Shown here: positions 1-64,000 of the stretch, piece after piece
Numbering within the stretch: position 1 is the first letter of the stretch
Layout: each line of letters starts with the position of its first letter
DNA from: Ferriphaselus amnicola
GTDB taxonomy: Bacteria > Pseudomonadota > Gammaproteobacteria > Burkholderiales > Gallionellaceae
Reading direction: 5' to 3'
DNA length: 64,000 nt
NCBI RefSeq assembly: GCF_000974685.2
Contig: NZ_AP018738.1
Span: 1,798,001 to 1,862,000, forward strand
Notes under the pieces: model-generated
Seen by the model: the letters and a program-made list of their open reading frames with translations, nothing else
Told to the model about the DNA's origin: nothing
Database searches by the model: none
Program-made: the position numbers and the translations under genes

Positions 1-850
1 TCAGCCAAGATTCCTTGCCATCATCCATAGCAAACTCCAACAGGGCTGCATTTTGAGCGGCCTCCACCGCGACGGAGTCTAGTGGACTGACCCCGCTGTT
101 CGACCACTCAGCCACGAGGCGAGGCGACTTATCCCCGTCCCCCGAAAATTCGCTGGAACGCACGGCCACCGATTCACCCCGTTTCCAGCCGTATTGCTCA
201 AGATAGTTCGCCACGCTGCCAATCGCATCCACTGTGTCAGCCAGCAGGTCCATTTTGCCGTCCTGATCGAAATCCACCGCATAGCGACGGTAGCTGCCGG
301 GCATGAACTGCGGGATTCCCATCGCGCCCGCATACGAACCTTTCACCTCAGATAACTCAAAGCCCTGCTCACGCGACAACAACAGGAATTGCTCCAACTC
401 ACCTCGAAAGAAATCAGCACGTCGCGGATAATCAAACGCCAGCGTGGTCAGTGCATCCAGCGTGGGAACCTTCCCCGTATCGCGCCCGTAATACGTTTCG
501 ATCCCGATCAGCGCGACCACGATCTCGGCAGGTACGCCGTATCGCTGCTCGGCACGCGCGAGCGCCTCCCGGTGCTGCAACCAAAATGCCACGCCACGAC
601 GGATGCGCCGCGACTCGACGAAATTGGCACGATACTCTGGCCAAGGTTTGCGTGTAGCCGGGCCGGAAAAGGCATTGATGATCGACTGACGATGCTTGGC
701 CTGAGCAAAAGCCGACTCCAAAGCGCCACGATCAAACTGGTGGCGTTGCACCATCTCGTCGATGAAGGCATCCAGCCCTGGCAACTGCACGGCGCGGGCT
801 TCCGGCAATAAAGCCAGCAGCATCAGAAAGGCAAGGGATCGGTTTCGCAT
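1..850 (-). CDS. mltB: Lytic murein transglycosylase B (3' end outside window)
   Basis: Membrane-associated peptidoglycan lytic transglycosylase that cleaves the MurNAc-GlcNAc bond with formation of 1,6-anhydro-MurNAc. Translated by hand from the ATG at 850, it opens with a hydrophobic signal-like stretch (MRNRSLAFLMLLALLPEARA) and then shows the family hallmarks: GIETYYGRDTGK carrying the catalytic Glu, YPRRADFF, and GAMGIPQFMPGSY. The frame stays open to base 1, so the C-terminus lies off the left edge. About 283 codons are present; the family is usually 330-400 residues. It is divergent from trxB, with an 80-bp shared promoter region. I see no lipobox cysteine, so a soluble periplasmic form is possible. 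Confidence 0.9.
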   Translation of the reverse strand, partial: MRNRSLAFLMLLALLPEARAVQLPGLDAFIDEMVQRHQFDRGALESAFAQAKHRQSIINAFSGPATRKPWPEYRANFVESRRIRRGVAFWLQHREALARAEQRYGVPAEIVVALIGIETYYGRDTGKVPTLDALTTLAFDYPRRADFFRGELEQFLLLSREQGFELSEVKGSYAGAMGIPQFMPGSYRRYAVDFDQDGKMDLLADTVDAIGSVANYLEQYGWKRGESVAVRSSEFSGDGDKSPRLVAEWSNSGVSPLDSVAVEAAQNAALLEFAMDDGKESWL

Positions 851-891
851 GGCCGCGATTTTATCTCGACAGAAGAGTGCGCCGCTGTTAA

Positions 892-1887
<996 letters not shown>

Positions 1888-1895
1888 GGTTCCGC

Positions 1896-1923
1896 CGTCA
1901 TTCCGGCATCCGCTGGAATGACG
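1896..1923. repeat. Small palindromic repeat between trxB and smr
   Basis: A perfect 9-bp inverted repeat, CGTCATTCC (1896-1904) and GGAATGACG (1915-1923), with a 10-base loop. It resembles the dispersed GTCATTCC-type palindromes common in beta- and gammaproteobacterial intergenic regions. There is no T-run on either side, so it is a poor intrinsic terminator; it may act as an mRNA-stabilising hairpin. Confidence 0.6.
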
Positions 1924-1939
1924 TTCTACGCGCCATCCC

Positions 1940-2449
1940 ATGCCCCAAGAGAGTGATATCTTCCAGCAAGCCATGCAGGGTGTCACTCCACTGACGCCCG
2001 ATGACCGCATCGCGCCTGTCCAGCCTCGCCCCAAGCATCGCCCGCAAACATCCGCCCCACTCTCAGTCAACGACACTCTGTCCGATCACGGCGCGGAGGA
2101 CTTCGCTGAAAATGAGTTTCTGCGCTCCGGCCTATCGCGCATGACTTTGCGTAAGCTGAGGCGCGGGCAATTCCCGCTACAAGATGAGCTTGATCTGCAC
2201 GGTTTGACCAGCGAAGGCGCGCGCAAGCTACTGGCTCAATTCCTCGATGATGCCCGACGCTCGCAATTCCGCTGCGTCAATATCGTTCACGGCAAAGGGC
2301 GCGCACCGGATGGCGGTGATGGCCTACTGAAGCGGCTCACCCGCCATTGGTTGAGCCAGCACCCGCACGTGTTGGCGTGGTGCGAGCCTGCTGCTGCGCA
2401 AGGAGGTGGAGGTGCGGCGTTGGTCTTACTGAAACGGGCGGAAAGTTAA
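1940..2449 (+). CDS. Smr-domain protein (SmrB/YfcN-like)
   Basis: 169 residues with a C-terminal Smr domain, a nuclease-like fold first seen at the end of MutS2. The signature LDLHGLTSEGA is near residues 83-94 and NIVHGKG near residues 113-119, followed by LLKRLTRHWLSQHPHVLAW, which matches the stand-alone SmrA/SmrB group. SmrB in E. coli cleaves mRNA at collided ribosomes; whether this protein does the same is inference. The N-terminal 70 residues are polar and probably disordered. Its TAA stop overlaps, in a TTAA tetranucleotide, the stop of the convergent GGDEF gene, so the two transcripts run into each other unless terminated elsewhere. Confidence 0.85.
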   Translation: MPQESDIFQQAMQGVTPLTPDDRIAPVQPRPKHRPQTSAPLSVNDTLSDHGAEDFAENEFLRSGLSRMTLRKLRRGQFPLQDELDLHGLTSEGARKLLAQFLDDARRSQFRCVNIVHGKGRAPDGGDGLLKRLTRHWLSQHPHVLAWCEPAAAQGGGGAALVLLKRAES

Positions 2450-4227
2450 TTCGGCTCGTTGTCGTTGAGTTGCGACAAGAAGACGTAGCGATTCTTGCCC
2501 GTATTCTTAGCGCGATACATGGCGCGGTCGGCACTGCTGAGTAGCGCGTCACCCTCGCTAGCATCTTTGGGAAACAGGCTGATGCCGATACTGAGCGTCA
2601 CTTCGACCACTTGCCCATCGCCCAGATCGAAAGGTTGCGAGACGCTAGTGAGCAGCTTTTGTGCGATCTGGGCAACACTACTTGCATCTTGTACATCCAG
2701 CAGCAGAACCGTGAATTCATCACCCGCCAAACGTGCCACGGTGTCACCAGAACGAACACAAGACTTCATCCGCTCGGCCACCTGCCGCAACAAAGCGTCA
2801 CCCTTGGCATGACCGCACGTGTCGTTCACCGCTTTGAAACCGTCCAAATCCATGAACATCAGGGCCAACATCTTGCGAGTACGCCTCACCTGTACGATGG
2901 CGTGCTGAACTCGATCTTGGAATAGGATGCGATTGGGCAAGCCGGTGAGCGCATCGTGGTAGGCCATGAAGCGAATCTCCTGCTCCAGCCGCTTCTTTTC
3001 AGAGATGTCCTGCTGCACCGCCAGAAAATGCGTCAATCTTCCCGAGAGATCGTACAACGGCGAGACATTCTGGTTGACGGTATAGAGGTGCCCATCACGA
3101 TGTTGGTTGACGATGTCTCCGCGCCACACCTGGCCACTCAGCACGGCCTGCCACATTTCGTGCCAGAAAGCAGCGTCCTGCTGCCCCGAACTGAAGATGC
3201 GCGGATCTTGCCCCAGCAGAGCCTCCATCGAATAGCCACTGAATTGCTGTAGAGCCTCGTTCATCCACTCGATCACGCCGTCGCTGCGGGTGATGAACAT
3301 CGCATTCGCGGCGTTGCTCATCGCCAACTCAAGCAAGCGCAACTCCTGCTGCTCCTGCGCTGCCAACATCGCTACGGTGACGCGCGAAGCAAAGGCAGAA
3401 AGCCGAGCAATCACGGCCTCGCCGAAAGCATGCTCGTGCGGCGAATAGATATTCAGCACGCCGATCACCTCTCCCTTCACCCCCAAGGGCAGCGACAGGC
3501 TGCTACGCAACCCATAATGCTCGGCACGCTCGCGCAGATGGGAAACTTCAGGCGCATCCCAGGATAGAGACACGGGCGCGCCACGCCGTATCGCTTGTCC
3601 CGGAGTCGCCCGCCCTTGCGGCGTGTCGTCCCAACGCATCGTAATCTCTTTGAGATAGTCCTTAGCACCCGCCACTGCAATGGCGTTGATGGAACCATCG
3701 CCCTCCTTCAGACCGATCCACACCAGCCTGAAGTCGAACAGTTCGATGATGCGCTGAGCGATGCGGTTGACCAGCGTCGAGAAATCGTCACGCTGGAGGA
3801 TGAACTCATCGACTTCTTGCAGCAAATGGGTGATGACGACCTGCTCACTCAGTTGCAAGCGCTGCACCGCCGCCGTCAACTCACGTCGGATCACCGGCAC
3901 CAGCCTCGAAAGATCCCTAGGGAGAAAGACATCTTGCGCACCGTCGCGCATGAGTTGGGCATGATTCCGAGCAGCTTCCGCAACCACAAGAATAGGCACA
4001 TCCAAGGAGCGCACCTGCAACTCGGTAGCGAGGAGACGAATGGTGAGTAAGGGCGAGATGCCTGCGATCAACAGGTTCAGTGGCTCGGACAGCGCACCCG
4101 CCAGCGCCTCAGCGGTATCGGCGCGCCGAAAAGCAACCTCGACGCCCTCCTCCCGAAACCGCCCGTCCAGCCGCAGCGCCACGTCATCAGACACGGCTAC
4201 AAGCAAGATGGACAGTCGGGTAGTCAC
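2446..4227 (-). CDS. Diguanylate cyclase: pseudo-receiver, GAF, PAS, GGDEF
   Basis: Predicted cytoplasmic enzyme making c-di-GMP from two GTP, 593 residues. Domains in order: a receiver-like fold (about 1-120) in which the phosphoacceptor region reads NLLIAGISP with no Asp, so probably not phosphorylated; a GAF domain (about 140-290); a PAS domain (about 305-425); and a GGDEF domain (about 430-590). The active site reads RLAGDEFTVLL, an AGDEF variant of GGDEF, and an RSGD inhibitory (RxxD) site sits five residues upstream. The start is GTG at 4227, preceded by AAGGTG. It lies 28 bp downstream of alaS on the same strand and is probably cotranscribed. No membrane segments are visible, so it senses something cytoplasmic. 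Confidence 0.9.
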   Translation of the reverse strand: MTTRLSILLVAVSDDVALRLDGRFREEGVEVAFRRADTAEALAGALSEPLNLLIAGISPLLTIRLLATELQVRSLDVPILVVAEAARNHAQLMRDGAQDVFLPRDLSRLVPVIRRELTAAVQRLQLSEQVVITHLLQEVDEFILQRDDFSTLVNRIAQRIIELFDFRLVWIGLKEGDGSINAIAVAGAKDYLKEITMRWDDTPQGRATPGQAIRRGAPVSLSWDAPEVSHLRERAEHYGLRSSLSLPLGVKGEVIGVLNIYSPHEHAFGEAVIARLSAFASRVTVAMLAAQEQQELRLLELAMSNAANAMFITRSDGVIEWMNEALQQFSGYSMEALLGQDPRIFSSGQQDAAFWHEMWQAVLSGQVWRGDIVNQHRDGHLYTVNQNVSPLYDLSGRLTHFLAVQQDISEKKRLEQEIRFMAYHDALTGLPNRILFQDRVQHAIVQVRRTRKMLALMFMDLDGFKAVNDTCGHAKGDALLRQVAERMKSCVRSGDTVARLAGDEFTVLLLDVQDASSVAQIAQKLLTSVSQPFDLGDGQVVEVTLSIGISLFPKDASEGDALLSSADRAMYRAKNTGKNRYVFLSQLNDNEPN

Positions 4228-4254
4228 GCTACACCTTGGGGATGAGGTTCGGCA

Positions 4255-6948
<2,694 letters not shown>

Positions 6949-7030
6949 AATCAACTTTCTGAATACTCGTTCTTTTGCTCGACTACCTGCCACCCAATCG
7001 CTCTGGACTGATTCCTGCAAGCACGCGCGC

Positions 7031-7060
7031 GCATTTTATTACCTAATCAGGCATAGCCAC
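7031..7060 (-). promoter_or_regulatory. Putative sigma70 promoter of alaS
   Basis: On the minus strand TTGTGG (7055-7060) and TAAAAT (7031-7036) are separated by 18 bp. They lie about 85 bp upstream of the alaS ATG and downstream of the terminator that isolates alaS from the tRNA-Leu/secG unit. Confidence 0.5.
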
Positions 7061-7104
7061 AAGAAGTTTGCCATCTGCATAGCAAGCTAACCCCTTGGAT
7101 TATT

Positions 7105-7136
7105 AAACAAAAAAGCCTGTGTAAACACAGGCTTTT
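7105..7136 (-). terminator. Intrinsic terminator after tRNA-Leu
   Basis: An 11-bp stem, AAAAGCCTGTG (7111-7121) with CACAGGCTTTT (7126-7136), has a 4-base loop. Read on the minus strand it is followed by a run of T with one G. It lies 11 bp past the tRNA-Leu 3' end and ends the tpiA-secG-tRNA transcript. Confidence 0.85.
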
Positions 7137-7146
7137 CGCACCATAC

Positions 7147-7231
7147 TGGTGCCGATGAGCAGACTCGAACTGCTACGGCTTGCGCCACTACCCCCTCAAG
7201 ATAGCGTGTCTACCAATTTCACCACATCGGC
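7147..7231 (-). tRNA. tRNA-Leu (anticodon GAG)
   Basis: The reverse complement folds into a class II tRNA of 85 nt including an encoded CCA. The acceptor stem is GCCGATG with CATCGGC. The D arm contains AAATTGGTAGACAC. The anticodon stem CTATC/GGTAG encloses loop TTGAGGG with anticodon GAG. A long variable arm follows, and the T arm AGCAG-TTCGAGT-CTGCT is regular. It reads CTC/CTT codons. It sits directly behind secG, the usual betaproteobacterial arrangement, and is probably processed from the tpiA-secG transcript. Confidence 0.95.
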
Positions 7232-7240
7232 TAAAACTTG

Positions 7241-7606
7241 TTACTTCGCTGGCTGCGCCGGAACTGGAGCAGCTGGAACCTCGGTCACTTGGCCTGGGAT
7301 CAAGCTCTGCGCACCCGCATCTTTCGGAGCAACCGGAGCGACGACTTGCTTGGCCATCACACCTTGTTGCGCTGTCTGATGCGAATAGACATAGGTCAGC
7401 GCCAAGCTAGTGATGAAGAATACGGTCGCCGCAATCGCTGTGCTGCGGCTCAGAAAGTTGGCCGACCCAGTCGAGCCGAACAAGCTACCTGCCGAACCCG
7501 AACCGAACGCAGCGCCCATGTCTGCGCCTTTGCCATGTTGCATCAACACCAACCCGATTAGCACGACTGCAGTCAGGACATGCACTACCCAAATCAAAGA
7601 TTCCAC
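7241..7606 (-). CDS. secG: Preprotein translocase subunit SecG
   Basis: Small membrane subunit of the SecYEG translocon, 121 residues. There are two transmembrane helices (about 3-23 and 52-72). Between them is the conserved [15 protein letters not shown] followed by a Gly/Ser-rich cytoplasmic loop. The C-terminal tail is Ala/Pro-rich and variable, as is normal in the family. It follows tpiA by 17 bp and precedes tRNA-Leu on the same strand. Confidence 0.95.
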
Positions 7607-7623
7607 ATCAACTCCAAGTTCAA

Positions 7624-8376
7624 TTAGTTTCCTGCGCGACAGATCGCGAGGAAGTCTTCCGCCACCAAGGCTGCGCCACCGATCAGTCCACCGTCGATAT
7701 CTGGCATAGAGAACAACTCCACTGCATTCGACGGCTTCACACTACCACCATACTGGATGATCAATCGCTCAGCGACCGAGGCATCATGCCCAGCCACGCG
7801 ATTGCGGATGAACGCATGCACGGCCTGCGCCTGCTCTGGCGATGCTGTCTTGCCAGTACCGATCGCCCACACCGGCTCGTAAGCCAGAACACAATTGCGC
7901 AAAGCGTGTACGCCGCACATTTCGATCACGATGTCCAACTGAGCAGCTACGACGCTTTCGGTATGACCTGCTTCACGATCATCCAGCGTTTCACCCACGC
8001 ACAGGATAGGAACCAACTTAGCATTCTGCGCAGCAGCAAATTTACCCGCCACGATCAGATTGCTCTCGCCGTAAATAGCACGACGTTCGGAGTGCCCCAC
8101 GATGGCATAACGGCAACCGAAATCTTTCAGCATCTCAGCAGAGACTTCGCCGGTGTAAGCGCCTTTTTCCAACTGGTGCACATCCTGTGCGCCCCACATG
8201 ATATTGGAGCCAGTCAGCATATTCTGAGCTTGTGCCAAATACGGATAGGGAACGCACACCGCACAGTCCACATTGTTGAGTTGACTCATCCCCGCAATGA
8301 CCGCGTTGAGTAAGGCTGCATTCTCAACCATAGAACCATGCATCTTCCAATTTCCGGCCACGAATTTGCGTCGCAT
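7624..8376 (-). CDS. tpiA: Triosephosphate isomerase
   Basis: Interconverts dihydroxyacetone phosphate and glyceraldehyde 3-phosphate. 250 residues, of normal length. It shows the GNWKMHG start, the catalytic His in VGHSERR, the catalytic Glu in [13 protein letters not shown] with the mobile loop behind it, and the phosphate-binding YGGSVKP and [10 protein letters not shown] chose the ATG at 8376: GGAGAGG lies about 9 bp upstream, whereas the longer in-frame TTG at 8391 is itself part of that ribosome-binding site. Confidence 0.97.
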
Positions 8377-8479
8377 GAGCACCCTCTCCAAGTTACTGCA
8401 CGAAAGGCGCGAATCCTACCTGCGAAATGGTTTCCGGTCAATGCCGCCGACGGCTTGACGGCGGGCTTGCGGAGGAAAA

Positions 8480-8788
8480 TTATTGGTTGAGCAACTGACG
8501 CAACTCACCGCTTTGATACATCTCGCTCATGATGTCTGAGCCGCCAACGAACTCACCCTTGATGTAGAGCTGCGGAATGGTCGGCCAATTGGTAAACGTC
8601 TTGATACCTTCGCGTATCTCTGGGTCGCGCAATACATCAACGCTCAGAAAATCCTTAATGCCCAAGGTATGCAAAATGCGCACGGCGTTAGCAGAGAAAC
8701 CACACTGAGGGAATTGCGGCGTGCCTTTCATGTACAGCACGACAGAGTTGGCTGTTACTTGCTGACGTATCGTTTCTTGAATATCCAT
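8480..8788 (-). CDS. grxD: Monothiol glutaredoxin (Grx4 type)
   Basis: Carries or transfers iron-sulfur clusters using a single active-site cysteine with glutathione. 102 residues; the CGFS active site (QCGFSANAVR) and the downstream WPTIPQLYIKGEFVGGSD binding region are clear. The ATG at 8788 has a strong AGAGGTGG upstream. It closes the hemA-prfA-prmC-grxD run, a conserved betaproteobacterial order. Confidence 0.96.
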   Translation of the reverse strand: MDIQETIRQQVTANSVVLYMKGTPQFPQCGFSANAVRILHTLGIKDFLSVDVLRDPEIREGIKTFTNWPTIPQLYIKGEFVGGSDIMSEMYQSGELRQLLNQ

Positions 8789-8848
8789 CAAACCACCTCT
8801 TATGTTGAGTTATTTTGTCAGGATTGTATCGAATGGAGTCAGCATCGG

Positions 8849-9706
8849 TCAAGCTGACCAACAACCGCCACTGACACGTTCGATTTTCCCCAAATCATGC
8901 GCCGAATACACCTCGGAAAAACCGGCGTTCACCAGCAATGCCCTCACCCGTTCGGCTTGATCATACCCATGTTCCAGTAGCAAACAACCACCGCGACTCA
9001 AGTGCAACGGCGCTTCCGCTACAATGCGCCGAATGTCATCCAGCCCATCCGCACCAGAAGCCAACGCAGTTGTCGGCTCAAAACGTAAGTCGCCTTGGGC
9101 AAGATGCAGGTCAGCCGCGGCAATATAGGGAGGGTTAGAAACAATCAGGTCGAAGCGCTCACCTTGTAGCGCGGAGAACCAGTCGCTATCGAGCAAGCGC
9201 ACATTATGCGTACCCAACCGTTGTGCGTTTTCTTTCGCCACCTCCAATGCCGCAGCCGAAGCATCGACGGCAGTAACCGTGGCACCTGGTCGTGCGTGCG
9301 CGATTGAAAGCGCGATAGCGCCCGTACCCGTACCAAGATCAAGTACGCGAATGCGATCATCGCCAGCAGGAATCCGCGCCAGCGCCTGCTCCACCAGCAA
9401 TTCAGAATCTGGTCTTGGGATCAGTGTCGCAGGCGTGACTTTGAAGGTCAGACCGAAGAACTCGCGCTCCCCAAGAAGATATGCGATCGGCTCACCCGCC
9501 AAGCGGCGTTTAAGCAAGGCGGTATATTCAGCCTGCTGATTTGCGTTCGGGAAATGTTCTGGATGAGCCAAGAGGTAGGCTCGATGGACTTGCAACACAG
9601 CTTGCAACAAGCTCTGCACTTCGATTCTGGCTTCAGAGCGCTCGTGTTTCAGCTGCCCGACCAACAACGCCACATCCTCGGACAGGATCTGCCGAAGGTC
9701 GCGCAT
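8849..9706 (-). CDS. prmC: Peptide chain release factor N5-glutamine methyltransferase
   Basis: Methylates the Gln of the GGQ motif in RF1 and RF2. 285 residues: a helical N-terminal domain, then a Rossmann SAM-binding fold with VLDLGTGTGAIALSIA and the diagnostic SNPPYI loop that binds the glutamine side chain. The start codon directly abuts the prfA stop (TAA-ATG), which suggests translational coupling with its substrate. Confidence 0.96.
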   Translation of the reverse strand: MRDLRQILSEDVALLVGQLKHERSEARIEVQSLLQAVLQVHRAYLLAHPEHFPNANQQAEYTALLKRRLAGEPIAYLLGEREFFGLTFKVTPATLIPRPDSELLVEQALARIPAGDDRIRVLDLGTGTGAIALSIAHARPGATVTAVDASAAALEVAKENAQRLGTHNVRLLDSDWFSALQGERFDLIVSNPPYIAAADLHLAQGDLRFEPTTALASGADGLDDIRRIVAEAPLHLSRGGCLLLEHGYDQAERVRALLVNAGFSEVYSAHDLGKIERVSGGCWSA

Positions 9707-10789
9707 TTAGTGGCCGCCAGCCAGCGCCGCCAGTTGCTCCGCCTGATGTTCAGCCATCAGCGCGCCGGTGAGTTCAGCAATGTCGCCGTCCATGATGGCA
9801 TCCATCTTGTACAGCGTGAGGTTGATGCGGTGATCGGTGACCCGCCCCTGCGGGAAGTTGTAGGTGCGGATGCGCTCGGAGCGGTCGCCACTGCCCACCA
9901 GCGATTTGCGCTCAGCGGCTAACTTACTATGCGCCTCGCGCTCTTCCTTGTCCTTGATGCGCGCCGCCAGCACGCGCAGCGCCTGCGCCTTGTTCTGATG
10001 CTGCGAACGCCCATCCTGACACTCGACCACCGTGCCGGTGGGAAGGTGGGTGATGCGCACCGCAGAGTCGGTTTTGTTGATGTGCTGACCACCCGCGCCG
10101 GAAGCGCGGAAGGTGTCGATACGCAGATCAGCGGGATTCAGAACCACATCGCTCACCTCGTCCGCCTCGGGCAACACGGCCACAGTACAGGCCGACGTGT
10201 GGACGCGCCCCTGCGATTCAGTGGCAGGCACACGCTGCACACGATGAGCGCCGGACTCGAACTTCAGCACGGAGTAGGCGCCGAAACCCACGATACGCGC
10301 GATGACTTCCTTGAAGCCGCCCTTCTCGCCCTCGCTCTCCGACACCACTTCGACCTGCCAGCGATTACGTTCGGCAAAACGGGTGTACATGCGGAACAGG
10401 TCACCCGCAAACAAGGCCGCCTCGTCACCGCCAGTACCAGCGCGCACTTCGAGGAACACGTTGCGCTCATCATTTGGATCTTTGGGCAACAGCAGTTTCT
10501 GCAACTCAAGATCCAGCGCATCCATTCGGGCGCGCGCTTCACGCTCTTCTTCTGCCGCGAACTCGCGCATCTCAAGATCGCTCGCCATTTCCTGCGCTGC
10601 CGCAATATCAGCCTCGCATCCCTGATACGACTGATAAGCGATCACCACCGGCTCAAGCTCGGTACGCTCTCGGTTCAGCTTGCGAAAGCCGTCCATGTCG
10701 CGGGTCGCCCCTTCGCTGCTCAATAGCTGATTCACCTCATCCAGCCGCGCGCAAAGCTGCTGGAGTTTGGTTGCGATACTCTCGTTCAT
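9707..10789 (-). CDS. prfA: Peptide chain release factor 1
   Basis: Terminates translation at UAA and UAG. 360 residues, the normal length. The tripeptide PAT that reads the stop codon is in [14 protein letters not shown], and the catalytic GGQ is in [18 protein letters not shown]. It overlaps hemA upstream by 4 bp (ATGA) and abuts prmC downstream, so the three genes are tightly coupled. Confidence 0.97.
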
Positions 10790-12039
10790 TCGGGGTCGTG
10801 CAGGTGGTGAAGCTGGTGAACGGCGTCGAGCAAGGCTGCACGCTGTTCGGCAGAAGCGTGGTTGAGCGCATGCGTAGGCGCATGCAGGAACTTATTGGTA
10901 AGCGCGGCACTCATCTGTTCGATCACGCGGATGGGATCTTCGCCCTTGGCCAGCGCACGCTGTGCCTTGTCAAACTCGTGGCGGCGATGTCGCTCGGTGT
11001 GATCACGCAAAGCGCGGATAGTCGGGACCACTTCACGCGAATCCATCCAGTTGACGAAATCAGCCACGCCGGAATCGATGATGACCTCAGCTTCCTTCAC
11101 CGCCCCCTGGCGTGCATCCTGACCGTCCTTGACCACTTCGGCCAAGTCATCCACGGTGTACAAGAACACATCACGAAGCTCGGCCACCTCTTGCTCGACA
11201 TCGCGCGGCACGGCTAAATCGACGATGAAGAGTGGCCGATGCTTGCGCTGCTTGAGCGCGCGTTCGACCATGCCTTTACCTAGGATCGGCAGCTGGCTGG
11301 CAGTGCAGGTGATGATGATGTCATGCTGCGCCAGTTGTTCAGGCAGCTCGTTCAGCGTGATGGCGTGACCGTTGATGCGCCGCGCCAACACTTGGGCGCG
11401 CTCCAACGTACGATTGGCCACGGTGATATGGGCAGGATTGCGTGCGGCGAAATGGACTGCATTCAGCTCGATCATCTCGCCCGCGCCGATGAATAGCACG
11501 CGCTGACCTTCGATGGACGGGAAAATGCGCTCGGCCAGCTTGACCGCCGCCGCCGCCATCGAGATCAGATTCGCACCGATCTCGGTCTGCGTACGCACAT
11601 CTTTGGCTACCGAAAAAGTGCGATGGAACAGCTTGTGCAGCACGAAGCCCAAGGTGCCTGCCTGCTCGGCATGACGCACCGCTTGCTTCATCTGCCCCAA
11701 AATCTGCGGCTCGCCCAACACCATCGAATCCAGCCCAGATGCCACACGGAACGCGTGCTTCACCGCCAACTCCCGCGGCAGGGTATAGAGGTAAGGTTCG
11801 ATCTCGCGCTGTGGCAGCTTATGGAACTCAGCCATCCAGTCGATGGCACGCGCCGGTTCCGTGGTATTGCAATAGATCTCGGTGCGATTGCAAGTGGAAA
11901 GGATCGTCGCTTCCTTCGCCGCGCCTTGATCCACCATACTGCGCAAAGCTTCCTCCACCGCGTTCACATTGAACGACACCTGCTCCCGCACGGAAAGCGG
12001 CGCTGTCTGATGGTTGATGCCAAAGGCGAAAAGTTGCAT
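10786..12039 (-). CDS. hemA: Glutamyl-tRNA reductase
   Basis: First committed step of C5-pathway haem synthesis: NADPH-dependent reduction of glutamyl-tRNA to glutamate-1-semialdehyde. 417 residues. The catalytic Cys is in [11 protein letters not shown] (about residue 50), followed by the [11 protein letters not shown] region, the NADPH domain [12 protein letters not shown] and a C-terminal dimerisation helix domain. It is first in the hemA-prfA-prmC-grxD operon; a TATAAT box lies about 40 bp upstream of the ATG. Confidence 0.97.
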
Positions 12040-12077
12040 GGGGCGTGTAAGCGCGGTGAAGATTTTAATGGGCGGCG

Positions 12078-12083
12078 ATTATA
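12078..12083 (-). promoter_or_regulatory. Putative -10 box of hemA
   Basis: A perfect TATAAT on the minus strand, 39-44 bp upstream of the hemA ATG. No convincing -35 hexamer at 16-18 bp is visible. The remaining intergenic sequence to 12185 shows no gene. Confidence 0.45.
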
Positions 12084-12185
12084 GAGGGATTAAGCTAGGA
12101 ACGCCACAACGCGGGAAAAGTCCCAGCCCGACCATTACCTTGACAGTAGCAGCCAACCGATGACCGCACAGAAAATCAGTCCAGC

Positions 12186-13892
12186 CTAAAACAGAGTCAC
12201 CTCTTCGACTTGGGCATCTCCCAATCTGAATCCCGTGACCACATGAATCGTCTCTCCCGCTAGCGCGGAAAAACTAGAAGCCGTATCCGCGATATGAGTA
12301 ACTTCCAAGTGAAATTCAGCAGACATCTGGGCGACCAGATTAATGTTGCTTTCCAAGTGTTGCGACATACGACTTTGCTCGACCAGTGCGGCAGAAATAT
12401 TTCCGACCTGCTGAGCAACGGCACGAAATGCCTGCTGCACCTCACGTATTGCATTATTAGCATGTTTCGCATTCAGAGAGCCACTCGTAGCATCGTTAGC
12501 CACTTGATTCATATTTTTGATAGCTTGCTCTACACCACCTCGAATTTCATTTGAAAACGTCTGAATGACCTGTGTCGCCGAGGCGGTACGCTCCGCCAAT
12601 TTACGGACCTCGTCAGCCACCACGGCAAAACCACGCCCTTGCTCCCCAGCTCTGGCCGCTTCAATGGCTGCATTCAGTGCTAATAAGTTGGTCTGATCGG
12701 CAATCTCACGGATTGCGCTCACCACCGCATTGATACTCTGAATCTTTTTACTGAGTTCAGAAATATCTTTCGACCCCTGCACTACCGACCTCGCGATGCC
12801 CTCCATCTCAGATACATTCCTCCCAATAATCTGAGCGCTGCGCTCGGTGGCCACTTCAGTGTTAGCTGCAATATCTCTAGCATCATTACTATTGGCCGAA
12901 ATATTCTGAATACAGAGATTCAAATCGGCAGTCGCTTGCTGCATGGTATTCACCGCAGCGTTCTGCTCACCGACAGCCCCCTTCATTTTGGTCGTCGAAC
13001 TTGATAGAGAAAGCGAGCTGTTGGTCAGATTCGATGCCGAAGCATGTAGGTCAACCAAGGTCTTGCGTAGGTTCTCGCTCATCATCAGCGCATCCGCCAG
13101 CAATCCAGTAGCACCCGCACCGCAAGCCAGACCCGCCGCAAGGTTCCCCGAAGCAACTTCTCGGACAATCTCGGCAACCTCCTTAGGGTCGCCACCGATC
13201 TGTCTTCTGACCGATGCGTTGATGGCTCTCGCCAAGATAGCCGTAATGAACAAAGTCAACAGCGTCCATGCGGCGATCCAAGCCAGCCGCAAGTAAAAGG
13301 TGTCGCTCTCCGCCTCATATTTCTGCTCGAATTTCATCTTACTGAAGTTACCAAAGCCATCACGCAGTTCGACCAGCTCACCAAGTAATTGCCTATCGAT
13401 CCCTAGCACTCGGGAGTCTGAGTCAGCATAGTTCTTGTGCGCATCAATCTGCTCAAGGTATTTTTTGCTGACCGAACGATGCTCATCCAACATGCTGTTA
13501 ACCATCATGACGAAACCATCCCACTCATCATGGTGACCAACGGCCAGCTGATTCATGCCCTCCAGCGTATTCGCCGTGTGCTGCTCGAAAGCTTGTTGCT
13601 GCGCAATAAATTCGCTGCGATATTTTACAAGTGATGCAACATCTGCACCGCGCAGCCAAACGTCCTTGGCCAGTTTGACCTCAAGCAGAAACGCAGTGTT
13701 CATGCCGTCTATTTCCAGCGCCACGTCCAGCGTTCTTTTGAGTCGATCCACCGACATCCGATCCTCCTGCAATGTGCTGTAGAGCGCCAACACGCCCGCG
13801 ACCATCATCGCCAAGAATAGCAATACCGACGACGCCTCCAGCAAACGGAGTTTGCCAGCAAGGGAAAACCGTTCGATCATCGAAAGTTTCAT
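12186..13892 (-). CDS. Methyl-accepting chemotaxis protein
   Basis: Membrane chemoreceptor feeding CheA. The ATG at 13892 has GGAGTG nine bases upstream; the longer in-frame GTG at 13901 overlaps that site. It has 568 residues: a first membrane helix (about 22-42), a periplasmic four-helix-type region (about 43-195), a second helix (about 197-215), a HAMP-like segment with IGGDP, and a long cytoplasmic signalling domain with the hairpin tip [20 protein letters not shown] followed by [17 protein letters not shown]. No che genes are nearby, so it is an orphan receptor. The ligand is not predictable. Its G+C content looks lower than that of the hemA side. Confidence 0.93.
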
Positions 13893-14142
13893 TGAGCACA
13901 CTCCAACAAATCTTCGCCCGCGACGATGTCGCGTGACACTGAAAAGCGGAGGAATCGAGAGTGAAGTGACGAGCTAGCCGAACAGCCGACTCGTGATGCG
14001 AATGAAGATATGCCTGACATTTACAGCGCCCCCGTAACTTGATTTCTGAAACCGTGCGACGGGGTTTGGGTCGCGCATGACCGTCAAAGTAGCAGGCATG
14101 AGGAAATTCTGTCAAGCATATTCAATGATTCAAATATGGGCA

Positions 14143-14748
14143 TTACGGCTTCGATTTCCTAAGATGAGGTGCAAGATCAACCTCTTGCCGCTGCTCGACT
14201 ACCTGCTCCGCCACATCGAGCATCCGCTTGCGGTTACTCCGGCAATAGGCTCGCAAAGCATCGAACGTCTCGTCACTGGTCGAGCCAAAGCGCTGCATCA
14301 ACAAACCGATTGCCATACTGATGTTGCGACTGGTGTGCAATGCCGTTTTAAGATTCAGTTCGGCCTGATGCAGCTGTTTGATCTCTGTGGCGCGTTGCAG
14401 TGCAGTACGGATGGTGGGCAACACCTGCGGCACATCAAGAGGCTTGACCAGATAACCGAGCGCACCGAGTTCGGCAGCTGTCGCCACAGTAGCGGAATCA
14501 TCGTAAGCCGAAAGGAACAGGAACGGCACCGCCAATGTGTTTTTAAGCCACTGGGCAAACTCGATGCCGGAAATGCCGGGTAGATGAATGTCCAGCAAGG
14601 CCAAATCCGGCTGCTGGGCAGAGCAAAGCTGCATCGCCATTTCACCCGAATCGGCAGCCAGAATTTGATAACCCGCATCACTCAAGCCTCGAGCCAGCAG
14701 ATGCAACACCAGCCTGTCATCCTCAACCACTAGAATCGTCGTTTCCAT
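14143..14748 (-). CDS. ANTAR-domain response regulator (AmiR/NasT/PdtaR type)
   Basis: 201 residues. The N-terminal receiver has acidic residues EDD near position 10 and the phosphoacceptor Asp in LALLDIHLPG. The C-terminal helical ANTAR domain (about 135-190, NISMAIGLLMQRF...AYCRS) belongs to a family that binds tandem hexaloop RNA hairpins and prevents termination. It lies 14 bp downstream of a HisKA_2 kinase gene on the same strand, the partner class expected for PdtaS/PdtaR-like pairs. Target transcripts are unknown; I found no clear tandem AxxGxx hexaloops in the window. Confidence 0.9.
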   Translation of the reverse strand: METTILVVEDDRLVLHLLARGLSDAGYQILAADSGEMAMQLCSAQQPDLALLDIHLPGISGIEFAQWLKNTLAVPFLFLSAYDDSATVATAAELGALGYLVKPLDVPQVLPTIRTALQRATEIKQLHQAELNLKTALHTSRNISMAIGLLMQRFGSTSDETFDALRAYCRSNRKRMLDVAEQVVEQRQEVDLAPHLRKSKP

Positions 14749-14762
14749 TCTGTGTTCCCCTG

Positions 14763-16547
14763 TTATTGGGTATCAAATTGCTTATGGATGACCACAGGCG
14801 GAGCAAGATCAAGCTCTGCCGTAAAAACACCCTCCGCTTCCCGCATAGTCAAAGTTGCAGAATTTCGTGGCAGTAACGACCGAACCAGACTCAATCCTTG
14901 CCCATCCTTGATCTCATCGGTGAGTCTCGCATCAAACAAATTGGATAGGGTGATGATGACGTGACTGCCCCTCTCCTCCAATCTCACCGCAACAGTACTT
15001 TGCTTGCTACGGTGTTTGCCCGCATTGGTGAACAACTCATTCAACACCAGCGCTATCGGCACCGCCTCATCTCGACTCAACATGAGCGAATGTGTCAAAT
15101 CATCGTGATACTCCACCGCTGTACCAGAGGCATCGATGATTAAGTTCATTAGCGGACTCAGCCCAACCTCTTCCGACATCTCTTGCGCTTGCAGTCCGTG
15201 AATGATGGCAATCGAGTAGATGCGACCGATGATGACATCCACGACTTCAGCCAGATTAGGATGCTCAGATACATGCTGGCGCAGTAGTCCCACCACACCC
15301 TGCAGGTTATTCTTGATCCGATGATGCACTTCGCGTATCAACACATCCCTTTGCTGCTTGATCTCAATCAAGCGCAACTCATTCCGTTTGACTCGATCGG
15401 TAATGTCGCGCGCAAAGACAACGATGGCATCATTGCGAGATGCCGAACGGTTGACACTGATCTCAAAGTCAATCAATTCGCCGTTTTTTCGGCGATGTCG
15501 CGTTTCAAAAAGATCATGCCCCACTTCGACGATTCGTTGTATGTGCTTGGCAACCTCTTGTGGAGACTCACTAGCCTCAATATCTTGGATGCGCATCTTC
15601 AGCATCTCTTCGCGTGTATAACCAACCATCCGACAATAGCTATCGTTAACTTCCAGTATTCGACCCGTCGTATCACAGAACCAGAAGCCTTCTGAGATGG
15701 TTTGAATGATGCCCTGATACTCCATCTCCCGCAGCCTACTCTGAGTAATGTCCTGAGTCGTTCCGAATCCACCGAGCAACTCCCCCGACTCACCGAACTC
15801 CAACAGTGCATTCTCCCGAACATACCTAACCGCGCCATTCACGATGATACGATGTTCGATGTCATAAGGCTCACCATGCAATGCCGCTTGCCACATCCGA
15901 TCAACATAATCCCGATCATCGGGGTGAACAATCGACAAGAAATTATCATAAGTCAAAGGGTTGCCAACCGGAATGCCAAATATCCTGTAATTTTCATCCG
16001 ACCAGTTCAACTGATTATGGCGCACATCCAGACGCCAGTTTCCAATTTTCCCCATACTCTGAGCACGATGCAGATCCGCCTGACTATCCCGAAGATATTC
16101 TCCTGCCCGCTCGAACTTCTTGACCGCAGTCTCCAGCTTCTCCTGATAGCGATGCATAGCCCCCACAACTAGACTCACGATCAACCCATCCACCAGAAAT
16201 ACCGTGTTCGACCACAAGGCCACTTCTACGGAGTGCAGCGAAATCGTGTAATAAGGCGGCACAAAAATGAATGTAGCAATGCAAATCCCAATGAACACGG
16301 CGAACAGACCGGCACGAAATCCAAAGATAACGGCGGACAGCGTGACCGCCGGAAAGAGTGTCAGGTATTGCAGCCCCGCATCGAGCGGCGCAACTGCCAG
16401 GCGCACCCAAAGTGCCACCCCCATCAGTACGCACACCATCAGATACTGGAAAACCCCCTCGAACTTCGGCTGACCCTCACCTAAGTAATCAAAGACTTGT
16501 GAAACACCATCTATGGTAAACATCCTTAGATTAGTAATTGACTTCAA
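14763..16547 (-). CDS. Membrane PAS-PAS sensor kinase, HisKA_2 family
   Basis: Sensor kinase for the adjacent ANTAR regulator. The N-terminus carries several hydrophobic helices (four or so before the PAS domains), resembling the DUF4118/KdpD-type membrane module (LMVCVLMGVALWVRL and following). Two PAS domains follow. The transmitter has the HisKA_2 box IREVHHRIKNNLQG and the N-box VLNELFTNAGKH. Start choice: TTG at 16547 has GGGAG eight bases upstream, giving 594 residues. The next ATG (16523) lacks a ribosome-binding site, and the frame opens at a TTG at 16586 without one. The gene is divergent from the c-di-GMP operon. Confidence 0.85.
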   Translation of the reverse strand: MKSITNLRMFTIDGVSQVFDYLGEGQPKFEGVFQYLMVCVLMGVALWVRLAVAPLDAGLQYLTLFPAVTLSAVIFGFRAGLFAVFIGICIATFIFVPPYYTISLHSVEVALWSNTVFLVDGLIVSLVVGAMHRYQEKLETAVKKFERAGEYLRDSQADLHRAQSMGKIGNWRLDVRHNQLNWSDENYRIFGIPVGNPLTYDNFLSIVHPDDRDYVDRMWQAALHGEPYDIEHRIIVNGAVRYVRENALLEFGESGELLGGFGTTQDITQSRLREMEYQGIIQTISEGFWFCDTTGRILEVNDSYCRMVGYTREEMLKMRIQDIEASESPQEVAKHIQRIVEVGHDLFETRHRRKNGELIDFEISVNRSASRNDAIVVFARDITDRVKRNELRLIEIKQQRDVLIREVHHRIKNNLQGVVGLLRQHVSEHPNLAEVVDVIIGRIYSIAIIHGLQAQEMSEEVGLSPLMNLIIDASGTAVEYHDDLTHSLMLSRDEAVPIALVLNELFTNAGKHRSKQSTVAVRLEERGSHVIITLSNLFDARLTDEIKDGQGLSLVRSLLPRNSATLTMREAEGVFTAELDLAPPVVIHKQFDTQ

Positions 16548-16622
16548 CTCAGATGCTCCCGTGATTAGATTGATCCTGCCCTCCAAGATTATGCCGCAAC
16601 GAAAGAGCTGATTTGCAGATTC

Positions 16623-16658
16623 TGATCCAAGTAAAGAACTTTGGCTTGACTTGGATCA
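16623..16658. promoter_or_regulatory. Operator-like dyad in the divergent intergenic region
   Basis: A perfect 10-bp inverted repeat, TGATCCAAGT (16623-16632) and ACTTGGATCA (16649-16658), with a 16-bp spacer. The right arm overlaps the -35 box of the plus-strand promoter at 16646. It lies between the kinase gene and the diguanylate cyclase operon. The geometry fits a dimeric DNA-binding protein; the regulator is unknown. A related half-site, ATCCAGTAAAG, precedes the second promoter near 25105. Confidence 0.55.
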
Positions 16659-16675
16659 CCGTTTCTTGCTAATTT
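16646..16675 (+). promoter_or_regulatory. Sigma70-like promoter of first signalling operon
   Basis: TTGACT (16646-16651), 18-bp spacer, TAATTT (16670-16675). The predicted transcript starts at or just before the repeated structured element at 16681. The element copy at 25154 has the same promoter-to-element spacing within 1 bp, which supports both calls. Confidence 0.65.
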
Positions 16676-16680
16676 CGCCC

Positions 16681-16738
16681 CGTACGCAACCCAACCCCTG
16701 TTGCTGATTCTTTCCTAAAGGGGGTTTTGTGTACGCAC
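16681..16738 (+). promoter_or_regulatory. Repeated structured leader element, copy 1
   Basis: A 58-bp element almost identical at both ends to the copy at 25154-25210 (5' block 24 of 25 bases, 3' block 20 of 20); only the central loop differs in length and sequence. The 5' arm CGTACGCAA can pair with TTGTGTACG (9 bp, one G-U). After a CCC bulge, AACCCCT pairs with GGGGGTT. An alternative hairpin GCAAC/GTTGC with a 9-base loop competes with it, or combines with it as a pseudoknot. The 3' arm holds AGGGGG and a GTG codon four bases later. It lies 200 bp upstream of the haem-motif diguanylate cyclase. Not recognised as a known riboswitch; no folding energy was calculated. Confidence 0.6.
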
Positions 16739-16935
16739 TGAGCAGAAATAATCAATCAAGCTATTCGCTATTCCGCACCTGCACTGAAAGTTGGCGCGCT
16801 GACTGCTATCCGTTCGCCTCACCACTTCACACTTTATCTCTAATCGTGGCGGCAGAGCCTCAGCGGAACAGGTCAGCTCAACTATTCCCAACCAATACCG
16901 AAGGTGCGTCTCAGCACATTACTCGACAGGGATAG
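16729..16935 (+). CDS. Possible leader reading frame in element copy 1
   Basis: A 68-codon frame starts at the GTG inside the repeated element (MYALSRNNQ...) and stops three bases before the ATG of the diguanylate cyclase gene. AGGGGG lies four bases upstream of the GTG but would be paired in the predicted hairpin. The peptide resembles nothing I know and shares only MYAL with the copy-2 frame. If translated, its role would be coupling rather than peptide function. A chance open frame is a serious alternative. Confidence 0.25.
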   Translation: MYALSRNNQSSYSLFRTCTESWRADCYPFASPLHTLSLIVAAEPQRNRSAQLFPTNTEGASQHITRQG

Positions 16936-16938
16936 GGC

Positions 16939-18810
16939 ATGACACTCAGAAGAAAACGCTACTGGTTCACCGTCAGCACATCATTGGTATTGATCGTGCT
17001 TTTCTCCGTTGTCACCATCCAGTCATTCAGCTACTTCAGTCAGGACACCATACGTGAACAGGCTCGAATGACAGCTGAGATGCTGCGCATCTCGCTGACC
17101 GAGCAGATGCGCACCGGTGTGATCTCGGAACGGGAGACGCTGTTCAAACGCTTGCGCACCATCCCCGGCTTGGTCGATGTCCGAGTCATGCGCGGCGAGC
17201 CGGTGATCCAGCAGTTCGGCCCCGGCATCGATGGCGAGAAGCCACGGCTGGATATGGAGAAGCGGGTGTTGGCCACTGGGCAATGGGAGGAGCAGTTCGT
17301 CCAGGAAAAAGGCAACACCATCTACCGCATCACCATTCCCTACATAGCCAGCAGCACCACCTCGCTGAACTGCTTGCAATGCCACAATGTGCCGGAAGGC
17401 AGCATCAATGGTGCGGTGACACTGGGATTCTCGCTTGACAACATGCAGCACACCGAGCTGCTCGCGATCTCTCCGATCATCCTGCTGCTGATCGTTTTCG
17501 GTCTGTGTCTGGGCTATTTCCTCAAGAAACTGTTCCAGCCCATGGTTGCCACGGTGGAGCAACTCAAATCAGTCGTCGAGAATGCCGAGACCGGCGACTT
17601 CAGTGGCCGGATCAGCGCCGCCAGCAAAGATGAGATCGGAGACATCGCCCTCCACACCAACACCCTGATGGCTGCGCTGGAGCAAAGCATAGGCAAGATC
17701 TCCAGCCGTATCCAGTCGCTGGGAGAGCACACCCGCCGCGAGGGTGACCGCAACAATCTGCTGGAACATACCGTGCGCATCGTCGATGAGATGGTCGGCG
17801 CGACACGCTTCAAACTGGCGGTGGAGAACGACTTGGATCTCGACGAGATCTACGCGCGCCTGCATCTGGTGCTGAAGCAGCATTTCGGACTCAAGCACTT
17901 CTCCTACTATCAGGTGGAGAACAACGGCAAGAATCTGAAACCCGTGTTCGTGGAAGGCCTAGCCCAACCCAGTGAGCTATGGTGCGATCCCGAGATCCTA
18001 GTCAACGCAGAAGTCTGCCGCAGCAAGCGCATCGCAGCCTGCGTCTCCAGCGTGGACGCTCCGCAGATATGCAACCGTTTTTGCGGCAATGCCAAAGGGA
18101 TGGGCGAATTGGTGCACATCTGTATTCCCGTCATGCTTTCCGGGCATGTCGGCGGAGTCTTACAGATTGTTCTGACCGAAGACGAACGTCGGCAACATGC
18201 AGACATCGAACAGACCGCACAGCTCTACCTCAATCAGGTCGCCCCCGTGATCGAAGCGCGTCATTTGATGCAATCGCTGAAAAACACGGCAATGCGCGAC
18301 CCGATGACCGGACTGTATAACCGTCGTTTCATCGAAGACTACATCGACAGTCTGACCGCCAGCATCCTGCGCCAGAAGAGCAATCTGGGGATATTGATGT
18401 GTGACGTGGATTTCTTCAAACAGGTGAATGACAACTACGGACACGATGTGGGCGATCAAATCATCAAAGGACTGGCCGAGATCATCAAGAAAGCGATACG
18501 CGCCTCTGATCTAGCCATCCGCTTCGGCGGCGAAGAATTCATGATCCTGCTGCCGGACACGGATGCCGAGGGCTGCATGTTGCTAGCCGAACGCATCCGA
18601 CTGGCGCTCAAGGAGAACATCTTCCAGACCCCGCAAGGGCCGCTCAAGAAAACGCTTTCTATCGGTTTCGCCGTCTTCCCGCAGGATGGTAAGGGTTTCT
18701 GGGAGTGTGTGAAGTATTCCGATATCGCCCTCTATCATGCCAAAGAGCATGGCCGTGATCAGAGCGTCATGTTCACGGCAGAGATGTGGACTGGGACGGA
18801 TCAGTATTGA
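16939..18810 (+). CDS. Haem-c-motif membrane diguanylate cyclase (HAMP-GAF-GGDEF)
   Basis: 623 residues. A membrane helix (about 10-30) leads to a periplasmic sensor domain ending with NCLQCHNVPEG; CLQCH (145-149) is a CxxCH c-type haem attachment motif on the side where cytochrome c is matured. A second helix (about 174-195), HAMP, and a GAF domain follow. The GAF domain carries five cysteines in about 45 residues (WCDPE, EVCRS, AACVS, QICNRFC). The GGDEF domain has FGGEEF and an RASD inhibitory site. It probably makes c-di-GMP in response to redox state or a haem ligand; the signal is inference. ATG at 16939 has AGGGATAGGG upstream. First gene of the plus-strand operon. Confidence 0.9.
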   Translation: MTLRRKRYWFTVSTSLVLIVLFSVVTIQSFSYFSQDTIREQARMTAEMLRISLTEQMRTGVISERETLFKRLRTIPGLVDVRVMRGEPVIQQFGPGIDGEKPRLDMEKRVLATGQWEEQFVQEKGNTIYRITIPYIASSTTSLNCLQCHNVPEGSINGAVTLGFSLDNMQHTELLAISPIILLLIVFGLCLGYFLKKLFQPMVATVEQLKSVVENAETGDFSGRISAASKDEIGDIALHTNTLMAALEQSIGKISSRIQSLGEHTRREGDRNNLLEHTVRIVDEMVGATRFKLAVENDLDLDEIYARLHLVLKQHFGLKHFSYYQVENNGKNLKPVFVEGLAQPSELWCDPEILVNAEVCRSKRIAACVSSVDAPQICNRFCGNAKGMGELVHICIPVMLSGHVGGVLQIVLTEDERRQHADIEQTAQLYLNQVAPVIEARHLMQSLKNTAMRDPMTGLYNRRFIEDYIDSLTASILRQKSNLGILMCDVDFFKQVNDNYGHDVGDQIIKGLAEIIKKAIRASDLAIRFGGEEFMILLPDTDAEGCMLLAERIRLALKENIFQTPQGPLKKTLSIGFAVFPQDGKGFWECVKYSDIALYHAKEHGRDQSVMFTAEMWTGTDQY

Positions 18811-18856
18811 AGTCCTCAAGGCAATAATTGTCATGGAGAATGGTGTGGAAGTTGCA

Positions 18857-19696
18857 ATGGAACGTACGATATTGCTGGTCGATGATGATGAAAACATCAC
18901 CTCCTCGCTGGTTAGGCTGTTGCGCCGCGATGGTTACAGCATCCTGCGCGCCAACAGCGGTCAGGAGGGTTTGGCCGTATTAGCGCAACACAAGGTAGGT
19001 GTGATCATTTCCGACCAGCGCATGCCGGGAATGACCGGGACGGAGTTTCTGACCAAAGTCCGCGAACGCTATCCCGATACCGTACGCGTCGTACTGAGCG
19101 GCTATACCGAATTGAATTCGGTCACAGACGCCATCAATCGTGGTGCTGTCTATAAGTTCCTCACCAAACCGTGGGAAGATGAACTGTTGCGCGCCAATGT
19201 TGATGAAGCGTTCCAGCGCCACGAAATGAAGATCGAGAATGCGCGATTGGCACGCGAGCTACAACAGGCCAACAATGCACTTAAACAGATCAATCTGGAG
19301 CTTGAGCAACGTGTAGAGCGCAAGGCACGCGAGATCGTGCATAACCTCGCAGCACTCCAAGTTTCGCAAGAGATGCTTGAAGTCATGCCCGTAGCCGCTC
19401 TCGGCATCGACAATACAGGCATGATCGTTGCCGCTAATCAGATGGCTCGCCTGCTCTTTGCTAAGAACATAGAGACCTCGTCATTGCTCGGTGAAATGGC
19501 CGCAACGATCATTCCAGAATCGTTATTAAGCTGGGCATCATCAAGGTTGCACCTGCGGGACGAGGAGGCCAGAACATTTGACATCGCGGGAAATGATGCC
19601 CGTTGCTGGTGTCGATCGATGGGTGAATTCTCACGCTCGAATGGCGTGCTGCTGGTCATTGATGCGGGCATCCAGCCCCCATCGAAAGAGAGATGA
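18857..19696 (+). CDS. Response regulator with REC and PAS-like domains
   Basis: Receiver domain with LLVDDDENI, phosphoacceptor Asp in ISDQRMPGMTG, and conserved VVLSGYTE and FLTKPWED; this is the receiver subtype also found in RpfG-like proteins. A coiled coil (about 120-165) connects to a PAS-like domain (MPVAALGIDNTGMIVAANQMARLLF). No DNA-binding or enzymatic output is visible, so it may act by protein contact, for example with the HDOD protein that follows. The start at 18857 has GGAAG six bases upstream; an ATG at 18833 is the alternative. The ATGA overlap with the next gene indicates coupling. Confidence 0.85.
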   Translation: MERTILLVDDDENITSSLVRLLRRDGYSILRANSGQEGLAVLAQHKVGVIISDQRMPGMTGTEFLTKVRERYPDTVRVVLSGYTELNSVTDAINRGAVYKFLTKPWEDELLRANVDEAFQRHEMKIENARLARELQQANNALKQINLELEQRVERKAREIVHNLAALQVSQEMLEVMPVAALGIDNTGMIVAANQMARLLFAKNIETSSLLGEMAATIIPESLLSWASSRLHLRDEEARTFDIAGNDARCWCRSMGEFSRSNGVLLVIDAGIQPPSKER

Positions 19697-20532
19697 TGTC
19701 CCCGACCATCGACAAACAGGAGTTGTTCTCCAAACTCCACCAACTCCCCTCTTTACCACTGATCGTGCAGGAGGTAATCGCCAGCTTCAATGATGCCGAT
19801 ATGGATACCACCTCGCTGACGAAGAAGATCGCTCAAGATCAGGGTTTGAGCGCTAAGGTGTTGCGGGTGGCAAACTCACCGTTCTATGGCTTGCCGCGTA
19901 AGGTCGGTTCGATACAGGAAGCCATTACGATATTAGGATTCGACTGCGTCCGTTCCCTCGTATTGTCGGCCAGTGTAGCCAAGACCTTTGCGGGTGCGCC
20001 CAACAGCACATTCGATCGCCTTGCCTATTGGCAACGATGCTTCCGTGTGGCGACCTACTCCAAAGCACTGGCAAGCTGCCTACGCGTAGATCAAAAGATG
20101 GCCTTCACGGCAGGCATGTTCTACGACATCGGATTACTGGTGCTGGATCTATGCATCCCGGAACAGTTCGCCGCGCTGTTACAACAGCAAGCGACCTCGA
20201 ATCTACCCTTGATCGAGATAGAGCAGGCGGGTCTCGGCTTCGGCCATGCCGAGATCGGTGCGGAGATCATTCGGCGCTGGAACTTCCCACTGGAGATCGA
20301 ACAGGTCACTCGGTACTGGCAACAGCCGGAGCTACAGACGACCTTCGTCCCCTTGGTTTGTGTAGTTCATGTGGCCGCATTATTGGAAAACGGAGTGAAC
20401 GGCGATGAGCTGGTGGCAAAACTGGGCGCCACATGGTGTGGCCGGATGCAGATCACGTGGGAGCGCATCGAGGCCTGCCTACCTCCGCCGGAACAACTGG
20501 ATGCCGCGTCTAGCCTAGCAAAATCGAGCTAA
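19693..20532 (+). CDS. HDOD-domain signalling protein
   Basis: 279 residues dominated by an HDOD domain (about 10-210), an HD-related fold lacking the metal-binding HD pair. Typical segments are LPSLPLIVQEV, DQGLSAKVLRVANSPFYGL and SIQEAITILGFDCVRSLVLS. HDOD proteins act as non-enzymatic partners of c-di-GMP and two-component proteins (GsmR and its relatives are examples). It begins within the stop of the REC-PAS gene and is followed after 13 bp by a kinase gene. Confidence 0.88.
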   Translation: MMSPTIDKQELFSKLHQLPSLPLIVQEVIASFNDADMDTTSLTKKIAQDQGLSAKVLRVANSPFYGLPRKVGSIQEAITILGFDCVRSLVLSASVAKTFAGAPNSTFDRLAYWQRCFRVATYSKALASCLRVDQKMAFTAGMFYDIGLLVLDLCIPEQFAALLQQQATSNLPLIEIEQAGLGFGHAEIGAEIIRRWNFPLEIEQVTRYWQQPELQTTFVPLVCVVHVAALLENGVNGDELVAKLGATWCGRMQITWERIEACLPPPEQLDAASSLAKSS

Positions 20533-20545
20533 GCAAGGGAGGGAT

Positions 20546-21970
20546 ATGTCTCTGGAACGATTGAAGCAACTCACTTGGATCTATGACCTGCATCGTTTGG
20601 GACAGGATGCCGTCGCCACAGAAGACACCTCTTCCGTTTATCAACGGCTGTTGCAACATATCGTCGGAGGATTTGAAGCTGAAAGCGGGTCCCTCGCTTT
20701 GCTGAATCACAAGAACAACCACCTGACCATCGTTGCGGGAATCGACCTTCCTAGCGGAGTGATCGGACGACAAATCCCCTTGGGCGAAGGCGTGCTGGGC
20801 TGGGTCGTCAAGGAGAACACCCCCCTCTTACTCAATGGTGACGCATCCAGTGATTCGCGCTTTCGGCGCAATCGCGAGAATCGAAGTCCCGCTGCAGCCA
20901 CCTCAGCGATGTGCTGGCCACTGAAGATCGATGGCAGCTCCATAGGTGGCATCTCCGTAAATCGTTCGATCAGCGCGACAGTCAGCATGAATCGAACTGG
21001 AGACAAACCGCCATTCACAGAAGCTGACCTCGATGCAGGCTCGACCCTGCTGGATATGGTCAGCTTGGCGCTATCCAACATTCAACTACATATCGAACAA
21101 AAGCGACGACTGGAAAGTCTGCACCGGCTTAACCTGCAACTAGCAGAAGCTCAAAGTCACCTGATGCAATCGGACAAGATGGCCTCGATCGGCCAGTTGG
21201 CGGCGGGTGTAGCACACGAGATCAACAACCCCATCGGCTATGTCTATTCCAATCTAGGCACGCTGGAAAAGTACGTGCAAGATACCTTTGCTCTGCTCGA
21301 CCTGTATGAACAGGCAGAGACCGCAATTTCTGACCCGACCCTACGGACGCAATTAACCGTAGCAAAAGATAAGCTTGACCTCGAATTCCTCAAAGAAGAT
21401 CTGCAATCACTGATGGCTGAGTCCAAAGATGGCATCACCCGCGTCAAGAAGATCGTGCAGAACCTGAAGGATTTCTCACACGTCGATACCAACGATGAGT
21501 GGCATTTCTCCAACCTCCATCAAGGACTGGACAGCACCCTGAACATTGTCAACAACGAGATCAAATACAAGGCTGAAGTAATCAAGGAATACGGCATCAT
21601 CCCCGAAGTGGAATGCCTGTCTTCGCAACTGAATCAGGTATTCATGAATCTGCTGGTGAATGCCGCCCATGCCATTGAAGCCCATGGCACCATCACCGTT
21701 CGCACCGGCCAACAGGAGGATAAAGTTTGGGTCGAAGTGGCCGATACTGGCAAGGGCATCAAACCCGAACTCTTACAGAAGATCTTTGATCCGTTCTTCA
21801 CCACCAAACCCATCGGCAAGGGCACCGGGCTGGGGCTATCGCTCTCCTACGGCATCCTGCAAAAACACCACGGACGGATCGAAGTACGCAGTGAGATCGG
21901 CAAAGGCACGACCTTCCGCGTCTCACTCCCGATCAAACAGCCACAGGCTGTGCTAGCAACAACAAAATGA
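20546..21970 (+). CDS. GAF sensor histidine kinase (paralogue 1)
   Basis: 474 residues, no membrane segment. The GAF domain spans about 15-180. A coiled coil then leads into a HisKA H-box ([12 protein letters not shown], His near residue 223) and an HATPase_c domain with [43 protein letters not shown]. From about residue 198 onward it is close to identical to the next gene's transmitter, including a nucleotide stretch with mostly third-position changes. It lies in the same operon and overlaps the next gene by 4 bp. Candidate partners are the REC proteins at 18857 and 23739. Confidence 0.93.
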
Positions 21971-23742
21971 TGAATGAACCGCAAGACTCCATGCAGGATC
22001 TGCGCATGTTCAAGCAAGCGCTGGATCAGCACGCCATCGTCAGCATCGCGGATGCAAGCGGAAGGATCACTTACGTCAACGACAAGTTCTGCCAGATCAG
22101 CCAATACGTGCGGGCGGAGCTACTCGGGCAGAATCACCGCCTGCTCAAATCCGGCGTACATAATGCGTCGTTCTTCGACGACATGTGGCTGACCATTGCC
22201 AGTGGACAGACTTGGCAAGGGGAAATCTGCAATCGCAACAAGAGCGGCGAGCTGTACTGGGTCGAGACCACCATTACGCCCAGCCTAGACGAGAACGGGC
22301 TGCCCTACCAATACGTTTCGGTACGCACCGAGATCACGCAGCTCAAGCAAATTGAAAGTGCGCTTGCCCAAAGCAAGGCGGAGCTGGAAATCCGCGTCAA
22401 ACAAAGAACCGCCGAGCTGGAGCAGACCAAACACACACTGGAAGCTGACGTGCTGGCGCGCAAGCAGATCATGGGCAAACTATTCTACTTCAAGAGTGTG
22501 CTCGATCACTCACAAGATGCCCTATTCATCTTCGATGCGGACACCTTGCGAATGATCTATCTAAACCACAGCGCCGAGACTTGGTTCGGTTTCAGCAAGA
22601 GCGAGTTGATGCAGATGCCTGCACCGCAAAGCGAGCAACTGATGCCCTTCCTCGCGAACAGCGAAATGGTCACCACTTTACGTGCCAACGGCAATGAGGA
22701 CATCACGCTGGATACGGAATACCAGCGCAAGGATGGCAGTCGATTTTCAGTCGAGCTAGCATTGAAACTGGTGACAGGAAACAACGGTAAAGCCGTATTG
22801 GTATCCATTGTACGTAACATCGAGTGGCGCAAAATCGCCTATCAGGAGCAACGCGAGAGTTATGCGGCAGTGCAAGTGCTGAACCGCGAGCTGGAAGAGG
22901 CCCAGAGCCATCTGATGCAATCGGAAAAGATGGCTTCGATTGGTCAGCTAGCCGCCGGCGTAGCACACGAGATCAACAACCCCATCGGCTACGTCTATTC
23001 CAACCTAGGCACATTGGAAAAATATGTGCTGGACACCTTTGCCCTGCTCGACCTGTATGAGCGAGCCGAAACAGCTATCAGCGACGGCGAGGTACGCGCC
23101 CAACTCAAGTTTGCCAAAGATGCGCTGGACATCACCTTTCTCAAAGAGGATCTGCACGCGCTGATGGAGGAATCCAAGGACGGCATCACCCGCGTCAAAA
23201 AGATCGTACAGAACCTGAAAGACTTCTCGCATGTCGATGCCACCGACGAGTGGGGCATTTCTAATCTGCATCAGGGGCTGGACAGCACCTTGAACATCGT
23301 CAACAACGAGATCAAATACAAAGCCGAGGTGGCCAAGGAATACGGCACCATCCCCGAGGTGGAGTGTTTGGCCTCGCAATTGAATCAGGTGTTCATGAAT
23401 CTACTGGTGAATGCGGCCCATGCCATCGAAGAGCATGGCACCATCACCGTTCGCACCGGCCAACAAGGCAATGAAGTTTGGGTGGAAGTCGCCGATACGG
23501 GCAAGGGTATCAAACCAGAGCATCTGAAGAAGATTTTTGATCCCTTTTTCACCACCAAGCCGATCGGCAAGGGCACGGGGTTGGGCTTATCACTGGCTTA
23601 CGGCATCCTGCAAAAGCATCACGGACGGATCGAGGTGCGCAGTGAAGTCGGCAAGGGTACGACCTTCCGGGTCTCACTGCCGAGCAGGCAGCCCCCAGAT
23701 GCAACAAGCGAAAATGGAACGACACATGAGGTGGTTAGATGA
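21967..23742 (+). CDS. PAS-PAS sensor histidine kinase (paralogue 2)
   Basis: 591 residues. The first PAS domain (about 12-125, [23 protein letters not shown], aerotaxis-like) is followed by a coiled coil, a second PAS domain (about 170-290) and a HisKA/HATPase_c transmitter (about 308-580) that duplicates that of the preceding gene. The H-box is [12 protein letters not shown], and the ATP lid is [18 protein letters not shown]. Same phosphotransfer core, different sensor: a typical product of tandem duplication and domain swapping. The ATGA overlap with the REC-HD-GYP gene downstream suggests that protein is its cognate regulator. Confidence 0.93.
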
Positions 23743-25052
23743 GCGCAAGTGAGATGCCAGAAATACCAGCAACCGTATTGTTTGTGGATGACGAGACGAA
23801 CATCCTGTCGTCCCTGCGGCGGCTATTTCGTCCGCTGGGCTATCGCATCTTCACGGCAGAGGGTGGCGCGCAAGGTCTGGAGATCATGGAACGCGAGACG
23901 GTCGATCTAGTGGTGTCCGACATGCGGATGCCGGAGATGAACGGCGCACAATTCCTTGAAAAGGTCCGCGAACGCTGGCCTGATACGGTGCGCATCCTGC
24001 TGACCGGCTACGCCGAGATCGGTGCGACCATCGATGCGATCAACAAGGGCCAGATCTACCGCTACGTCTCCAAACCTTGGGAAGATAACGACATCACGTT
24101 GATCGTCAGGCATGCCTTGCAGCAAAAAGTTCTGGAGCGTGAAAAGAAGCGACTTGAAGAGCTAACGAACAAACAGAATGAAGAGCTGAAAGATCTGAAC
24201 GCCAATCTGGAAGCTAAGGTCGTGGCACGCACCAACGAGCTGAACCAGACCATGCAGTCGCTCAATGCCGCCCATGAAAAACTGAAGAAGAGCTTCATTA
24301 CCTCGGTGCGCGTGTTCTCCAACCTGATCGAGATGCGCAACCCCAGCAAATCGGGACACTCGCGCCGGGTCGCCGAACTGGCGCGCACGCTGGCACAGAA
24401 CATGGGCATGAGCGCAGCGGAAGCACAGGACACGTTCATCGCCGGTTTGTTGCTCGACATTGGCAAGATCGGGCTACCGGATCGACTAATCGACCGCCCC
24501 TTCCATAGTCTGACCGCTGATGAGCGCGCCTGTGTCACCAAGTACCCAGCCAAGGGCGAGATGGCGCTGATGGCGCTAGAACAACTGCAAGGTGCGGCAA
24601 AACTCATTCGAAGTCACCGTGAACGCTTCGACGGCACTGGGTATCCAGATCGCTTGTCTGGCCTGTCCATTCCGCTCGGCGCACGCATTCTGGCAATGGC
24701 CGAGGATTACGACACAGCGCTGATGGGAGTCGGATTCACCAAACCGATGAAACCGTCGGAAGCGGCACTCCTGATCGAGGACGACAAAGATAAGCGCTAT
24801 GATCCCGCCGTAGTCAGTGCCTTCCAAGCTGAATTAGACAAGGCTCGTGCAACGACGAACACCATCCCCGAACAGGCTTTATCCTCCGCACAACTCAAGC
24901 CAGGAATGATACTTGCACGCGATTTGATCACTCGAAGTGGCGAGATGCTCCTGTCAAAAGAGTATGTTCTGACTGAGCAACTCATTGAGCAAATCAAGAG
25001 TTTTGAGCACATGGACGGACACTTGCTCACCGTTAACGTCCACCGGACTTAA
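23739..25052 (+). CDS. RpfG-like response regulator with degenerate HD-GYP domain
   Basis: 437 residues: receiver (LFVDDETNI, Asp in VVSDMRMPEMNG), a long coiled coil (about 135-190), then an HD-GYP domain. The GYP loop is intact (FDGTGYPDRLSG), but several metal ligands expected from the family are altered. The HD pair reads LLLDIGK instead of xxHDIGK, the following HP motif reads TKYP, and HHE reads SHRE. GHS and the later Asp (AEDYD) remain. Canonical HD-GYP proteins hydrolyse c-di-GMP; this one may be inactive or altered and may work as a regulated binding module. It ends the first operon. Confidence 0.88.
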   Translation: MSASEMPEIPATVLFVDDETNILSSLRRLFRPLGYRIFTAEGGAQGLEIMERETVDLVVSDMRMPEMNGAQFLEKVRERWPDTVRILLTGYAEIGATIDAINKGQIYRYVSKPWEDNDITLIVRHALQQKVLEREKKRLEELTNKQNEELKDLNANLEAKVVARTNELNQTMQSLNAAHEKLKKSFITSVRVFSNLIEMRNPSKSGHSRRVAELARTLAQNMGMSAAEAQDTFIAGLLLDIGKIGLPDRLIDRPFHSLTADERACVTKYPAKGEMALMALEQLQGAAKLIRSHRERFDGTGYPDRLSGLSIPLGARILAMAEDYDTALMGVGFTKPMKPSEAALLIEDDKDKRYDPAVVSAFQAELDKARATTNTIPEQALSSAQLKPGMILARDLITRSGEMLLSKEYVLTEQLIEQIKSFEHMDGHLLTVNVHRT

Positions 25053-25117
25053 CACGAAGTAACCTATTACCCATGACCCGTTCGACGACTGTTTCGCCTA
25101 CCTATCCAGTAAAGCTA

Positions 25118-25147
25118 TTGACGCCACCTCGGTATCTTTGATAACTT
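25118..25147 (+). promoter_or_regulatory. Sigma70-like promoter of second signalling operon
   Basis: TTGACG (25118-25123), 18-bp spacer, TAACTT (25142-25147). The spacer and the distance to the repeated element match the first promoter, within 1 bp. The half-site-like ATCCAGTAAAG lies just upstream. Confidence 0.6.
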
Positions 25148-25153
25148 CCACAC

Positions 25154-25210
25154 CGTACGCAACCCAACCCCCGTTGCTATTTTCCCAAGAGGGGGTTTTG
25201 TGTACGCACT
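25154..25210 (+). promoter_or_regulatory. Repeated structured leader element, copy 2
   Basis: Second copy of the element at 16681. The two outer blocks are conserved while the apical loop is two bases shorter and different. The one base change in the 5' block (T to C) falls in the AACCCC(T/C) segment opposite GGGGGTT and keeps pairing (G-U to G-C). The alternative GCAAC/GTTGC hairpin is also kept. It lies 115 bp upstream of the PilZ gene. A second, unrelated strong hairpin follows at 25243-25267. Confidence 0.6.
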
Positions 25211-25328
25211 TCGCTTCACGCCATCGAATTCCACGTTCACGCCACGCGCCCTAGTTAGGGGCGCGTGTACTTTGTCATGCTTAAGCAAGCTGCAAATGCT
25301 CGCCCTCATTCATCGGAGGTATCTATGA
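25200..25328 (+). CDS. Possible leader reading frame in element copy 2
   Basis: A 42-codon frame opens at the same GTG of the element (MYALRFTPS...) and its TGA overlaps the ATG of the PilZ gene as ATGA, a typical translational-coupling arrangement. The peptide is not similar to the copy-1 frame after MYAL. It reads through the hairpin at 25243-25267 and the PilZ ribosome-binding site. It may be chance; supporting evidence is only the parallel with copy 1. Confidence 0.25.
   Translation: MYALRFTPSNSTFTPRALVRGACTLSCLSKLQMLALIHRRYL
25243..25267 (+). promoter_or_regulatory. Strong hairpin in PilZ leader
   Basis: A 9-bp perfect stem CACGCGCCC/GGGCGCGTG with a 7-base loop TAGTTAG. It is not followed by a T-run (TACTTTGTC), so it is more likely a structural or weak attenuating hairpin than a full terminator. 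It lies 58 bp before the PilZ ATG. Confidence 0.5.
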
Positions 25329-25732
25329 CACTCAGTTTGGAACGCCGCCAACACCCAAGATTCCAAATCAATAATCGTACCGCTATCATGTTCGGGCAAG
25401 GCCGCATCCGCGACATTTATCACGGAGATACAAGCAACCTATCTTTGGGAGGTGCCAGCATCCTCTGCAATCTAAAGCTGCGGGAAGCGATGGAGGAGGT
25501 GGTCATTTTCCTGTTCGCCCCTACCCCGCAGATCCAGCACATCAAAACGCGCGCCAGAGTCTTGCACGCCAGCTCGTTTGCCGATAGCACCTCTCGACTG
25601 AGAGTGGCATTCACCGAATTCTGTGGTGATGGCATCGCCAGACTAACGACCCTGTTGGAGGCAAACCCACATTTGATTCTCACAGATATTGTGACAACGG
25701 AGCGATCACCATCGAAATCTGATGACGAATAG
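25325..25732 (+). CDS. PilZ-domain protein, predicted c-di-GMP receptor
   Basis: 135 residues forming a single PilZ domain. Both c-di-GMP binding motifs are present: RRQHPRF (RxxxR type) near residue 7 and SNLSLGGAS (the D/NxSxxG motif) near residue 39. The ATG at 25325 has GGAGG six bases upstream; an in-frame start 20 codons earlier has no ribosome-binding site. It is the first gene of the second operon and overlaps the following PAS-GGDEF gene by 11 bp. It is a natural reader for the c-di-GMP made by its neighbours. Confidence 0.9.
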   Translation: MTLSLERRQHPRFQINNRTAIMFGQGRIRDIYHGDTSNLSLGGASILCNLKLREAMEEVVIFLFAPTPQIQHIKTRARVLHASSFADSTSRLRVAFTEFCGDGIARLTTLLEANPHLILTDIVTTERSPSKSDDE

Positions 25733-27326
25733 CACGTATGCTTCTTTACCACCGGGATTCTTCGGCCAGCTCTTTGAGCATGCTGCCGATCCCGTCTTCG
25801 TTCTCGATATCGCAGGACATTTCATCGCCGTCAATCAAGCGGCGTGCGACCACACTGGCTATAGCCGCAATGAATTGCTGACGATGCGCTTGGAACACAT
25901 TGATGAGACCGCATCGCCACAACAGCTCACTCAGCGCCAGAAGGATGGTTGGACTACTAGTGCGATGCACTTACGCAAGGATGGCACTCGAATCCCTGTC
26001 GATATGCACATTAAGATGGTCGAGCATGAGGATAGATGGCTTACGCTGATTATCTGCCGGGATGTGACCGAGCGCAGCCTGAAAGAGATCGAATACCGCA
26101 ATATCATCCAGACCACTGCCGACGGCTTTTGGAGCTCGAGTGCAACAGATGCTCGCATACTTGATGTCAATGAAGCCTATTGTCAAATGGTCGGCTATAC
26201 GCGGGAAGAGCTGCTGACTATGCGCATTTTCGATCTGGAAGCTTCCGAATCGCCAGAAGAGACCGCAAGGCATATCAGCAGAATCATCGAATCTGGAAGC
26301 GACTTCTTTGAAACCCAGCATCGGCATAAAGATGGCCATCTGATCGAGATCGAAGCCAGAGTCAGTTATGCCAGCATCCGTGGCGGCATGTTCTACACAT
26401 TCGTGCGCGACATTTCCGTACGCAAACGCCATGAGGAGGAACTGAAGCTGGCCGCTTCCGTGTTTAATGCCAGTAGCGCCTCGATCGTGATTACTGACCG
26501 AGACAACAAAATCGTCAGCGTTAATCCCGCCTTCACGACAATAAGCGGCTATGAACCCGAAGAGGTGGTTGGTAAAAATCCAAATGTTTTAAGCTCGGGC
26601 AAGCAGTCCAAAGAGTTCTACCGCGATATGTGGGAAAGCCTAGCGCGCTACCACTATTGGCAAGGTGAGTTGTGGAATCGACGCAAGGATGGCCAGATCT
26701 ACGCCGAGCAGCTAACCATCAACATCATTTCTAACAAGGATGGCAGCGTCCACCGTCATGTGGCCATCTTTTCAGACATCACGGAAAAGAAGCAAGCGGA
26801 AGATCTATTGTGGCGGCAGGCCAACTACGACTCGGTGACTAACCTCCCTAATCGTAGGTTGTTTCTCGATCGCCTCACACAGGAAATAAAAAAGTGTCGC
26901 CGGGCCACGACATCACTGGCGCTGCTATTCATCGATCTAGATCGATTCAAAGAGGTCAACGATCGCCACGGCCACAATATCGGCGATCAATTATTGATCG
27001 AGTCGGCACGCCGACTCAACGCCTGTGTGCGCGGTACCGACACGGTGGCGCGACTTGGCGGGGATGAATTCACCATCATCCTCACCAATATCACCGAGGC
27101 GACCGGAGTCGAAACCGTAGCCAAAAACATCAACAACGCATTACAGGAAGCCTTCCATTTCAACGGACTCAATATCCAGATTTCAGGAAGTGTCGGCATT
27201 GCGCACTACCCTGCCGATGCCACCACCCCAGATGATCTAACAACCAAGGCTGACATTGCCATGTACGCCTCCAAACGCCATGGACGTAATCGAATTTGCT
27301 TTTACTCCGACGAACTAGAATGTTGA
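25722..27326 (+). CDS. PAS-PAS-PAS diguanylate cyclase
   Basis: 534 residues, no membrane segments. Three PAS domains (about 8-120, 125-240, 245-360) precede a GGDEF domain (about 370-530) with the consensus active site RLGGDEFTIIL and an RGTD inhibitory site five residues before it. The third PAS domain resembles those in the next gene (NPAFTTISGYEPEEV, NPNVLSSGKQ). It starts inside the end of the PilZ gene, and its own end overlaps the start of the MASE1 protein, so the three are translationally linked. Confidence 0.92.
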   Translation: MTNSTYASLPPGFFGQLFEHAADPVFVLDIAGHFIAVNQAACDHTGYSRNELLTMRLEHIDETASPQQLTQRQKDGWTTSAMHLRKDGTRIPVDMHIKMVEHEDRWLTLIICRDVTERSLKEIEYRNIIQTTADGFWSSSATDARILDVNEAYCQMVGYTREELLTMRIFDLEASESPEETARHISRIIESGSDFFETQHRHKDGHLIEIEARVSYASIRGGMFYTFVRDISVRKRHEEELKLAASVFNASSASIVITDRDNKIVSVNPAFTTISGYEPEEVVGKNPNVLSSGKQSKEFYRDMWESLARYHYWQGELWNRRKDGQIYAEQLTINIISNKDGSVHRHVAIFSDITEKKQAEDLLWRQANYDSVTNLPNRRLFLDRLTQEIKKCRRATTSLALLFIDLDRFKEVNDRHGHNIGDQLLIESARRLNACVRGTDTVARLGGDEFTIILTNITEATGVETVAKNINNALQEAFHFNGLNIQISGSVGIAHYPADATTPDDLTTKADIAMYASKRHGRNRICFYSDELEC

Positions 27327-30300
27327 GATCCATGCTACCCACACTCACGCTGCTTTCGCAGCCCACGTACCTCGGGAAATTGTTGCTAGTCGCGCTCGCT
27401 TACTTTGTTAGCGGCAAGCTAGGCTTGTCGATTCCCTATGTCGGCTCCAACATCACGCTGTTCTGGCTACCCACAGGCATCGCCGTCGCGGCACTGTTTC
27501 GCTTAGGCACAAATCTATGGCCGGCTGTCTTTGTCTCTGCCTTTGCTGTCAACCTATCTATCGGTACGCCTTGGCCACTCGCATTAGGCATTGCTGTGAC
27601 GAATACCCTTGCCCCCACTGCGACCACATGGTGGTTGCAATACTATGGCCTGCATCCAGCCCTTGAGCGCCGGAGGGATATTGTCTTGCTGACGATCGCA
27701 GCGGCCGTGGGCATGCTCATCTCAGCTGTGGGCGGTTCGCTGACGCTTAATTTGGCAGGAATGATCAGCAATGAGTCATTCTTTGCGGCGGTGTTAGCCT
27801 GGTGGTCAGGCGACTGGGTCGGCGTGCTGCTGGGAGGAACGCTGCTGCTATCCATCAACCGGGAGAGTCTGCAACAGATACAGCGACACGCTCTCGAATT
27901 CTTGGTTTGGCTCGTTGTGACAGCCTTCGTAGGTTGGGCGGTGTTCTTCGACAACACGGGCAGCGATGTCAGACCGCTGGCCTTCTTCACCCTGCCCATC
28001 GTCATTTGGGCAGCCATACGCTTTGGCGCAACCGGCGGAGCGATCTCGACGGTAGTAATCTCGCTGATCGCAGCGTGGTCAACGTCGCACGGCAAAGGGC
28101 AGTTCTACCCCAATAGCCTGTTTTTGTTATGGGCTTATATGGGTATCCTAGCGTTCTCAGCCTTAATGATCACGGCCTTGCTGGCCGAGCGTAAGCGAGC
28201 AGAGGATCGCGCCACCTTGATCCTTCAGTCGGTCAATCAAGGCGTCTGGGGACTGGATGCGGATGGCAATGTCATGTTCGTCAATGCAGCAGCCGAACGA
28301 ATGTTTGGCTACGCTCAAGACGAGTTGATCGGCAAGCCGATGCACGTCACGGTGCATCACTCCTATCGGGATGGTGAGCATTACCCGCTGGCGGCCTGCC
28401 CGATGCACGCCACACTTGCCGATGGTAAGCCGCGCATGCGCAAAGACGAGGTGATGTGGCGCAAGGATGGCAGCAGCTTCCCCGTGGAATACAGTTCTTA
28501 CCCAATTTGCAGTCAGGGCAGCTTGCTCGGCGTAGTGGTCGTATGTCAGGACAATACCGAGAAAAAAGCCACGGAAGATGCTCTGCTCAGTAGCGAGCAG
28601 CGTTTCAAAACCATCGTGCAGTCCAATCCTATTCCCATTCTGATCACACGCATGGCCGATGGCTGCATCATCGAGGCCAATGCTGCATTCCTAAAAATGT
28701 TTGGTTACACGCGGGATAAGCTGATCGGCCATACCAGCCTCGAACTTAATCTATGGTGCAACCTAGAGGAGCGCGCACGGTTGCTGGAAGAACTCCAACG
28801 GGTTGGCGCACTGACGAATGCCGTCCTTGAATATCGCAAGCAGTCAGGTGCAACCGGCATGGTGAGCTTGTCTGCCCAACGGATCACTCTGGATGGCGAA
28901 CCCTGCATTCTTGGAGTCGGTGAAGACATCACGACACGAAAACTGGCGGAAGACCGACTGCGCGAAACGAACGAGAAACTGCGAGGCCTGTTCGACCTGT
29001 CACCGGTCGGCATCGCCTTGACAGATATGGAAGGCCAGTACATCGAATTCAATGAGGCGTTCCGCAATATCTGCGGTTATCCCGAAGACGAATTGAGACA
29101 ACTGGACTACTGGAAGCTGACCCCTAAAGAGTATGCCGATCAGGAAGCGCTCCAACTAGACAGCTTGGAGCGATGTGGACGGTATGGGCCTTATGAGAAG
29201 GAATATGTTCGCAAGGATGGCTCGCACATTCCGCTTCAATTGAACGGCATGCTGATCGAAGGGCATGAAGGACAGCGCTACATCTGGTCGATCGTGGAAG
29301 ATATCAGCGAGCGCAAGCGAACTGAGCTTCAGATGCAGGAAAACCAAGCGCGGCTGACCGGCCTGATTGAGTCTGCGATGGATGCCATCATTTCCATGGG
29401 CGAAGATCACAAGGTCACGATCTTCAACCAAGGAGCCGAGAGGATATTCGGATATCGCGCCCGAGACATTCTTGGTCAGCCCATCGAGCAGCTGTTCCCA
29501 GTGCGTTATCGCCCTATGCACAAACAACATGTCGAGCGCTTCGACAGCTCCGGCAAAGCCACGCGCAACCTAGACATGTCCAGTATGTCATCTGGTCTGC
29601 GTGCCAACGGCGAAGAGTTTCCGTTCGAAGCCTCCATCTCCAAGATCGAGGTAGCCGGGAAGAAATACTATACCGCCATCCTGCGCGATGTCACCCACCG
29701 CAAACAGAGTGAAGATGCGCTGATGCTGGCCTCTTCGGTTTATCAGGCCAGCCATGAAGGCATCGTCGTGACAGACGAGAATAACCATATCATCGAAGTC
29801 AATCCGGCATTCACCCGCATCACCGGATATACCTTGGGCGAAGTGCATGGCCGCAATCCGAGTATGCTCAAATCGGGAGAGCACGACAAAAAATTCTATG
29901 CCGAGATGTGGGATGCACTTCGCCAGAAAGGCCATTGGCAAGGTGAAGTATGGGATAGGCGCAAGGACGGCACACTACAAGCCAAGTGGCTCAACATCAG
30001 CGTGCTACACCACGAAGATGGCAGCATCTACAGGCATGTCGGACAGTTTTCTGACATCACTGAGAAAAAGCGCAAGGATGAGCTGATCTGGACACAAGCC
30101 AATTACGACGCTCTGACCAACCTTCCGAATCGCCGCTTACTGATCGATCGTATCCATCAAGCGGCTTCGTCCAGCTCGCGCAGCGGAAAACATGGCGCTT
30201 TACTCGCACTCGACCTCGACCAATTCAAACAATTGAACGATACCTTGGGACATAGCATGGGAGATCGGCTTCTGCTCGAAGTCGCCCGCCGCTTGCAGGC

Positions 30301-31462
30301 ATCGGTACGCGAGGAGGATATGGTAGCCCGGTTGGGAGGCGATGAGTTTCTAGTGGTGCTCACCGAACTCAGCAGCGACAGGAGCGAGGCCGCGATTCAG
30401 GCTGAACAGGTCGCAGAAAAGATCCGTGCAGAACTGTGTAGCCCCTATCACTTCGGCGACTTCGAGTACCACAGCAGCTCCAGCATCGGCATCATCCTGT
30501 TCCTCGGCCATTCGGACAGCCATGAAGAGCTACTCGCGCATGTGGATTCCGCCATGTATCAAGCAAAATCGAACGGGCGCAATACCACCTGCTTCTTTGA
30601 CTCATCCATGCAGGACGCTCTGGAAAAACGTAGCCAACTGGACAATGCCCTGCGCGCCGCCCTCGTTCGTGACGAACTTATCCTCTACTACCAGCTGCAA
30701 GTCGATCACTCTGGCCAACCGATAGGCGCAGAAGCGCTGCTACGCTGGGCACATCCCAAGTTGGGGATGGTCTCGCCGGCACAATTCATCCCCGTCGCGG
30801 AAGAAACTGGGATGATCCTGCCCATTGGCCGCTGGGTGATCGAAACCGCCTGCGCGCAATTGGCTCGCTGGCAGCTTGATCCACGTTTATCCCACCTGAG
30901 CATCGCCGTCAATGTTAGCGCCCGACAGTTCCGGGAACTGGGTTTCGTCAGCCAGGTTCGCGAGGCCATCGCCACCAGCGGCATCGACCCGGCAGTTCTG
31001 AAGCTGGAGTTGACTGAAAGTCTGGTGCTACACAATGTCGAGCACAGTATAGAAAAGATGCACGAACTGAGAAGTCTGGGCATACGCTTCTCCATGGACG
31101 ACTTCGGTACCGGCTACTCGTCCCTGTCCTACCTGAGCCGTCTGCCCATCGATCAACTCAAGATCGACCAGTCATTCGTTCGCAACATCACCACCGATCA
31201 GCACGACGCTGCCATCGTCCAGACCATCATCTCCATGGCGCAAGGCTTAGGGCTGGAAGTGATTGCGGAAGGCGTGGAAACTGAGGCTCAGCGCGAGTTC
31301 CTCGAACTACGCGGCTGCGACAACTATCAAGGCTATCTGTATGCCAGACCTATGCCTATCCATGACGTGGAGGCCTTGCTTGAGAGCCAAGTTATAGCTC
31401 TAGTTCACCCCCAACGACTCGCACAGCCGTCCAACCAGCGATCTCAGCTCTGCCACCTCTGA
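27320..31462 (+). CDS. MASE1-multiPAS-GGDEF-EAL c-di-GMP enzyme
   Basis: A very large (1380-residue) membrane protein. The N-terminal MASE1 sensor has about eight helices (residues 10-300, e.g. [17 protein letters not shown]). About five PAS domains follow to roughly residue 930, then GGDEF and EAL. Both catalytic modules look intact. The cyclase site is [11 protein letters not shown] with a REED inhibitory site. The phosphodiesterase shows [39 protein letters not shown] and IAEGVETE. It could make or break c-di-GMP depending on signal. The start at 27320 overlaps the previous stop; ATG at 27332 is an alternative. Its last 63 bp overlap the convergent yceH gene. Confidence 0.92.
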
Positions 31463-32059
31463 TTCCAATCGGGCGACATTGGCTTTCAGGGCGGCGATCT
31501 CGCCAAGGCTGACATCGCCGGAAGGCGCAGAGTACGGGGCAGTAGCCATCGCTTCGATCACTGGCTCGCCCGAGAGCAAGTGCATCCAGCGATTCTCGCG
31601 GGAACCGGGCTGGCGGGGAAGTTCGACGACTAGCGCTCCGGCCTCCCGTTCACGCAACTCATCGAGAAAGCTCTCGACAGAGGAGATGTCGGCAAAGGAA
31701 TGTAGCCGTTCGCTGTTGATACGCAATTCGCCAGCAGTCTGTGGGCCGCGCAGCATGAGAGTGGCGAGTAAAGCGGTGGATTGGGTAGGCACGCGCAGGA
31801 CGCGCTCGATGTTATGGGCGTAGCGCGCCACCCGCCCACCACTGGACTCAACCACCAAGGTCTGCCCGCGCAGGCTGTCCAGCGCCGCTTGCACCTCAGC
31901 TTCGGTCGCTTCGATCACAGGATTGCGACTGGTCTTCTGATTGCAACCCGATAGCAAGGTATTAAGGGTCAACGGATAAGTGTCGGGCACAGTGCGCTGC
32001 TTTTCAGCCAATACACCAAGGACACGGGTTTCGAGCAAGGAAAGAGTCTGTATGGTCAT
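31400..32059 (-). CDS. YceH family protein (DUF480)
   Basis: 219 residues, close to the family norm of about 215. The start [30 protein letters not shown] and [10 protein letters not shown] are diagnostic. The fold is two winged-helix domains; the molecular role is not established. A C-terminal coiled-coil segment ([20 protein letters not shown]) is visible. It lies 13 bp downstream of mnmC and ends inside the 3' end of the convergent GGDEF-EAL gene. Confidence 0.9.
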
Positions 32060-32072
32060 TTTATTCGGTCGG

Positions 32073-33929
32073 TTAAGTAGTTTTTTTCCGCTGAAGACGC
32101 GCTTCAGGTGAGAGTTCGACGACGATAGTCATCGGCAAGGGAGGCAAGGTGTCGCAAGCCAAGGCAGCGATCAACTCTCCCGAGATACCCGCCGTGAGCA
32201 AACCGCGTGTGCCATGCGCCAAACTGCAATACAGCCCCTGCTCCACCTTGCCGACTAGCGGCACAGCACCGGGGGCAGAGCAACGAATGGACGCTCGTCC
32301 GTCGAGCTGATCGAGATCGAGGTCACCGAGGGCGCTGCGCAATGAGGGAATGTGTTGCTCCAACCGCGCCAGATTCACGGCATGATCCGTGCTGCGCACG
32401 TCCGTGCCTTCATCGTCAAAACTGTGCGTCGCACCGGCGATATGCACGCCGCACTCAGCCGGCGAACTGTAGCCATCTGCGCATACGACCGAATTGAGCA
32501 CGATGCTTTCTTGGGTTCCAGGCAATGCGCTGATCTGACCTCGCACCGGCGTCAGCGGAAAATGCTCGAACTGCGCCAGTTGCTTAGCCTGATGGCCGCA
32601 ACAGACCACCACAATATCAGCGTTAATCTGCCACTTCTGGCCTTGCGCATTCTGACCCGCGACCTGCCAGCCAGACACCAGCGGGGTCAGCGTTTCCACC
32701 GCATGGCCGAGTTGCTGCGTAATTCCAGACATACCTGCCCAGCGTTCACATAGAGCAGGCGGCACCACCCAGCCTGCGCTCGGAAACCACAGGCCACCGC
32801 GCTCCATCCTCATTCCGGTAAGTTTAGTCGCCGCCTCTGCATCCACCGCCTCGAACAAGGGAATCGGCCAGTCAAGCATGACCAAGCGCCCGATGCGTTT
32901 GATCTCAGCATCGGAGAAAGCCAACTGCAACAAACCGCACTCCGCGCGCAAGGTGTTATCCACTGGCAAGATCGCATCCATTTGTGAAAGCGCATGGCCA
33001 TAAGAGGCCAGCACAAAACGATGCAGTGGATTCACCCCTGCACTGAAACGCGCATGCAGAATGCCAAGCGGATTCCCCGATGCACCCTGAGCAAGTTGCT
33101 CTGCGCGCTCGACCAGCGTGACCGCCACTCCGCGCTGCGCCAACGCGTAAGCAGCCGCGCAGCCCGCCAAGCCACCGCCGATGACGATTGCGCTTTGCGG
33201 GATAGTCAGTCCATCGGGCAGTTCAACTGCGGTCAATTTGCCACACAACATCTCGCGCTTGCGACCAAATCCAGGAGATTTCTGCATCGTGAAACCAGCC
33301 TCGGATAGACCGCGCCGCACCCAGCCCGCACTGCTGTAGGTTGCCAGCGTCGCACCAAAGCGTGAGGCATTGGCGATGCCTGAGAACACCTCGGGCGACC
33401 ACATCTCGGGGTTCTTCGAAGGCGAGAAACCGTCGAGGAACCAAGCATCGACTCGCCCCAGCCCTACTGACTCACCCATCAGTTCGGGTAAGGCATCAGC
33501 CACATCACAGATCGCCAGCGTCAAACGTATCCGCCCACCCGCGAACGACCAGCGGTTCCAGCCGGGCACTCGCCGCTTCCAGTTCGCACACAAAACTTGG
33601 GCTTGGCTTGCCAGTTCAGGCCAAAGTCGCAAGGCTGCACGTATTTCTTCGTCGCCTAAGGGAAATCTCTCGATGCTGAAGAAATCCAGCGTCGCTCCCG
33701 CAGTCGCGGTTTGCTCGAACAGTTGCCAGACACACAGGAAATTCAATCCGGTGCCGAAACCAGTCTCACCCACAGTAAAGACCTCACCGGAGCGCAGCCC
33801 TGCAAAACGCTCGGCCAGCCGATTGCCTTGTAAAAAGACATGGCGCGACTCCTCCAGCCCTGAATCGGTAGAGAAATACACATCGCCGTAGCGATTCGAG
33901 TATGGTTGTCCGTCTTTCCAGTCCAGCAT
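32073..33929 (-). CDS. mnmC: Bifunctional tRNA mnm5s2U34 biosynthesis protein MnmC
   Basis: Completes the wobble modification of tRNA-Lys/Glu/Gln. The C-terminal FAD domain removes the carboxymethyl group and the N-terminal domain methylates the resulting amine. 618 residues. The N-terminal methyltransferase has [13 protein letters not shown] and [17 protein letters not shown]. The oxidoreductase starts at [20 protein letters not shown] and has [16 protein letters not shown]. It is placed after the pnp terminator and is probably transcribed with yceH. Confidence 0.96.
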
Positions 33930-33938
33930 GGCTACACC

Positions 33939-33971
33939 AAAATGAAAATGCCCCGCATCAGCGGGGCATTT
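33939..33971 (-). terminator. Intrinsic terminator after pnp
   Basis: An 11-bp stem AAATGCCCCGC (33946-33956) with GCGGGGCATTT (33961-33971) and a 4-base loop. On the minus strand it is followed by a T-rich stretch. It ends the rimP-to-pnp operon 18 bp past the pnp stop and just before the mnmC ATG. Confidence 0.85.
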
Positions 33972-33988
33972 AATGAGTCACCGACCGC

Positions 33989-36124
33989 TTACTCTGCTGC
34001 AGGTTGATCTTCGGCAGCTTTGGCTTCCGCTGCGGCTTTTTCTTCCGCTGCGACAGCCTTCAAGCTCAGCTTCATACGACCCTTGTCGTCAATTTCCAGC
34101 ACTTTGACGCGCACGACTTGGCCTTCCTTCAGGTAGTCAGACACCTTTTCGACACGCTCGCTGGAGATTTGCGAGATGTGCAACAGGCCATCCTTCCCCG
34201 GCAGGATGTTGATGAACGCGCCGAACTCGGCCAGCTTGACCACGGGGCCTTCGTAGATTCTGCCCACCTCGACTTCGGCCACGATGTCCAGAATGCGTTG
34301 CTGAGCAGCATTACCTGCTTCGGCGCTCACGCTGGAAATGGTGATATTACCTTCGTCGTCGATGTCCACCGTTGCGCCAGTTTCCTCGGTGATCGCGCGG
34401 ATGACTGCGCCGCCCTTGCCGATCACATCACGGATCTTCTCTGGATTGATCTTCATCTTGAGCATACGCGGTGCAAAGTCAGACACGTCGGTGCGTGGCG
34501 ATGGCAGCGCGGTCTTCATCAGGCCCAAGATGTGCATACGGCCTTCACGAGCTTGGGACAGCGCGACTTCCATGATCTCCTTGGTGATGCCGTTGATCTT
34601 GATGTCCATTTGCAACGCAGTGATACCTGCATCGGAACCGGCCACCTTGAAGTCCATGTCGCCCAGATGATCTTCATCACCCAGAATGTCGGTCAGCACA
34701 GCGAAACGATTGCCCTCCTTGATCAGGCCCATAGCGATACCGGCTACGTGTGCAGTCAGCGGCACGCCCGCATCCATCAACGACAAGCAACCGCCGCAAA
34801 CCGAAGCCATCGAGCTGGAACCGTTGGATTCAGTGATCTCGGACACCACGCGCATCGCGTAGCCGCACTCATCCACACTGGGCAACACGCCAACGATCGC
34901 ACGCTTGGCTAGACGACCGTGGCCGATTTCGCGGCGCTTGGGCGTACCCACACGGCCAGTTTCGCCGGTGGAGTATGGCGGGAAGTTGTAATGCAGCATG
35001 AAGCGGTCGGTGTACTCACCTTCCAGCGCATCGATCTTTTGCGCATCGCGCATGGAACCCAAGGTTGCCACCACCAGCGCTTGTGTCTCGCCACGGGTGA
35101 ACAATACGGAACCGTGAGTGCGTGGCAGCACGCCGGTACGAATGGTGATCGGGCGCACGGTGCGAGTGTCACGGCCATCGATGCGTGGCTCGCCACTCAG
35201 GATCTGACCGCGCACGATCTTGGCTTCCAAGGCGCTGAACATGTCATTGACGTGATTCTTTTGGCGAGTTTCATCTTCGGCCAGCAAGGTATCGACCACA
35301 CGCTTATTGATCTCGTTGACTTGCACGGTACGAGCTTGCTTTGAGCGCACGGCGTAAGCGGCTTGCAGATCAGCATCAGCCAGTTCGGCTAAACGCGCGA
35401 TCAGCACTTCGTCCTTGGCAGGAGCAGTCCAGTCCCACGCATCTGCGCCGACTTCGTCAGCCATTTCATTGATCGCGTCGATCACGGCACGCATCTGCTC
35501 ATGGCCGAACACCACCGCGCCCAGCATGATCTCTTCGGACAGCTCTTTAGCTTCGGACTCGACCATCAGCACAGCTCGGTCAGTACCAGCTACAACCAGA
35601 TCCATCTGCGACGTTTTCAGCTCATCAGCCGTCGGATTCAGCAGGTATTCGCCATTCAGGTAACCCACACGTGCCGCACCAATGGGACCGTCAAATGGAA
35701 TACCCGACAGCGCCAGCGCAGCGGATGCGCCGATCACGGCGGGAATATCAGCATCGATCTGCGGATCGCAGGACATCACGGTCGCCACGATCTGCACTTC
35801 GTTATAGAAGCCTTCGGGGAACAGCGGACGCAGCGGACGGTCGATCAAACGGGAAGTCAGGATCTCTTTCTCGGAAGGACGGCCTTCACGACGGAAGAAT
35901 CCGCCGGGGATCTTGCCAGCGGCATAGGTGCGCTCTTGGTAATCCACGGTCAGCGGGAAAAAGTCCTGCTCAGGCTTGGCATCCTTGCGACCAACTACCG
36001 TGACTAGCACCACGGTGTCGTCCAGACTCACCATCACTGCACCCGATGCCTGACGAGCGATCTCGCCGGTTTCGATAGTCAGCTGGTGTTTTCCGTAAGT
36101 GATTGTTTTTTTATAGTGACTCAA
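33989..36124 (-). CDS. pnp: Polynucleotide phosphorylase
   Basis: Phosphorolytic 3'-5' exoribonuclease of the degradosome. The start appears to be TTG at 36124 ([11 protein letters not shown]): AGAGAGG lies six to seven bases upstream, the homologous N-terminus begins there, and the frame further upstream (to 36196) is uncharacteristic. This gives 711 residues, the usual size. Two RNase PH cores ([36 protein letters not shown]), a KH domain ([20 protein letters not shown]) and an S1 domain at the C-terminus are clear. An Ala/Glu-rich tail follows. It is last in the rimP-nusA-infB-rbfA-truB-rpsO operon. Confidence 0.96.
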
Positions 36125-36186
36125 GATGAACCTCTCTGTGCTTGATGTGGCGCGAGACGCGCCAGCGGATTCGACCGGATGGACGA

Positions 36187-36216
36187 AATAAAACACGGGG
36201 CACTTGCGCGCCCCGT
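36187..36216 (-). terminator. rpsO-pnp intercistronic hairpin
   Basis: A stem ACGGGGC (36195-36201) with GCCCCGT (36210-36216). On the minus strand it is followed by GTTTTATTTC. It sits directly after the rpsO stop and corresponds in place to the leaky terminator/RNase processing region known between rpsO and pnp in E. coli. Confidence 0.65.
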
Positions 36217-36224
36217 ATTCTGAA

Positions 36225-36494
36225 TTACTTGCGCAGTTCTAGGCGCTTGATCAGCGTGCGGTAGCTGTCTTCGTTCTTGCTCTTCAGGTAGTCGAGCAAC
36301 TTACGACGACGACTCACCAAACGCAGCAGGCCACGGCGGGAGTGGTGATCCTTGGTGTGTTCTTTGAAGTGATCGGTCAGATAGTTGATACGGGCAGTCA
36401 TCAGCGCCACTTGCACTTCGGGGGACCCGGTGTCGGCTTGGGCACGTTGATAATCAGTAACAATTTGCGCCTTTTGCGCAGTGGTGATGGACAT
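36225..36494 (-). CDS. rpsO: 30S ribosomal protein S15
   Basis: 89 residues, exactly the family length. Binds 16S rRNA helix 22 and contributes to bridge B4. The conserved motifs [35 protein letters not shown] and RRKLLDYLK are present. It is located between truB and pnp as usual; S15 autoregulates its own mRNA in E. coli, but I did not identify the pseudoknot here. Confidence 0.97.
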
Positions 36495-36549
36495 CTCTTA
36501 CTCTCTCCTAAAAAAAGTGCGGCATTTTACCCTTGATCGGGCCGATTTC

Positions 36550-37470
36550 TCAAGTCAAATCAGCATTTGCGGCACTTTTTGCCACACGCGCTGATAGACG
36601 TTCTGGGGACAAGCGTCCCCCATTCAAACTTCCAACACCGATGAACTGATCGGCGCTATACAAACGCAACTTACCCTCGGGCAGTTCTGTCGATACTACG
36701 AGCTGCTGACCTTGCGCCAAACGCTTGGTCTGCTCAACATCTAAAGTCAATGACGGATAGTTCGGCAACAGCGTATCCACAGGCAACACACGACTATCTC
36801 GTTCGGCTGCGCTCATGGCCTGCAACTCAGGCCAACTCACCGCATCAACCAAGTCCAGCCCAGCGATGGCGGTACGGCGCAAACCGATCAGATGAGCACC
36901 GCAACCCAGATGCGCGCCGATATCTTCGGCCAACGTACGTACATACGTACCCTTGCTACAGCGCACTGAGAATTCCAGCTCATCGCCCGAAAAACTCACC
37001 AGCGTCAGCGCATATATGGTGATACGACGCTTCTCGCGCGCTATCGTTTCACCCTTGCGGATGTACTCGTACAGCGGCTTACCCTGAAACTTGATGGCGC
37101 TGTGCATCGGCGGAAGTTGCTCGATCTCGCCAATGAAATGCTGCAAAGCCACGACAACTTGCGCCTCGCTCACCGTCACTTCGTGACTAGCGATGACTTC
37201 ACCCTCGGCATCGCCGGTCGTTGTCACCTGACCTAGCTTGGCCTTGGCCAGATAGGTTTTATCGGCATCCAACAGCGCAGTGGAGAATTTGGTCGCCTCG
37301 CCGAAACAAACCGGCAGCAAGCCGGTCGCCAAAGGATCAAGCGTACCGGTATGACCCGCCTTATCCGCCTGAAACAAGTGGCGCACCTTTTGCAGCGCGG
37401 TATTGGAGCTCAATTCCAGAGGCTTATCGAACAGCAATACGCCGTCCAGCGCACGGTAATTACGCGCCAT
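36550..37470 (-). CDS. truB: tRNA pseudouridine-55 synthase
   Basis: Makes pseudouridine 55 in the T loop of tRNAs. 306 residues from the ATG at 37470, which has GAGGT upstream; the open frame starts at 37512, but that extension would overlap rbfA. The catalytic Asp is in GHTGTLDPLATGLLP, KFSTALLDADKTY follows, and a C-terminal PUA-like domain is present. It follows rbfA by 10 bp. Confidence 0.96.
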   Translation of the reverse strand: MARNYRALDGVLLFDKPLELSSNTALQKVRHLFQADKAGHTGTLDPLATGLLPVCFGEATKFSTALLDADKTYLAKAKLGQVTTTGDAEGEVIASHEVTVSEAQVVVALQHFIGEIEQLPPMHSAIKFQGKPLYEYIRKGETIAREKRRITIYALTLVSFSGDELEFSVRCSKGTYVRTLAEDIGAHLGCGAHLIGLRRTAIAGLDLVDAVSWPELQAMSAAERDSRVLPVDTLLPNYPSLTLDVEQTKRLAQGQQLVVSTELPEGKLRLYSADQFIGVGSLNGGRLSPERLSARVAKSAANADLT

Positions 37471-37480
37471 GCAACCTACC

Positions 37481-37846
37481 TCAATCCTTTTCTGGATGCT
37501 GGTCGCTGGCAACCGCTTGGTCGATCAATTGCGACAATTGCGAACCACGCTCGACCGAGGCGTCATAGGCAAAATGCAGTTGCGGCACGATACGCAGCTT
37601 GATCGCCTGCGCAACATGGCGTCGCAAGAAACCGCTGGCGCGCTCCAAACCTTGCTGTAACTCAGGACTCTTCCCCTCCAGCGCGGTGTAGAACACCTTG
37701 GCGTGCGAATAGTCCTTGGCAACCTCGACATCAGTCACAGTCACCAGCTTCACACGCGGGTCTTTCAACTCCAAACGGATCGCTTCAGCCAGCTCACGCT
37801 GGATCTGCTGCGCGATACGGTCGGTGCGAGCGTAGTCCTTAGGCAT
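37481..37846 (-). CDS. rbfA: Ribosome-binding factor A
   Basis: Late 30S maturation factor with a KH-type fold. 121 residues, the normal size. The family start RTDRIAQQIQRELAEAI and the motif VTDVEVAKDYSHAKVFYT are clear. The first base overlaps the infB stop (shared base 37846), so translation is coupled. Confidence 0.95.
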   Translation of the reverse strand: MPKDYARTDRIAQQIQRELAEAIRLELKDPRVKLVTVTDVEVAKDYSHAKVFYTALEGKSPELQQGLERASGFLRRHVAQAIKLRIVPQLHFAYDASVERGSQLSQLIDQAVASDQHPEKD

Positions 37847-40515
37847 TACAGAGCGCGCGCCACTTCAACGATCTCAAACACTTCCAGCATATCGCCGACT
37901 TCCAGATCATTGTAGCCCTTGAGCGACAGACCGCATTCGAAGTTGGACTTCACTTCCTTCACGTCATCCTTGAAGCGCTTGAGCGAATCCAACTCGCCGG
38001 TATGGATCACCACGTTGCTGCGTAACACGCGAACTTCGGCGCTGCGCTTGATGAGACCCTCGGTCACATAGCAACCAGCCACCGTACCCACCTTGGAGAT
38101 GTGGAACACCTGACGGATCTCGACAGCGCCGAGTACGACTTCCTTCTTCTCAGGTGCCAGCATGCCAGACATCGCCGCCTTGATCTCATCGACCATCGCG
38201 TAAATGATGTTGTAGTAGCGCACTTCCACACCGGCAGACTCGGCCAGCTTGCGTGCCGTTGCATCGGCGCGTGAGTTGAAGCCGATGACGATCGCCTTGG
38301 AGGCCAGCGCCAAGTTGATGTCAGATTCGGTGATACCACCGACCGCGCTGTGGATGATGTTGACCTTGACCTCAGGCGTGGACAACTTGCCCAGCGCATG
38401 AGCGATCGCCTCGCAGGAACCTTGCACGTCGGACTTGATGATCAGCGCCAAGGTGCTGACTTCGCCTTCGGCCATCTGCTCGAACATATTCTCCAGCTTG
38501 GCCGCTTGCTGCTTGGCCAGCTTCACATCGCGGTATTTACCTTGACGGAACAGTGCGATCTCGCGCGCCTTCTTCTCGTCGGACAACACCAAGAAGTCTT
38601 CGCCTGCGATCGGCACTTCCGACAAACCTTGGATCTCGACCGGAATGGATGGACCCGCTTCCGTCACTGGCTTGCCGTTCTCATCCAGCATGGCGCGAAC
38701 ACGACCGAACACAGCACCCACCAACACGGTGTCACCGCGCTTCAAGGTACCAGATTGCACCAGCACGGTAGCGACCGGCCCCTTACCCTTATCCAGACGC
38801 GCTTCGATCACGATACCCTTGGCGTTGGAATCCTTGGAGGCATTCAACTCCAGCACTTCGGCTTGCAGCAGGATGCTTTCCAGCAAGGTGTCGATACCCT
38901 GGCCACTCTTGGCCGAGACTTCGACGAACATGGCATCGCCACCCCAATCTTCCGGCACGACGCCTTCGGTCACCAGCTCTTGCTTGACGCGCTCAGAGTT
39001 GGCATCCGGCTTATCGATCTTGGTCACGGCAACCACGATGGGCACGCCCGCTGCCTTAGCATGGTGAACCGCTTCGCGCGTCTGCGGCATCACGCCGTCA
39101 TCCGCCGCCACCACCAGAATCACGATGTCGGTCACTTTGGCACCACGGGCACGCATCGCCGTAAAGGCTTCGTGACCTGGGGTATCCAAGAATGTGATCA
39201 TGCCGCGCGGAGTATCGACGTGATACGCGCCGATGTGCTGAGTGATGCCACCTGCTTCGCCCGAGGCGACGCGAGTGCGACGGATGTAATCCAGCAGCGA
39301 GGTCTTACCGTGATCCACGTGACCCATCACGGTCACCACGGGAGCGCGATGCTCCATCACCAAATCCTTGTGCTCGGCATCATCCACCAGATACGCATCA
39401 GGATCGTCGGCCTTAGCCGCCTTAGCGACGTGACCCAACTCTTCCACCACGATCATCGCGGTTTCCTGATCCAGCACTTGGTTGATGGTGACCATCGAAC
39501 CCATCTTCATCAGCACCTTGATGATCTCGGCGGCCTTGATCGCCATTTTCTGCGCCAACTCGGCCACAGTGATGGTTTCCGGCACCATCACCTCGCGCAC
39601 CATCGGTTCGGTCGGCAAGGAGAACGCATGTTGCCCAGCATCCTGCTTGCTGTGCTTATCATGACGTGGCGCACGACCGTGGCCGACATTGCGACCACCG
39701 CTAGGTGCGCGAGTGTCCGCCGCAGGCTTGGCTGGTGTACGTTTCTTATGGCCATCAGCATCCCACGGGCTATCTTTGGCCGGAGGCGCAGTCTTGACAC
39801 CCTTCTTGATGACCGGCTTAGATACCTTATCACCTGGGCGCGGAGTAGGCTTATGCAACGTACCATCGGCCAAATTTGCAGGAGCAGAAGTTGGAGCAAC
39901 TACAGCTGCCTCGCCGACTTCAGGCGCAGCGACGACAGCTGCAACAGGCTCCACGACTTCGACGACAGGTTGCGGCGCTGCTACGACAGCAACCGGCTGC
40001 GGCTCTTCATGCTCAAAACTCTTGCGCTTGTTACGCTCCAGCTTGGCTTGCACATCCGCCGCTTGGCGCGCAGCCAACTCGGCCTGCAAACGCGCTTCCG
40101 CTTGGCGCGATGCCAACTCACGCTCGCCCAGCACACTGATGACGGGTGCAGCAGGAGCGACTGGCGCAGCCACTACGGGGGCAACTACAGGTGCGGCAAC
40201 CACCACCGGCGCCTCCACTGGCTGCTGCGGTGCGACCACGCGCTTCTTGCGCACTTCCACTTGGATGGTACGCGCCTTACCGGTGCTGTCAGATTTCTTG
40301 ATCTCGGTGGTTTCGCGCCGGGTCAGAGTGATCTTGCTCTTGCTCACGCCGCCATGTGCGTTACGTAGATGCGCCAACAACAGCGCCTTATCCTGCTCGG
40401 ACACTTGATCCGCCTCCGACTGCTTGGCGACGCCAGCGGCCTGAAACTGTTCCAGCAGCAGCGATACCGGCTGACCGAGCTCGCCGGCAAACTGCGCTAC
40501 ATTCATTTTTCCCAT
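37846..40515 (-). CDS. infB: Translation initiation factor IF-2
   Basis: GTPase that brings fMet-tRNA to the 30S subunit. 889 residues. The N-terminal IF2N-type domain is followed by a long Ala/Val/Pro-rich and charged low-complexity stretch (about 90-300). The G domain has [14 protein letters not shown] (G1), DTPGHEAF (G3) and TKID (G4). The C-terminal domains end in [11 protein letters not shown]. It lies between nusA and rbfA. Confidence 0.97.
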
Positions 40516-40547
40516 TACTACTACCCCTCAGTGTGTATCGAAGTGCC

Positions 40548-42020
40548 TTATGCGAACCAGGGAGCGCGCGCTGCCATGATCAGCGCATTGGCGCGTTCTG
40601 CGTCCATGCCGGTCATTTCAACTAACTCTTCCACATCCAGATCGGCCAGCGCTTCCTGCGTACCCACATCCTTGCTTGCCAAGATGCGTGCAGTCTCGTC
40701 GTCCATGCCATCCAGCTTGTGCAGGTCTTCGATATGGTGTTCCACTTCTTCCTCATTGGCGATCGCAGCGGTCAGCAGTGCATTGCGGGCGCGGCTGCGC
40801 AACTCCTCAACGGTTGCTTCGTCGAATGCTTCGATCTCCAGCATCTCATCCAGCGGCACGTAAGCCACTTCTTCCAGCGTGTTGAAACCTTCTTGCACCA
40901 GAATGTCGGCGACTTCCTCGTCCACATCCAGCTTGGCGATGAACAGGTCACGCACCTTGGCTGTCTCTTGACCACTCTTAGCCTCAAAGGCCTCAACGGT
41001 CATGATATTCAATTCCCAGCCAGTCATCTGACTGGCCAGACGCACGTTTTGACCGCCGCGTCCGATGGCCTGCGCCAAGCTTTCCTCTTCGACCACCACG
41101 TCCATACTGTGCTGCTCTTCATCCACCACGATGCTGGTGACATCCGCAGGTGCCAGCGCGTTGATGACATTGGTCGCTGGATCTTCCGACCACAGCACGA
41201 TGTCCACACGCTCGCCAGCCAATTCGTTAGTCACGGCCTGAACGCGTGAACCGCGCATGCCTACGCAGGTACCGATCGGATCAAGACGCTGATCGTGCGT
41301 ACGCACAGCGATCTTGGCACGAGAACCAGGATCACGCGCAGCAGCCACGATCTCCAGCAGCCCTTCTTCGATCTCCGGCACTTCCAGCTCGAACAGTTTG
41401 ACCAAGAACTCGGGCGAAACACGGGACAGCACGATCTGCGGGCCGCGCACGGTGCGATCCACACGCAGCAGATAAGCACGCACGCGATCACCGACGCGCA
41501 GATTCTCCTTGGGGATCATCTGCTCGCGCGGCAGCAGTGCTTCGATCTTGCCGAATTCAACGATGGCATTGCCGCGCTCCAAGCGCTTGACTGTACCGGA
41601 CACCAGATGCTCGCTACGCTCCATGAAGTCGCTCAAGATCTGCTCGCGCTCGGCATCACGGATCTTTTGGAAGATCACTTGCTTGGCCGCTTGCGCACCG
41701 ATACGACCGAAGTCGATGGATTCCAACGGCTCTTCAACGAACTCTTCCAGTTGAACACCAGGATTAGATTTTTGCGCTTGCTCCAGCTTGATGTGCAGAT
41801 CCGGCGTCTCGAAAGTCTCGTCGTCCATCACTTGCCAGCGGCGGAACGATTCGTACTCGCCGGTGTTGCGATCGATACTGACGCGCACATCGGCCTCGTC
41901 CTCGAAACGCTTCTTCGTGGCAGACGCCAAAGCCGACTCCAGCGCACCGAACACCACTTCCCGATCCACGTTCTTTTCGCGCGCCAGGACATCTACCAAC
42001 AACAGAACTTCACGACTCAT
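40548..42020 (-). CDS. nusA: Transcription termination/antitermination factor NusA
   Basis: Binds RNA polymerase and nascent RNA, affecting pausing, termination and antitermination. 490 residues: N-terminal RNAP-binding domain, S1 domain ([17 protein letters not shown]), two KH domains ([18 protein letters not shown] and [17 protein letters not shown]) and C-terminal acidic helix-hairpin repeats (from about residue 365), as in proteobacterial NusA. It follows rimP and precedes infB. Confidence 0.97.
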
Positions 42021-42062
42021 CTCACCGTCTCCAACAATTCAAACTTGGCCGCTCGCGGCAAC

Positions 42063-42494
42063 TCACTCAAACACCGGCACTAGGCGCGCCTTGTCCACAC
42101 TAGCCAATTCGATGGCCACCTGCACACCTTCGACATCCAACTGCAACACCCCATCCTGAACTGCGCCCAGAATGCCAATAAAATTCTTGCGACCATTGAG
42201 TGGCATCCGCAGCTTCAACTGCGCCTTAGCGCCAGCAAAGCGAACGAAGTCCACCTCTTTTTTCAAAGGCCGATCCAAACCCGGCGACGAAACTTCCAAT
42301 CGATCGAACTCGACATTCTCTACCGTGAACAAACGCGTCAATTGATGACTGACTCGCTCACAATCTTCCAGCGCGATACCTTCCGGCTTATCCAGAAACA
42401 CACGCATCAGTCCACGACCGGAGATTTCAAAATCCACCAGCTCGTAACCGAGGCCAGTCACTGTCGTTTCGATTATTTTTGTTACATCCGCCAT
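42063..42494 (-). CDS. rimP: Ribosome maturation factor RimP
   Basis: 30S assembly factor acting early on the S12/S19 region. 143 residues from the ATG at 42494 ([24 protein letters not shown]); the open frame extends 15 codons further, but that part covers the leader hairpin. The motif [21 protein letters not shown] is diagnostic. First gene of the nus operon. Confidence 0.95.
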
Positions 42495-42510
42495 GTTTTC
42501 TGTTCCACAA

Positions 42511-42557
42511 ATAAAAAACGGGCTCAAGGCCCATCTCAAAACTGCGGCGGGATTATA
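42511..42557 (-). promoter_or_regulatory. Promoter -10 and short leader hairpin of the nus operon
   Basis: On the minus strand TATAAT (42552-42557) precedes rimP by about 60 bp; the -35 is weak. In the leader GGGC/GCCC (42520-42532) with a 5-base loop is followed by six T, a small terminator-like hairpin that could attenuate the operon. The stem is only 4 bp, so this is tentative. Confidence 0.4.
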
Positions 42558-42593
42558 ACAAAGAATCAGCCCAATAGAAAATTCTCTTTTCGA

Positions 42594-43301
42594 TCAGTCA
42601 CGCAAGCCCTTCACCCAGCGAGCATAAATGCGGCGTGCCACGGCATGGAGTTGCGGCAATCGAGCAGTCATCTCGGCCAGTATCTGCGCGGGTGTTTGTA
42701 CCGCCGAACCCACGGGACAGCTCGCTATCTCGTCCGCACCGACCTCGCACCAGTCGCGGATCATCGCCTCGGTCATTTCGACATGACACTGCAAGCCAAG
42801 ATGCTTGCCCGATACAAACCCCTGATGAGCACAATATCCACTGGACAGCAGCAACTGCGCCCCCGCCGGCAAGGAGAATGTCTCTCCGTGCCAATGGAAC
42901 ACCTCGAACTCATAGCGATCGCCCAACCAATCACTGGCGATCTCACGATCGACCACCGCAACCCTACCCCAGCCGATCTCCTTCACTGGATTGCGCGTCA
43001 CACTCCCACCCAGCGCCTTACTCATCAACTGACCACCCAGACAATGCCCCAGCACGGGAATGTCGAGCGCGACCGCTTCGCGGATCAACGCCAGCACTGG
43101 CGAAATCCACGGCAACTCATCATTCACACTCATCGGCCCGCCCATGAGCACCAGCCCAGAAAAAGCAGATGCCGAGATCGGCACCGCCTCGCCGGCATCA
43201 ATGCAGATCAGCTGCCACGGGATGGACTGCTCATCCAGAAACTCAGCAAGCAAGCCCGGCCCCTCGATGGCAGCATGGCGAAAAATAGCGACTGGCTTCA
43301 T
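42594..43301 (-). CDS. Class I glutamine amidotransferase-like protein
   Basis: 235 residues from the ATG at 43301 (MKPVAIFRHAAIEGPG), with GGGG upstream. The triad is visible: nucleophile Cys in VLGHCLGGQLM and His-Glu in GLQCHVEMTE. The segment FHWHGETFSLP is typical of the stand-alone GATase group annotated as GMP synthase-like or YfeJ-like. Such proteins hydrolyse glutamine or a gamma-glutamyl compound; the real substrate is unknown. No synthase partner gene is adjacent. Divergent from the small membrane protein at 43455. Confidence 0.88.
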   Translation of the reverse strand: MKPVAIFRHAAIEGPGLLAEFLDEQSIPWQLICIDAGEAVPISASAFSGLVLMGGPMSVNDELPWISPVLALIREAVALDIPVLGHCLGGQLMSKALGGSVTRNPVKEIGWGRVAVVDREIASDWLGDRYEFEVFHWHGETFSLPAGAQLLLSSGYCAHQGFVSGKHLGLQCHVEMTEAMIRDWCEVGADEIASCPVGSAVQTPAQILAEMTARLPQLHAVARRIYARWVKGLRD

Positions 43302-43361
43302 AGCGACCCCAAGCATAGATACGGAGGCCACATGGTAAAGTGCCGCGCCCGCAATATCAAA

Positions 43362-43389
43362 TTGCAAGGCGACAGGATTCCGGTAGAAT
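43362..43389 (+). promoter_or_regulatory. Sigma70-like promoter of small membrane protein
   Basis: TTGCAA (43362-43367), 16-bp spacer, TAGAAT (43384-43389), 66 bp before the ATG at 43455. Confidence 0.55.
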
Positions 43390-43454
43390 CACGCCCACTC
43401 AAGCAGCAGCGCTTGAAACGAATTCAACAACTTCCAAAATTTAAGGGGTACGGA

Positions 43455-43625
43455 ATGAGCAAACCAGTGATGACTATCGTATTCGGCTTGGCCTGTGTAG
43501 CCTTGGCCTTCGCCAGCGGAAAAACCTTCTTGGGTATGGGCTTCGCCATGCTGGCCATCGGCTCCATCGGCTACGGCGCAGGCTCGATGATGAACTCCGA
43601 CTGCCCACAGATCCCGAAGCAGTAA
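43455..43625 (+). CDS. 56-residue membrane protein of unknown function
   Basis: The ATG at 43455 has AAGGGG eight bases upstream, a matching promoter further upstream, and a strong terminator 17 bp after the stop, so it looks like a real monocistronic gene. The sequence has two hydrophobic segments rich in Gly and Ala (VMTIVFGLACVALAFA and GMGFAMLAIGSIGYGAGS), then a short polar tail with one Cys (MNSDCPQIPKQ). Two membrane helices joined by a tight turn are likely. I do not recognise a family. Confidence 0.7.
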   Translation: MSKPVMTIVFGLACVALAFASGKTFLGMGFAMLAIGSIGYGAGSMMNSDCPQIPKQ

Positions 43626-43642
43626 TTTGGATTTGTCAGGTT

Positions 43643-43679
43643 AAAACGGGCGCAATCGCAAGGTTGCGCCCGTTTTGTT
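43643..43679. terminator. Bidirectional terminator between small protein gene and uvrB
   Basis: A 13-bp perfect stem AAAACGGGCGCAA (43643-43655) with TTGCGCCCGTTTT (43664-43676). T-runs on both strands serve the plus-strand small gene and the minus-strand uvrB, whose stop is at 43680. Confidence 0.9.
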
Positions 43680-45704
43680 TTACAGCGGCGACACAAATAT
43701 ACTTTCCCGCAGCTTCTTCAGCTGATCGCGTAGCTCGGCAGCTTTCTCAAACTCCAGATTCTTTGCCGCTGCCAGCATTTCTTTTTCCAGCCGTTTGATC
43801 TCTTTGGAGACATCCTTCTCGCTCATCGCCAGATACTTGGCCTCATTCTGCGCAGCCTTGAGCGATTTACGTTCAGCATCCACGTCGTAAGCGCCATCGA
43901 TGATGTCCTTGATGCGCTTGACCACACCGACGGGCGTGATGCCGTGCGCTAGGTTATGGGCGATTTGCTTGGTACGGCGGCGGTCGGTTTCGTCGATGGC
44001 GCGACGCATGGAGTTGGTAATCCGGTCGGCGTAGAGCAAGGCTTTGCCATTCAGGTGGCGCGCAGCGCGTCCTATGGTTTGGATCAAGGAGCGCTCGGAA
44101 CGCAGGAAGCCTTCCTTGTCCGCATCCAAGATCGCCACCAGCGACACCTCGGGAATATCCAGCCCCTCACGCAGCAAGTTGATGCCGACCAGCACGTCGA
44201 ACACGCCTAGGCGCAGGTCGCGGATGATCTCGACGCGCTCCACCGTTTCAATGTCCGAGTGCAGGTAACGCACCTTGATGCCGTGCTCGGTGAAGTAGTC
44301 AGTCAGGTCTTCCGCCATGCGTTTGGTGAGCGTGGTCACTAGCACGCGCTCGCCCTCTTTCACCCGCAGATTCACCTCCGACATAAGATCATCCACCTGA
44401 TGAGTGGCCGGACGCACTTCGATCACCGGATCGGTCAGTCCGGTCGGGCGCACCACTTGCTCGACCACTTGGCCAGTGTGCTCGGCTTCGTAAGTTGAGG
44501 GCGTGGCGGAGACGAAGATCGCCTGGCGCATCACTTTTTCGAATTCGTCGAAGCGCAGCGGACGATTATCCAGCGCCGATGGCAATCGAAAGCCGTAGTT
44601 GACGAGATTTTCTTTTCTCGCGCGGTCGCCTTTGTACATGCCGCCGATCTGCGGAATCATCACATGACTCTCGTCGAGGAACATCAGCGCTTCCGGCGGC
44701 AGATAGTCGAGCAGCGTGGGAGGTGCCGCACCATCCGGTCGCCCAGAAAGATGACGGGAGTAGTTCTCGATGCCTTTGGTGAAGCCGATCTCGGCCAGCA
44801 TTTCCAAATCATGGCGGGTGCGCTGTTCGATGCGCTGCGCCTCCACCAGCTTACCCTCTTTCACAAAGAATGAGATGCGTTCGGCCAGCTCGACCTTGAT
44901 GGTTTCGATGGCGCGCAGCGTGGTTTCGCGCGGTGTGACGTAATGGCTGGACGGATAGACGGTGAAGCGCACCACGCGGGTGAGAATGTGGCCGGTGAGC
45001 GGATCGAACAAGGACAAGGTTTCCACTTCGTCATCGAACATCGACAGCCGCAAGGCATGTTCGCTGCTTTCTGCCGGGAAGATGTCGATCACATCGCCGC
45101 GCACTCGAAAGTTGCCACGCGCGAAGTCCACATCGTTGCGGTCGTACTGCATCGCCACCAGCCGCTGAATCACATCGCGCTGCGGGATCTTTTCGCCCTC
45201 ACGCAGGTGCAAGATCATGCCGTGATAATCCACAGGATCGCCGATACCGTAGATGGACGACACCGTGGCAACGATGATGGAATCCTGCCGCTCCAGCAGC
45301 GACTTCGTGGCGGAAAGGCGCATCTGCTCGATCTGCTCGTTGATGCTGGAGTCCTTCTCGATGTACACATCGCGCGACGGCACGTACGCCTCGGGCTGGT
45401 AGTAGTCATAGTAGGAGACGAAATACTCGACCGCATTCTCGGGGAAAAATTCGCGCATCTCGGAATACAACTGCGCCGCCAACGTCTTGTTCGGTGCCAT
45501 CACGATGGCGGGCCGCCCAGTACGCGCGATCACGTTCGCCATGGTGAAAGTCTTGCCGGAGCCGGTCACCCCAAGCAGCGTCTGGAACGCCAAGCCGTCG
45601 TTGATGCCCTCCACCAACTGGGCGATCGCCGTCGGCTGATCGCCCGCCGGTTCGAACGGCAGGTGCAAGCGGTAAGGACTATCGGGAAAAGTTTGGATGT
45701 TCAT
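43680..45704 (-). CDS. uvrB: Excinuclease ABC subunit B
   Basis: Damage-verifying helicase-like subunit of nucleotide excision repair. 674 residues from the ATG at 45704 ([15 protein letters not shown]); a longer TTG start is possible. Walker A is [12 protein letters not shown], the DNA-clamping beta-hairpin is [12 protein letters not shown], helicase motifs are [24 protein letters not shown] and QTIGRAARH, and a C-terminal UVR motif ([16 protein letters not shown]) binds UvrA/UvrC. Confidence 0.97.
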
Positions 45705-45752
45705 GGCAGTCGTGCATTGTACGGGCAAATAACGCTCACCAGAACCGATCCA

Positions 45753-46643
45753 TCATCCAATCCGCTTAAAACTCAGCCCCAACCGCCCGCCCCATCGATG
45801 CAGGCACAAGCCCAGCAGGATGCTGGCCGTACCCAACCAAACCTGAGGCAACACGACCTCGTCGTTCAGCCCATGCCCGAGCAGCAAAGCCAATACCGGA
45901 GTGACCAACGTGATTAGCGCGATACGCCCCGCATCCATGTGCTTGATGAGGTAATAGTAGAGCGCAAAGCCCAGCACCGAGCCCAACACCCCCAAATATA
46001 GGATCGCCGCTATGGCGCGCAACGAAAGCCCGTTCGGAACGTGACCACCCTCCGCATACATCCATTCAGCAAAGAAGAGCGGCAGCGCCACCAACAAGCT
46101 GCCCAGCGTCGTCGCCAAAGGTGGGCTGTCGTCGCCGATGCGCTTGAGCCAGACCAAGCCCAGCGACTGCAACGCCACAGCCAGCAACAAAGCCGCCAAG
46201 CCGATGGCCGCACCGCTCCCCAAATGCAGATTGCCGTAAAACACCATCACCAGACCCAGCAAGCCGAACACGATCCCTGCGAGTTTATTGGGCGATAACG
46301 CCTCCTCGCTCAACCACATCGCCGCACCCAAGCTAGTGATGAGCGGCGTCAAGCCGAACAACACCGAGATCATGCCCGAGCTGATGAACTGCGCCGCCCA
46401 ATAGCTCAAAGCCATCGCGCCGAACATACTCGTGCCGCTGACGACATACGCCAATCTCGCTTGACGATGCAGCGGGAATCGCACGCGCAGTGACACCAGC
46501 AAAGCCGCGCACAGCGCCGTGCCGATCACCATGCGCGAAAATACGGCAAAACTAAATCCCGCCTCCAACGCACTCCATTTGATGGCGAGCGGCGTGGTTG
46601 ACCAGATCAAAATCACTGAAACGAATGCAGCCGGAAGCGACAT
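45753..46643 (-). CDS. EamA/DMT-family transporter
   Basis: 296 residues from the ATG at 46643 (MSLPAAFVSVILIW), preceded by GGAGAT. About ten hydrophobic helices form two EamA repeats (the second from about residue 145: LAALLLAVALQSLGLVW...). Family members export amino acids or metabolites; the substrate is not predictable from sequence alone. It sits behind a promoter-leader-terminator arrangement (46682-46879), which implies regulated read-through into this gene, possibly by amino-acid supply. Confidence 0.88.
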   Translation of the reverse strand: MSLPAAFVSVILIWSTTPLAIKWSALEAGFSFAVFSRMVIGTALCAALLVSLRVRFPLHRQARLAYVVSGTSMFGAMALSYWAAQFISSGMISVLFGLTPLITSLGAAMWLSEEALSPNKLAGIVFGLLGLVMVFYGNLHLGSGAAIGLAALLLAVALQSLGLVWLKRIGDDSPPLATTLGSLLVALPLFFAEWMYAEGGHVPNGLSLRAIAAILYLGVLGSVLGFALYYYLIKHMDAGRIALITLVTPVLALLLGHGLNDEVVLPQVWLGTASILLGLCLHRWGGRLGLSFKRIG

Positions 46644-46681
46644 GCTTATCTCCAAATAACGCCCAGCCCTCATGGCAAAGG

Positions 46682-46719
46682 CGCAAAAAAAACAGGCCAC
46701 AGAAACAATCTGTGGCCTG
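46682..46719 (-). terminator. Terminator in the leader of the EamA gene
   Basis: A 12-bp stem ACAGGCCACAGA with TCTGTGGCCTGT. Read on the minus strand it is followed by eight T, a strong intrinsic terminator 40 bp upstream of the EamA ATG. No complete gene lies upstream on this strand, so it acts on the leader itself. GTGGTCTG further up the leader (46754-46763 region) can pair with CAGGCCAC of the 5' arm (8 bp, one G-U), forming an antiterminator. Confidence 0.75.
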
Positions 46720-46745
46720 TCGAAAGTCGCTATTGAAACGAAACG

Positions 46746-46841
46746 CTAACTCTCCAGACCACCAGACGGACGCAGCCACGCCATGCGCACGGCGGCACAT
46801 ACGCGGATTCGGACGGAGAAGTTGGACGAGATCGGTTTCAT
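46746..46841 (-). CDS. Candidate leader peptide upstream of EamA gene
   Basis: 31 codons: MKPISSNFSVRIRVCAAVRM followed by AWLRPSGGLES and TAG, ending 27 bp before the terminator stem. Predicted transcription starts about 2 bp before its ATG, so it would be leaderless; internal initiation at a later ATG (MAWLRPSGGLES) is an alternative. It has one Trp and four Arg. Its last codons include the putative antiterminator strand, the arrangement expected for translation-dependent attenuation. Not confirmed as translated. Confidence 0.4.
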   Translation of the reverse strand: MKPISSNFSVRIRVCAAVRMAWLRPSGGLES

Positions 46842-46849
46842 GGGCGCGG

Positions 46850-46879
46850 ATTATCAAGGCAAAAGTCAGGCAGTGTCAA
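46850..46879 (-). promoter_or_regulatory. Sigma70 promoter of the EamA leader
   Basis: Perfect TTGACA (46874-46879 on the minus strand) with GATAAT at 18 bp (46850-46855) or TGATAA at 17 bp. This is one of the strongest promoter matches in the window. Confidence 0.75.
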
Positions 46880-47224
46880 TCCAAGCACAAGCATCAGCCC
46901 GCCACCGAACCATTCTTGAGGCTTAAGTCGGGGATCGCAGGCATATCGCCTTCAACCGAAGGTGTCTATCGCGGCCCCTCCTAACTCACCGGTAGTGAAG
47001 GCACACCCGACACCTGAAAACAGTGTGGCGCGTTCAGCACCCTGCGTCCGCATTGACACACCCTGCCGCGTTCCAATACAGTTCAGCCCACTTGCAGATT
47101 CCCCCACGCACATCGCACCGCACGAACGGCGCGAGGCTCAAGGAAAATCCCCCCAGAATTAGGAGCTGGCGCAAGACAAGAACCCGCACAGCGGGTGGCC
47201 AGCATTCGACACAAGGGGAAATAG
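46880..47224. other. Intergenic stretch without recognisable gene
   Basis: About 345 bp between the EamA promoter and the methyltransferase remnant. Open frames here are short and none has a family resemblance or convincing start. I see no RNA gene or long repeat. AAGGGG just before 47225 may be the ribosome-binding site of the former methyltransferase gene. Confidence 0.5.
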
Positions 47225-47960
47225 TTGTCTTACGCATCCGAACAGCCCGCGCTCAAACCCGCTGCAAGCCATAACCCGCGCTCCGCCAGCGAACCCTGGA
47301 ATCTCGTCGCCGATGGCTATGCCGAGACCACCATGCTCGGCGCACTGCGCGCCATCAAGCCCGACCTGCCGCAACCGCAACGCTCCGTCACCACACGGGA
47401 AAACCCCGAACGCTTCAAACAAGAGATGGAAGAAGCCGGATTCCGCAACGTCGCGATACGCAGCATCACCCGGAGCCTGTCTCGACAGGTTTCATACCCC
47501 GCGTTGGCGCGGGGCGTGGATGGATGCAAGTCGCAGCGCGCTGCCAATGGTCACTCCATTGGCGAGCGGTGCAACGCAGCAGACGCCGCGCCCCGCACCA
47601 ACCCGAAGGGCCACTCTCCTGCGGGCGCATTGCGGCGTTGCGGCCTGCTTGTGGAGAATAACTACACTGCGCAAGCCGCGCCTTGCACTGCATCCCGCAG
47701 GAGAGTGGCGCGGGGTATGAAATCTGCCGAGACAGGCTCTTGGCCTTCCCCGTCGGCAGCACTGACGAATTCTGGGACAGCATGGTCAAGGGCAGCGCAC
47801 CGATTCAGATGATGAAGAAGGGATTGGGCGAAGCGTTGTGGCGCGAGAAGGAAAAGCTGGCGCTAGCTTGGCTGGAAGAGACACTGCCTGCGCTGAAGGA
47901 GCCGCTGACTTCGGATGCTTGGTTGGGGGTGGGGGTTAGCTGTGGCACAACATCCCGGTC
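47225..47960 (+). pseudogene. Class I SAM methyltransferase, deleted and interrupted
   Basis: The start (TTG at 47225) encodes SEPWNLVADGYAETTM, the normal N-terminus of a small methyltransferase family. It then jumps to LGALRAIKPDLPQPQ and NPERFKQEMEEAGFRNVAIR, so the SAM-binding core (roughly 130 residues, inferred) is missing. After RSITRSL a 267-bp inverted-repeat element interrupts the gene. The C-terminal part resumes at LAFPVGSTDEFWDSMVKGSA and continues through ALAWLEETLPALKEPLTSDAWLGVGV, where normal members end. Non-functional. Both lesions must postdate an intact gene. Confidence 0.8.
47473..47739. mobile_element. 267-bp inverted-repeat element (MITE-like)
   Basis: The ends form a ~30-bp imperfect terminal inverted repeat: GAGCCTGTCTCGACAGGTTT at 47473 and its near-complement ending CCGAGACAGGCTC at 47739. 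A perfect 16-bp inverted repeat is nested inside (GCCACTCTCCTGCGGG at 47610-47625 and its complement at 47694-47709). GCCAATGG/CCATTGGC is another internal hairpin. It has no transposase gene. No clear target duplication is visible. Confidence 0.75.
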
Positions 47961-48065
47961 GGGCCTTTCGGCAGGCATCCTGATTTCGTGGCTTTGCATC
48001 CGCAGCAGGGCATTGTGGTGCTGGGGTAAAGGATTGGCGACTGGGTACAGTAGACGTACGGCCAA
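47943..48065 (+). pseudogene. Remnant of a NERD-domain protein
   Basis: Reading from 47943 gives GRHPDFVALHPQQGIVVLG and then a stop. Restoring one base in the GGGG run continues as VKDWRLGTV. The composite PDFxxLHPxxGIVVLxVKDWxL is typical of the N-terminal NERD nuclease-like domain, often fused to helicases. Only this ~35-residue core survives, directly fused to the end of the methyltransferase pseudogene and 50 bp before an intact NERD gene of different sequence. Confidence 0.6.
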
Positions 48066-48116
48066 TGTCGTGGTGTGGAATACCGTTATTTGTTTTTTGT
48101 AATACAAGGGAATGCG

Positions 48117-49079
48117 ATGCTCATCAAGAATGCAGATAGTAGGGACAGGGATTTAGCGACACTTAGATCACTACTCGATCACCCGGCGGCCAGTGCCGAT
48201 ATCAAAGCGAGGGTCGAACAAGAGATAAAAAAGATGCAGGCTGGGATCAAGGGCGAGCAGGATGCCGCCTACGAGATCAACTTCTATTTCGGACCTTCGA
48301 AGAACTGGGCAGTGATTCACGACTTGCGTGTGGAACATGCGGGTCGCGTTGCCCAGATCGACCATTTGTTGATCAATCGGTTTCTAGAATGTTGGGTGTT
48401 CGAGAGTAAGCATTTCAGTGAGGGCATCGCCATCAACGAGCAAGGCGAGTGCACCATTTTCTGGAATGGTAAGCCGCGCGGCATTCCATCTCCCTATGAG
48501 CAAAACGTCAAGCATATTGCTGTATTGAAGGCGATGGGTGACAGTGGTGCCATCCCCTTGCCGACTCGACTGGGCATCTCCATAAAGCCCACTTACATCG
48601 GGATGGTAGCCGTTTCCAAAGGTGCGCGTATCTCGCGTCCGAAGGAGAATGGCTGGTGGAGCACGAGCGTCATCAAGGCCGACCAGATCAGGGCTGCGAT
48701 CGACAAAGCCATCGATGCGGATAACAACATCTTAGGAGCGGTGAAGCTCGTCGCCTCGGATACCTTGCAGGTCTTCGCCCGAGGGTTTGCCGCACGTCAT
48801 AGGCCGATCCTTGTCGATTGGCATGCCAAGTTTGGTCTCTCGAAAGTACAACCTGCCTCACCGATAATAGAGGTGCTGCCAACGGTCCTGAAAGTTGAAG
48901 AGCCGCCCGCCCCAAAGGCCGAGGAGCAACCGAGTGCAAAGAAATCCAAACTGATATGCAAAGCGTGTGAGGTTTCAGTTACATACAATGTCGCTAAGTT
49001 TTGCTGGAATAACAATCGACGCTTCGGTGGCGACATTTATTGCATGAACTGCCAAAAAACCGCGCCCCAACCCGGGTGA
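48117..49079 (+). CDS. NERD-domain protein with C-terminal zinc-ribbon-like motif
   Basis: 320 residues from the ATG at 48117, with AAGGG six bases upstream. The NERD domain (about 40-160) keeps the putative PD-(D/E)xK-like residues: GE in IKGEQDAAYEI, D in VAQIDHLLI and ExK in VFESKHFSE. The middle region is unassigned. After a Pro/Glu/Lys linker, CKAC...CMNC with an extra Cys resembles a topoisomerase-type zinc finger, suggesting DNA binding. Function unknown; NERD proteins occur in plasmid, stress and defence contexts. It sits in a decayed accessory patch. Confidence 0.82.
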   Translation: MLIKNADSRDRDLATLRSLLDHPAASADIKARVEQEIKKMQAGIKGEQDAAYEINFYFGPSKNWAVIHDLRVEHAGRVAQIDHLLINRFLECWVFESKHFSEGIAINEQGECTIFWNGKPRGIPSPYEQNVKHIAVLKAMGDSGAIPLPTRLGISIKPTYIGMVAVSKGARISRPKENGWWSTSVIKADQIRAAIDKAIDADNNILGAVKLVASDTLQVFARGFAARHRPILVDWHAKFGLSKVQPASPIIEVLPTVLKVEEPPAPKAEEQPSAKKSKLICKACEVSVTYNVAKFCWNNNRRFGGDIYCMNCQKTAPQPG

Positions 49080-49157
49080 ACTAAACGCTAAACTTTTTAC
49101 TGCGACACCATGAGTCGGTTATACAGCCAAGGCATTTCCCTCTCGGAACGAGCCGCC

Positions 49158-49190
49158 TTGCTGGGGTTCGCAGGCTCACCCCAGCCTACG
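49158..49190. repeat. Small palindromic repeat downstream of NERD gene
   Basis: GCTGGGGT (49160-49167) and ACCCCAGC (49178-49185) form an 8-bp perfect stem flanked by TTG and CTACGG, a pattern like the dispersed GTAGGCTGGGG-type repeats in many proteobacteria. It lies between convergent gene ends (NERD and prfB) and could serve as a weak terminator. Confidence 0.5.
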
Positions 49191-49252
49191 GTGGCTACCA
49201 AAAGGAGGATACGCGATGAGTGCGCCGTGGTGGCACGGCGCTTCAGGCGCGG

Positions 49253-50357
49253 TTACACGCCCTGCTTCAGACTCGCCGCGATGAAGTCATCCAGATCGCC
49301 GTCCAGCACGCCTTGGGTGTTGCCGACTTCGTAGTTGGTGCGCAGGTCTTTGATGCGTGACTGGTCGAGCACGTAAGAGCGAATCTGGTGGCCCCAGCCG
49401 ATGTCTGACTTGGTGTCTTCCAGCGCTTGCTTCTCGGCATTGCGCTTGCGCAGTTCTTCCTCATACATGCGCGATTTCAGCATGGACATGGCTTCGGCGC
49501 GGTTCTTGTGTTGCGAGCGGTCGTTCTGGCACTGCACGACGATGCCAGTGGGAACGTGGGTGATACGCACCGCCGAGTCGGTCTTGTTGATGTGCTGGCC
49601 ACCCGCGCCGGAGGCACGATAGGTGTCCACGCGCAGGTCGGCGGGGTTGATGTCGATCTCGATGGAGTCGTCCACTTCGGGATAGATGAACACGCTGACG
49701 AACGAGGTGTGGCGGCGGGCGTTGGAGTCAAACGGCGATTTGCGCACTAGGCGGTGCACGCCGGATTCGGTGCGCAGATGGCCGTAGGCGTATTCGCCGG
49801 AGACCTTGATGGTCGCGCCTTTGATGCCGGCCACGTCGCCATCGGACTCTTCCAAGATTTCCACCGCGTAGCCTTTGCGCTCGCTGTAACGGATGTACAT
49901 ACGCAGCAACATGGAAGCCCAATCCTGCGCTTCGGTGCCGCCCGAGCCGGACTGGATGTCGATGAAGCAGTTGGCGGCATCCAGCTCGCCCGAGAACATG
50001 CGGCGGAACTCCAGCTCTTCGACGCGGCGCGCCACGGCTTGCACATCGGCCTCAACGCTCAGCAGGCTGGCTTCGTCGTTCTCTTCCAGCGACATCTCCA
50101 GCAGCTCGGCGTTGTCGTCCAGCGACTGCGCCACTTCGCGCAACGTCACCACCACCGCTTCCAGCGCCTTGCGCTCTTTGCCCAGCTCTTGGGCGCGCTT
50201 GGCGTCTTGCCACAGCGCGGGGTCTTCGGACAGTTGTTCGACTTCGGTCAGGCGTTCTTCTTTGCCATCGAAGTCAAAGATACCTCCGCAGCTCGGCACT
50301 GCGCACACGCAGGTCGGCCAGCAAGTTGGTGAGGGCGTTGAGTTGTTCGGCTTCCAT
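49253..50357 (-). CDS. prfB: Peptide chain release factor 2 (programmed +1 frameshift)
   Basis: Terminates at UGA and UAA. The gene starts at ATG 50357 ([20 protein letters not shown]). It reads 27 codons to an in-frame TGA at 50276-50274, then shifts +1 to continue [14 protein letters not shown] from 50275 to the stop at 49253, giving 367 residues. SPF ([12 protein letters not shown]) reads the stop codon, and GGQ is in [18 protein letters not shown]. It lies downstream of recJ and a DUF4010 gene. The usual downstream neighbour lysS is absent here. Confidence 0.96.
50272..50290 (-). promoter_or_regulatory. prfB programmed frameshift site
   Basis: The minus strand reads GGAGG-TAT-CTT-TGA-C. 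The internal Shine-Dalgarno-like GGAGG, slippery CTT and TGA followed by C match the canonical autoregulatory frameshift of prfB, where low RF2 favours the +1 shift. Confidence 0.93.
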
Positions 50358-50390
50358 GTTACTGCTCCGCGATTCTGGGAAAGGCGCGGA

Positions 50391-51653
50391 TTATAGCGCA
50401 ATCCATCCAAGCAACACGCCGCCGGCCATTGCGCCGAAACCGATGGCCACTCGACGTGCCAGTTGCTTGCCGCCGATGAAGAACACCATGCCAAGCTTGA
50501 ATAGGAGATTGGCCAGAAAAGCGAGCGTGATGGCTGTCACCGCTTGATGTTCACTCAAGGTACCCTGATTGAATAATCGCAGGCTGGACAAGGTGATGGC
50601 ATCAACGTCGGTCAACCCTGAGATCAGCGCGACCACGTACAAGCCTTGGCTACCCGCCACATCTGCCATCCATGCCGAGCCCATCAATACGCACACATAA
50701 AGCAGCCCGAAGCCAATGGCAGCTTGCAACTCTGCCGGGTTGCGGGTGGTTGGTAGGTAAAGCTCTGAGCTCGGCACCGATTTGCGCCAGCCATACAACA
50801 ACGCGAGCAAGCCACTCACCAAGCCGCTGACCAACACGGGCGCTAAGCCTGCCACAGCCCCAAAAGCCACGACCGAACTGACGATCAGTAGTCGCAATAA
50901 CACGACCATGCTGGCGATGAGAATGATCAAAGTAGCCAGCGTTTCCATGGCGGCATCTTGCTTGCCGTGCTTGGCATAGATCAACGTGGTGGCCGTACTG
51001 GAAACCAAGCCGCCGAGAAATCCCAGTAATGGTGCGCCATAGCGACTACCGACGATTTGCAGAGCCGCATATCCCGCCAGACTGAGGCCGGAGATCAGAA
51101 TCACCATCAGCCACGCTTGATGCGGATTGACTGCGCCGTAGGGGCCAAAATCCTGATCTGGAAGGATGGGCAAGACGATGAACGTCAGGACTGAGAATTG
51201 CAGCACCGCCATCAGATCGCGCCGAGTCAGTCGTTGCGACAAGCCGCGCAGCTCGGGCTTGAAGTACAGTAAGGATGTCACGCCTATGCCCAGCATCACA
51301 GCCAGCTTGGTCGATCCATACCAGACCAACGCTCCCAGCCCGTAACTCAGCAGCAAAGCGATCACGGTAGTCGTACCCGGATCATCCTCCTGCCGACGTG
51401 AATTCATATAAGCAGCAATGATCATGGCGGCTACCGCCAACAAGCCGGCCAAGAGCAGCCAAGGCATGGCGGACCTCGTGGCCAGTAACGCCATCAGTGT
51501 GCCGAACACCGCCACCAGCGCGAAGGTCCGCAGCCCAGCCTTGGCGGAAGGATTGCGCTCACGCTCCAGCCCGATCAGCAGGCCGATGGCTAGACTGGTC
51601 AAGAACTGCGGTAAGGCTTCAATACTATCGCTCTGCAAAAACCCCATGTCCAT
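50391..51653 (-). CDS. MgtC/DUF4010 family membrane protein
   Basis: 420 residues, about a dozen hydrophobic helices. The N-terminal third carries the MgtC/SapB signature [19 protein letters not shown], and the C-terminal half is DUF4010-like ([38 protein letters not shown]). The function in this subfamily is not known; transport of ions or small molecules is a guess. It lies 22 bp downstream of recJ and 34 bp upstream of prfB on the same strand. Confidence 0.88.
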
Positions 51654-51674
51654 TCCAGCCGACTCCCTTCAGGC

Positions 51675-53465
51675 TTACTCGTATTCACAATGCTGGATGA
51701 CCAATTGCAAACTTTGCCTGCCATTGTATTCATTGACACTCAGGCTGTACACGAAATGGGCCCGAGGCGGGAGTTCGTCCGCATGGTTGAACATGATCGC
51801 TTCGATCGGCACGCCCTCCCGCTCCAGTTTCAGCTTCAAATGCTTCTCGCCCACCACACGCTGGCTCGCCACCCCGAACTCTCCCTCAAAACTAGGCTGA
51901 GGGAAACCTTGTCCCCATACCTGCTGTTCAAGCGAACGAGCGAACTCCAACGAAAATTCAGCGGCAGTCAGTTCGCCGTCGGTCTCGATGACTTTGGTCA
52001 GGTCGGCGGTGCTGAGCAACTCTTGCGCGACGGCTTCGAATGCCGCGCGGAACGCCTCGAAGTGCTCGGTGCGCACGCTCACGCCCGCCGCCATCGCATG
52101 GCCGCCGAACTTCTGGATCAACTGCGGGTGGCGTTTGGACACCAGATCGAGCGCGTCGCGCAGGTGCAGGCCGGGGATGCTGCGCCCAGAACCTTTCAAT
52201 TCCTCTTCGTTGGCGCGGGCAAACGCGATCACCGGACGATGGAATCGATCTTTCAGGCGCGAAGCGAGGATGCCGATCACGCCCTGATGCCAATCTTCGT
52301 TGTATAGAGTGAGCGTATGGCCATCGCTGGGATCGACCTGTTCCAGCGCCGCCAGCGCAGATTCCTGCATATCGGCTTCGATGTCGCGCCGGGCGCGGTT
52401 CAGCTCATCGAGCTGCCGCGCCAGCTCAGCAGCCTCATCGGGATCATCGGTCAACAGGCAGCGGATGCCCAAGCTCATGTCCTCCAATCGTCCGGCGGCG
52501 TTCAAACGCGGCCCGACGACGAACCCGAGTTCATAGCTAGACACTTGCTCCACCTGTTTGCGTGCCATTTTCAGCAGTGCGTTGATACCGGCGCATCCAC
52601 GCCCAGCACGGATGCGCGCCAAACCTTGCTGGACGAGGATGCGGTTGTTCTGATCGAGTTTGACGACATCGGCGACGGTACCGAGTGCGACGAGGTCGAG
52701 CAAGGTAGCTAGATTCGGCTCAACTTGGATGCCCCTCTCCCCCGCCCCCTCTACCCGCAAGGAGTACGCCGGTGGGTGCCCCGCAGCTTCGCTGCGCCCC
52801 TCCCGCAGTCCCACTTGCGGGAGAGGGGAGTTGAATACCCCGCGCTGGCGCAGCTCCGCCCGTAGCGATAGCAACACATAGAACATCACCCCCACGCCCG
52901 CCAAATTCTTGCTTGGGAACGGGCAACCCGGCTGGTTCGGATTGACGATGCAAGCTGCATCTGGCAACTCATCTCCCGGCAAGTGGTGGTCAGTCACCAG
53001 CACTTCGATGCCGAGCCTATTGGCTTCGGCCACGCCGTCCACGCTGGCGATGCCGTTGTCCACGGTGACGATGATATCTGGCTCAAATCGGGCGGCAAGC
53101 TGCACGATCTGCGGTGTCAGCCCGTAGCCGTACTCGAACCGATTGGGCACGATGAACTCGACCCGCGCACCGAACATCTGCAAGCCGCGCACCGCCACGG
53201 CACACGCAGTCGCGCCGTCGGCGTCGTAATCAGCCACGACCAATAGTTTTTTCCCGTCAGCGATCGCATCTGCAAGTCTGACCGCCATCGCAGTAATGCC
53301 CTTCATCGTCTCGAACGATAAGAGCCGCGTCAAACCACCGGCCAACTCGTCCGCATGTGTCACGCCACGCGCCGCATAGACGCGCGCAAGCAATGGCGTG
53401 ATCCCAGAATCGGCTAGCGTTTGGGCCGTTTCAGCGGAGTAGTTTCGAGTAGCGATTCTTGGCAT
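51675..53465 (-). CDS. recJ: Single-stranded-DNA-specific exonuclease RecJ
   Basis: 5'-3' single-strand exonuclease of mismatch repair and RecF-type recombination. 596 residues from the ATG at 53465 (MPRIATRNYS). DHH-family motifs are intact: VVADYDADGATA, TVDNGIAS, VTDHHLPGDELPDA, ALGTVADVVKLD, then DHHA1 with KFGGHAMAAGVSV. An insertion of about 36 residues (after RGVF, up to VEPNL) is encoded by a palindromic repeat that keeps the frame; family members have only a few residues there. Whether the enzyme is fully active is unknown. Confidence 0.94.
   Translation of the reverse strand: MPRIATRNYSAETAQTLADSGITPLLARVYAARGVTHADELAGGLTRLLSFETMKGITAMAVRLADAIADGKKLLVVADYDADGATACAVAVRGLQMFGARVEFIVPNRFEYGYGLTPQIVQLAARFEPDIIVTVDNGIASVDGVAEANRLGIEVLVTDHHLPGDELPDAACIVNPNQPGCPFPSKNLAGVGVMFYVLLSLRAELRQRGVFNSPLPQVGLREGRSEAAGHPPAYSLRVEGAGERGIQVEPNLATLLDLVALGTVADVVKLDQNNRILVQQGLARIRAGRGCAGINALLKMARKQVEQVSSYELGFVVGPRLNAAGRLEDMSLGIRCLLTDDPDEAAELARQLDELNRARRDIEADMQESALAALEQVDPSDGHTLTLYNEDWHQGVIGILASRLKDRFHRPVIAFARANEEELKGSGRSIPGLHLRDALDLVSKRHPQLIQKFGGHAMAAGVSVRTEHFEAFRAAFEAVAQELLSTADLTKVIETDGELTAAEFSLEFARSLEQQVWGQGFPQPSFEGEFGVASQRVVGEKHLKLKLEREGVPIEAIMFNHADELPPRAHFVYSLSVNEYNGRQSLQLVIQHCEYE
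52725..52832. repeat. Palindromic element inserted in frame in recJ
   Basis: About 108 bp (36 codons) with inverted-repeat ends, CCCCTCTCCC on the left and GGGAGAGGGG on the right. A second pair is CTACCCGCAAG/CTTGCGGGAG, and the centre is a GCAGC-TTC-GCTGC hairpin. Such CCCTCTCCC palindromes are normally intergenic. Here it is translated on the minus strand without a stop. Confidence 0.7.
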
Positions 53466-53595
53466 GGTCAGCCTGAGTGATGTATGGAGTGAGGCGAAGT
53501 TTAGCAGAGACGGAGCGCCGCGTTTTTTGTCCACTTTATCCTGCACTCAGGTAAAATGCGCACCGTTTTGAAACACATAAACTTTTAGGAATATC

Positions 53596-54831
53596 GTGGC
53601 ACTGATAGTTCAAAAATACGGCGGCACATCCGTCGGCACCCCGGAGCGCATCAAGAACGTCGCGCGCCGTGTCGCAAAATTCAAGGCACAAGGACACCAA
53701 GTCGTCGTCGCCGTCTCCGCCATGAGTGGTGAAACCAACCGCCTGATCGCACTGGCCAAAGAGATCCAGTCTGAACCCGATCCGCGCGAGCTTGACGTGA
53801 TCGTCTCCACCGGCGAGCAAGTCACCATCGGCCTGCTGGCGATGGCGCTCAAGGAGCAAGGTCTGAAAGCCAAGAGTTACACCGGCGACCAAGTCAAGAT
53901 CCTCACCGACAGCGCCTTCACCAAAGCTCGCATCATCAGCATCGACGAGCAGAACATCCGCGCCGATCTGGACAACGATTGCGTCGTCGTCGTCGCGGGA
54001 TTCCAAGGCGTCGATGAGCACGGCAACATCACCACGCTGGGACGCGGCGGTTCGGACACCACCGGCGTAGCACTTGCCGCTGCGCTCAAGGCCGACGAAT
54101 GCCAGATCTACACCGACGTGGATGGCGTCTATACCACCGACCCGCGCGTCGTACCTGAAGCGCGCCGCCTGAAGAGCATCACCTTCGAAGAGATGCTGGA
54201 AATGGCCAGCCTCGGCTCCAAGGTGCTACAGATCCGCTCGGTCGAATTCGCTGGCAAATACAAAGTAAAGTTACGCGTACTCTCCTCGTTCCTCGAAGAA
54301 CCGGGCGAAGGCACGCTGATCACGTTTGAGGAAGATAACAAAATGGAACAGGCCATCATCTCCGGCATCGCTTTCAACCGCGACGAAGCCAAGATCACCG
54401 TCATCGGCGTACCCGACAAGCCCGGAATCGCTTACCAGATCCTCGGCCCAGTCTCGGATGCCAACATCGACGTGGACATGATCATTCAGAACGTCGGCAC
54501 CGATGGCAGCACGGACTTCTCGTTCACCGTCAACCGCAGCGAGTTCACCAAGGCGATGGACATTCTGAAGAATCAGGTTCAGCCGCACATTGGCGCACGC
54601 AACGTGGTCGGCGACAACAAGACCGCCAAGGTTTCCGTCGTCGGCGTAGGCATGCGTTCGCATGTCGGCATCGCCAGCAAGATGTTCCGCACCTTGGCCG
54701 AAGAAGGCATCAATCTGCAAATGATCTCCACCTCCGAGATCAAGATTTCTGTCGTCATCGACGAGAAATATCTGGAATTGGCCGTGCGCGTACTGCACAA
54801 GGCCTTCGATCTGGATCAGGAAGACGCATAA
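53596..54831 (+). CDS. lysC: Aspartate kinase
   Basis: First step of the aspartate pathway to Lys, Thr, Met and diaminopimelate. 411 residues, starting at a GTG with TTTTAGGA upstream. The kinase domain shows VQKYGGTSV, STGEQVTIGLLAMAL, GRGGSDTTGVALAAAL and YTDVDGVYTTDPR. Two C-terminal ACT domains (from about residue 265) bind the feedback effector, probably lysine with or without threonine. Monocistronic; it is followed by tRNA-Ser with its own promoter. Confidence 0.97.
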   Translation: MALIVQKYGGTSVGTPERIKNVARRVAKFKAQGHQVVVAVSAMSGETNRLIALAKEIQSEPDPRELDVIVSTGEQVTIGLLAMALKEQGLKAKSYTGDQVKILTDSAFTKARIISIDEQNIRADLDNDCVVVVAGFQGVDEHGNITTLGRGGSDTTGVALAAALKADECQIYTDVDGVYTTDPRVVPEARRLKSITFEEMLEMASLGSKVLQIRSVEFAGKYKVKLRVLSSFLEEPGEGTLITFEEDNKMEQAIISGIAFNRDEAKITVIGVPDKPGIAYQILGPVSDANIDVDMIIQNVGTDGSTDFSFTVNRSEFTKAMDILKNQVQPHIGARNVVGDNKTAKVSVVGVGMRSHVGIASKMFRTLAEEGINLQMISTSEIKISVVIDEKYLELAVRVLHKAFDLDQEDA

Positions 54832-54834
54832 CGT

Positions 54835-54863
54835 TTGACCAAAACAGGGCGATGGGGTATTCT
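54835..54863 (+). promoter_or_regulatory. Promoter of tRNA-Ser
   Basis: TTGACC (54835-54840), 17-bp spacer, TATTCT (54858-54863). The predicted start is about 5 bp before the mature tRNA 5' end. Confidence 0.7.
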
Positions 54864-54874
54864 CCGCGCCCGTT

Positions 54875-54968
54875 GGAGAGGTGGCCGAGAGGTCGAAGGC
54901 ACACCCCTGCTAAGGGTGCATACGAGCTAAAACTTGTATCGAGGGTTCGAATCCCTCCCTCTCCGCCA
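54875..54968 (+). tRNA. tRNA-Ser (anticodon GCT)
   Basis: 94 nt including encoded CCA. The acceptor stem is GGAGAGG/CCTCTCC with discriminator G. The anticodon stem CACCC/GGGTG encloses CTGCTAA with anticodon GCT. The long variable arm is ATACGAGCTAAAACTTGTAT and the T loop TTCGAAT is regular. Reads AGC/AGT. Confidence 0.97.
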
Positions 54969-54976
54969 GTTGCAAC

Positions 54977-55010
54977 AAAGAGCCCTTGGAAACAAGGGCT
55001 CTTTTGTTTC
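54977..55010 (+). terminator. Intrinsic terminator of tRNA-Ser
   Basis: A 12-bp stem AAAGAGCCCTTG/CAAGGGCTCTTT with a GAAA tetraloop followed by TGTTTC. It begins 9 bp after the tRNA and lies just before the convergent mog stop. Confidence 0.9.
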
Positions 55011-55014
55011 TAGC

Positions 55015-55557
55015 TTAGGCGTTCGATTTGGCGTGAGCTGGCCGGAATGCCTTGCACTGTCGCGGATCGGATTCCAGATAAGCACCTTCGATCAGGTCGA
55101 TGCAATATGGGATCGCCGGGAACACCGCATTCAGGCAATCATCGATAGCAGAAGGTTTACCGGGTAAATTCACGATGAGCGACTTACCACGGATGCCTGC
55201 CGTCTGCCGCGACAGGATCGCGGTCGGCACGAACTTCAACGAAGCTGCGCGCATCAATTCACCGAAGCCCGGCATCATCTTCTGACACACCGCTTCAGTC
55301 GCCTCCGGCGTGACATCGCGCAGCGCTGGGCCAGTGCCGCCAGTGGTGACGATCAAACTGCAATTTTCCACGTCAGCAAGCTCGATCAACGTCTGCTCGA
55401 TCAGCCCCTGTTCGTCGGGAATGACCCGCGACACCGCTTCCCATTCTGAGGTCAATACCCGCGCGAACCAAGCCTGCATCGCTGGGCCGCCTTTGTCTTC
55501 GTACTCGCCGCGACTGGCGCGATCAGAGACTGTCACAAAACCGATACGTGCTTTCAT
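55015..55557 (-). CDS. mog: Molybdopterin adenylyltransferase
   Basis: Activates molybdopterin with ATP before molybdenum insertion. 180 residues. Key segments are GFVTVSDRASRGEYEDKGGP, SLIVTTGGTGPALRDVTPEAT and LPGKPSAIDDCL. No moaB gene is in the window. Last gene of the minus-strand cofactor run, 80 bp after moeA. Confidence 0.95.
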   Translation of the reverse strand: MKARIGFVTVSDRASRGEYEDKGGPAMQAWFARVLTSEWEAVSRVIPDEQGLIEQTLIELADVENCSLIVTTGGTGPALRDVTPEATEAVCQKMMPGFGELMRAASLKFVPTAILSRQTAGIRGKSLIVNLPGKPSAIDDCLNAVFPAIPYCIDLIEGAYLESDPRQCKAFRPAHAKSNA

Positions 55558-55636
55558 AGCATTCCATTTCTATTTCAAAGGTCAAATAAGGCGAGGACGA
55601 GCGAACGACGAAGCCAACGTAGTTTCACCGACGAAA

Positions 55637-56875
55637 TCACCATTCCCCGCCCGACTCACCTTGAAAACCCGTGCCATCGAGCAACTGCACCGTGACCATC
55701 TCACCGGCTGCGATGCCCTTGCTCTCTGCGGGAATCACCATCAACCCTTCCGCCATCGCCATCGAGTGCAAGATACCGCTCCCCTGATTGCCCGTCGGCG
55801 TTGCCAACCTTTCGTCAGCCACCTTACTCAGCATGACGCGCACGAAGTCCGTCCGACCTGGCCTGTGCTTCACATCACGCGCCAGCTTGACGCTCACCGT
55901 GGCGCGATGCAGCTTGGCCAGCCCCATGATGGATCGCAATGCCGGTGCGACGAACTGCTCGAAGCACACCATGCTGGAAACAGGATTGCCCGGCAGCCCG
56001 AATATCCAAGTCAGCGGAGCGACTCCGAATGCCATCGGATGCCCCGGTTTCATCGCCACGCCCCAGAACTTCATCTGCACGCCCAGCGCTTCCAGTGTCG
56101 GACGCACGTAGTCGTGTACGCCGACCGAGGTGCCGCCGGACACCAGCAGCACGTCGAACTGCAAGCCACGTTGCAGCAAGCCGCGCAGGTGATCGGGATC
56201 GTCGCGGGCGATGCCTAGCAGCACCGGCTCGATGCCCAGCGCCTGCACCTGCGCCATCAGCGCGTAGCTATTGGCATCGGGGATCTTGTTGGCATCGATG
56301 GGCTCGTCCAGCCCTTCCAACTCGTCGCCCGTGGAAAGGATCGCCACGCGCGGCTGGCGATAGACCAGCACGCTGCTCGCCTTGACCATCGCCAACATAC
56401 CGACCACACCCGGCGTGATCTCGGTACCCGCAGCCAGCACCACCTCGCCGGTTCTCATGCTCTCACCGCGTTCGCGGATATCGTTGCCAGACTTCACCGT
56501 AACAGCTATTTGCACGTGGTCATCGACCTGCGCATGCGTATCCTCGACACGAATCACCGCGTCGGCTCCCTGAGGCACCGGTGCACCGGTCATGATGCGC
56601 GCGCACTGACCGGCGGCCAGCACTTTCTGCGGCATGTCGCCCGCCTTGATGTCCTCGATGATCTCCAGCACCGCTGGAGCATTCGCCACATCCGCACTGC
56701 GGATAGCGAAGCCGTCCATCGCCGACACGTCATACGGCGGCTGGTCGCGGTTGGCGCGCACATCGTCTGCCAGCACCCGCCCCAACGCCTGCTGCAAAGG
56801 CACAGATTCCGTACCGAGTCGTCTCATCGTTTCGATCACGCATCGCTGCGCCGCTGCCACCGTCAAACCGTTCAT
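55637..56875 (-). CDS. moeA: Molybdopterin molybdenumtransferase
   Basis: Inserts molybdate into adenylylated molybdopterin. 412 residues from the ATG at 56875 (MNGLTVAAAQRCVIETM); GAGG lies five bases upstream. The long open frame upstream is inside mobA and is not used. Motifs are DVSAMDGFAIRS, VLAAGTEITPGVVGMLA, LSTGDELEGL, VSGGTSVGVHDYV and GLPGNPVSS. It begins 7 bp after the mobA stop. Confidence 0.95.
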   Translation of the reverse strand: MNGLTVAAAQRCVIETMRRLGTESVPLQQALGRVLADDVRANRDQPPYDVSAMDGFAIRSADVANAPAVLEIIEDIKAGDMPQKVLAAGQCARIMTGAPVPQGADAVIRVEDTHAQVDDHVQIAVTVKSGNDIRERGESMRTGEVVLAAGTEITPGVVGMLAMVKASSVLVYRQPRVAILSTGDELEGLDEPIDANKIPDANSYALMAQVQALGIEPVLLGIARDDPDHLRGLLQRGLQFDVLLVSGGTSVGVHDYVRPTLEALGVQMKFWGVAMKPGHPMAFGVAPLTWIFGLPGNPVSSMVCFEQFVAPALRSIMGLAKLHRATVSVKLARDVKHRPGRTDFVRVMLSKVADERLATPTGNQGSGILHSMAMAEGLMVIPAESKGIAAGEMVTVQLLDGTGFQGESGGEW

Positions 56876-56882
56876 CATTTCC

Positions 56883-57461
56883 TCATTGCCGTGCCGCCGC
56901 GACATCCTGCGGCGTATCCAGATCAAAAAAACTACGGAGCTGCGGATCGCACGCCCGCAACTCCGCCTCATCCACAAAGCATACGTCCAGCTTGCCCAAC
57001 ATCCCGCGCAAGCTGAGGTCGCCACTCGCCAGAGATGTGCGCATCGCCTCCAATGCACTTGCCGCATAGAATGCCGCCAATGGCTGCGGATGCCCGCCCA
57101 CCATCGGCACCACCGCCTGATGTCCAGCGCGAAAATCTGCCAGCTTCACGACCAACGCTGGCGACACGAACGGCATATCGCACGCCACCGCAAACACCCA
57201 CGGCGTTTCAGCCTGTGCAAGCCCGGCAATCAAGCCGGCCAACGGCCCGCTAGCCGTCACTTCGTCGCACACTTGCCGCAATTCCAAACCGACACGTTGC
57301 TGACGAACACTGACGATCACGCGGGGAAAGATCGCCTGCATCGTCCCCGTCACCCGCTCCAGCAAACTCTTTCCATCGAGCACCAGCGTCGCTTTATCCT
57401 GCCCCATGCGACGCGAATCGCCGCCTGCAAGAATCAGCGCGGTGCAATCCTCGATGCTCAT
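56883..57461 (-). CDS. mobA: Molybdenum cofactor guanylyltransferase
   Basis: Links GMP to Mo-molybdopterin to give the MGD form used by DMSO-reductase-family enzymes such as nitrate reductases and formate dehydrogenases. 192 residues. The nucleotide-binding start LILAGGDSRRMGQDKATL and VACDMPFVSPALV are typical. It overlaps mobB by 4 bp. Confidence 0.95.
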   Translation of the reverse strand: MSIEDCTALILAGGDSRRMGQDKATLVLDGKSLLERVTGTMQAIFPRVIVSVRQQRVGLELRQVCDEVTASGPLAGLIAGLAQAETPWVFAVACDMPFVSPALVVKLADFRAGHQAVVPMVGGHPQPLAAFYAASALEAMRTSLASGDLSLRGMLGKLDVCFVDEAELRACDPQLRSFFDLDTPQDVAAARQ

Positions 57462-57943
57462 AGTTTCAGGATGAAATCAACAATGCCATCGACATCGTCC
57501 AGCGCAAAATGCGGCAACTGCGGGAATGCCTCATCAACATCGGTCACCAGCGCGACCAAACCATTCTCGACCGTACAGCGCGGCGTCGGGTTATGCGCAC
57601 GGCGAACCACCTCGATCTTCGCCCCCGGAGCCAACGAAAACCCCTCCGCCAGTACCAGATCAGCCTCGCCAATGAAGCGCTGCGCCAATTGCTGCGGATC
57701 GCGTTCAACAATCTCTTTCGCGACCAACTGCACGCCCTCCCCCGTCACCAGCATACTCAACGCCGCCCCCGCTTGGGTGTAGCGCCAGCTATCCTTGCCC
57801 GGCGTATCGAGTTGCACCTGATGATGCGCGTGCTTGATTGTCGCGACCCGCAGTCCGCGTTGTGCAAACTCACGCACCAATTTCTCGACTAGAGTAGTTT
57901 TACCGGAGCCGGAATGGCCGACGAAGGTTAGTGTTTTTGCCAT
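57458..57943 (-). CDS. mobB: Molybdopterin-guanine dinucleotide biosynthesis adapter protein
   Basis: GTP-binding accessory factor for MobA. 161 residues from the ATG at 57943 (MAKTLTFVGHSGSGKTTLVE), with Walker A GHSGSGKTTL. IKHAHHQVQLDTPGKDSWR is the conserved region after it, and ADLVLAEGFS is the Walker B-like part. The upstream 14 codons of the open frame lack family character. Confidence 0.94.
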   Translation of the reverse strand: MAKTLTFVGHSGSGKTTLVEKLVREFAQRGLRVATIKHAHHQVQLDTPGKDSWRYTQAGAALSMLVTGEGVQLVAKEIVERDPQQLAQRFIGEADLVLAEGFSLAPGAKIEVVRRAHNPTPRCTVENGLVALVTDVDEAFPQLPHFALDDVDGIVDFILKL

Positions 57944-58031
57944 AAGAAACAACCCGCCATTTTCATGCGTATTGAGAGTCGTCAACCAACCGTCGCGCCA
58001 CTTTAATAGTGAGGCTCAAAAGTTTGCGCCA

Positions 58032-58385
58032 TTAGTTGCACCATTGTGTCTCACAAGGAATGCCATTAGAGCGTCCCCCGTCCATTTTGACTCCAGGGCA
58101 GTTTTGTAAAAAGAACTTAGCTTCCTCGCAGGAGGTCATTTGAGAGCAATAGATTCTGCCGTCGCAACTAAATGCATGTGTGGGCGGTGTTACGACTACG
58201 GGCTCGCTATACCCATGCCCAGCTTCCGACGCTTCAATACCAATTACGTCCTGCGTCGATGGCCTTGTATCCTTGCTCGGTGTGCTTTGCTGTTCGCCAA
58301 CCACTGCAGCCCGCTCATTCTCGAATTTTGTATAGCCATTCCAAATCAAAGCAACTAGAACAGACAGGATGACAATCTTCCTCAA
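58032..58385 (-). CDS. Secreted or anchored protein with excalibur-like domain
   Basis: 117 residues. An N-terminal hydrophobic segment (about 3-17) is a signal or membrane anchor, followed by a polar linker (20-70). The C-terminal domain, FSCDGRIYCSQMTSCEEAKF through GIPCETQWC, has six regularly spaced cysteines and acidic residues; it matches the excalibur-type domain also found fused to cold-shock/DUF1294 proteins, proposed to bind calcium. Composition is more AT-rich than the flanking cofactor genes. It sits between mobB and moaE without an obvious link to cofactor synthesis. Confidence 0.8.
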   Translation of the reverse strand: MRKIVILSVLVALIWNGYTKFENERAAVVGEQQSTPSKDTRPSTQDVIGIEASEAGHGYSEPVVVTPPTHAFSCDGRIYCSQMTSCEEAKFFLQNCPGVKMDGGRSNGIPCETQWCN

Positions 58386-58458
58386 GATTCAACCTCCAAT
58401 AATGTGTGCTCAATGTTGTGCATCTTTACACAACTGGTCGAAAGATTTTCATCGATTC

Positions 58459-58884
58459 CTACGGATGCGGCGTAACCCACGCCTCGCCTGCTGGCGTGAT
58501 CTCTTTCTTCCAGATCGGTACGCGCTGTTTGAGTTCGTCGATGATCCAGCGGCAGGCATCGAAGGCGGCAGCACGGTGTTCGGCGGCGGCGGCGATGAAG
58601 ACGATGTTGTCACCGGCGCGGACGGTGGTAACGCGGTGGACGATGCGGGCATCGATGAGTTTGAAATTCGCGATGGCTTCCGTGCGCAGCTTGTTCATCT
58701 CGGCGAGTGCCATGCTGCCGTAGGCTTCAAAGCTGATTTCGCTGACATCGCGCCCTTCGGAGAAGTCACGCGCACAACCAAGGAAGGTGGCAATGCCGCC
58801 GATGCGCAGCGAGCTGGCTTTCAGTGCGGCGATCTCGGCATCCTGGGAGAAATCTTCTTGCTGGATACGAACGGGATCTTCCAT
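58459..58884 (-). CDS. moaE: Molybdopterin synthase catalytic subunit
   Basis: Large subunit that transfers sulfur from MoaD thiocarboxylate to precursor Z. 141 residues. Typical segments are GGIATFLGCARD, GDVSEISFEAYGSMALAEM-like sequence, HRVTTVRAGDNIVFIAAAA and IWKKEITPAGEAWV, where the catalytic Lys lies. It follows moaD directly. Confidence 0.95.
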   Translation of the reverse strand: MEDPVRIQQEDFSQDAEIAALKASSLRIGGIATFLGCARDFSEGRDVSEISFEAYGSMALAEMNKLRTEAIANFKLIDARIVHRVTTVRAGDNIVFIAAAAEHRAAAFDACRWIIDELKQRVPIWKKEITPAGEAWVTPHP

Positions 58885-58885
58885 C

Positions 58886-59125
58886 TCAACCTCCCGAGAA
58901 TTTCGCCATCAAGGCGATCTCGTCGCCATCGGCCAGCGCCAGTTGCCGGTCGGTCACCCGCGTCTGGTTGACGGCGATGAAACTGACGATGTCCAGCGCG
59001 CCGGGGTGCGCAACGCTCAAGCTCTCGATGACATCCTGCAAGCACATCCCGGCCGCGAACGGCTGGTCCAGCTCGCGCCGCCCTACCCGATCGGCCACCG
59101 GGCCGAAGAACAACAGGCGGATCAT
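58886..59125 (-). CDS. moaD: Molybdopterin synthase sulfur carrier subunit
   Basis: 79-residue ubiquitin-fold protein ending in the required GG (MAKFSGG), which is adenylated and thiocarboxylated. The start IRLLFFGPVADRVG is typical. Overlaps moaC by 4 bp. Confidence 0.94.
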   Translation of the reverse strand: MIRLLFFGPVADRVGRRELDQPFAAGMCLQDVIESLSVAHPGALDIVSFIAVNQTRVTDRQLALADGDEIALMAKFSGG

Positions 59126-59607
59126 GCCTCGCCCCTGCGCCAGATGCCGCTCTTGCCGCCGCGCTTCTCTTCGAGCTGGATAGATTCGATGCGCATGCCT
59201 CTATCCATCGCCTTGCACATGTCGTACACGGTGAGCAACGCGGTGCTGGCGGCGGTCAGCGCCTCCATCTCCACACCGGTCTGACCAACGCATTTGGCGA
59301 TGACTTCGACGCGCAGTCCGGCGCTGTCGGCAGTCTCGCTGAAGCTGACTTCCACGCCGGTAAGCGGCAGGCTGTGGCACATGGGGATGATGTCCGGCGT
59401 GCGTTTGGCGGCCATCACCGCTGCAACATCGGCCACCGCCAGCACGTCACCCTTGGCGATGCGCCCTTCTCGGATACGCGCCAGCGTCTCCGGCTGCATA
59501 CGGATGATGCCGCTGGCGACGGCGACGCGCTGGGTATCCGGCTTATTAGACACGTCCACCATGCGGGCACGGCCCGCGCTGGAAAAATGGGTAAGTTCAT
59601 CGTTCAT
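59122..59607 (-). CDS. moaC: Cyclic pyranopterin monophosphate synthase
   Basis: Second step of molybdopterin synthesis, converting the MoaA product to cPMP. 161 residues, the usual size. Segments MVDVSNKPDTQRVAVASG, TPDIIPMCHSLPLTGVEV and GVEMEALTAASTALLTVYDM are diagnostic, with the catalytic Lys/Asp region at the C-terminal side (DMCKAMDRGM). Located between moaA and moaD. Confidence 0.96.
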   Translation of the reverse strand: MNDELTHFSSAGRARMVDVSNKPDTQRVAVASGIIRMQPETLARIREGRIAKGDVLAVADVAAVMAAKRTPDIIPMCHSLPLTGVEVSFSETADSAGLRVEVIAKCVGQTGVEMEALTAASTALLTVYDMCKAMDRGMRIESIQLEEKRGGKSGIWRRGEA

Positions 59608-59610
59608 GGT

Positions 59611-60594
59611 TCAACCTCCGGTCTTCGACATCACGCGGATGATTTTACCGGGCTGCTCGCGGAATTCGTGGCGTTGCGGCTTGAGTTCGATGGCGCTGCG
59701 GATGGCGGCATCCAGTTCGGCATCGCTGATACCCACGCGCAACAAGGGACGCAGGGGGAACTGGTGTTCCTGCCCCAGACAAAGATACAGCGTGCCGTCT
59801 ACCGACAGGCGCACACGGTTGCAGGTCTCGCAGAAATGCTGCGACAGCGGCGTGATGAAGCCGACGCTGAAACTGCCATCCGGCGACACCAGATAACGCG
59901 CCGGTCCGCCGCCGCTGATGATGCCATCGACCAGACCGAAACGGTCTTGCAGACGCTGGCGGATGGGCTGAAGATCGACGAATCCAGCGCTGCGTCCGGT
60001 CTCGCCCATCGGCATGGTCTCGATCAGGCGCAGCACGAAACCATGCTGGGCGCAAAACTCGGCCATGTCGTCGATCTCGTCTTCGTTCACACCCGCCATC
60101 ACCACCATGTTGATCTTGATCGGCGCGAAGCCGCAACGCTTGGCCTCGATTAGACCGTCGAGGACCTGCGCCAATGCGTCGCGGCGGGTGATGTCGAACA
60201 CGCGCTCAGCGCAGAGCGAATCGAGGCTAACGTTGAGGCGGGAGATCCCCGCCGATTTGAGTACTGCGGCCTGCTTCGCCAACTGCGTAGCGTTGGTGCT
60301 CAGCGAAATATCTTGCGCGCCGGGCACAGTAGCCAGCCGACCGACCAAGCTACTCAGGTTGCGGCGCAGCAACGGCTCACCGCCGGTGATGCGAAAACGT
60401 GATGTACCCAAGCGCGCGAACGCCGCGACGACGCGCTCGATCTCGGCGTAGGTGAGCCAGTCCTGCGGCTCTTCGTAGTCGCTGAATCCCTGCGGCATAC
60501 AGTAACTGCAACGCATGTCGCAGCGGTCGGTGACCGAGATGCGCAGGTAGTCGATACGACGACCGAAGCGGTCTTGCAAAACGTCAGGCTGCAC
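59611..60594 (-). CDS. moaA: GTP 3',8-cyclase (radical SAM)
   Basis: First step of molybdenum-cofactor synthesis. 327 residues. The N-terminal radical SAM cluster motif is CDMRCSYCMP. The C-terminal second 4Fe-4S cluster is CETCNRVRLSVDGTLYLCLG, and the C-terminal GG required for activity is present (MSKTGG). It follows a small unknown gene by 14 bp and heads the moaA-moaC-moaD-moaE run. Confidence 0.97.
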   Translation of the reverse strand: MQPDVLQDRFGRRIDYLRISVTDRCDMRCSYCMPQGFSDYEEPQDWLTYAEIERVVAAFARLGTSRFRITGGEPLLRRNLSSLVGRLATVPGAQDISLSTNATQLAKQAAVLKSAGISRLNVSLDSLCAERVFDITRRDALAQVLDGLIEAKRCGFAPIKINMVVMAGVNEDEIDDMAEFCAQHGFVLRLIETMPMGETGRSAGFVDLQPIRQRLQDRFGLVDGIISGGGPARYLVSPDGSFSVGFITPLSQHFCETCNRVRLSVDGTLYLCLGQEHQFPLRPLLRVGISDAELDAAIRSAIELKPQRHEFREQPGKIIRVMSKTGG

Positions 60595-60608
60595 GTTGGC
60601 GACTCCGC

Positions 60609-60836
60609 TCAGTCATCGCCCAGCACCGGCGCAGCCATGCGCACTTCGTTGAGTAAGTCCTCGGCGTGTAGTTCGGATTCAGCATGGATCATCTTGATGA
60701 GGGCGGTCGAACCTTCGGCCTGTGCTGCGCGCAATTGTTTGACCCGCGCCGAGGCATCGCGGTAAGTCTCGTGCTCTTCCAGTTTTTCCAACATGCGGAT
60801 GGGCCGCGCGTCGATACGGTAGATGAAATAGGGCAT
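60609..60836 (-). CDS. Small conserved-looking hypothetical protein
   Basis: 75 residues (MPYFIYRIDARPIRMLEKLE...), mostly helical and charged, with a single Met-rich start and no membrane segment or cysteine. It lies 3 bp downstream of the ankyrin gene and 14 bp upstream of moaA on the same strand, so it is almost certainly cotranscribed. I do not recognise the family. Confidence 0.7.
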   Translation of the reverse strand: MPYFIYRIDARPIRMLEKLEEHETYRDASARVKQLRAAQAEGSTALIKMIHAESELHAEDLLNEVRMAAPVLGDD

Positions 60837-60839
60837 GGC

Positions 60840-61412
60840 TCAGAGTGCCGGGCGCTTCATGAATGTGACGACATTGGAACCCGGTGCGTTCTTGCTTTCG
60901 CACGAACCTTCGCCCACGCCCAGCAACTGCTCGGCTTCGTGCAGCAGGTTGATCACATCGACGTAGTGTTTTTGTTTGACCATCATCAGCGCAGTATAAC
61001 CGCCTTCGTTGCGCGCAAGGACATCGGCTCCCGCACTCAGCAGCACTTCAACCACCGCTGTTTCGCCATAGCCTGCGGCCAACATCAAGGGGCGCACGCC
61101 GTAACCGATGGGAGCCTCGATGTCTGCACCCGCCGTGATCAGCGCCTGCACCACGTCAGCGAATCCGTGCTTCAACTCGGGGTTGTACACCGCCCGCGTC
61201 AAGGCTGACCAACCGGCGGCATCGACCGCATCGACTTCCGCACCCGCACCGAGCAGCATTTCGACCATAGGCAGATCGCCCCGCTGCGCCGCCAGCATCA
61301 GCAAAGTGTTGCCCTCGACGTCCCGCGTCTTGGCATACGCGCCAGACGATAGAATGCGCTGCGTCGTGGCCACATCACCCGCATTGATCGCGGCAAATAG
61401 TTTTTCGCTCAT
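60840..61412 (-). CDS. Ankyrin-repeat protein
   Basis: 190 residues with about four to five ankyrin repeats: EGNTLLMLAAQRGDLPMVEM, AGWSALTRAVYN, GVRPLMLAAGYGETAVVEV and GGYTALMMVKQKHYVDVINLL. No signal peptide, so a cytoplasmic protein-binding scaffold. The last 35 residues are non-repeat. Partner unknown; it is in a same-strand run with moaA and the hypothetical gene. Confidence 0.88.
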   Translation of the reverse strand: MSEKLFAAINAGDVATTQRILSSGAYAKTRDVEGNTLLMLAAQRGDLPMVEMLLGAGAEVDAVDAAGWSALTRAVYNPELKHGFADVVQALITAGADIEAPIGYGVRPLMLAAGYGETAVVEVLLSAGADVLARNEGGYTALMMVKQKHYVDVINLLHEAEQLLGVGEGSCESKNAPGSNVVTFMKRPAL

Positions 61413-61454
61413 AACTCTCTCCTCGATGACTCTGCCACCTGACTCGGTGGACGC

Positions 61455-62348
61455 TTATTTTTTAACAGTGTCTTGCAATACGGTGCGGATCGCTTCGGGT
61501 GTCTTCATGATATTCATGAAGCTGTTGCTACCCATCATGCTGAGATCCGGAAAATTGATAGCGATGCGGAAGCGCGCATACAGAGCATAGACTTTGCCAC
61601 CAGAAACCAGCACCTCGTAGGGAAGATGTGCGGTAGATTTCACATCCCGGAAATCGATCTCCGACATGATGAAACGATCATCTCGGTATTTGTCGCTGCT
61701 GCTTTTCAGGCCGACACCGAACACGCTTTCCTGCTTGCCGGGGATATCCACTCGATAGACTTTGCTCACGCCGTTGCTACCCTTCGAGAGCTTCGCATCG
61801 ACCGCCTGCACCGCCTCTTCGTAACTGCCGTACTCGGCCAACACACTGGGCTCATCGAAATACTCCATACCCATCATGTAGTGGTATTTACGTGCCGATT
61901 TCGCTGTCATACCTTGCGCACCGAACTCTTCCATCTTGCCGACCGCGCCCGCCAGTGCTGACGAGACTCCCGTCAGATCCCCTTTCATGCGATACACATG
62001 GGACATGTACACCGGATTGCTATAGCTGACTTGAACCTGACCTGCCGCCTCGGTCACCGAGACGCGCTGTACGGCGCCATAGCCGCCGAACTCCGAAGCT
62101 GCCGCGTTCTTTTTAAGTTCATCACTGGTCACCACGATGACGTTCGCTCCGGCATAGGGCGCATATTCGCCGACCACAGCGAAACCCGCACTCGTCAGCG
62201 CCGCTTTCGTTTGCACCGATTTCTCGGCCACGCTACCCGCCCCTTTTGAGCCGAGCACAAAAGGTTTAAGCAAAGCGTCGGCGGCCTGTACACCACTAGA
62301 GGCCAGCAAGAACAGCATGGGCAGCATGTATCTGTTAACACGTTTCAT
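61455..62348 (-). CDS. Periplasmic protein of unknown function (possibly DUF302-like)
   Basis: 297 residues with a clear signal peptide (MKRVNRYMLPMLFLLASSGV, cleavage probably after VQAA). The mature part has an alpha/beta look; the segment with SVQTKAALTSAGFAVVGEYA faintly recalls DUF302 domains, but I cannot confirm it. The C-terminal region includes PYEVLVSGGKVYALYARFRI. It lies between the ankyrin gene and the 2Fe-2S flavoreductase, 24 bp from the latter, so it is probably part of the same operon. Confidence 0.7.
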   Translation of the reverse strand: MKRVNRYMLPMLFLLASSGVQAADALLKPFVLGSKGAGSVAEKSVQTKAALTSAGFAVVGEYAPYAGANVIVVTSDELKKNAAASEFGGYGAVQRVSVTEAAGQVQVSYSNPVYMSHVYRMKGDLTGVSSALAGAVGKMEEFGAQGMTAKSARKYHYMMGMEYFDEPSVLAEYGSYEEAVQAVDAKLSKGSNGVSKVYRVDIPGKQESVFGVGLKSSSDKYRDDRFIMSEIDFRDVKSTAHLPYEVLVSGGKVYALYARFRIAINFPDLSMMGSNSFMNIMKTPEAIRTVLQDTVKK

Positions 62349-62372
62349 CTTCCACTCCTTGGGTTAGGTCAC

Positions 62373-63860
62373 TCAAACTGGCTCTGCAAAAACCCGTGTC
62401 TTCGGCATCCCGCGCTCCCGGAAGAACCGTTCCACACGCCGCACTACGATTTCTGGGCCTGCGATATAGATGTCGCCATCGGCGATATCCGCATGCTCGG
62501 CGACGAAGTCGCCCATCATCTTTAGCAACGTATCCTCACGCTTGAGCGACCAAGCTCTCAGGTCGAAGCCCGCTATTGTTTCCGTGTAACTAAACCCATC
62601 CAGCGCGTCAGCCCAAGCTCGGGCGACATTGCGCTGATACAGCTGCGCCAAGCCCGATGCGACCCACCATAGCTGGATGGACGCTACCTCACGCGAAAGC
62701 GCGTGCTCGATCAGGCTTCTGATCGGCGCGAAACCATCATCCAGCGCAATGAAATACAGCGGACGCGAAGATTTTTCGTGCAGGATGAACTCTCCCTGCG
62801 GCCCTTCCAGTTCCACAACTGCGTTCGCATGCAAACGGTCGAAGACGTAATCCGAAAACAGGTTTCCAGGTTGGCGACGTACGTGAAAGATCAGATTCCG
62901 GTCGTCGCACGGGCAACTGGCAATGGGCAATGTCGCCGTGAAAGATAAGCCGACACGCAACATCGCCCGCTGCCCTGCAAGAAAACGTAAACGCTGGCTA
63001 CGCGGCGTTTGCAGATGCAGCGCCATCATCTCGTCCGACAGCGACTCCAGCGATTTGACCTTGGTGGCGATCTGCTGGAAGGGAATATCCTGCACCCCAC
63101 CCGCTTCAACGGCTTCGATGGTCAAATCACTGACGGCGGTGTTGCTGCACAGCAAAACATAGCCGCTCTGCTTATCACGCTCGCTGATCACATAGTCATG
63201 ATGGCGGGTCTTCTTCACCTCGCCAGTCAGCACCTTGGCCTTGCACAATCCGCAATTCCCGCCACTGCATCCATAGTTGAGCGAGATGCCCGCGCGCATC
63301 GCCGCTTCCAGCAAAGTATCTTGGCCTTCCACCAGAAAGTCCTGTTTGCTCGGCAGCAACGTCACTTGGGCGGTCATCACCCGCAGGCAGCCGTCCTTGA
63401 TCGCCAGAGGATTACTGCTTCCCGGTTCCATCGCCGCCTCCACTTCCTGGACTAACCATGTCTTCAAATCTGCGATGGCGGCAGACGGCATCGGCTGTAC
63501 CTGATCCAGCTCACCCAACTTGTCCCAGAATTTCCCCAACATCGCGCTGAATCGCCCGACTTGGCTCTGGCTCTGCGCCAGTGACCGGCTCAGTTCGGTG
63601 ATGCGCGCCGCCAGCACCTCGGCATCGGGCAAGGCACGCTCGAACACCCGCTTGCCGAATGCCCGCTCTTTTATCTGCGCGACCCGAAGCAGCTCGACGT
63701 TATCTTCCATCTGCACATTCGGATAACAGGCGAGCAGGTCACTCACCGCAACCATGCCATCGTGGGAGAGCAGCTCCCCGAGTTGTATCCGCTTCTGCAA
63801 CTCGGTACGCGGCGCACCGACCAGCCTGGCCGCTCGTGTCAGACTCAATAACTCACCCAT
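62373..63860 (-). CDS. 2Fe-2S ferredoxin/flavoreductase fusion with HTH-like N-terminus
   Basis: 495 residues. Residues 1-60 (LSLTRAARLVGAPRTELQKR) look like a helix-turn-helix-type segment, followed by a helical region to about 155. Then comes a plant-type ferredoxin domain with CSGGNCGLC and a fourth Cys (LLCSN), and an FNR-like reductase. In the reductase the usual RxYS FAD motif reads LPIASCP and the nucleotide-binding GTGFAP motif reads DDGFAP, so cofactor binding may be altered. It resembles CDP-6-deoxyhexose or phenol hydroxylase-type reductases. The electron partner is unknown. Near a siroheme-pathway gene. Confidence 0.82.
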   Translation of the reverse strand: MGELLSLTRAARLVGAPRTELQKRIQLGELLSHDGMVAVSDLLACYPNVQMEDNVELLRVAQIKERAFGKRVFERALPDAEVLAARITELSRSLAQSQSQVGRFSAMLGKFWDKLGELDQVQPMPSAAIADLKTWLVQEVEAAMEPGSSNPLAIKDGCLRVMTAQVTLLPSKQDFLVEGQDTLLEAAMRAGISLNYGCSGGNCGLCKAKVLTGEVKKTRHHDYVISERDKQSGYVLLCSNTAVSDLTIEAVEAGGVQDIPFQQIATKVKSLESLSDEMMALHLQTPRSQRLRFLAGQRAMLRVGLSFTATLPIASCPCDDRNLIFHVRRQPGNLFSDYVFDRLHANAVVELEGPQGEFILHEKSSRPLYFIALDDGFAPIRSLIEHALSREVASIQLWWVASGLAQLYQRNVARAWADALDGFSYTETIAGFDLRAWSLKREDTLLKMMGDFVAEHADIADGDIYIAGPEIVVRRVERFFRERGMPKTRVFAEPV

Positions 63861-63901
63861 GCTCGCCCCCGTTTCGCTCTCGCATCACGTCAGGGCGAGC
63901 G

Positions 63902-64000
63902 CTAGTTCGCGCCGGGGTGAAACCAGGACAACTTGTCGCGTAAAGTGACCACGCCGCCGATGATGATGAGCGTCGGGGCTTGCGGCTTCTCGCGTTCAGC
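63902..64000 (-). CDS. Uroporphyrinogen-III C-methyltransferase, C-terminal end
   Basis: Only the last 32 codons are in the window. They read APTLIIIGGVVTLRDKLSWF and a short tail, the characteristic C-terminus of SAM-dependent uroporphyrinogen-III methyltransferases (CobA/SumT or the CysG C-terminal domain), which lead to sirohaem. The start lies beyond base 64000. It is 41 bp upstream of the flavoreductase on the same strand. Confidence 0.75.
   Translation of the reverse strand, partial: AEREKPQAPTLIIIGGVVTLRDKLSWFHPGAN

Follow-up and report, generated by a model that had tools for sequence, protein, structure and literature searches.

The closest described relatives of the element analysed here are the RNA targets of ANTAR regulators, EutV/eut, NasR/nasF and AmiR/amiE, in which a leader hairpin, the presumed ANTAR site, is mutually exclusive with an inhibitory hairpin. 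Actinobacterial ANTAR RNAs contain dual hexaloop motifs, for which masking of the start, and hence repression, is reported or proposed (PMC8164766). For the mycobacterial PdtaS-PdtaR pair, c-di-GMP is reported as an input of the kinase (PMC11537054). The c-di-GMP-I and -II riboswitches are found in the leaders of c-di-GMP-related genes.

In a 64,000-nucleotide stretch of the Ferriphaselus amnicola genome (contig NZ_AP018738.1, positions 1,798,001–1,862,000; hereafter the window), three neighbouring messages carry a short 5′ RNA hairpin, which is probably a switch worked by an adjacent RNA-binding signalling protein and turning on the production of c-di-GMP and chemotaxis proteins. The arrangement of a presumed ANTAR-binding leader hairpin excluding an inhibitory one is shared with the EutV, NasR and AmiR targets. 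However, the hairpin additionally lies near the ANTAR gene, has a nine-nucleotide C-rich loop where the known targets have hexaloops with A1 and G4, is single rather than double in the Gallionellaceae copies, and competes with a fold that covers the start of a leader reading frame and is not clearly a terminator. Each of 14 Gallionellaceae leaders contains one such hairpin instead of tandem stem-loops, and none has a canonical hexaloop (A..G.. on a Watson-Crick stem of at least four pairs) between −20 and +200; tandem hairpins with nine-nucleotide loops are present in loci L067–L069 and L144. In contrast to the actinobacterial RNAs as described in PMC8164766, the hairpin when bound is predicted to expose the start, not to hide it. 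The combination of a kinase with a REC-ANTAR regulator connected with c-di-GMP resembles PdtaS-PdtaR as reported (PMC11537054), but here the c-di-GMP genes are the predicted output. The c-di-GMP riboswitches are alike in genomic position and differ in sequence model: copies 1 and 2 match no Rfam family at E ≤ 10, c-di-GMP riboswitch models included, nor does the whole window at the gathering score. The literature gave no lead on orphan riboswitches with GGDEF genes among the matches listed, nor on c-di-GMP-III.

Copies of the element, promoters and adjoining genes

The first-pass annotation had reported two copies of a structured leader element, and both were found where it placed them (Table 1). 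The identities it gave between them, 24 of 25 bases in a 5′ block and 20 of 20 in a 3′ block, are correct when read off the two sequences. The window has two matches to the 5′ block, CGTACGCAACCCAACCCC, when up to three mismatches are allowed (shuffle mean 0.03, with two occurrences in none of 100 shuffles), and likewise two to the 3′ block (shuffle mean 0.09, two occurrences in one of 100). The shared leader element is real and above chance expectation. A third, diverged copy on the minus strand, upstream of a chemotaxis receptor gene, is recovered by the R2 search with an E-value of 1.3e-15. These are the three strong copies in the genome, all inside 11.2 kb and surrounding a HisKA_2 kinase gene and an ANTAR response regulator gene; a weak R2 match is located at C1:1536707 (E 0.11). 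Their placement is not random. The description of the element as standing once before each c-di-GMP operon holds for copies 1 and 2, but copy 3 precedes a methyl-accepting chemotaxis protein (MCP) gene. Of the genes of operon 2, three out of three are c-di-GMP genes; operon 1 contains two clear ones among its six.

A promoter had been claimed before each copy, and TTG[AC][CT]-N17/18-TANNTT with an extended TGn is present in all 14 collected copies, with hairpin A beginning 8–12 nucleotides past it in every one. On both strands of the whole window this pattern, which was composed after the copies had been seen, matches exactly the three promoters of copies 1–3; a generic sigma-70 scan lists none of the three. 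The response regulator combines REC and ANTAR domains (Pfam Response_reg, 88.4 bits; ANTAR PF03861, 48.9 bits with a cut-off of 27.3) and aligns to EutV (6wsh) over residues 5–184, nearly its full length, with an E-value of 2.8e-27.

Table 1. Positions in the window of the leader element copies, their parts and the surrounding genes.
Feature	Position	Strand	Basis
Element, copy 1	16681–16738	+	Block matches, fold, search of relatives
Element, copy 2	25154–25210	+	Block matches, fold, search of relatives
Promoter of copy 1, TTGACT-N18-TAATTT, extended TG	16646–16675	+	Promoter pattern
Promoter of copy 2, TTGACG-N18-TAACTT, extended TG	25118–25147	+	Promoter pattern
Promoter of copy 3, TTGACA-N18-TACTTT, extended TG	14086–14115	-	Promoter pattern
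Hairpin A, copy 1, GCAAC[CCAACCCCT]GUUGC, proposed ANTAR-bound form	16686–16704	+	Pattern, alignment, covariation
Hairpin A, copy 2, GCAAC[CCAACCCCC]GUUGC	25159–25177	+	Pattern, alignment, covariation
Hairpin A, copy 3, GCGAC[CCAAACCCC]GUCGC	14056–14074	-	Pattern; R2 search
SD-like G-run (16720–16724) and GUG start (16729–16731) of copy 1, paired in hairpin B	16720–16731	+	Fold
Leader ORF of copy 1, 68 codons, stop 3 nt ahead of next start	16729–16935	+	ORF reading
Leader ORF of copy 2, 42 codons, stop overlaps PilZ start (AUGA)	25200–25328	+	ORF reading
Leader ORF of copy 3, 43 codons, stop overlaps MCP start (AUGA)	13889–14020	-	ORF reading
MCP, downstream of copy 3	12186–13892	-	Pfam MCPsignal, 130 bits
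REC-ANTAR response regulator, proposed trans-acting RNA-binding protein	14143–14748	-	Pfam; EutV alignment
DUF4118-PAS-HisKA_2 histidine kinase, probable cognate sensor	14763–16586	-	Pfam; similar kinase adjoins ANTAR gene in relatives
GGDEF protein (motif GGEEF), first gene of operon 1	16939–18810	+	Pfam
Rest of operon 1: REC, HDOD, GAF-HATPase, PAS-HATPase, REC-HD_5	up to 25052	+	Pfam
PilZ gene, first of operon 2	25325–25732	+	Pfam
PAS-GGDEF gene, operon 2	25722–27326	+	Pfam
MASE1-PAS-GGDEF-EAL gene, operon 2	27296–31462	+	Pfam

Hairpins A and B and the leader reading frames

Hairpin A consists of a five-base-pair stem and a nine-nucleotide loop (see the copy 2 sequence in Table 1). It had been noted as a competing GCAAC/GTTGC hairpin kept in both copies and is now, by virtue of compensatory stem changes, the best-supported structure. 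Over 31 sequences, 99.4% of stem cells are paired, double changes occur in four of the five pairs, and the covariation score, 0.451, compares with 0.153 in shuffles and no more than 0.12 for a slid stem; this test is partly circular because 20 of the sequences were found by eye or by requiring a good stem. The other 11, found by the R1 search, contain a single double change when taken alone, which 42 of 500 shuffles also reach. G-U pairs occupy three stem cells and a mismatch one, and the nine-nucleotide spacer, as read along the transcript strand of the 31 sequences, shows conservation without symmetry. In copy 3, hairpin A is located 69–87 nucleotides 3′ of the ANTAR gene, and its stem carries an A-U to G-C double change.

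The 9 + 7 base-pair hairpin with a CCC bulge (hairpin B), which the first-pass annotation put foremost, is formed by both copies, with folding energies of −21.6 kcal/mol (z −3.1) for copy 1 and −23.4 kcal/mol (z −3.7) for copy 2, but the emphasis on it was misplaced, as its covariation is absent. As a conserved structure it was rejected: in 11 copies it is 84% paired, with a covariation of 0.108 versus 0.107 in shuffles. The proposed check for stem covariation therefore came out in favour of hairpin A and not of the long hairpin.

The hairpin A loop can alternatively pair near the start of the leader ORF. For 14 copies, 11 of which had been located by way of hairpin B, the combined p-value of this anti-pairing is 2e-5, and for 17 others it is 3e-5, single loops reaching p ≤ 0.05 in six of 14 and five of 17 cases; in all 31, the segment paired to the loop lies within 13 nucleotides of a start codon, against 19.9 expected. 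Every one of the 14 copies has an AUG or GUG after the G-run, sought with patterns fitted group by group. In predicted folds of the 14 copies, forcing hairpin A raises the mean openness of the start codon from 0.16 to 0.62 and that of the G-run from 0.13 to 0.30, the latter being a partial release only. The free fold of copy 3 already has its start codon open (0.70) and its G-run closed (0.07), while G033 has two alternative folds of about equal energy.

The leader ORF ends at the start of the next gene in ten of 12 testable copies, compared to one of 11 third-frame controls (Fisher p 0.0006), among which there are two near misses (+10 and +11). The count excludes G033, without a long downstream ORF, and G048, where the leader is fused in frame to a PAS-GGDEF-EAL gene. 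Coupling is absent in G002 (+82) and G022b (+10); an AUGA overlap exists in G002, yet it does not open the PAS-GGDEF frame. An earlier control (9/14 versus 3/9), whose 150-amino-acid limit omitted two real genes, is superseded by the third-frame one.

Occurrence in relatives and proximity to ANTAR genes

Further copies, expected in relatives if the element is regulatory, were found in nine of 158 same-family genomes, close to ANTAR genes. An orthologue of the ANTAR protein (E ≤ 2.2e-50) is encoded in eight same-family genomes, all of them among the nine carriers (hypergeometric 1e-12, uncorrected for relatedness); in the ninth, G048, the contig bearing the element is 5.5 kb long. Scanning named genomes with a pattern returned 13 stretches, six true copies from five genomes and seven chance-like ones, and weak R2 matches are present in G103, G114 and G167 (E 0.005–0.009). 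Elsewhere, the gene following the element can encode a pilin, an MCP or a kinase.

In other families, too, ANTAR genes are adjoined by related hairpins whose stems carry compensatory changes. A strict loop pattern, derived from Gallionellaceae loops, matches six of 35 order-level ANTAR loci of other families, always on the ANTAR strand and 90–125 nucleotides 3′ of the gene, with no match in the remaining 714 kb of strand sequence (p 5e-6, although four of the six matches belong to one genus and the 35 loci had been inspected beforehand). A relaxed pattern matches nine of the 35. At class level, eight of its nine matches are near ANTAR genes, in seven of 22 loci, with a p-value of 6e-9 that is optimistic because the pattern was chosen after viewing those loci. 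Out of sample, one of 13 fresh loci in family f43 has the hairpin (p 0.07). In f37 the ANTAR gene is present in six of nine genomes, and all six loci, the same ones already counted, show the hairpin by the relaxed pattern. At the loci of seven genomes with 40–46% identical ANTAR proteins, the R1 search with filters off has no match at E ≤ 1; hairpins there were seen first by eye and then by the relaxed pattern. The strict pattern occurs in none of eight loci, these seven genomes' and that of the own genome's second ANTAR gene.

A proposed ANTAR switch and its alternatives

The earlier suggestion of a shared cis-regulatory RNA distinct from GEMM and c-di-GMP-II is supported by the lack of an Rfam family and by the recurrence in relatives. 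The evidence points to a protein-responsive element, its likely partner being the neighbouring ANTAR two-component regulator. We consider it rather likely that the element works as a 5′-terminal RNA switch for a local regulon under an ANTAR two-component system, in which ANTAR binding frees the leader start so that coupled translation can follow. Points against this are the missing canonical hexaloop, the changed G4-contact residues described below and the many ANTAR loci at which no such hairpin is seen. The RNA family, promoter pattern, hairpin A, loop-to-start complementarity, leader ORFs and ANTAR link are computational results; from them we infer binding of hairpin A by this ANTAR protein, activation of expression by that binding, and control exerted mainly on translation. 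In the proposed sequence of events, the kinase would phosphorylate the response regulator, and the three flanking promoters would start transcripts just ahead of hairpin A, at predicted positions of about 16680–16684 (+), 25152–25156 (+) and 14077–14081 (-). In the unbound state, the loop and 5′ arm would pair with the SD-like G-run in hairpin B, which in copies 1 and 2 would also pair the leader-ORF start codon, and translation would be low. A phosphorylated ANTAR dimer would hold hairpin A and release the leader start, and translation of the leader ORF would continue into the next gene, whose start the ORF overlaps or almost reaches. Expression would then rise jointly for the chemotaxis receptor, the GGDEF-to-HD-GYP operon and the PilZ/GGDEF/EAL operon.

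The same RNA and ANTAR partner could instead act by transcription attenuation, the CCCCC/GGGGG hairpin followed by UUUUGUGU being an intrinsic terminator and hairpin A the antiterminator, as in EutV, NasR and AmiR. We regard this as unlikely, even though it is the mode known for ANTAR regulators (PMC3369931), copies 1 and 2 carry GGGGGUUUUGUGU, and a terminator scan lists a terminator-like site at 25182–25195. The total of that scan, 11, is no excess over the 11.4 in shuffles, the U-run is absent from G012a, G012b, G048, G002, copy 3 and G178b, and the start codon after the G-run (14/14) and the coupled leader ORFs (10/12) fit translation instead. Less probable still is a DNA operator, in which a transcription factor would recognise the dyad GCAAC-N9-GTTGC just past +1 and the RNA folds would be by-products: symmetric changes in both arms would suit a DNA palindrome, and the dyad is located just past the −10 box, but the spacer is conserved and asymmetric, G-U pairs occur, the loop is complementary to start regions, and the output domain of the adjoining gene product is RNA-binding, not DNA-binding.

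That two of the three leaders head operons with GGDEF, HD-GYP-type, EAL or PilZ genes would fit a riboswitch governing c-di-GMP genes in response to c-di-GMP or another nucleotide. This is very improbable, given the Rfam results, a best-conserved part that is a 19-nucleotide hairpin, an element that tracks one ANTAR gene, and the pilin, MCP or kinase genes that can follow it elsewhere. A mobile or structural repeat without regulatory role would explain the patchy distribution (9/158 genomes) and is hardly credible: with three strong copies, the element lacks the many dispersed copies of REP-like elements, and every copy has a promoter ahead of it and a co-oriented gene behind it, with copies in relatives lying near ANTAR genes.

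Returning to the ANTAR switch, a broader reading is put forward tentatively and with some doubt: a proteobacterial ANTAR subfamily may have left the A1/G4 hexaloop and may read hairpins with nine-nucleotide loops that double as the anti-start strand, binding activating translation through the release of short leader ORFs to which genes of c-di-GMP turnover, chemotaxis or pili are coupled. If so, a two-component system would switch translation initiation at the RNA level, and a sensor kinase would directly govern how much c-di-GMP enzyme is supplied. The loop size and A1/G4 rule used in searches for ANTAR targets would be too narrow, and a class of proteobacterial two-component outputs may be missed by models based on it. 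It would also provide a natural example of concerted change in protein and RNA recognition, and the three matched natural leaders would allow the switch to be tested.

In the response regulator, three of the four EutV residues contacting G4 are changed. Of the RNA-contact residues, R168, R175 and R177 are kept, Y164 and K143 have similar replacements (F and R), and R142, K147, K149, E160, M172 and N173 are altered. These changes do not predict the hairpin, that at position 149 being common to loci with and without it and that at 172 nearly so. The aligned sequences of the proposed subfamily have no lysine at EutV position 149 and mostly arginine at 172.

Copies of the element and their surroundings

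Both copies of the structured leader element reported by the first-pass annotation are exactly where it placed them, beyond chance, and its long hairpin of 9 plus 7 bp with a CCC bulge (hairpin B) was reproduced by single-strand folding, with z-scores of -3.1 and -3.7. Searched with a gapped exact pattern, the 2.72-Mb genome yields no copies beyond these two. The third copy, first spotted via the loop pattern, is retrieved with E=1.3e-15 by R2, a broader covariance model of 14 sequences that include this copy; the next R2 match in the genome, the fourth, has an E-value of 0.11. No Rfam family reaches threshold over copies 1 and 2, and at E<=10 their surroundings give two snoRNA matches only, both outside the element. 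We consider the element to be a genuine cis-regulatory RNA that has no Rfam entry.

Features of the window and of related loci
Feature	Position	Strand	Description
Copy 1	16681-16738	plus	Followed by genes for GGDEF, REC, HDOD, GAF-HATPase, PAS-HATPase and REC-HD_5 (HD-GYP type) proteins
Copy 2	25154-25210	plus	Followed by genes for PilZ, PAS-GGDEF and MASE1-PAS-GGDEF-EAL proteins
Copy 3	14002-14083	minus	Precedes a methyl-accepting chemotaxis gene
Copy 3 hairpin	14056-14074	minus	GCGAC[CCAAACCCC]GUCGC, 69-87 nt 3' of the ANTAR response-regulator gene
Response regulator	14143-14748	minus	REC-ANTAR, between copies 1 and 3
Histidine kinase	14763-16586	minus	DUF4118-PAS-HisKA_2, between copies 1 and 3
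Two consecutive genes	20546-23742		Closely similar kinase halves
HD-GYP-type protein	23739-25052		LLLDIGK; GYP motif present
Second ANTAR response regulator	C1:1410700-1411221 (locus L071, 6701-7222)		43% identical, own genome
Leader-ORF repeat, genome G002	locus L047, about 9985-10020		Short tandem repeat of CTACGAG units
Tandem 9-nt-loop hairpins	loci L067-L069; L144, about 2400-2450		Spacing 28-31 nt; close to ANTAR genes of other genera

A single two-component system, the kinase and ANTAR pair, is thus surrounded by three leaders of one kind. In all 14 Gallionellaceae copies, a promoter pattern TTG[AC][CT]-N17/18-TANNTT with extended TG ends 8-12 nt before the stem of the shorter hairpin (hairpin A, a GCAAC/GUUGC stem with a 9-nt loop), so transcription should start a few bases upstream of hairpin A. 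Within the whole window the pattern occurs at the three copies only; a generic scan listed none of the three promoters, and their assignment therefore rests on conservation.

Among the neighbouring genes, the similar kinase halves, with a 33-residue stretch present in both, suggest that the two consecutive genes are a tandem duplication. The motif expected at the HD site of the HD-GYP-type protein is HDIGK; the site may be degenerate, given the LLLDIGK sequence found instead.

Conserved hairpin and leader start

Hairpin B did not hold up as the conserved fold: in the 11 copies found with R1, a covariance model of seven sequences, 84% of its cells are paired and covariation equals that of shuffles. 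In the same copies hairpin A, which the annotation had listed as a competitor, is paired in 100% of cells and shows a single double change, a count reached by 42 of 500 shuffles. Among 31 hairpins from ANTAR loci, 20 of them picked by eye or by requiring a good stem, 99.4% of cells are paired, four of the five pairs have double changes, and covariation is 0.451 versus 0.153 in shuffles and at most 0.12 when the alignment is slid.

As a fairer test, a strict loop pattern derived from Gallionellaceae loops was scanned over 35 order-sample ANTAR loci. It gives six matches, each on the strand of the ANTAR gene and 90-125 nt 3' of it, and none in the other 714 kb of strand sequence or in reversed sequence; the loci had already been viewed in a relaxed search, and four of the six matches come from one genus. 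Under the relaxed pattern, nine of the 35 loci show a hairpin no more than about 420 nt from the ANTAR gene; the one in L120 is on the opposite strand with a 4-bp stem. In a fresh family, f43, only one of 13 ANTAR loci has the hairpin. Two loci of this family (L104 and L107), which lack the 9-nt hairpin, have another stretch in common 3' of the ANTAR gene, CCGGGGCCCAAGAAACYGTCCCGCTTGA, which may form a different target hairpin. In L123 the ANTAR gene is followed by inverted GC-rich units that are repeated, CCCCGCGCAGGCGGGGACCC. In six loci of one genus (L105, L108, L110, L111, L112 and L121) the hairpin is followed by genes for a metallo-beta-lactamase-like protein and a protein of 750-790 amino acids; the former carries the motif HxDPDIVGG...H...GDIG, which may mark an oxygen-binding di-iron domain.

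The 3' block of the element consists of a G-run and then GUG or AUG, which opens a leader ORF 18-80 codons long; in genome G048 this ORF is fused to the main gene. Of 12 testable copies, 10 have the leader stop -14 to +8 nt from a start of the following gene, seven of the 10 in the classical -4 overlap, versus 1 of 11 for the third frame (Fisher p 0.0006). Where several starts were possible, the closest was used in both counts, and values just beyond the limit occur twice in the third frame (+10 and +11) and once among the leaders (+10).

Complementarity between the hairpin A loop and the leader start region has a combined p of 2e-5 for 14 copies, 11 of them retrieved with a hairpin B model, and of 3e-5 for another 17; taken one by one, 6 of the 14 and 5 of the 17 reach 0.05. 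The best-pairing segment is at most 13 nt from an AUG or GUG that begins a reading frame of 14 codons or more in 31 of 31 cases, versus 19.9 expected at random positions, the limit having been fixed before the run with the sequences already seen. Four relatives (L066-L069) preserve the pairing with different letters: instead of being C-rich, their loop has the sequence CCAGAACAC or a variant of it, and their start region has AUGUUCUG or GUGUUCC. Ensemble predictions for the 14 copies give the start codon a mean openness of 0.16, which becomes 0.62 once hairpin A is forced; the corresponding values for the G-run are 0.13 and 0.30. Copy 3 is an exception, with its start already open (0.70) and only the G-run hidden (0.07, rising to 0.58). 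Hairpin B is predicted to be more stable than hairpin A in 13 of the 14 copies, and about equal in G033.

Occurrence with ANTAR genes in relatives

The search of relatives that the annotation had suggested did find copies: R1 detects the element in 9 of 158 same-family genomes (11 copies). R2 finds the same nine strongly, with 14 copies, plus three further genomes at E 0.005-0.009. An orthologue of the ANTAR regulator (E<=2.2e-50) is present in 8 of the 158, all within the element-bearing nine; in the ninth (G048), which is 72% complete, the element is on a 5.5-kb contig. At seven other loci with both, the kinase-ANTAR pair adjoins an element copy, divergently or upstream on the same strand. 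ANTAR proteins of 40-46% identity occur in seven more genomes and at a second site in the own genome, and R1 has no match in those genomes or at that site; the strict pattern is likewise absent from 13.5 kb around the second ANTAR gene.

Proposed switch and known ANTAR systems

The family, its promoter pattern, both folds, the leader ORF, the complementarity and the ANTAR linkage come directly from the computations; from them we infer ANTAR binding, its dependence on phosphorylation, the direction (on) and the level (translation). Hairpin A would fold first as the RNA emerges from the polymerase and, unaided, would lose out to hairpin B, which hides the leader start. A phosphorylated ANTAR dimer holding hairpin A would keep the loop off the start, and ribosomes entering the leader ORF would continue into the overlapping gene. 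The main rival is transcription attenuation by the same hairpins, which may apply to the copies with UUUU after the G-run. The element likely works like an ANTAR switch.

It is not a canonical ANTAR-target RNA, because neither the hexaloop nor the tandem arrangement is found in these copies. The targets described for ANTAR proteins are dual stem-loops whose hexanucleotide loops carry A in the first and G in the fourth position (PMC3369931, PMC8934654, PMC8164766), and a single hexaloop has been argued to be the minimal site (PMC8934654). An A1/G4 hexaloop on a Watson-Crick stem of four or more pairs occurs in 0 of 14 leaders, and the Gallionellaceae copies lack the tandem stem-loops of canonical targets; the tandem hairpins of other genera resemble the two-hairpin layout of known targets. 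For the ANTAR RNAs of Actinobacteria, repression at the level of translation is reported or proposed (PMC8164766), whereas the direction here would be on. The PdtaS kinase of a mycobacterial ANTAR system is reportedly activated by c-di-GMP (PMC11537054). Among the papers listed in searches of a library that lacks most subscription journals, neither an ANTAR target with a 9-nt loop nor c-di-GMP operons under ANTAR control came up.

In EutV, G4 is described as stacked on by Tyr164 and contacted by Arg142, Lys149 and Glu160 (PMC8934654). When the window's ANTAR protein is aligned to EutV, an aromatic residue (F) is kept in place of Tyr164, and R168, R175 and R177 are unchanged, while positions 142, 149 and 160 are S, I and S, and R replaces Met172. 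Lysine at 149 is absent from all 44 aligned ANTAR sequences, which are of family and order level, and Arg is found at 172 in most of them, a pattern that holds with or without a detected 9-nt hairpin.
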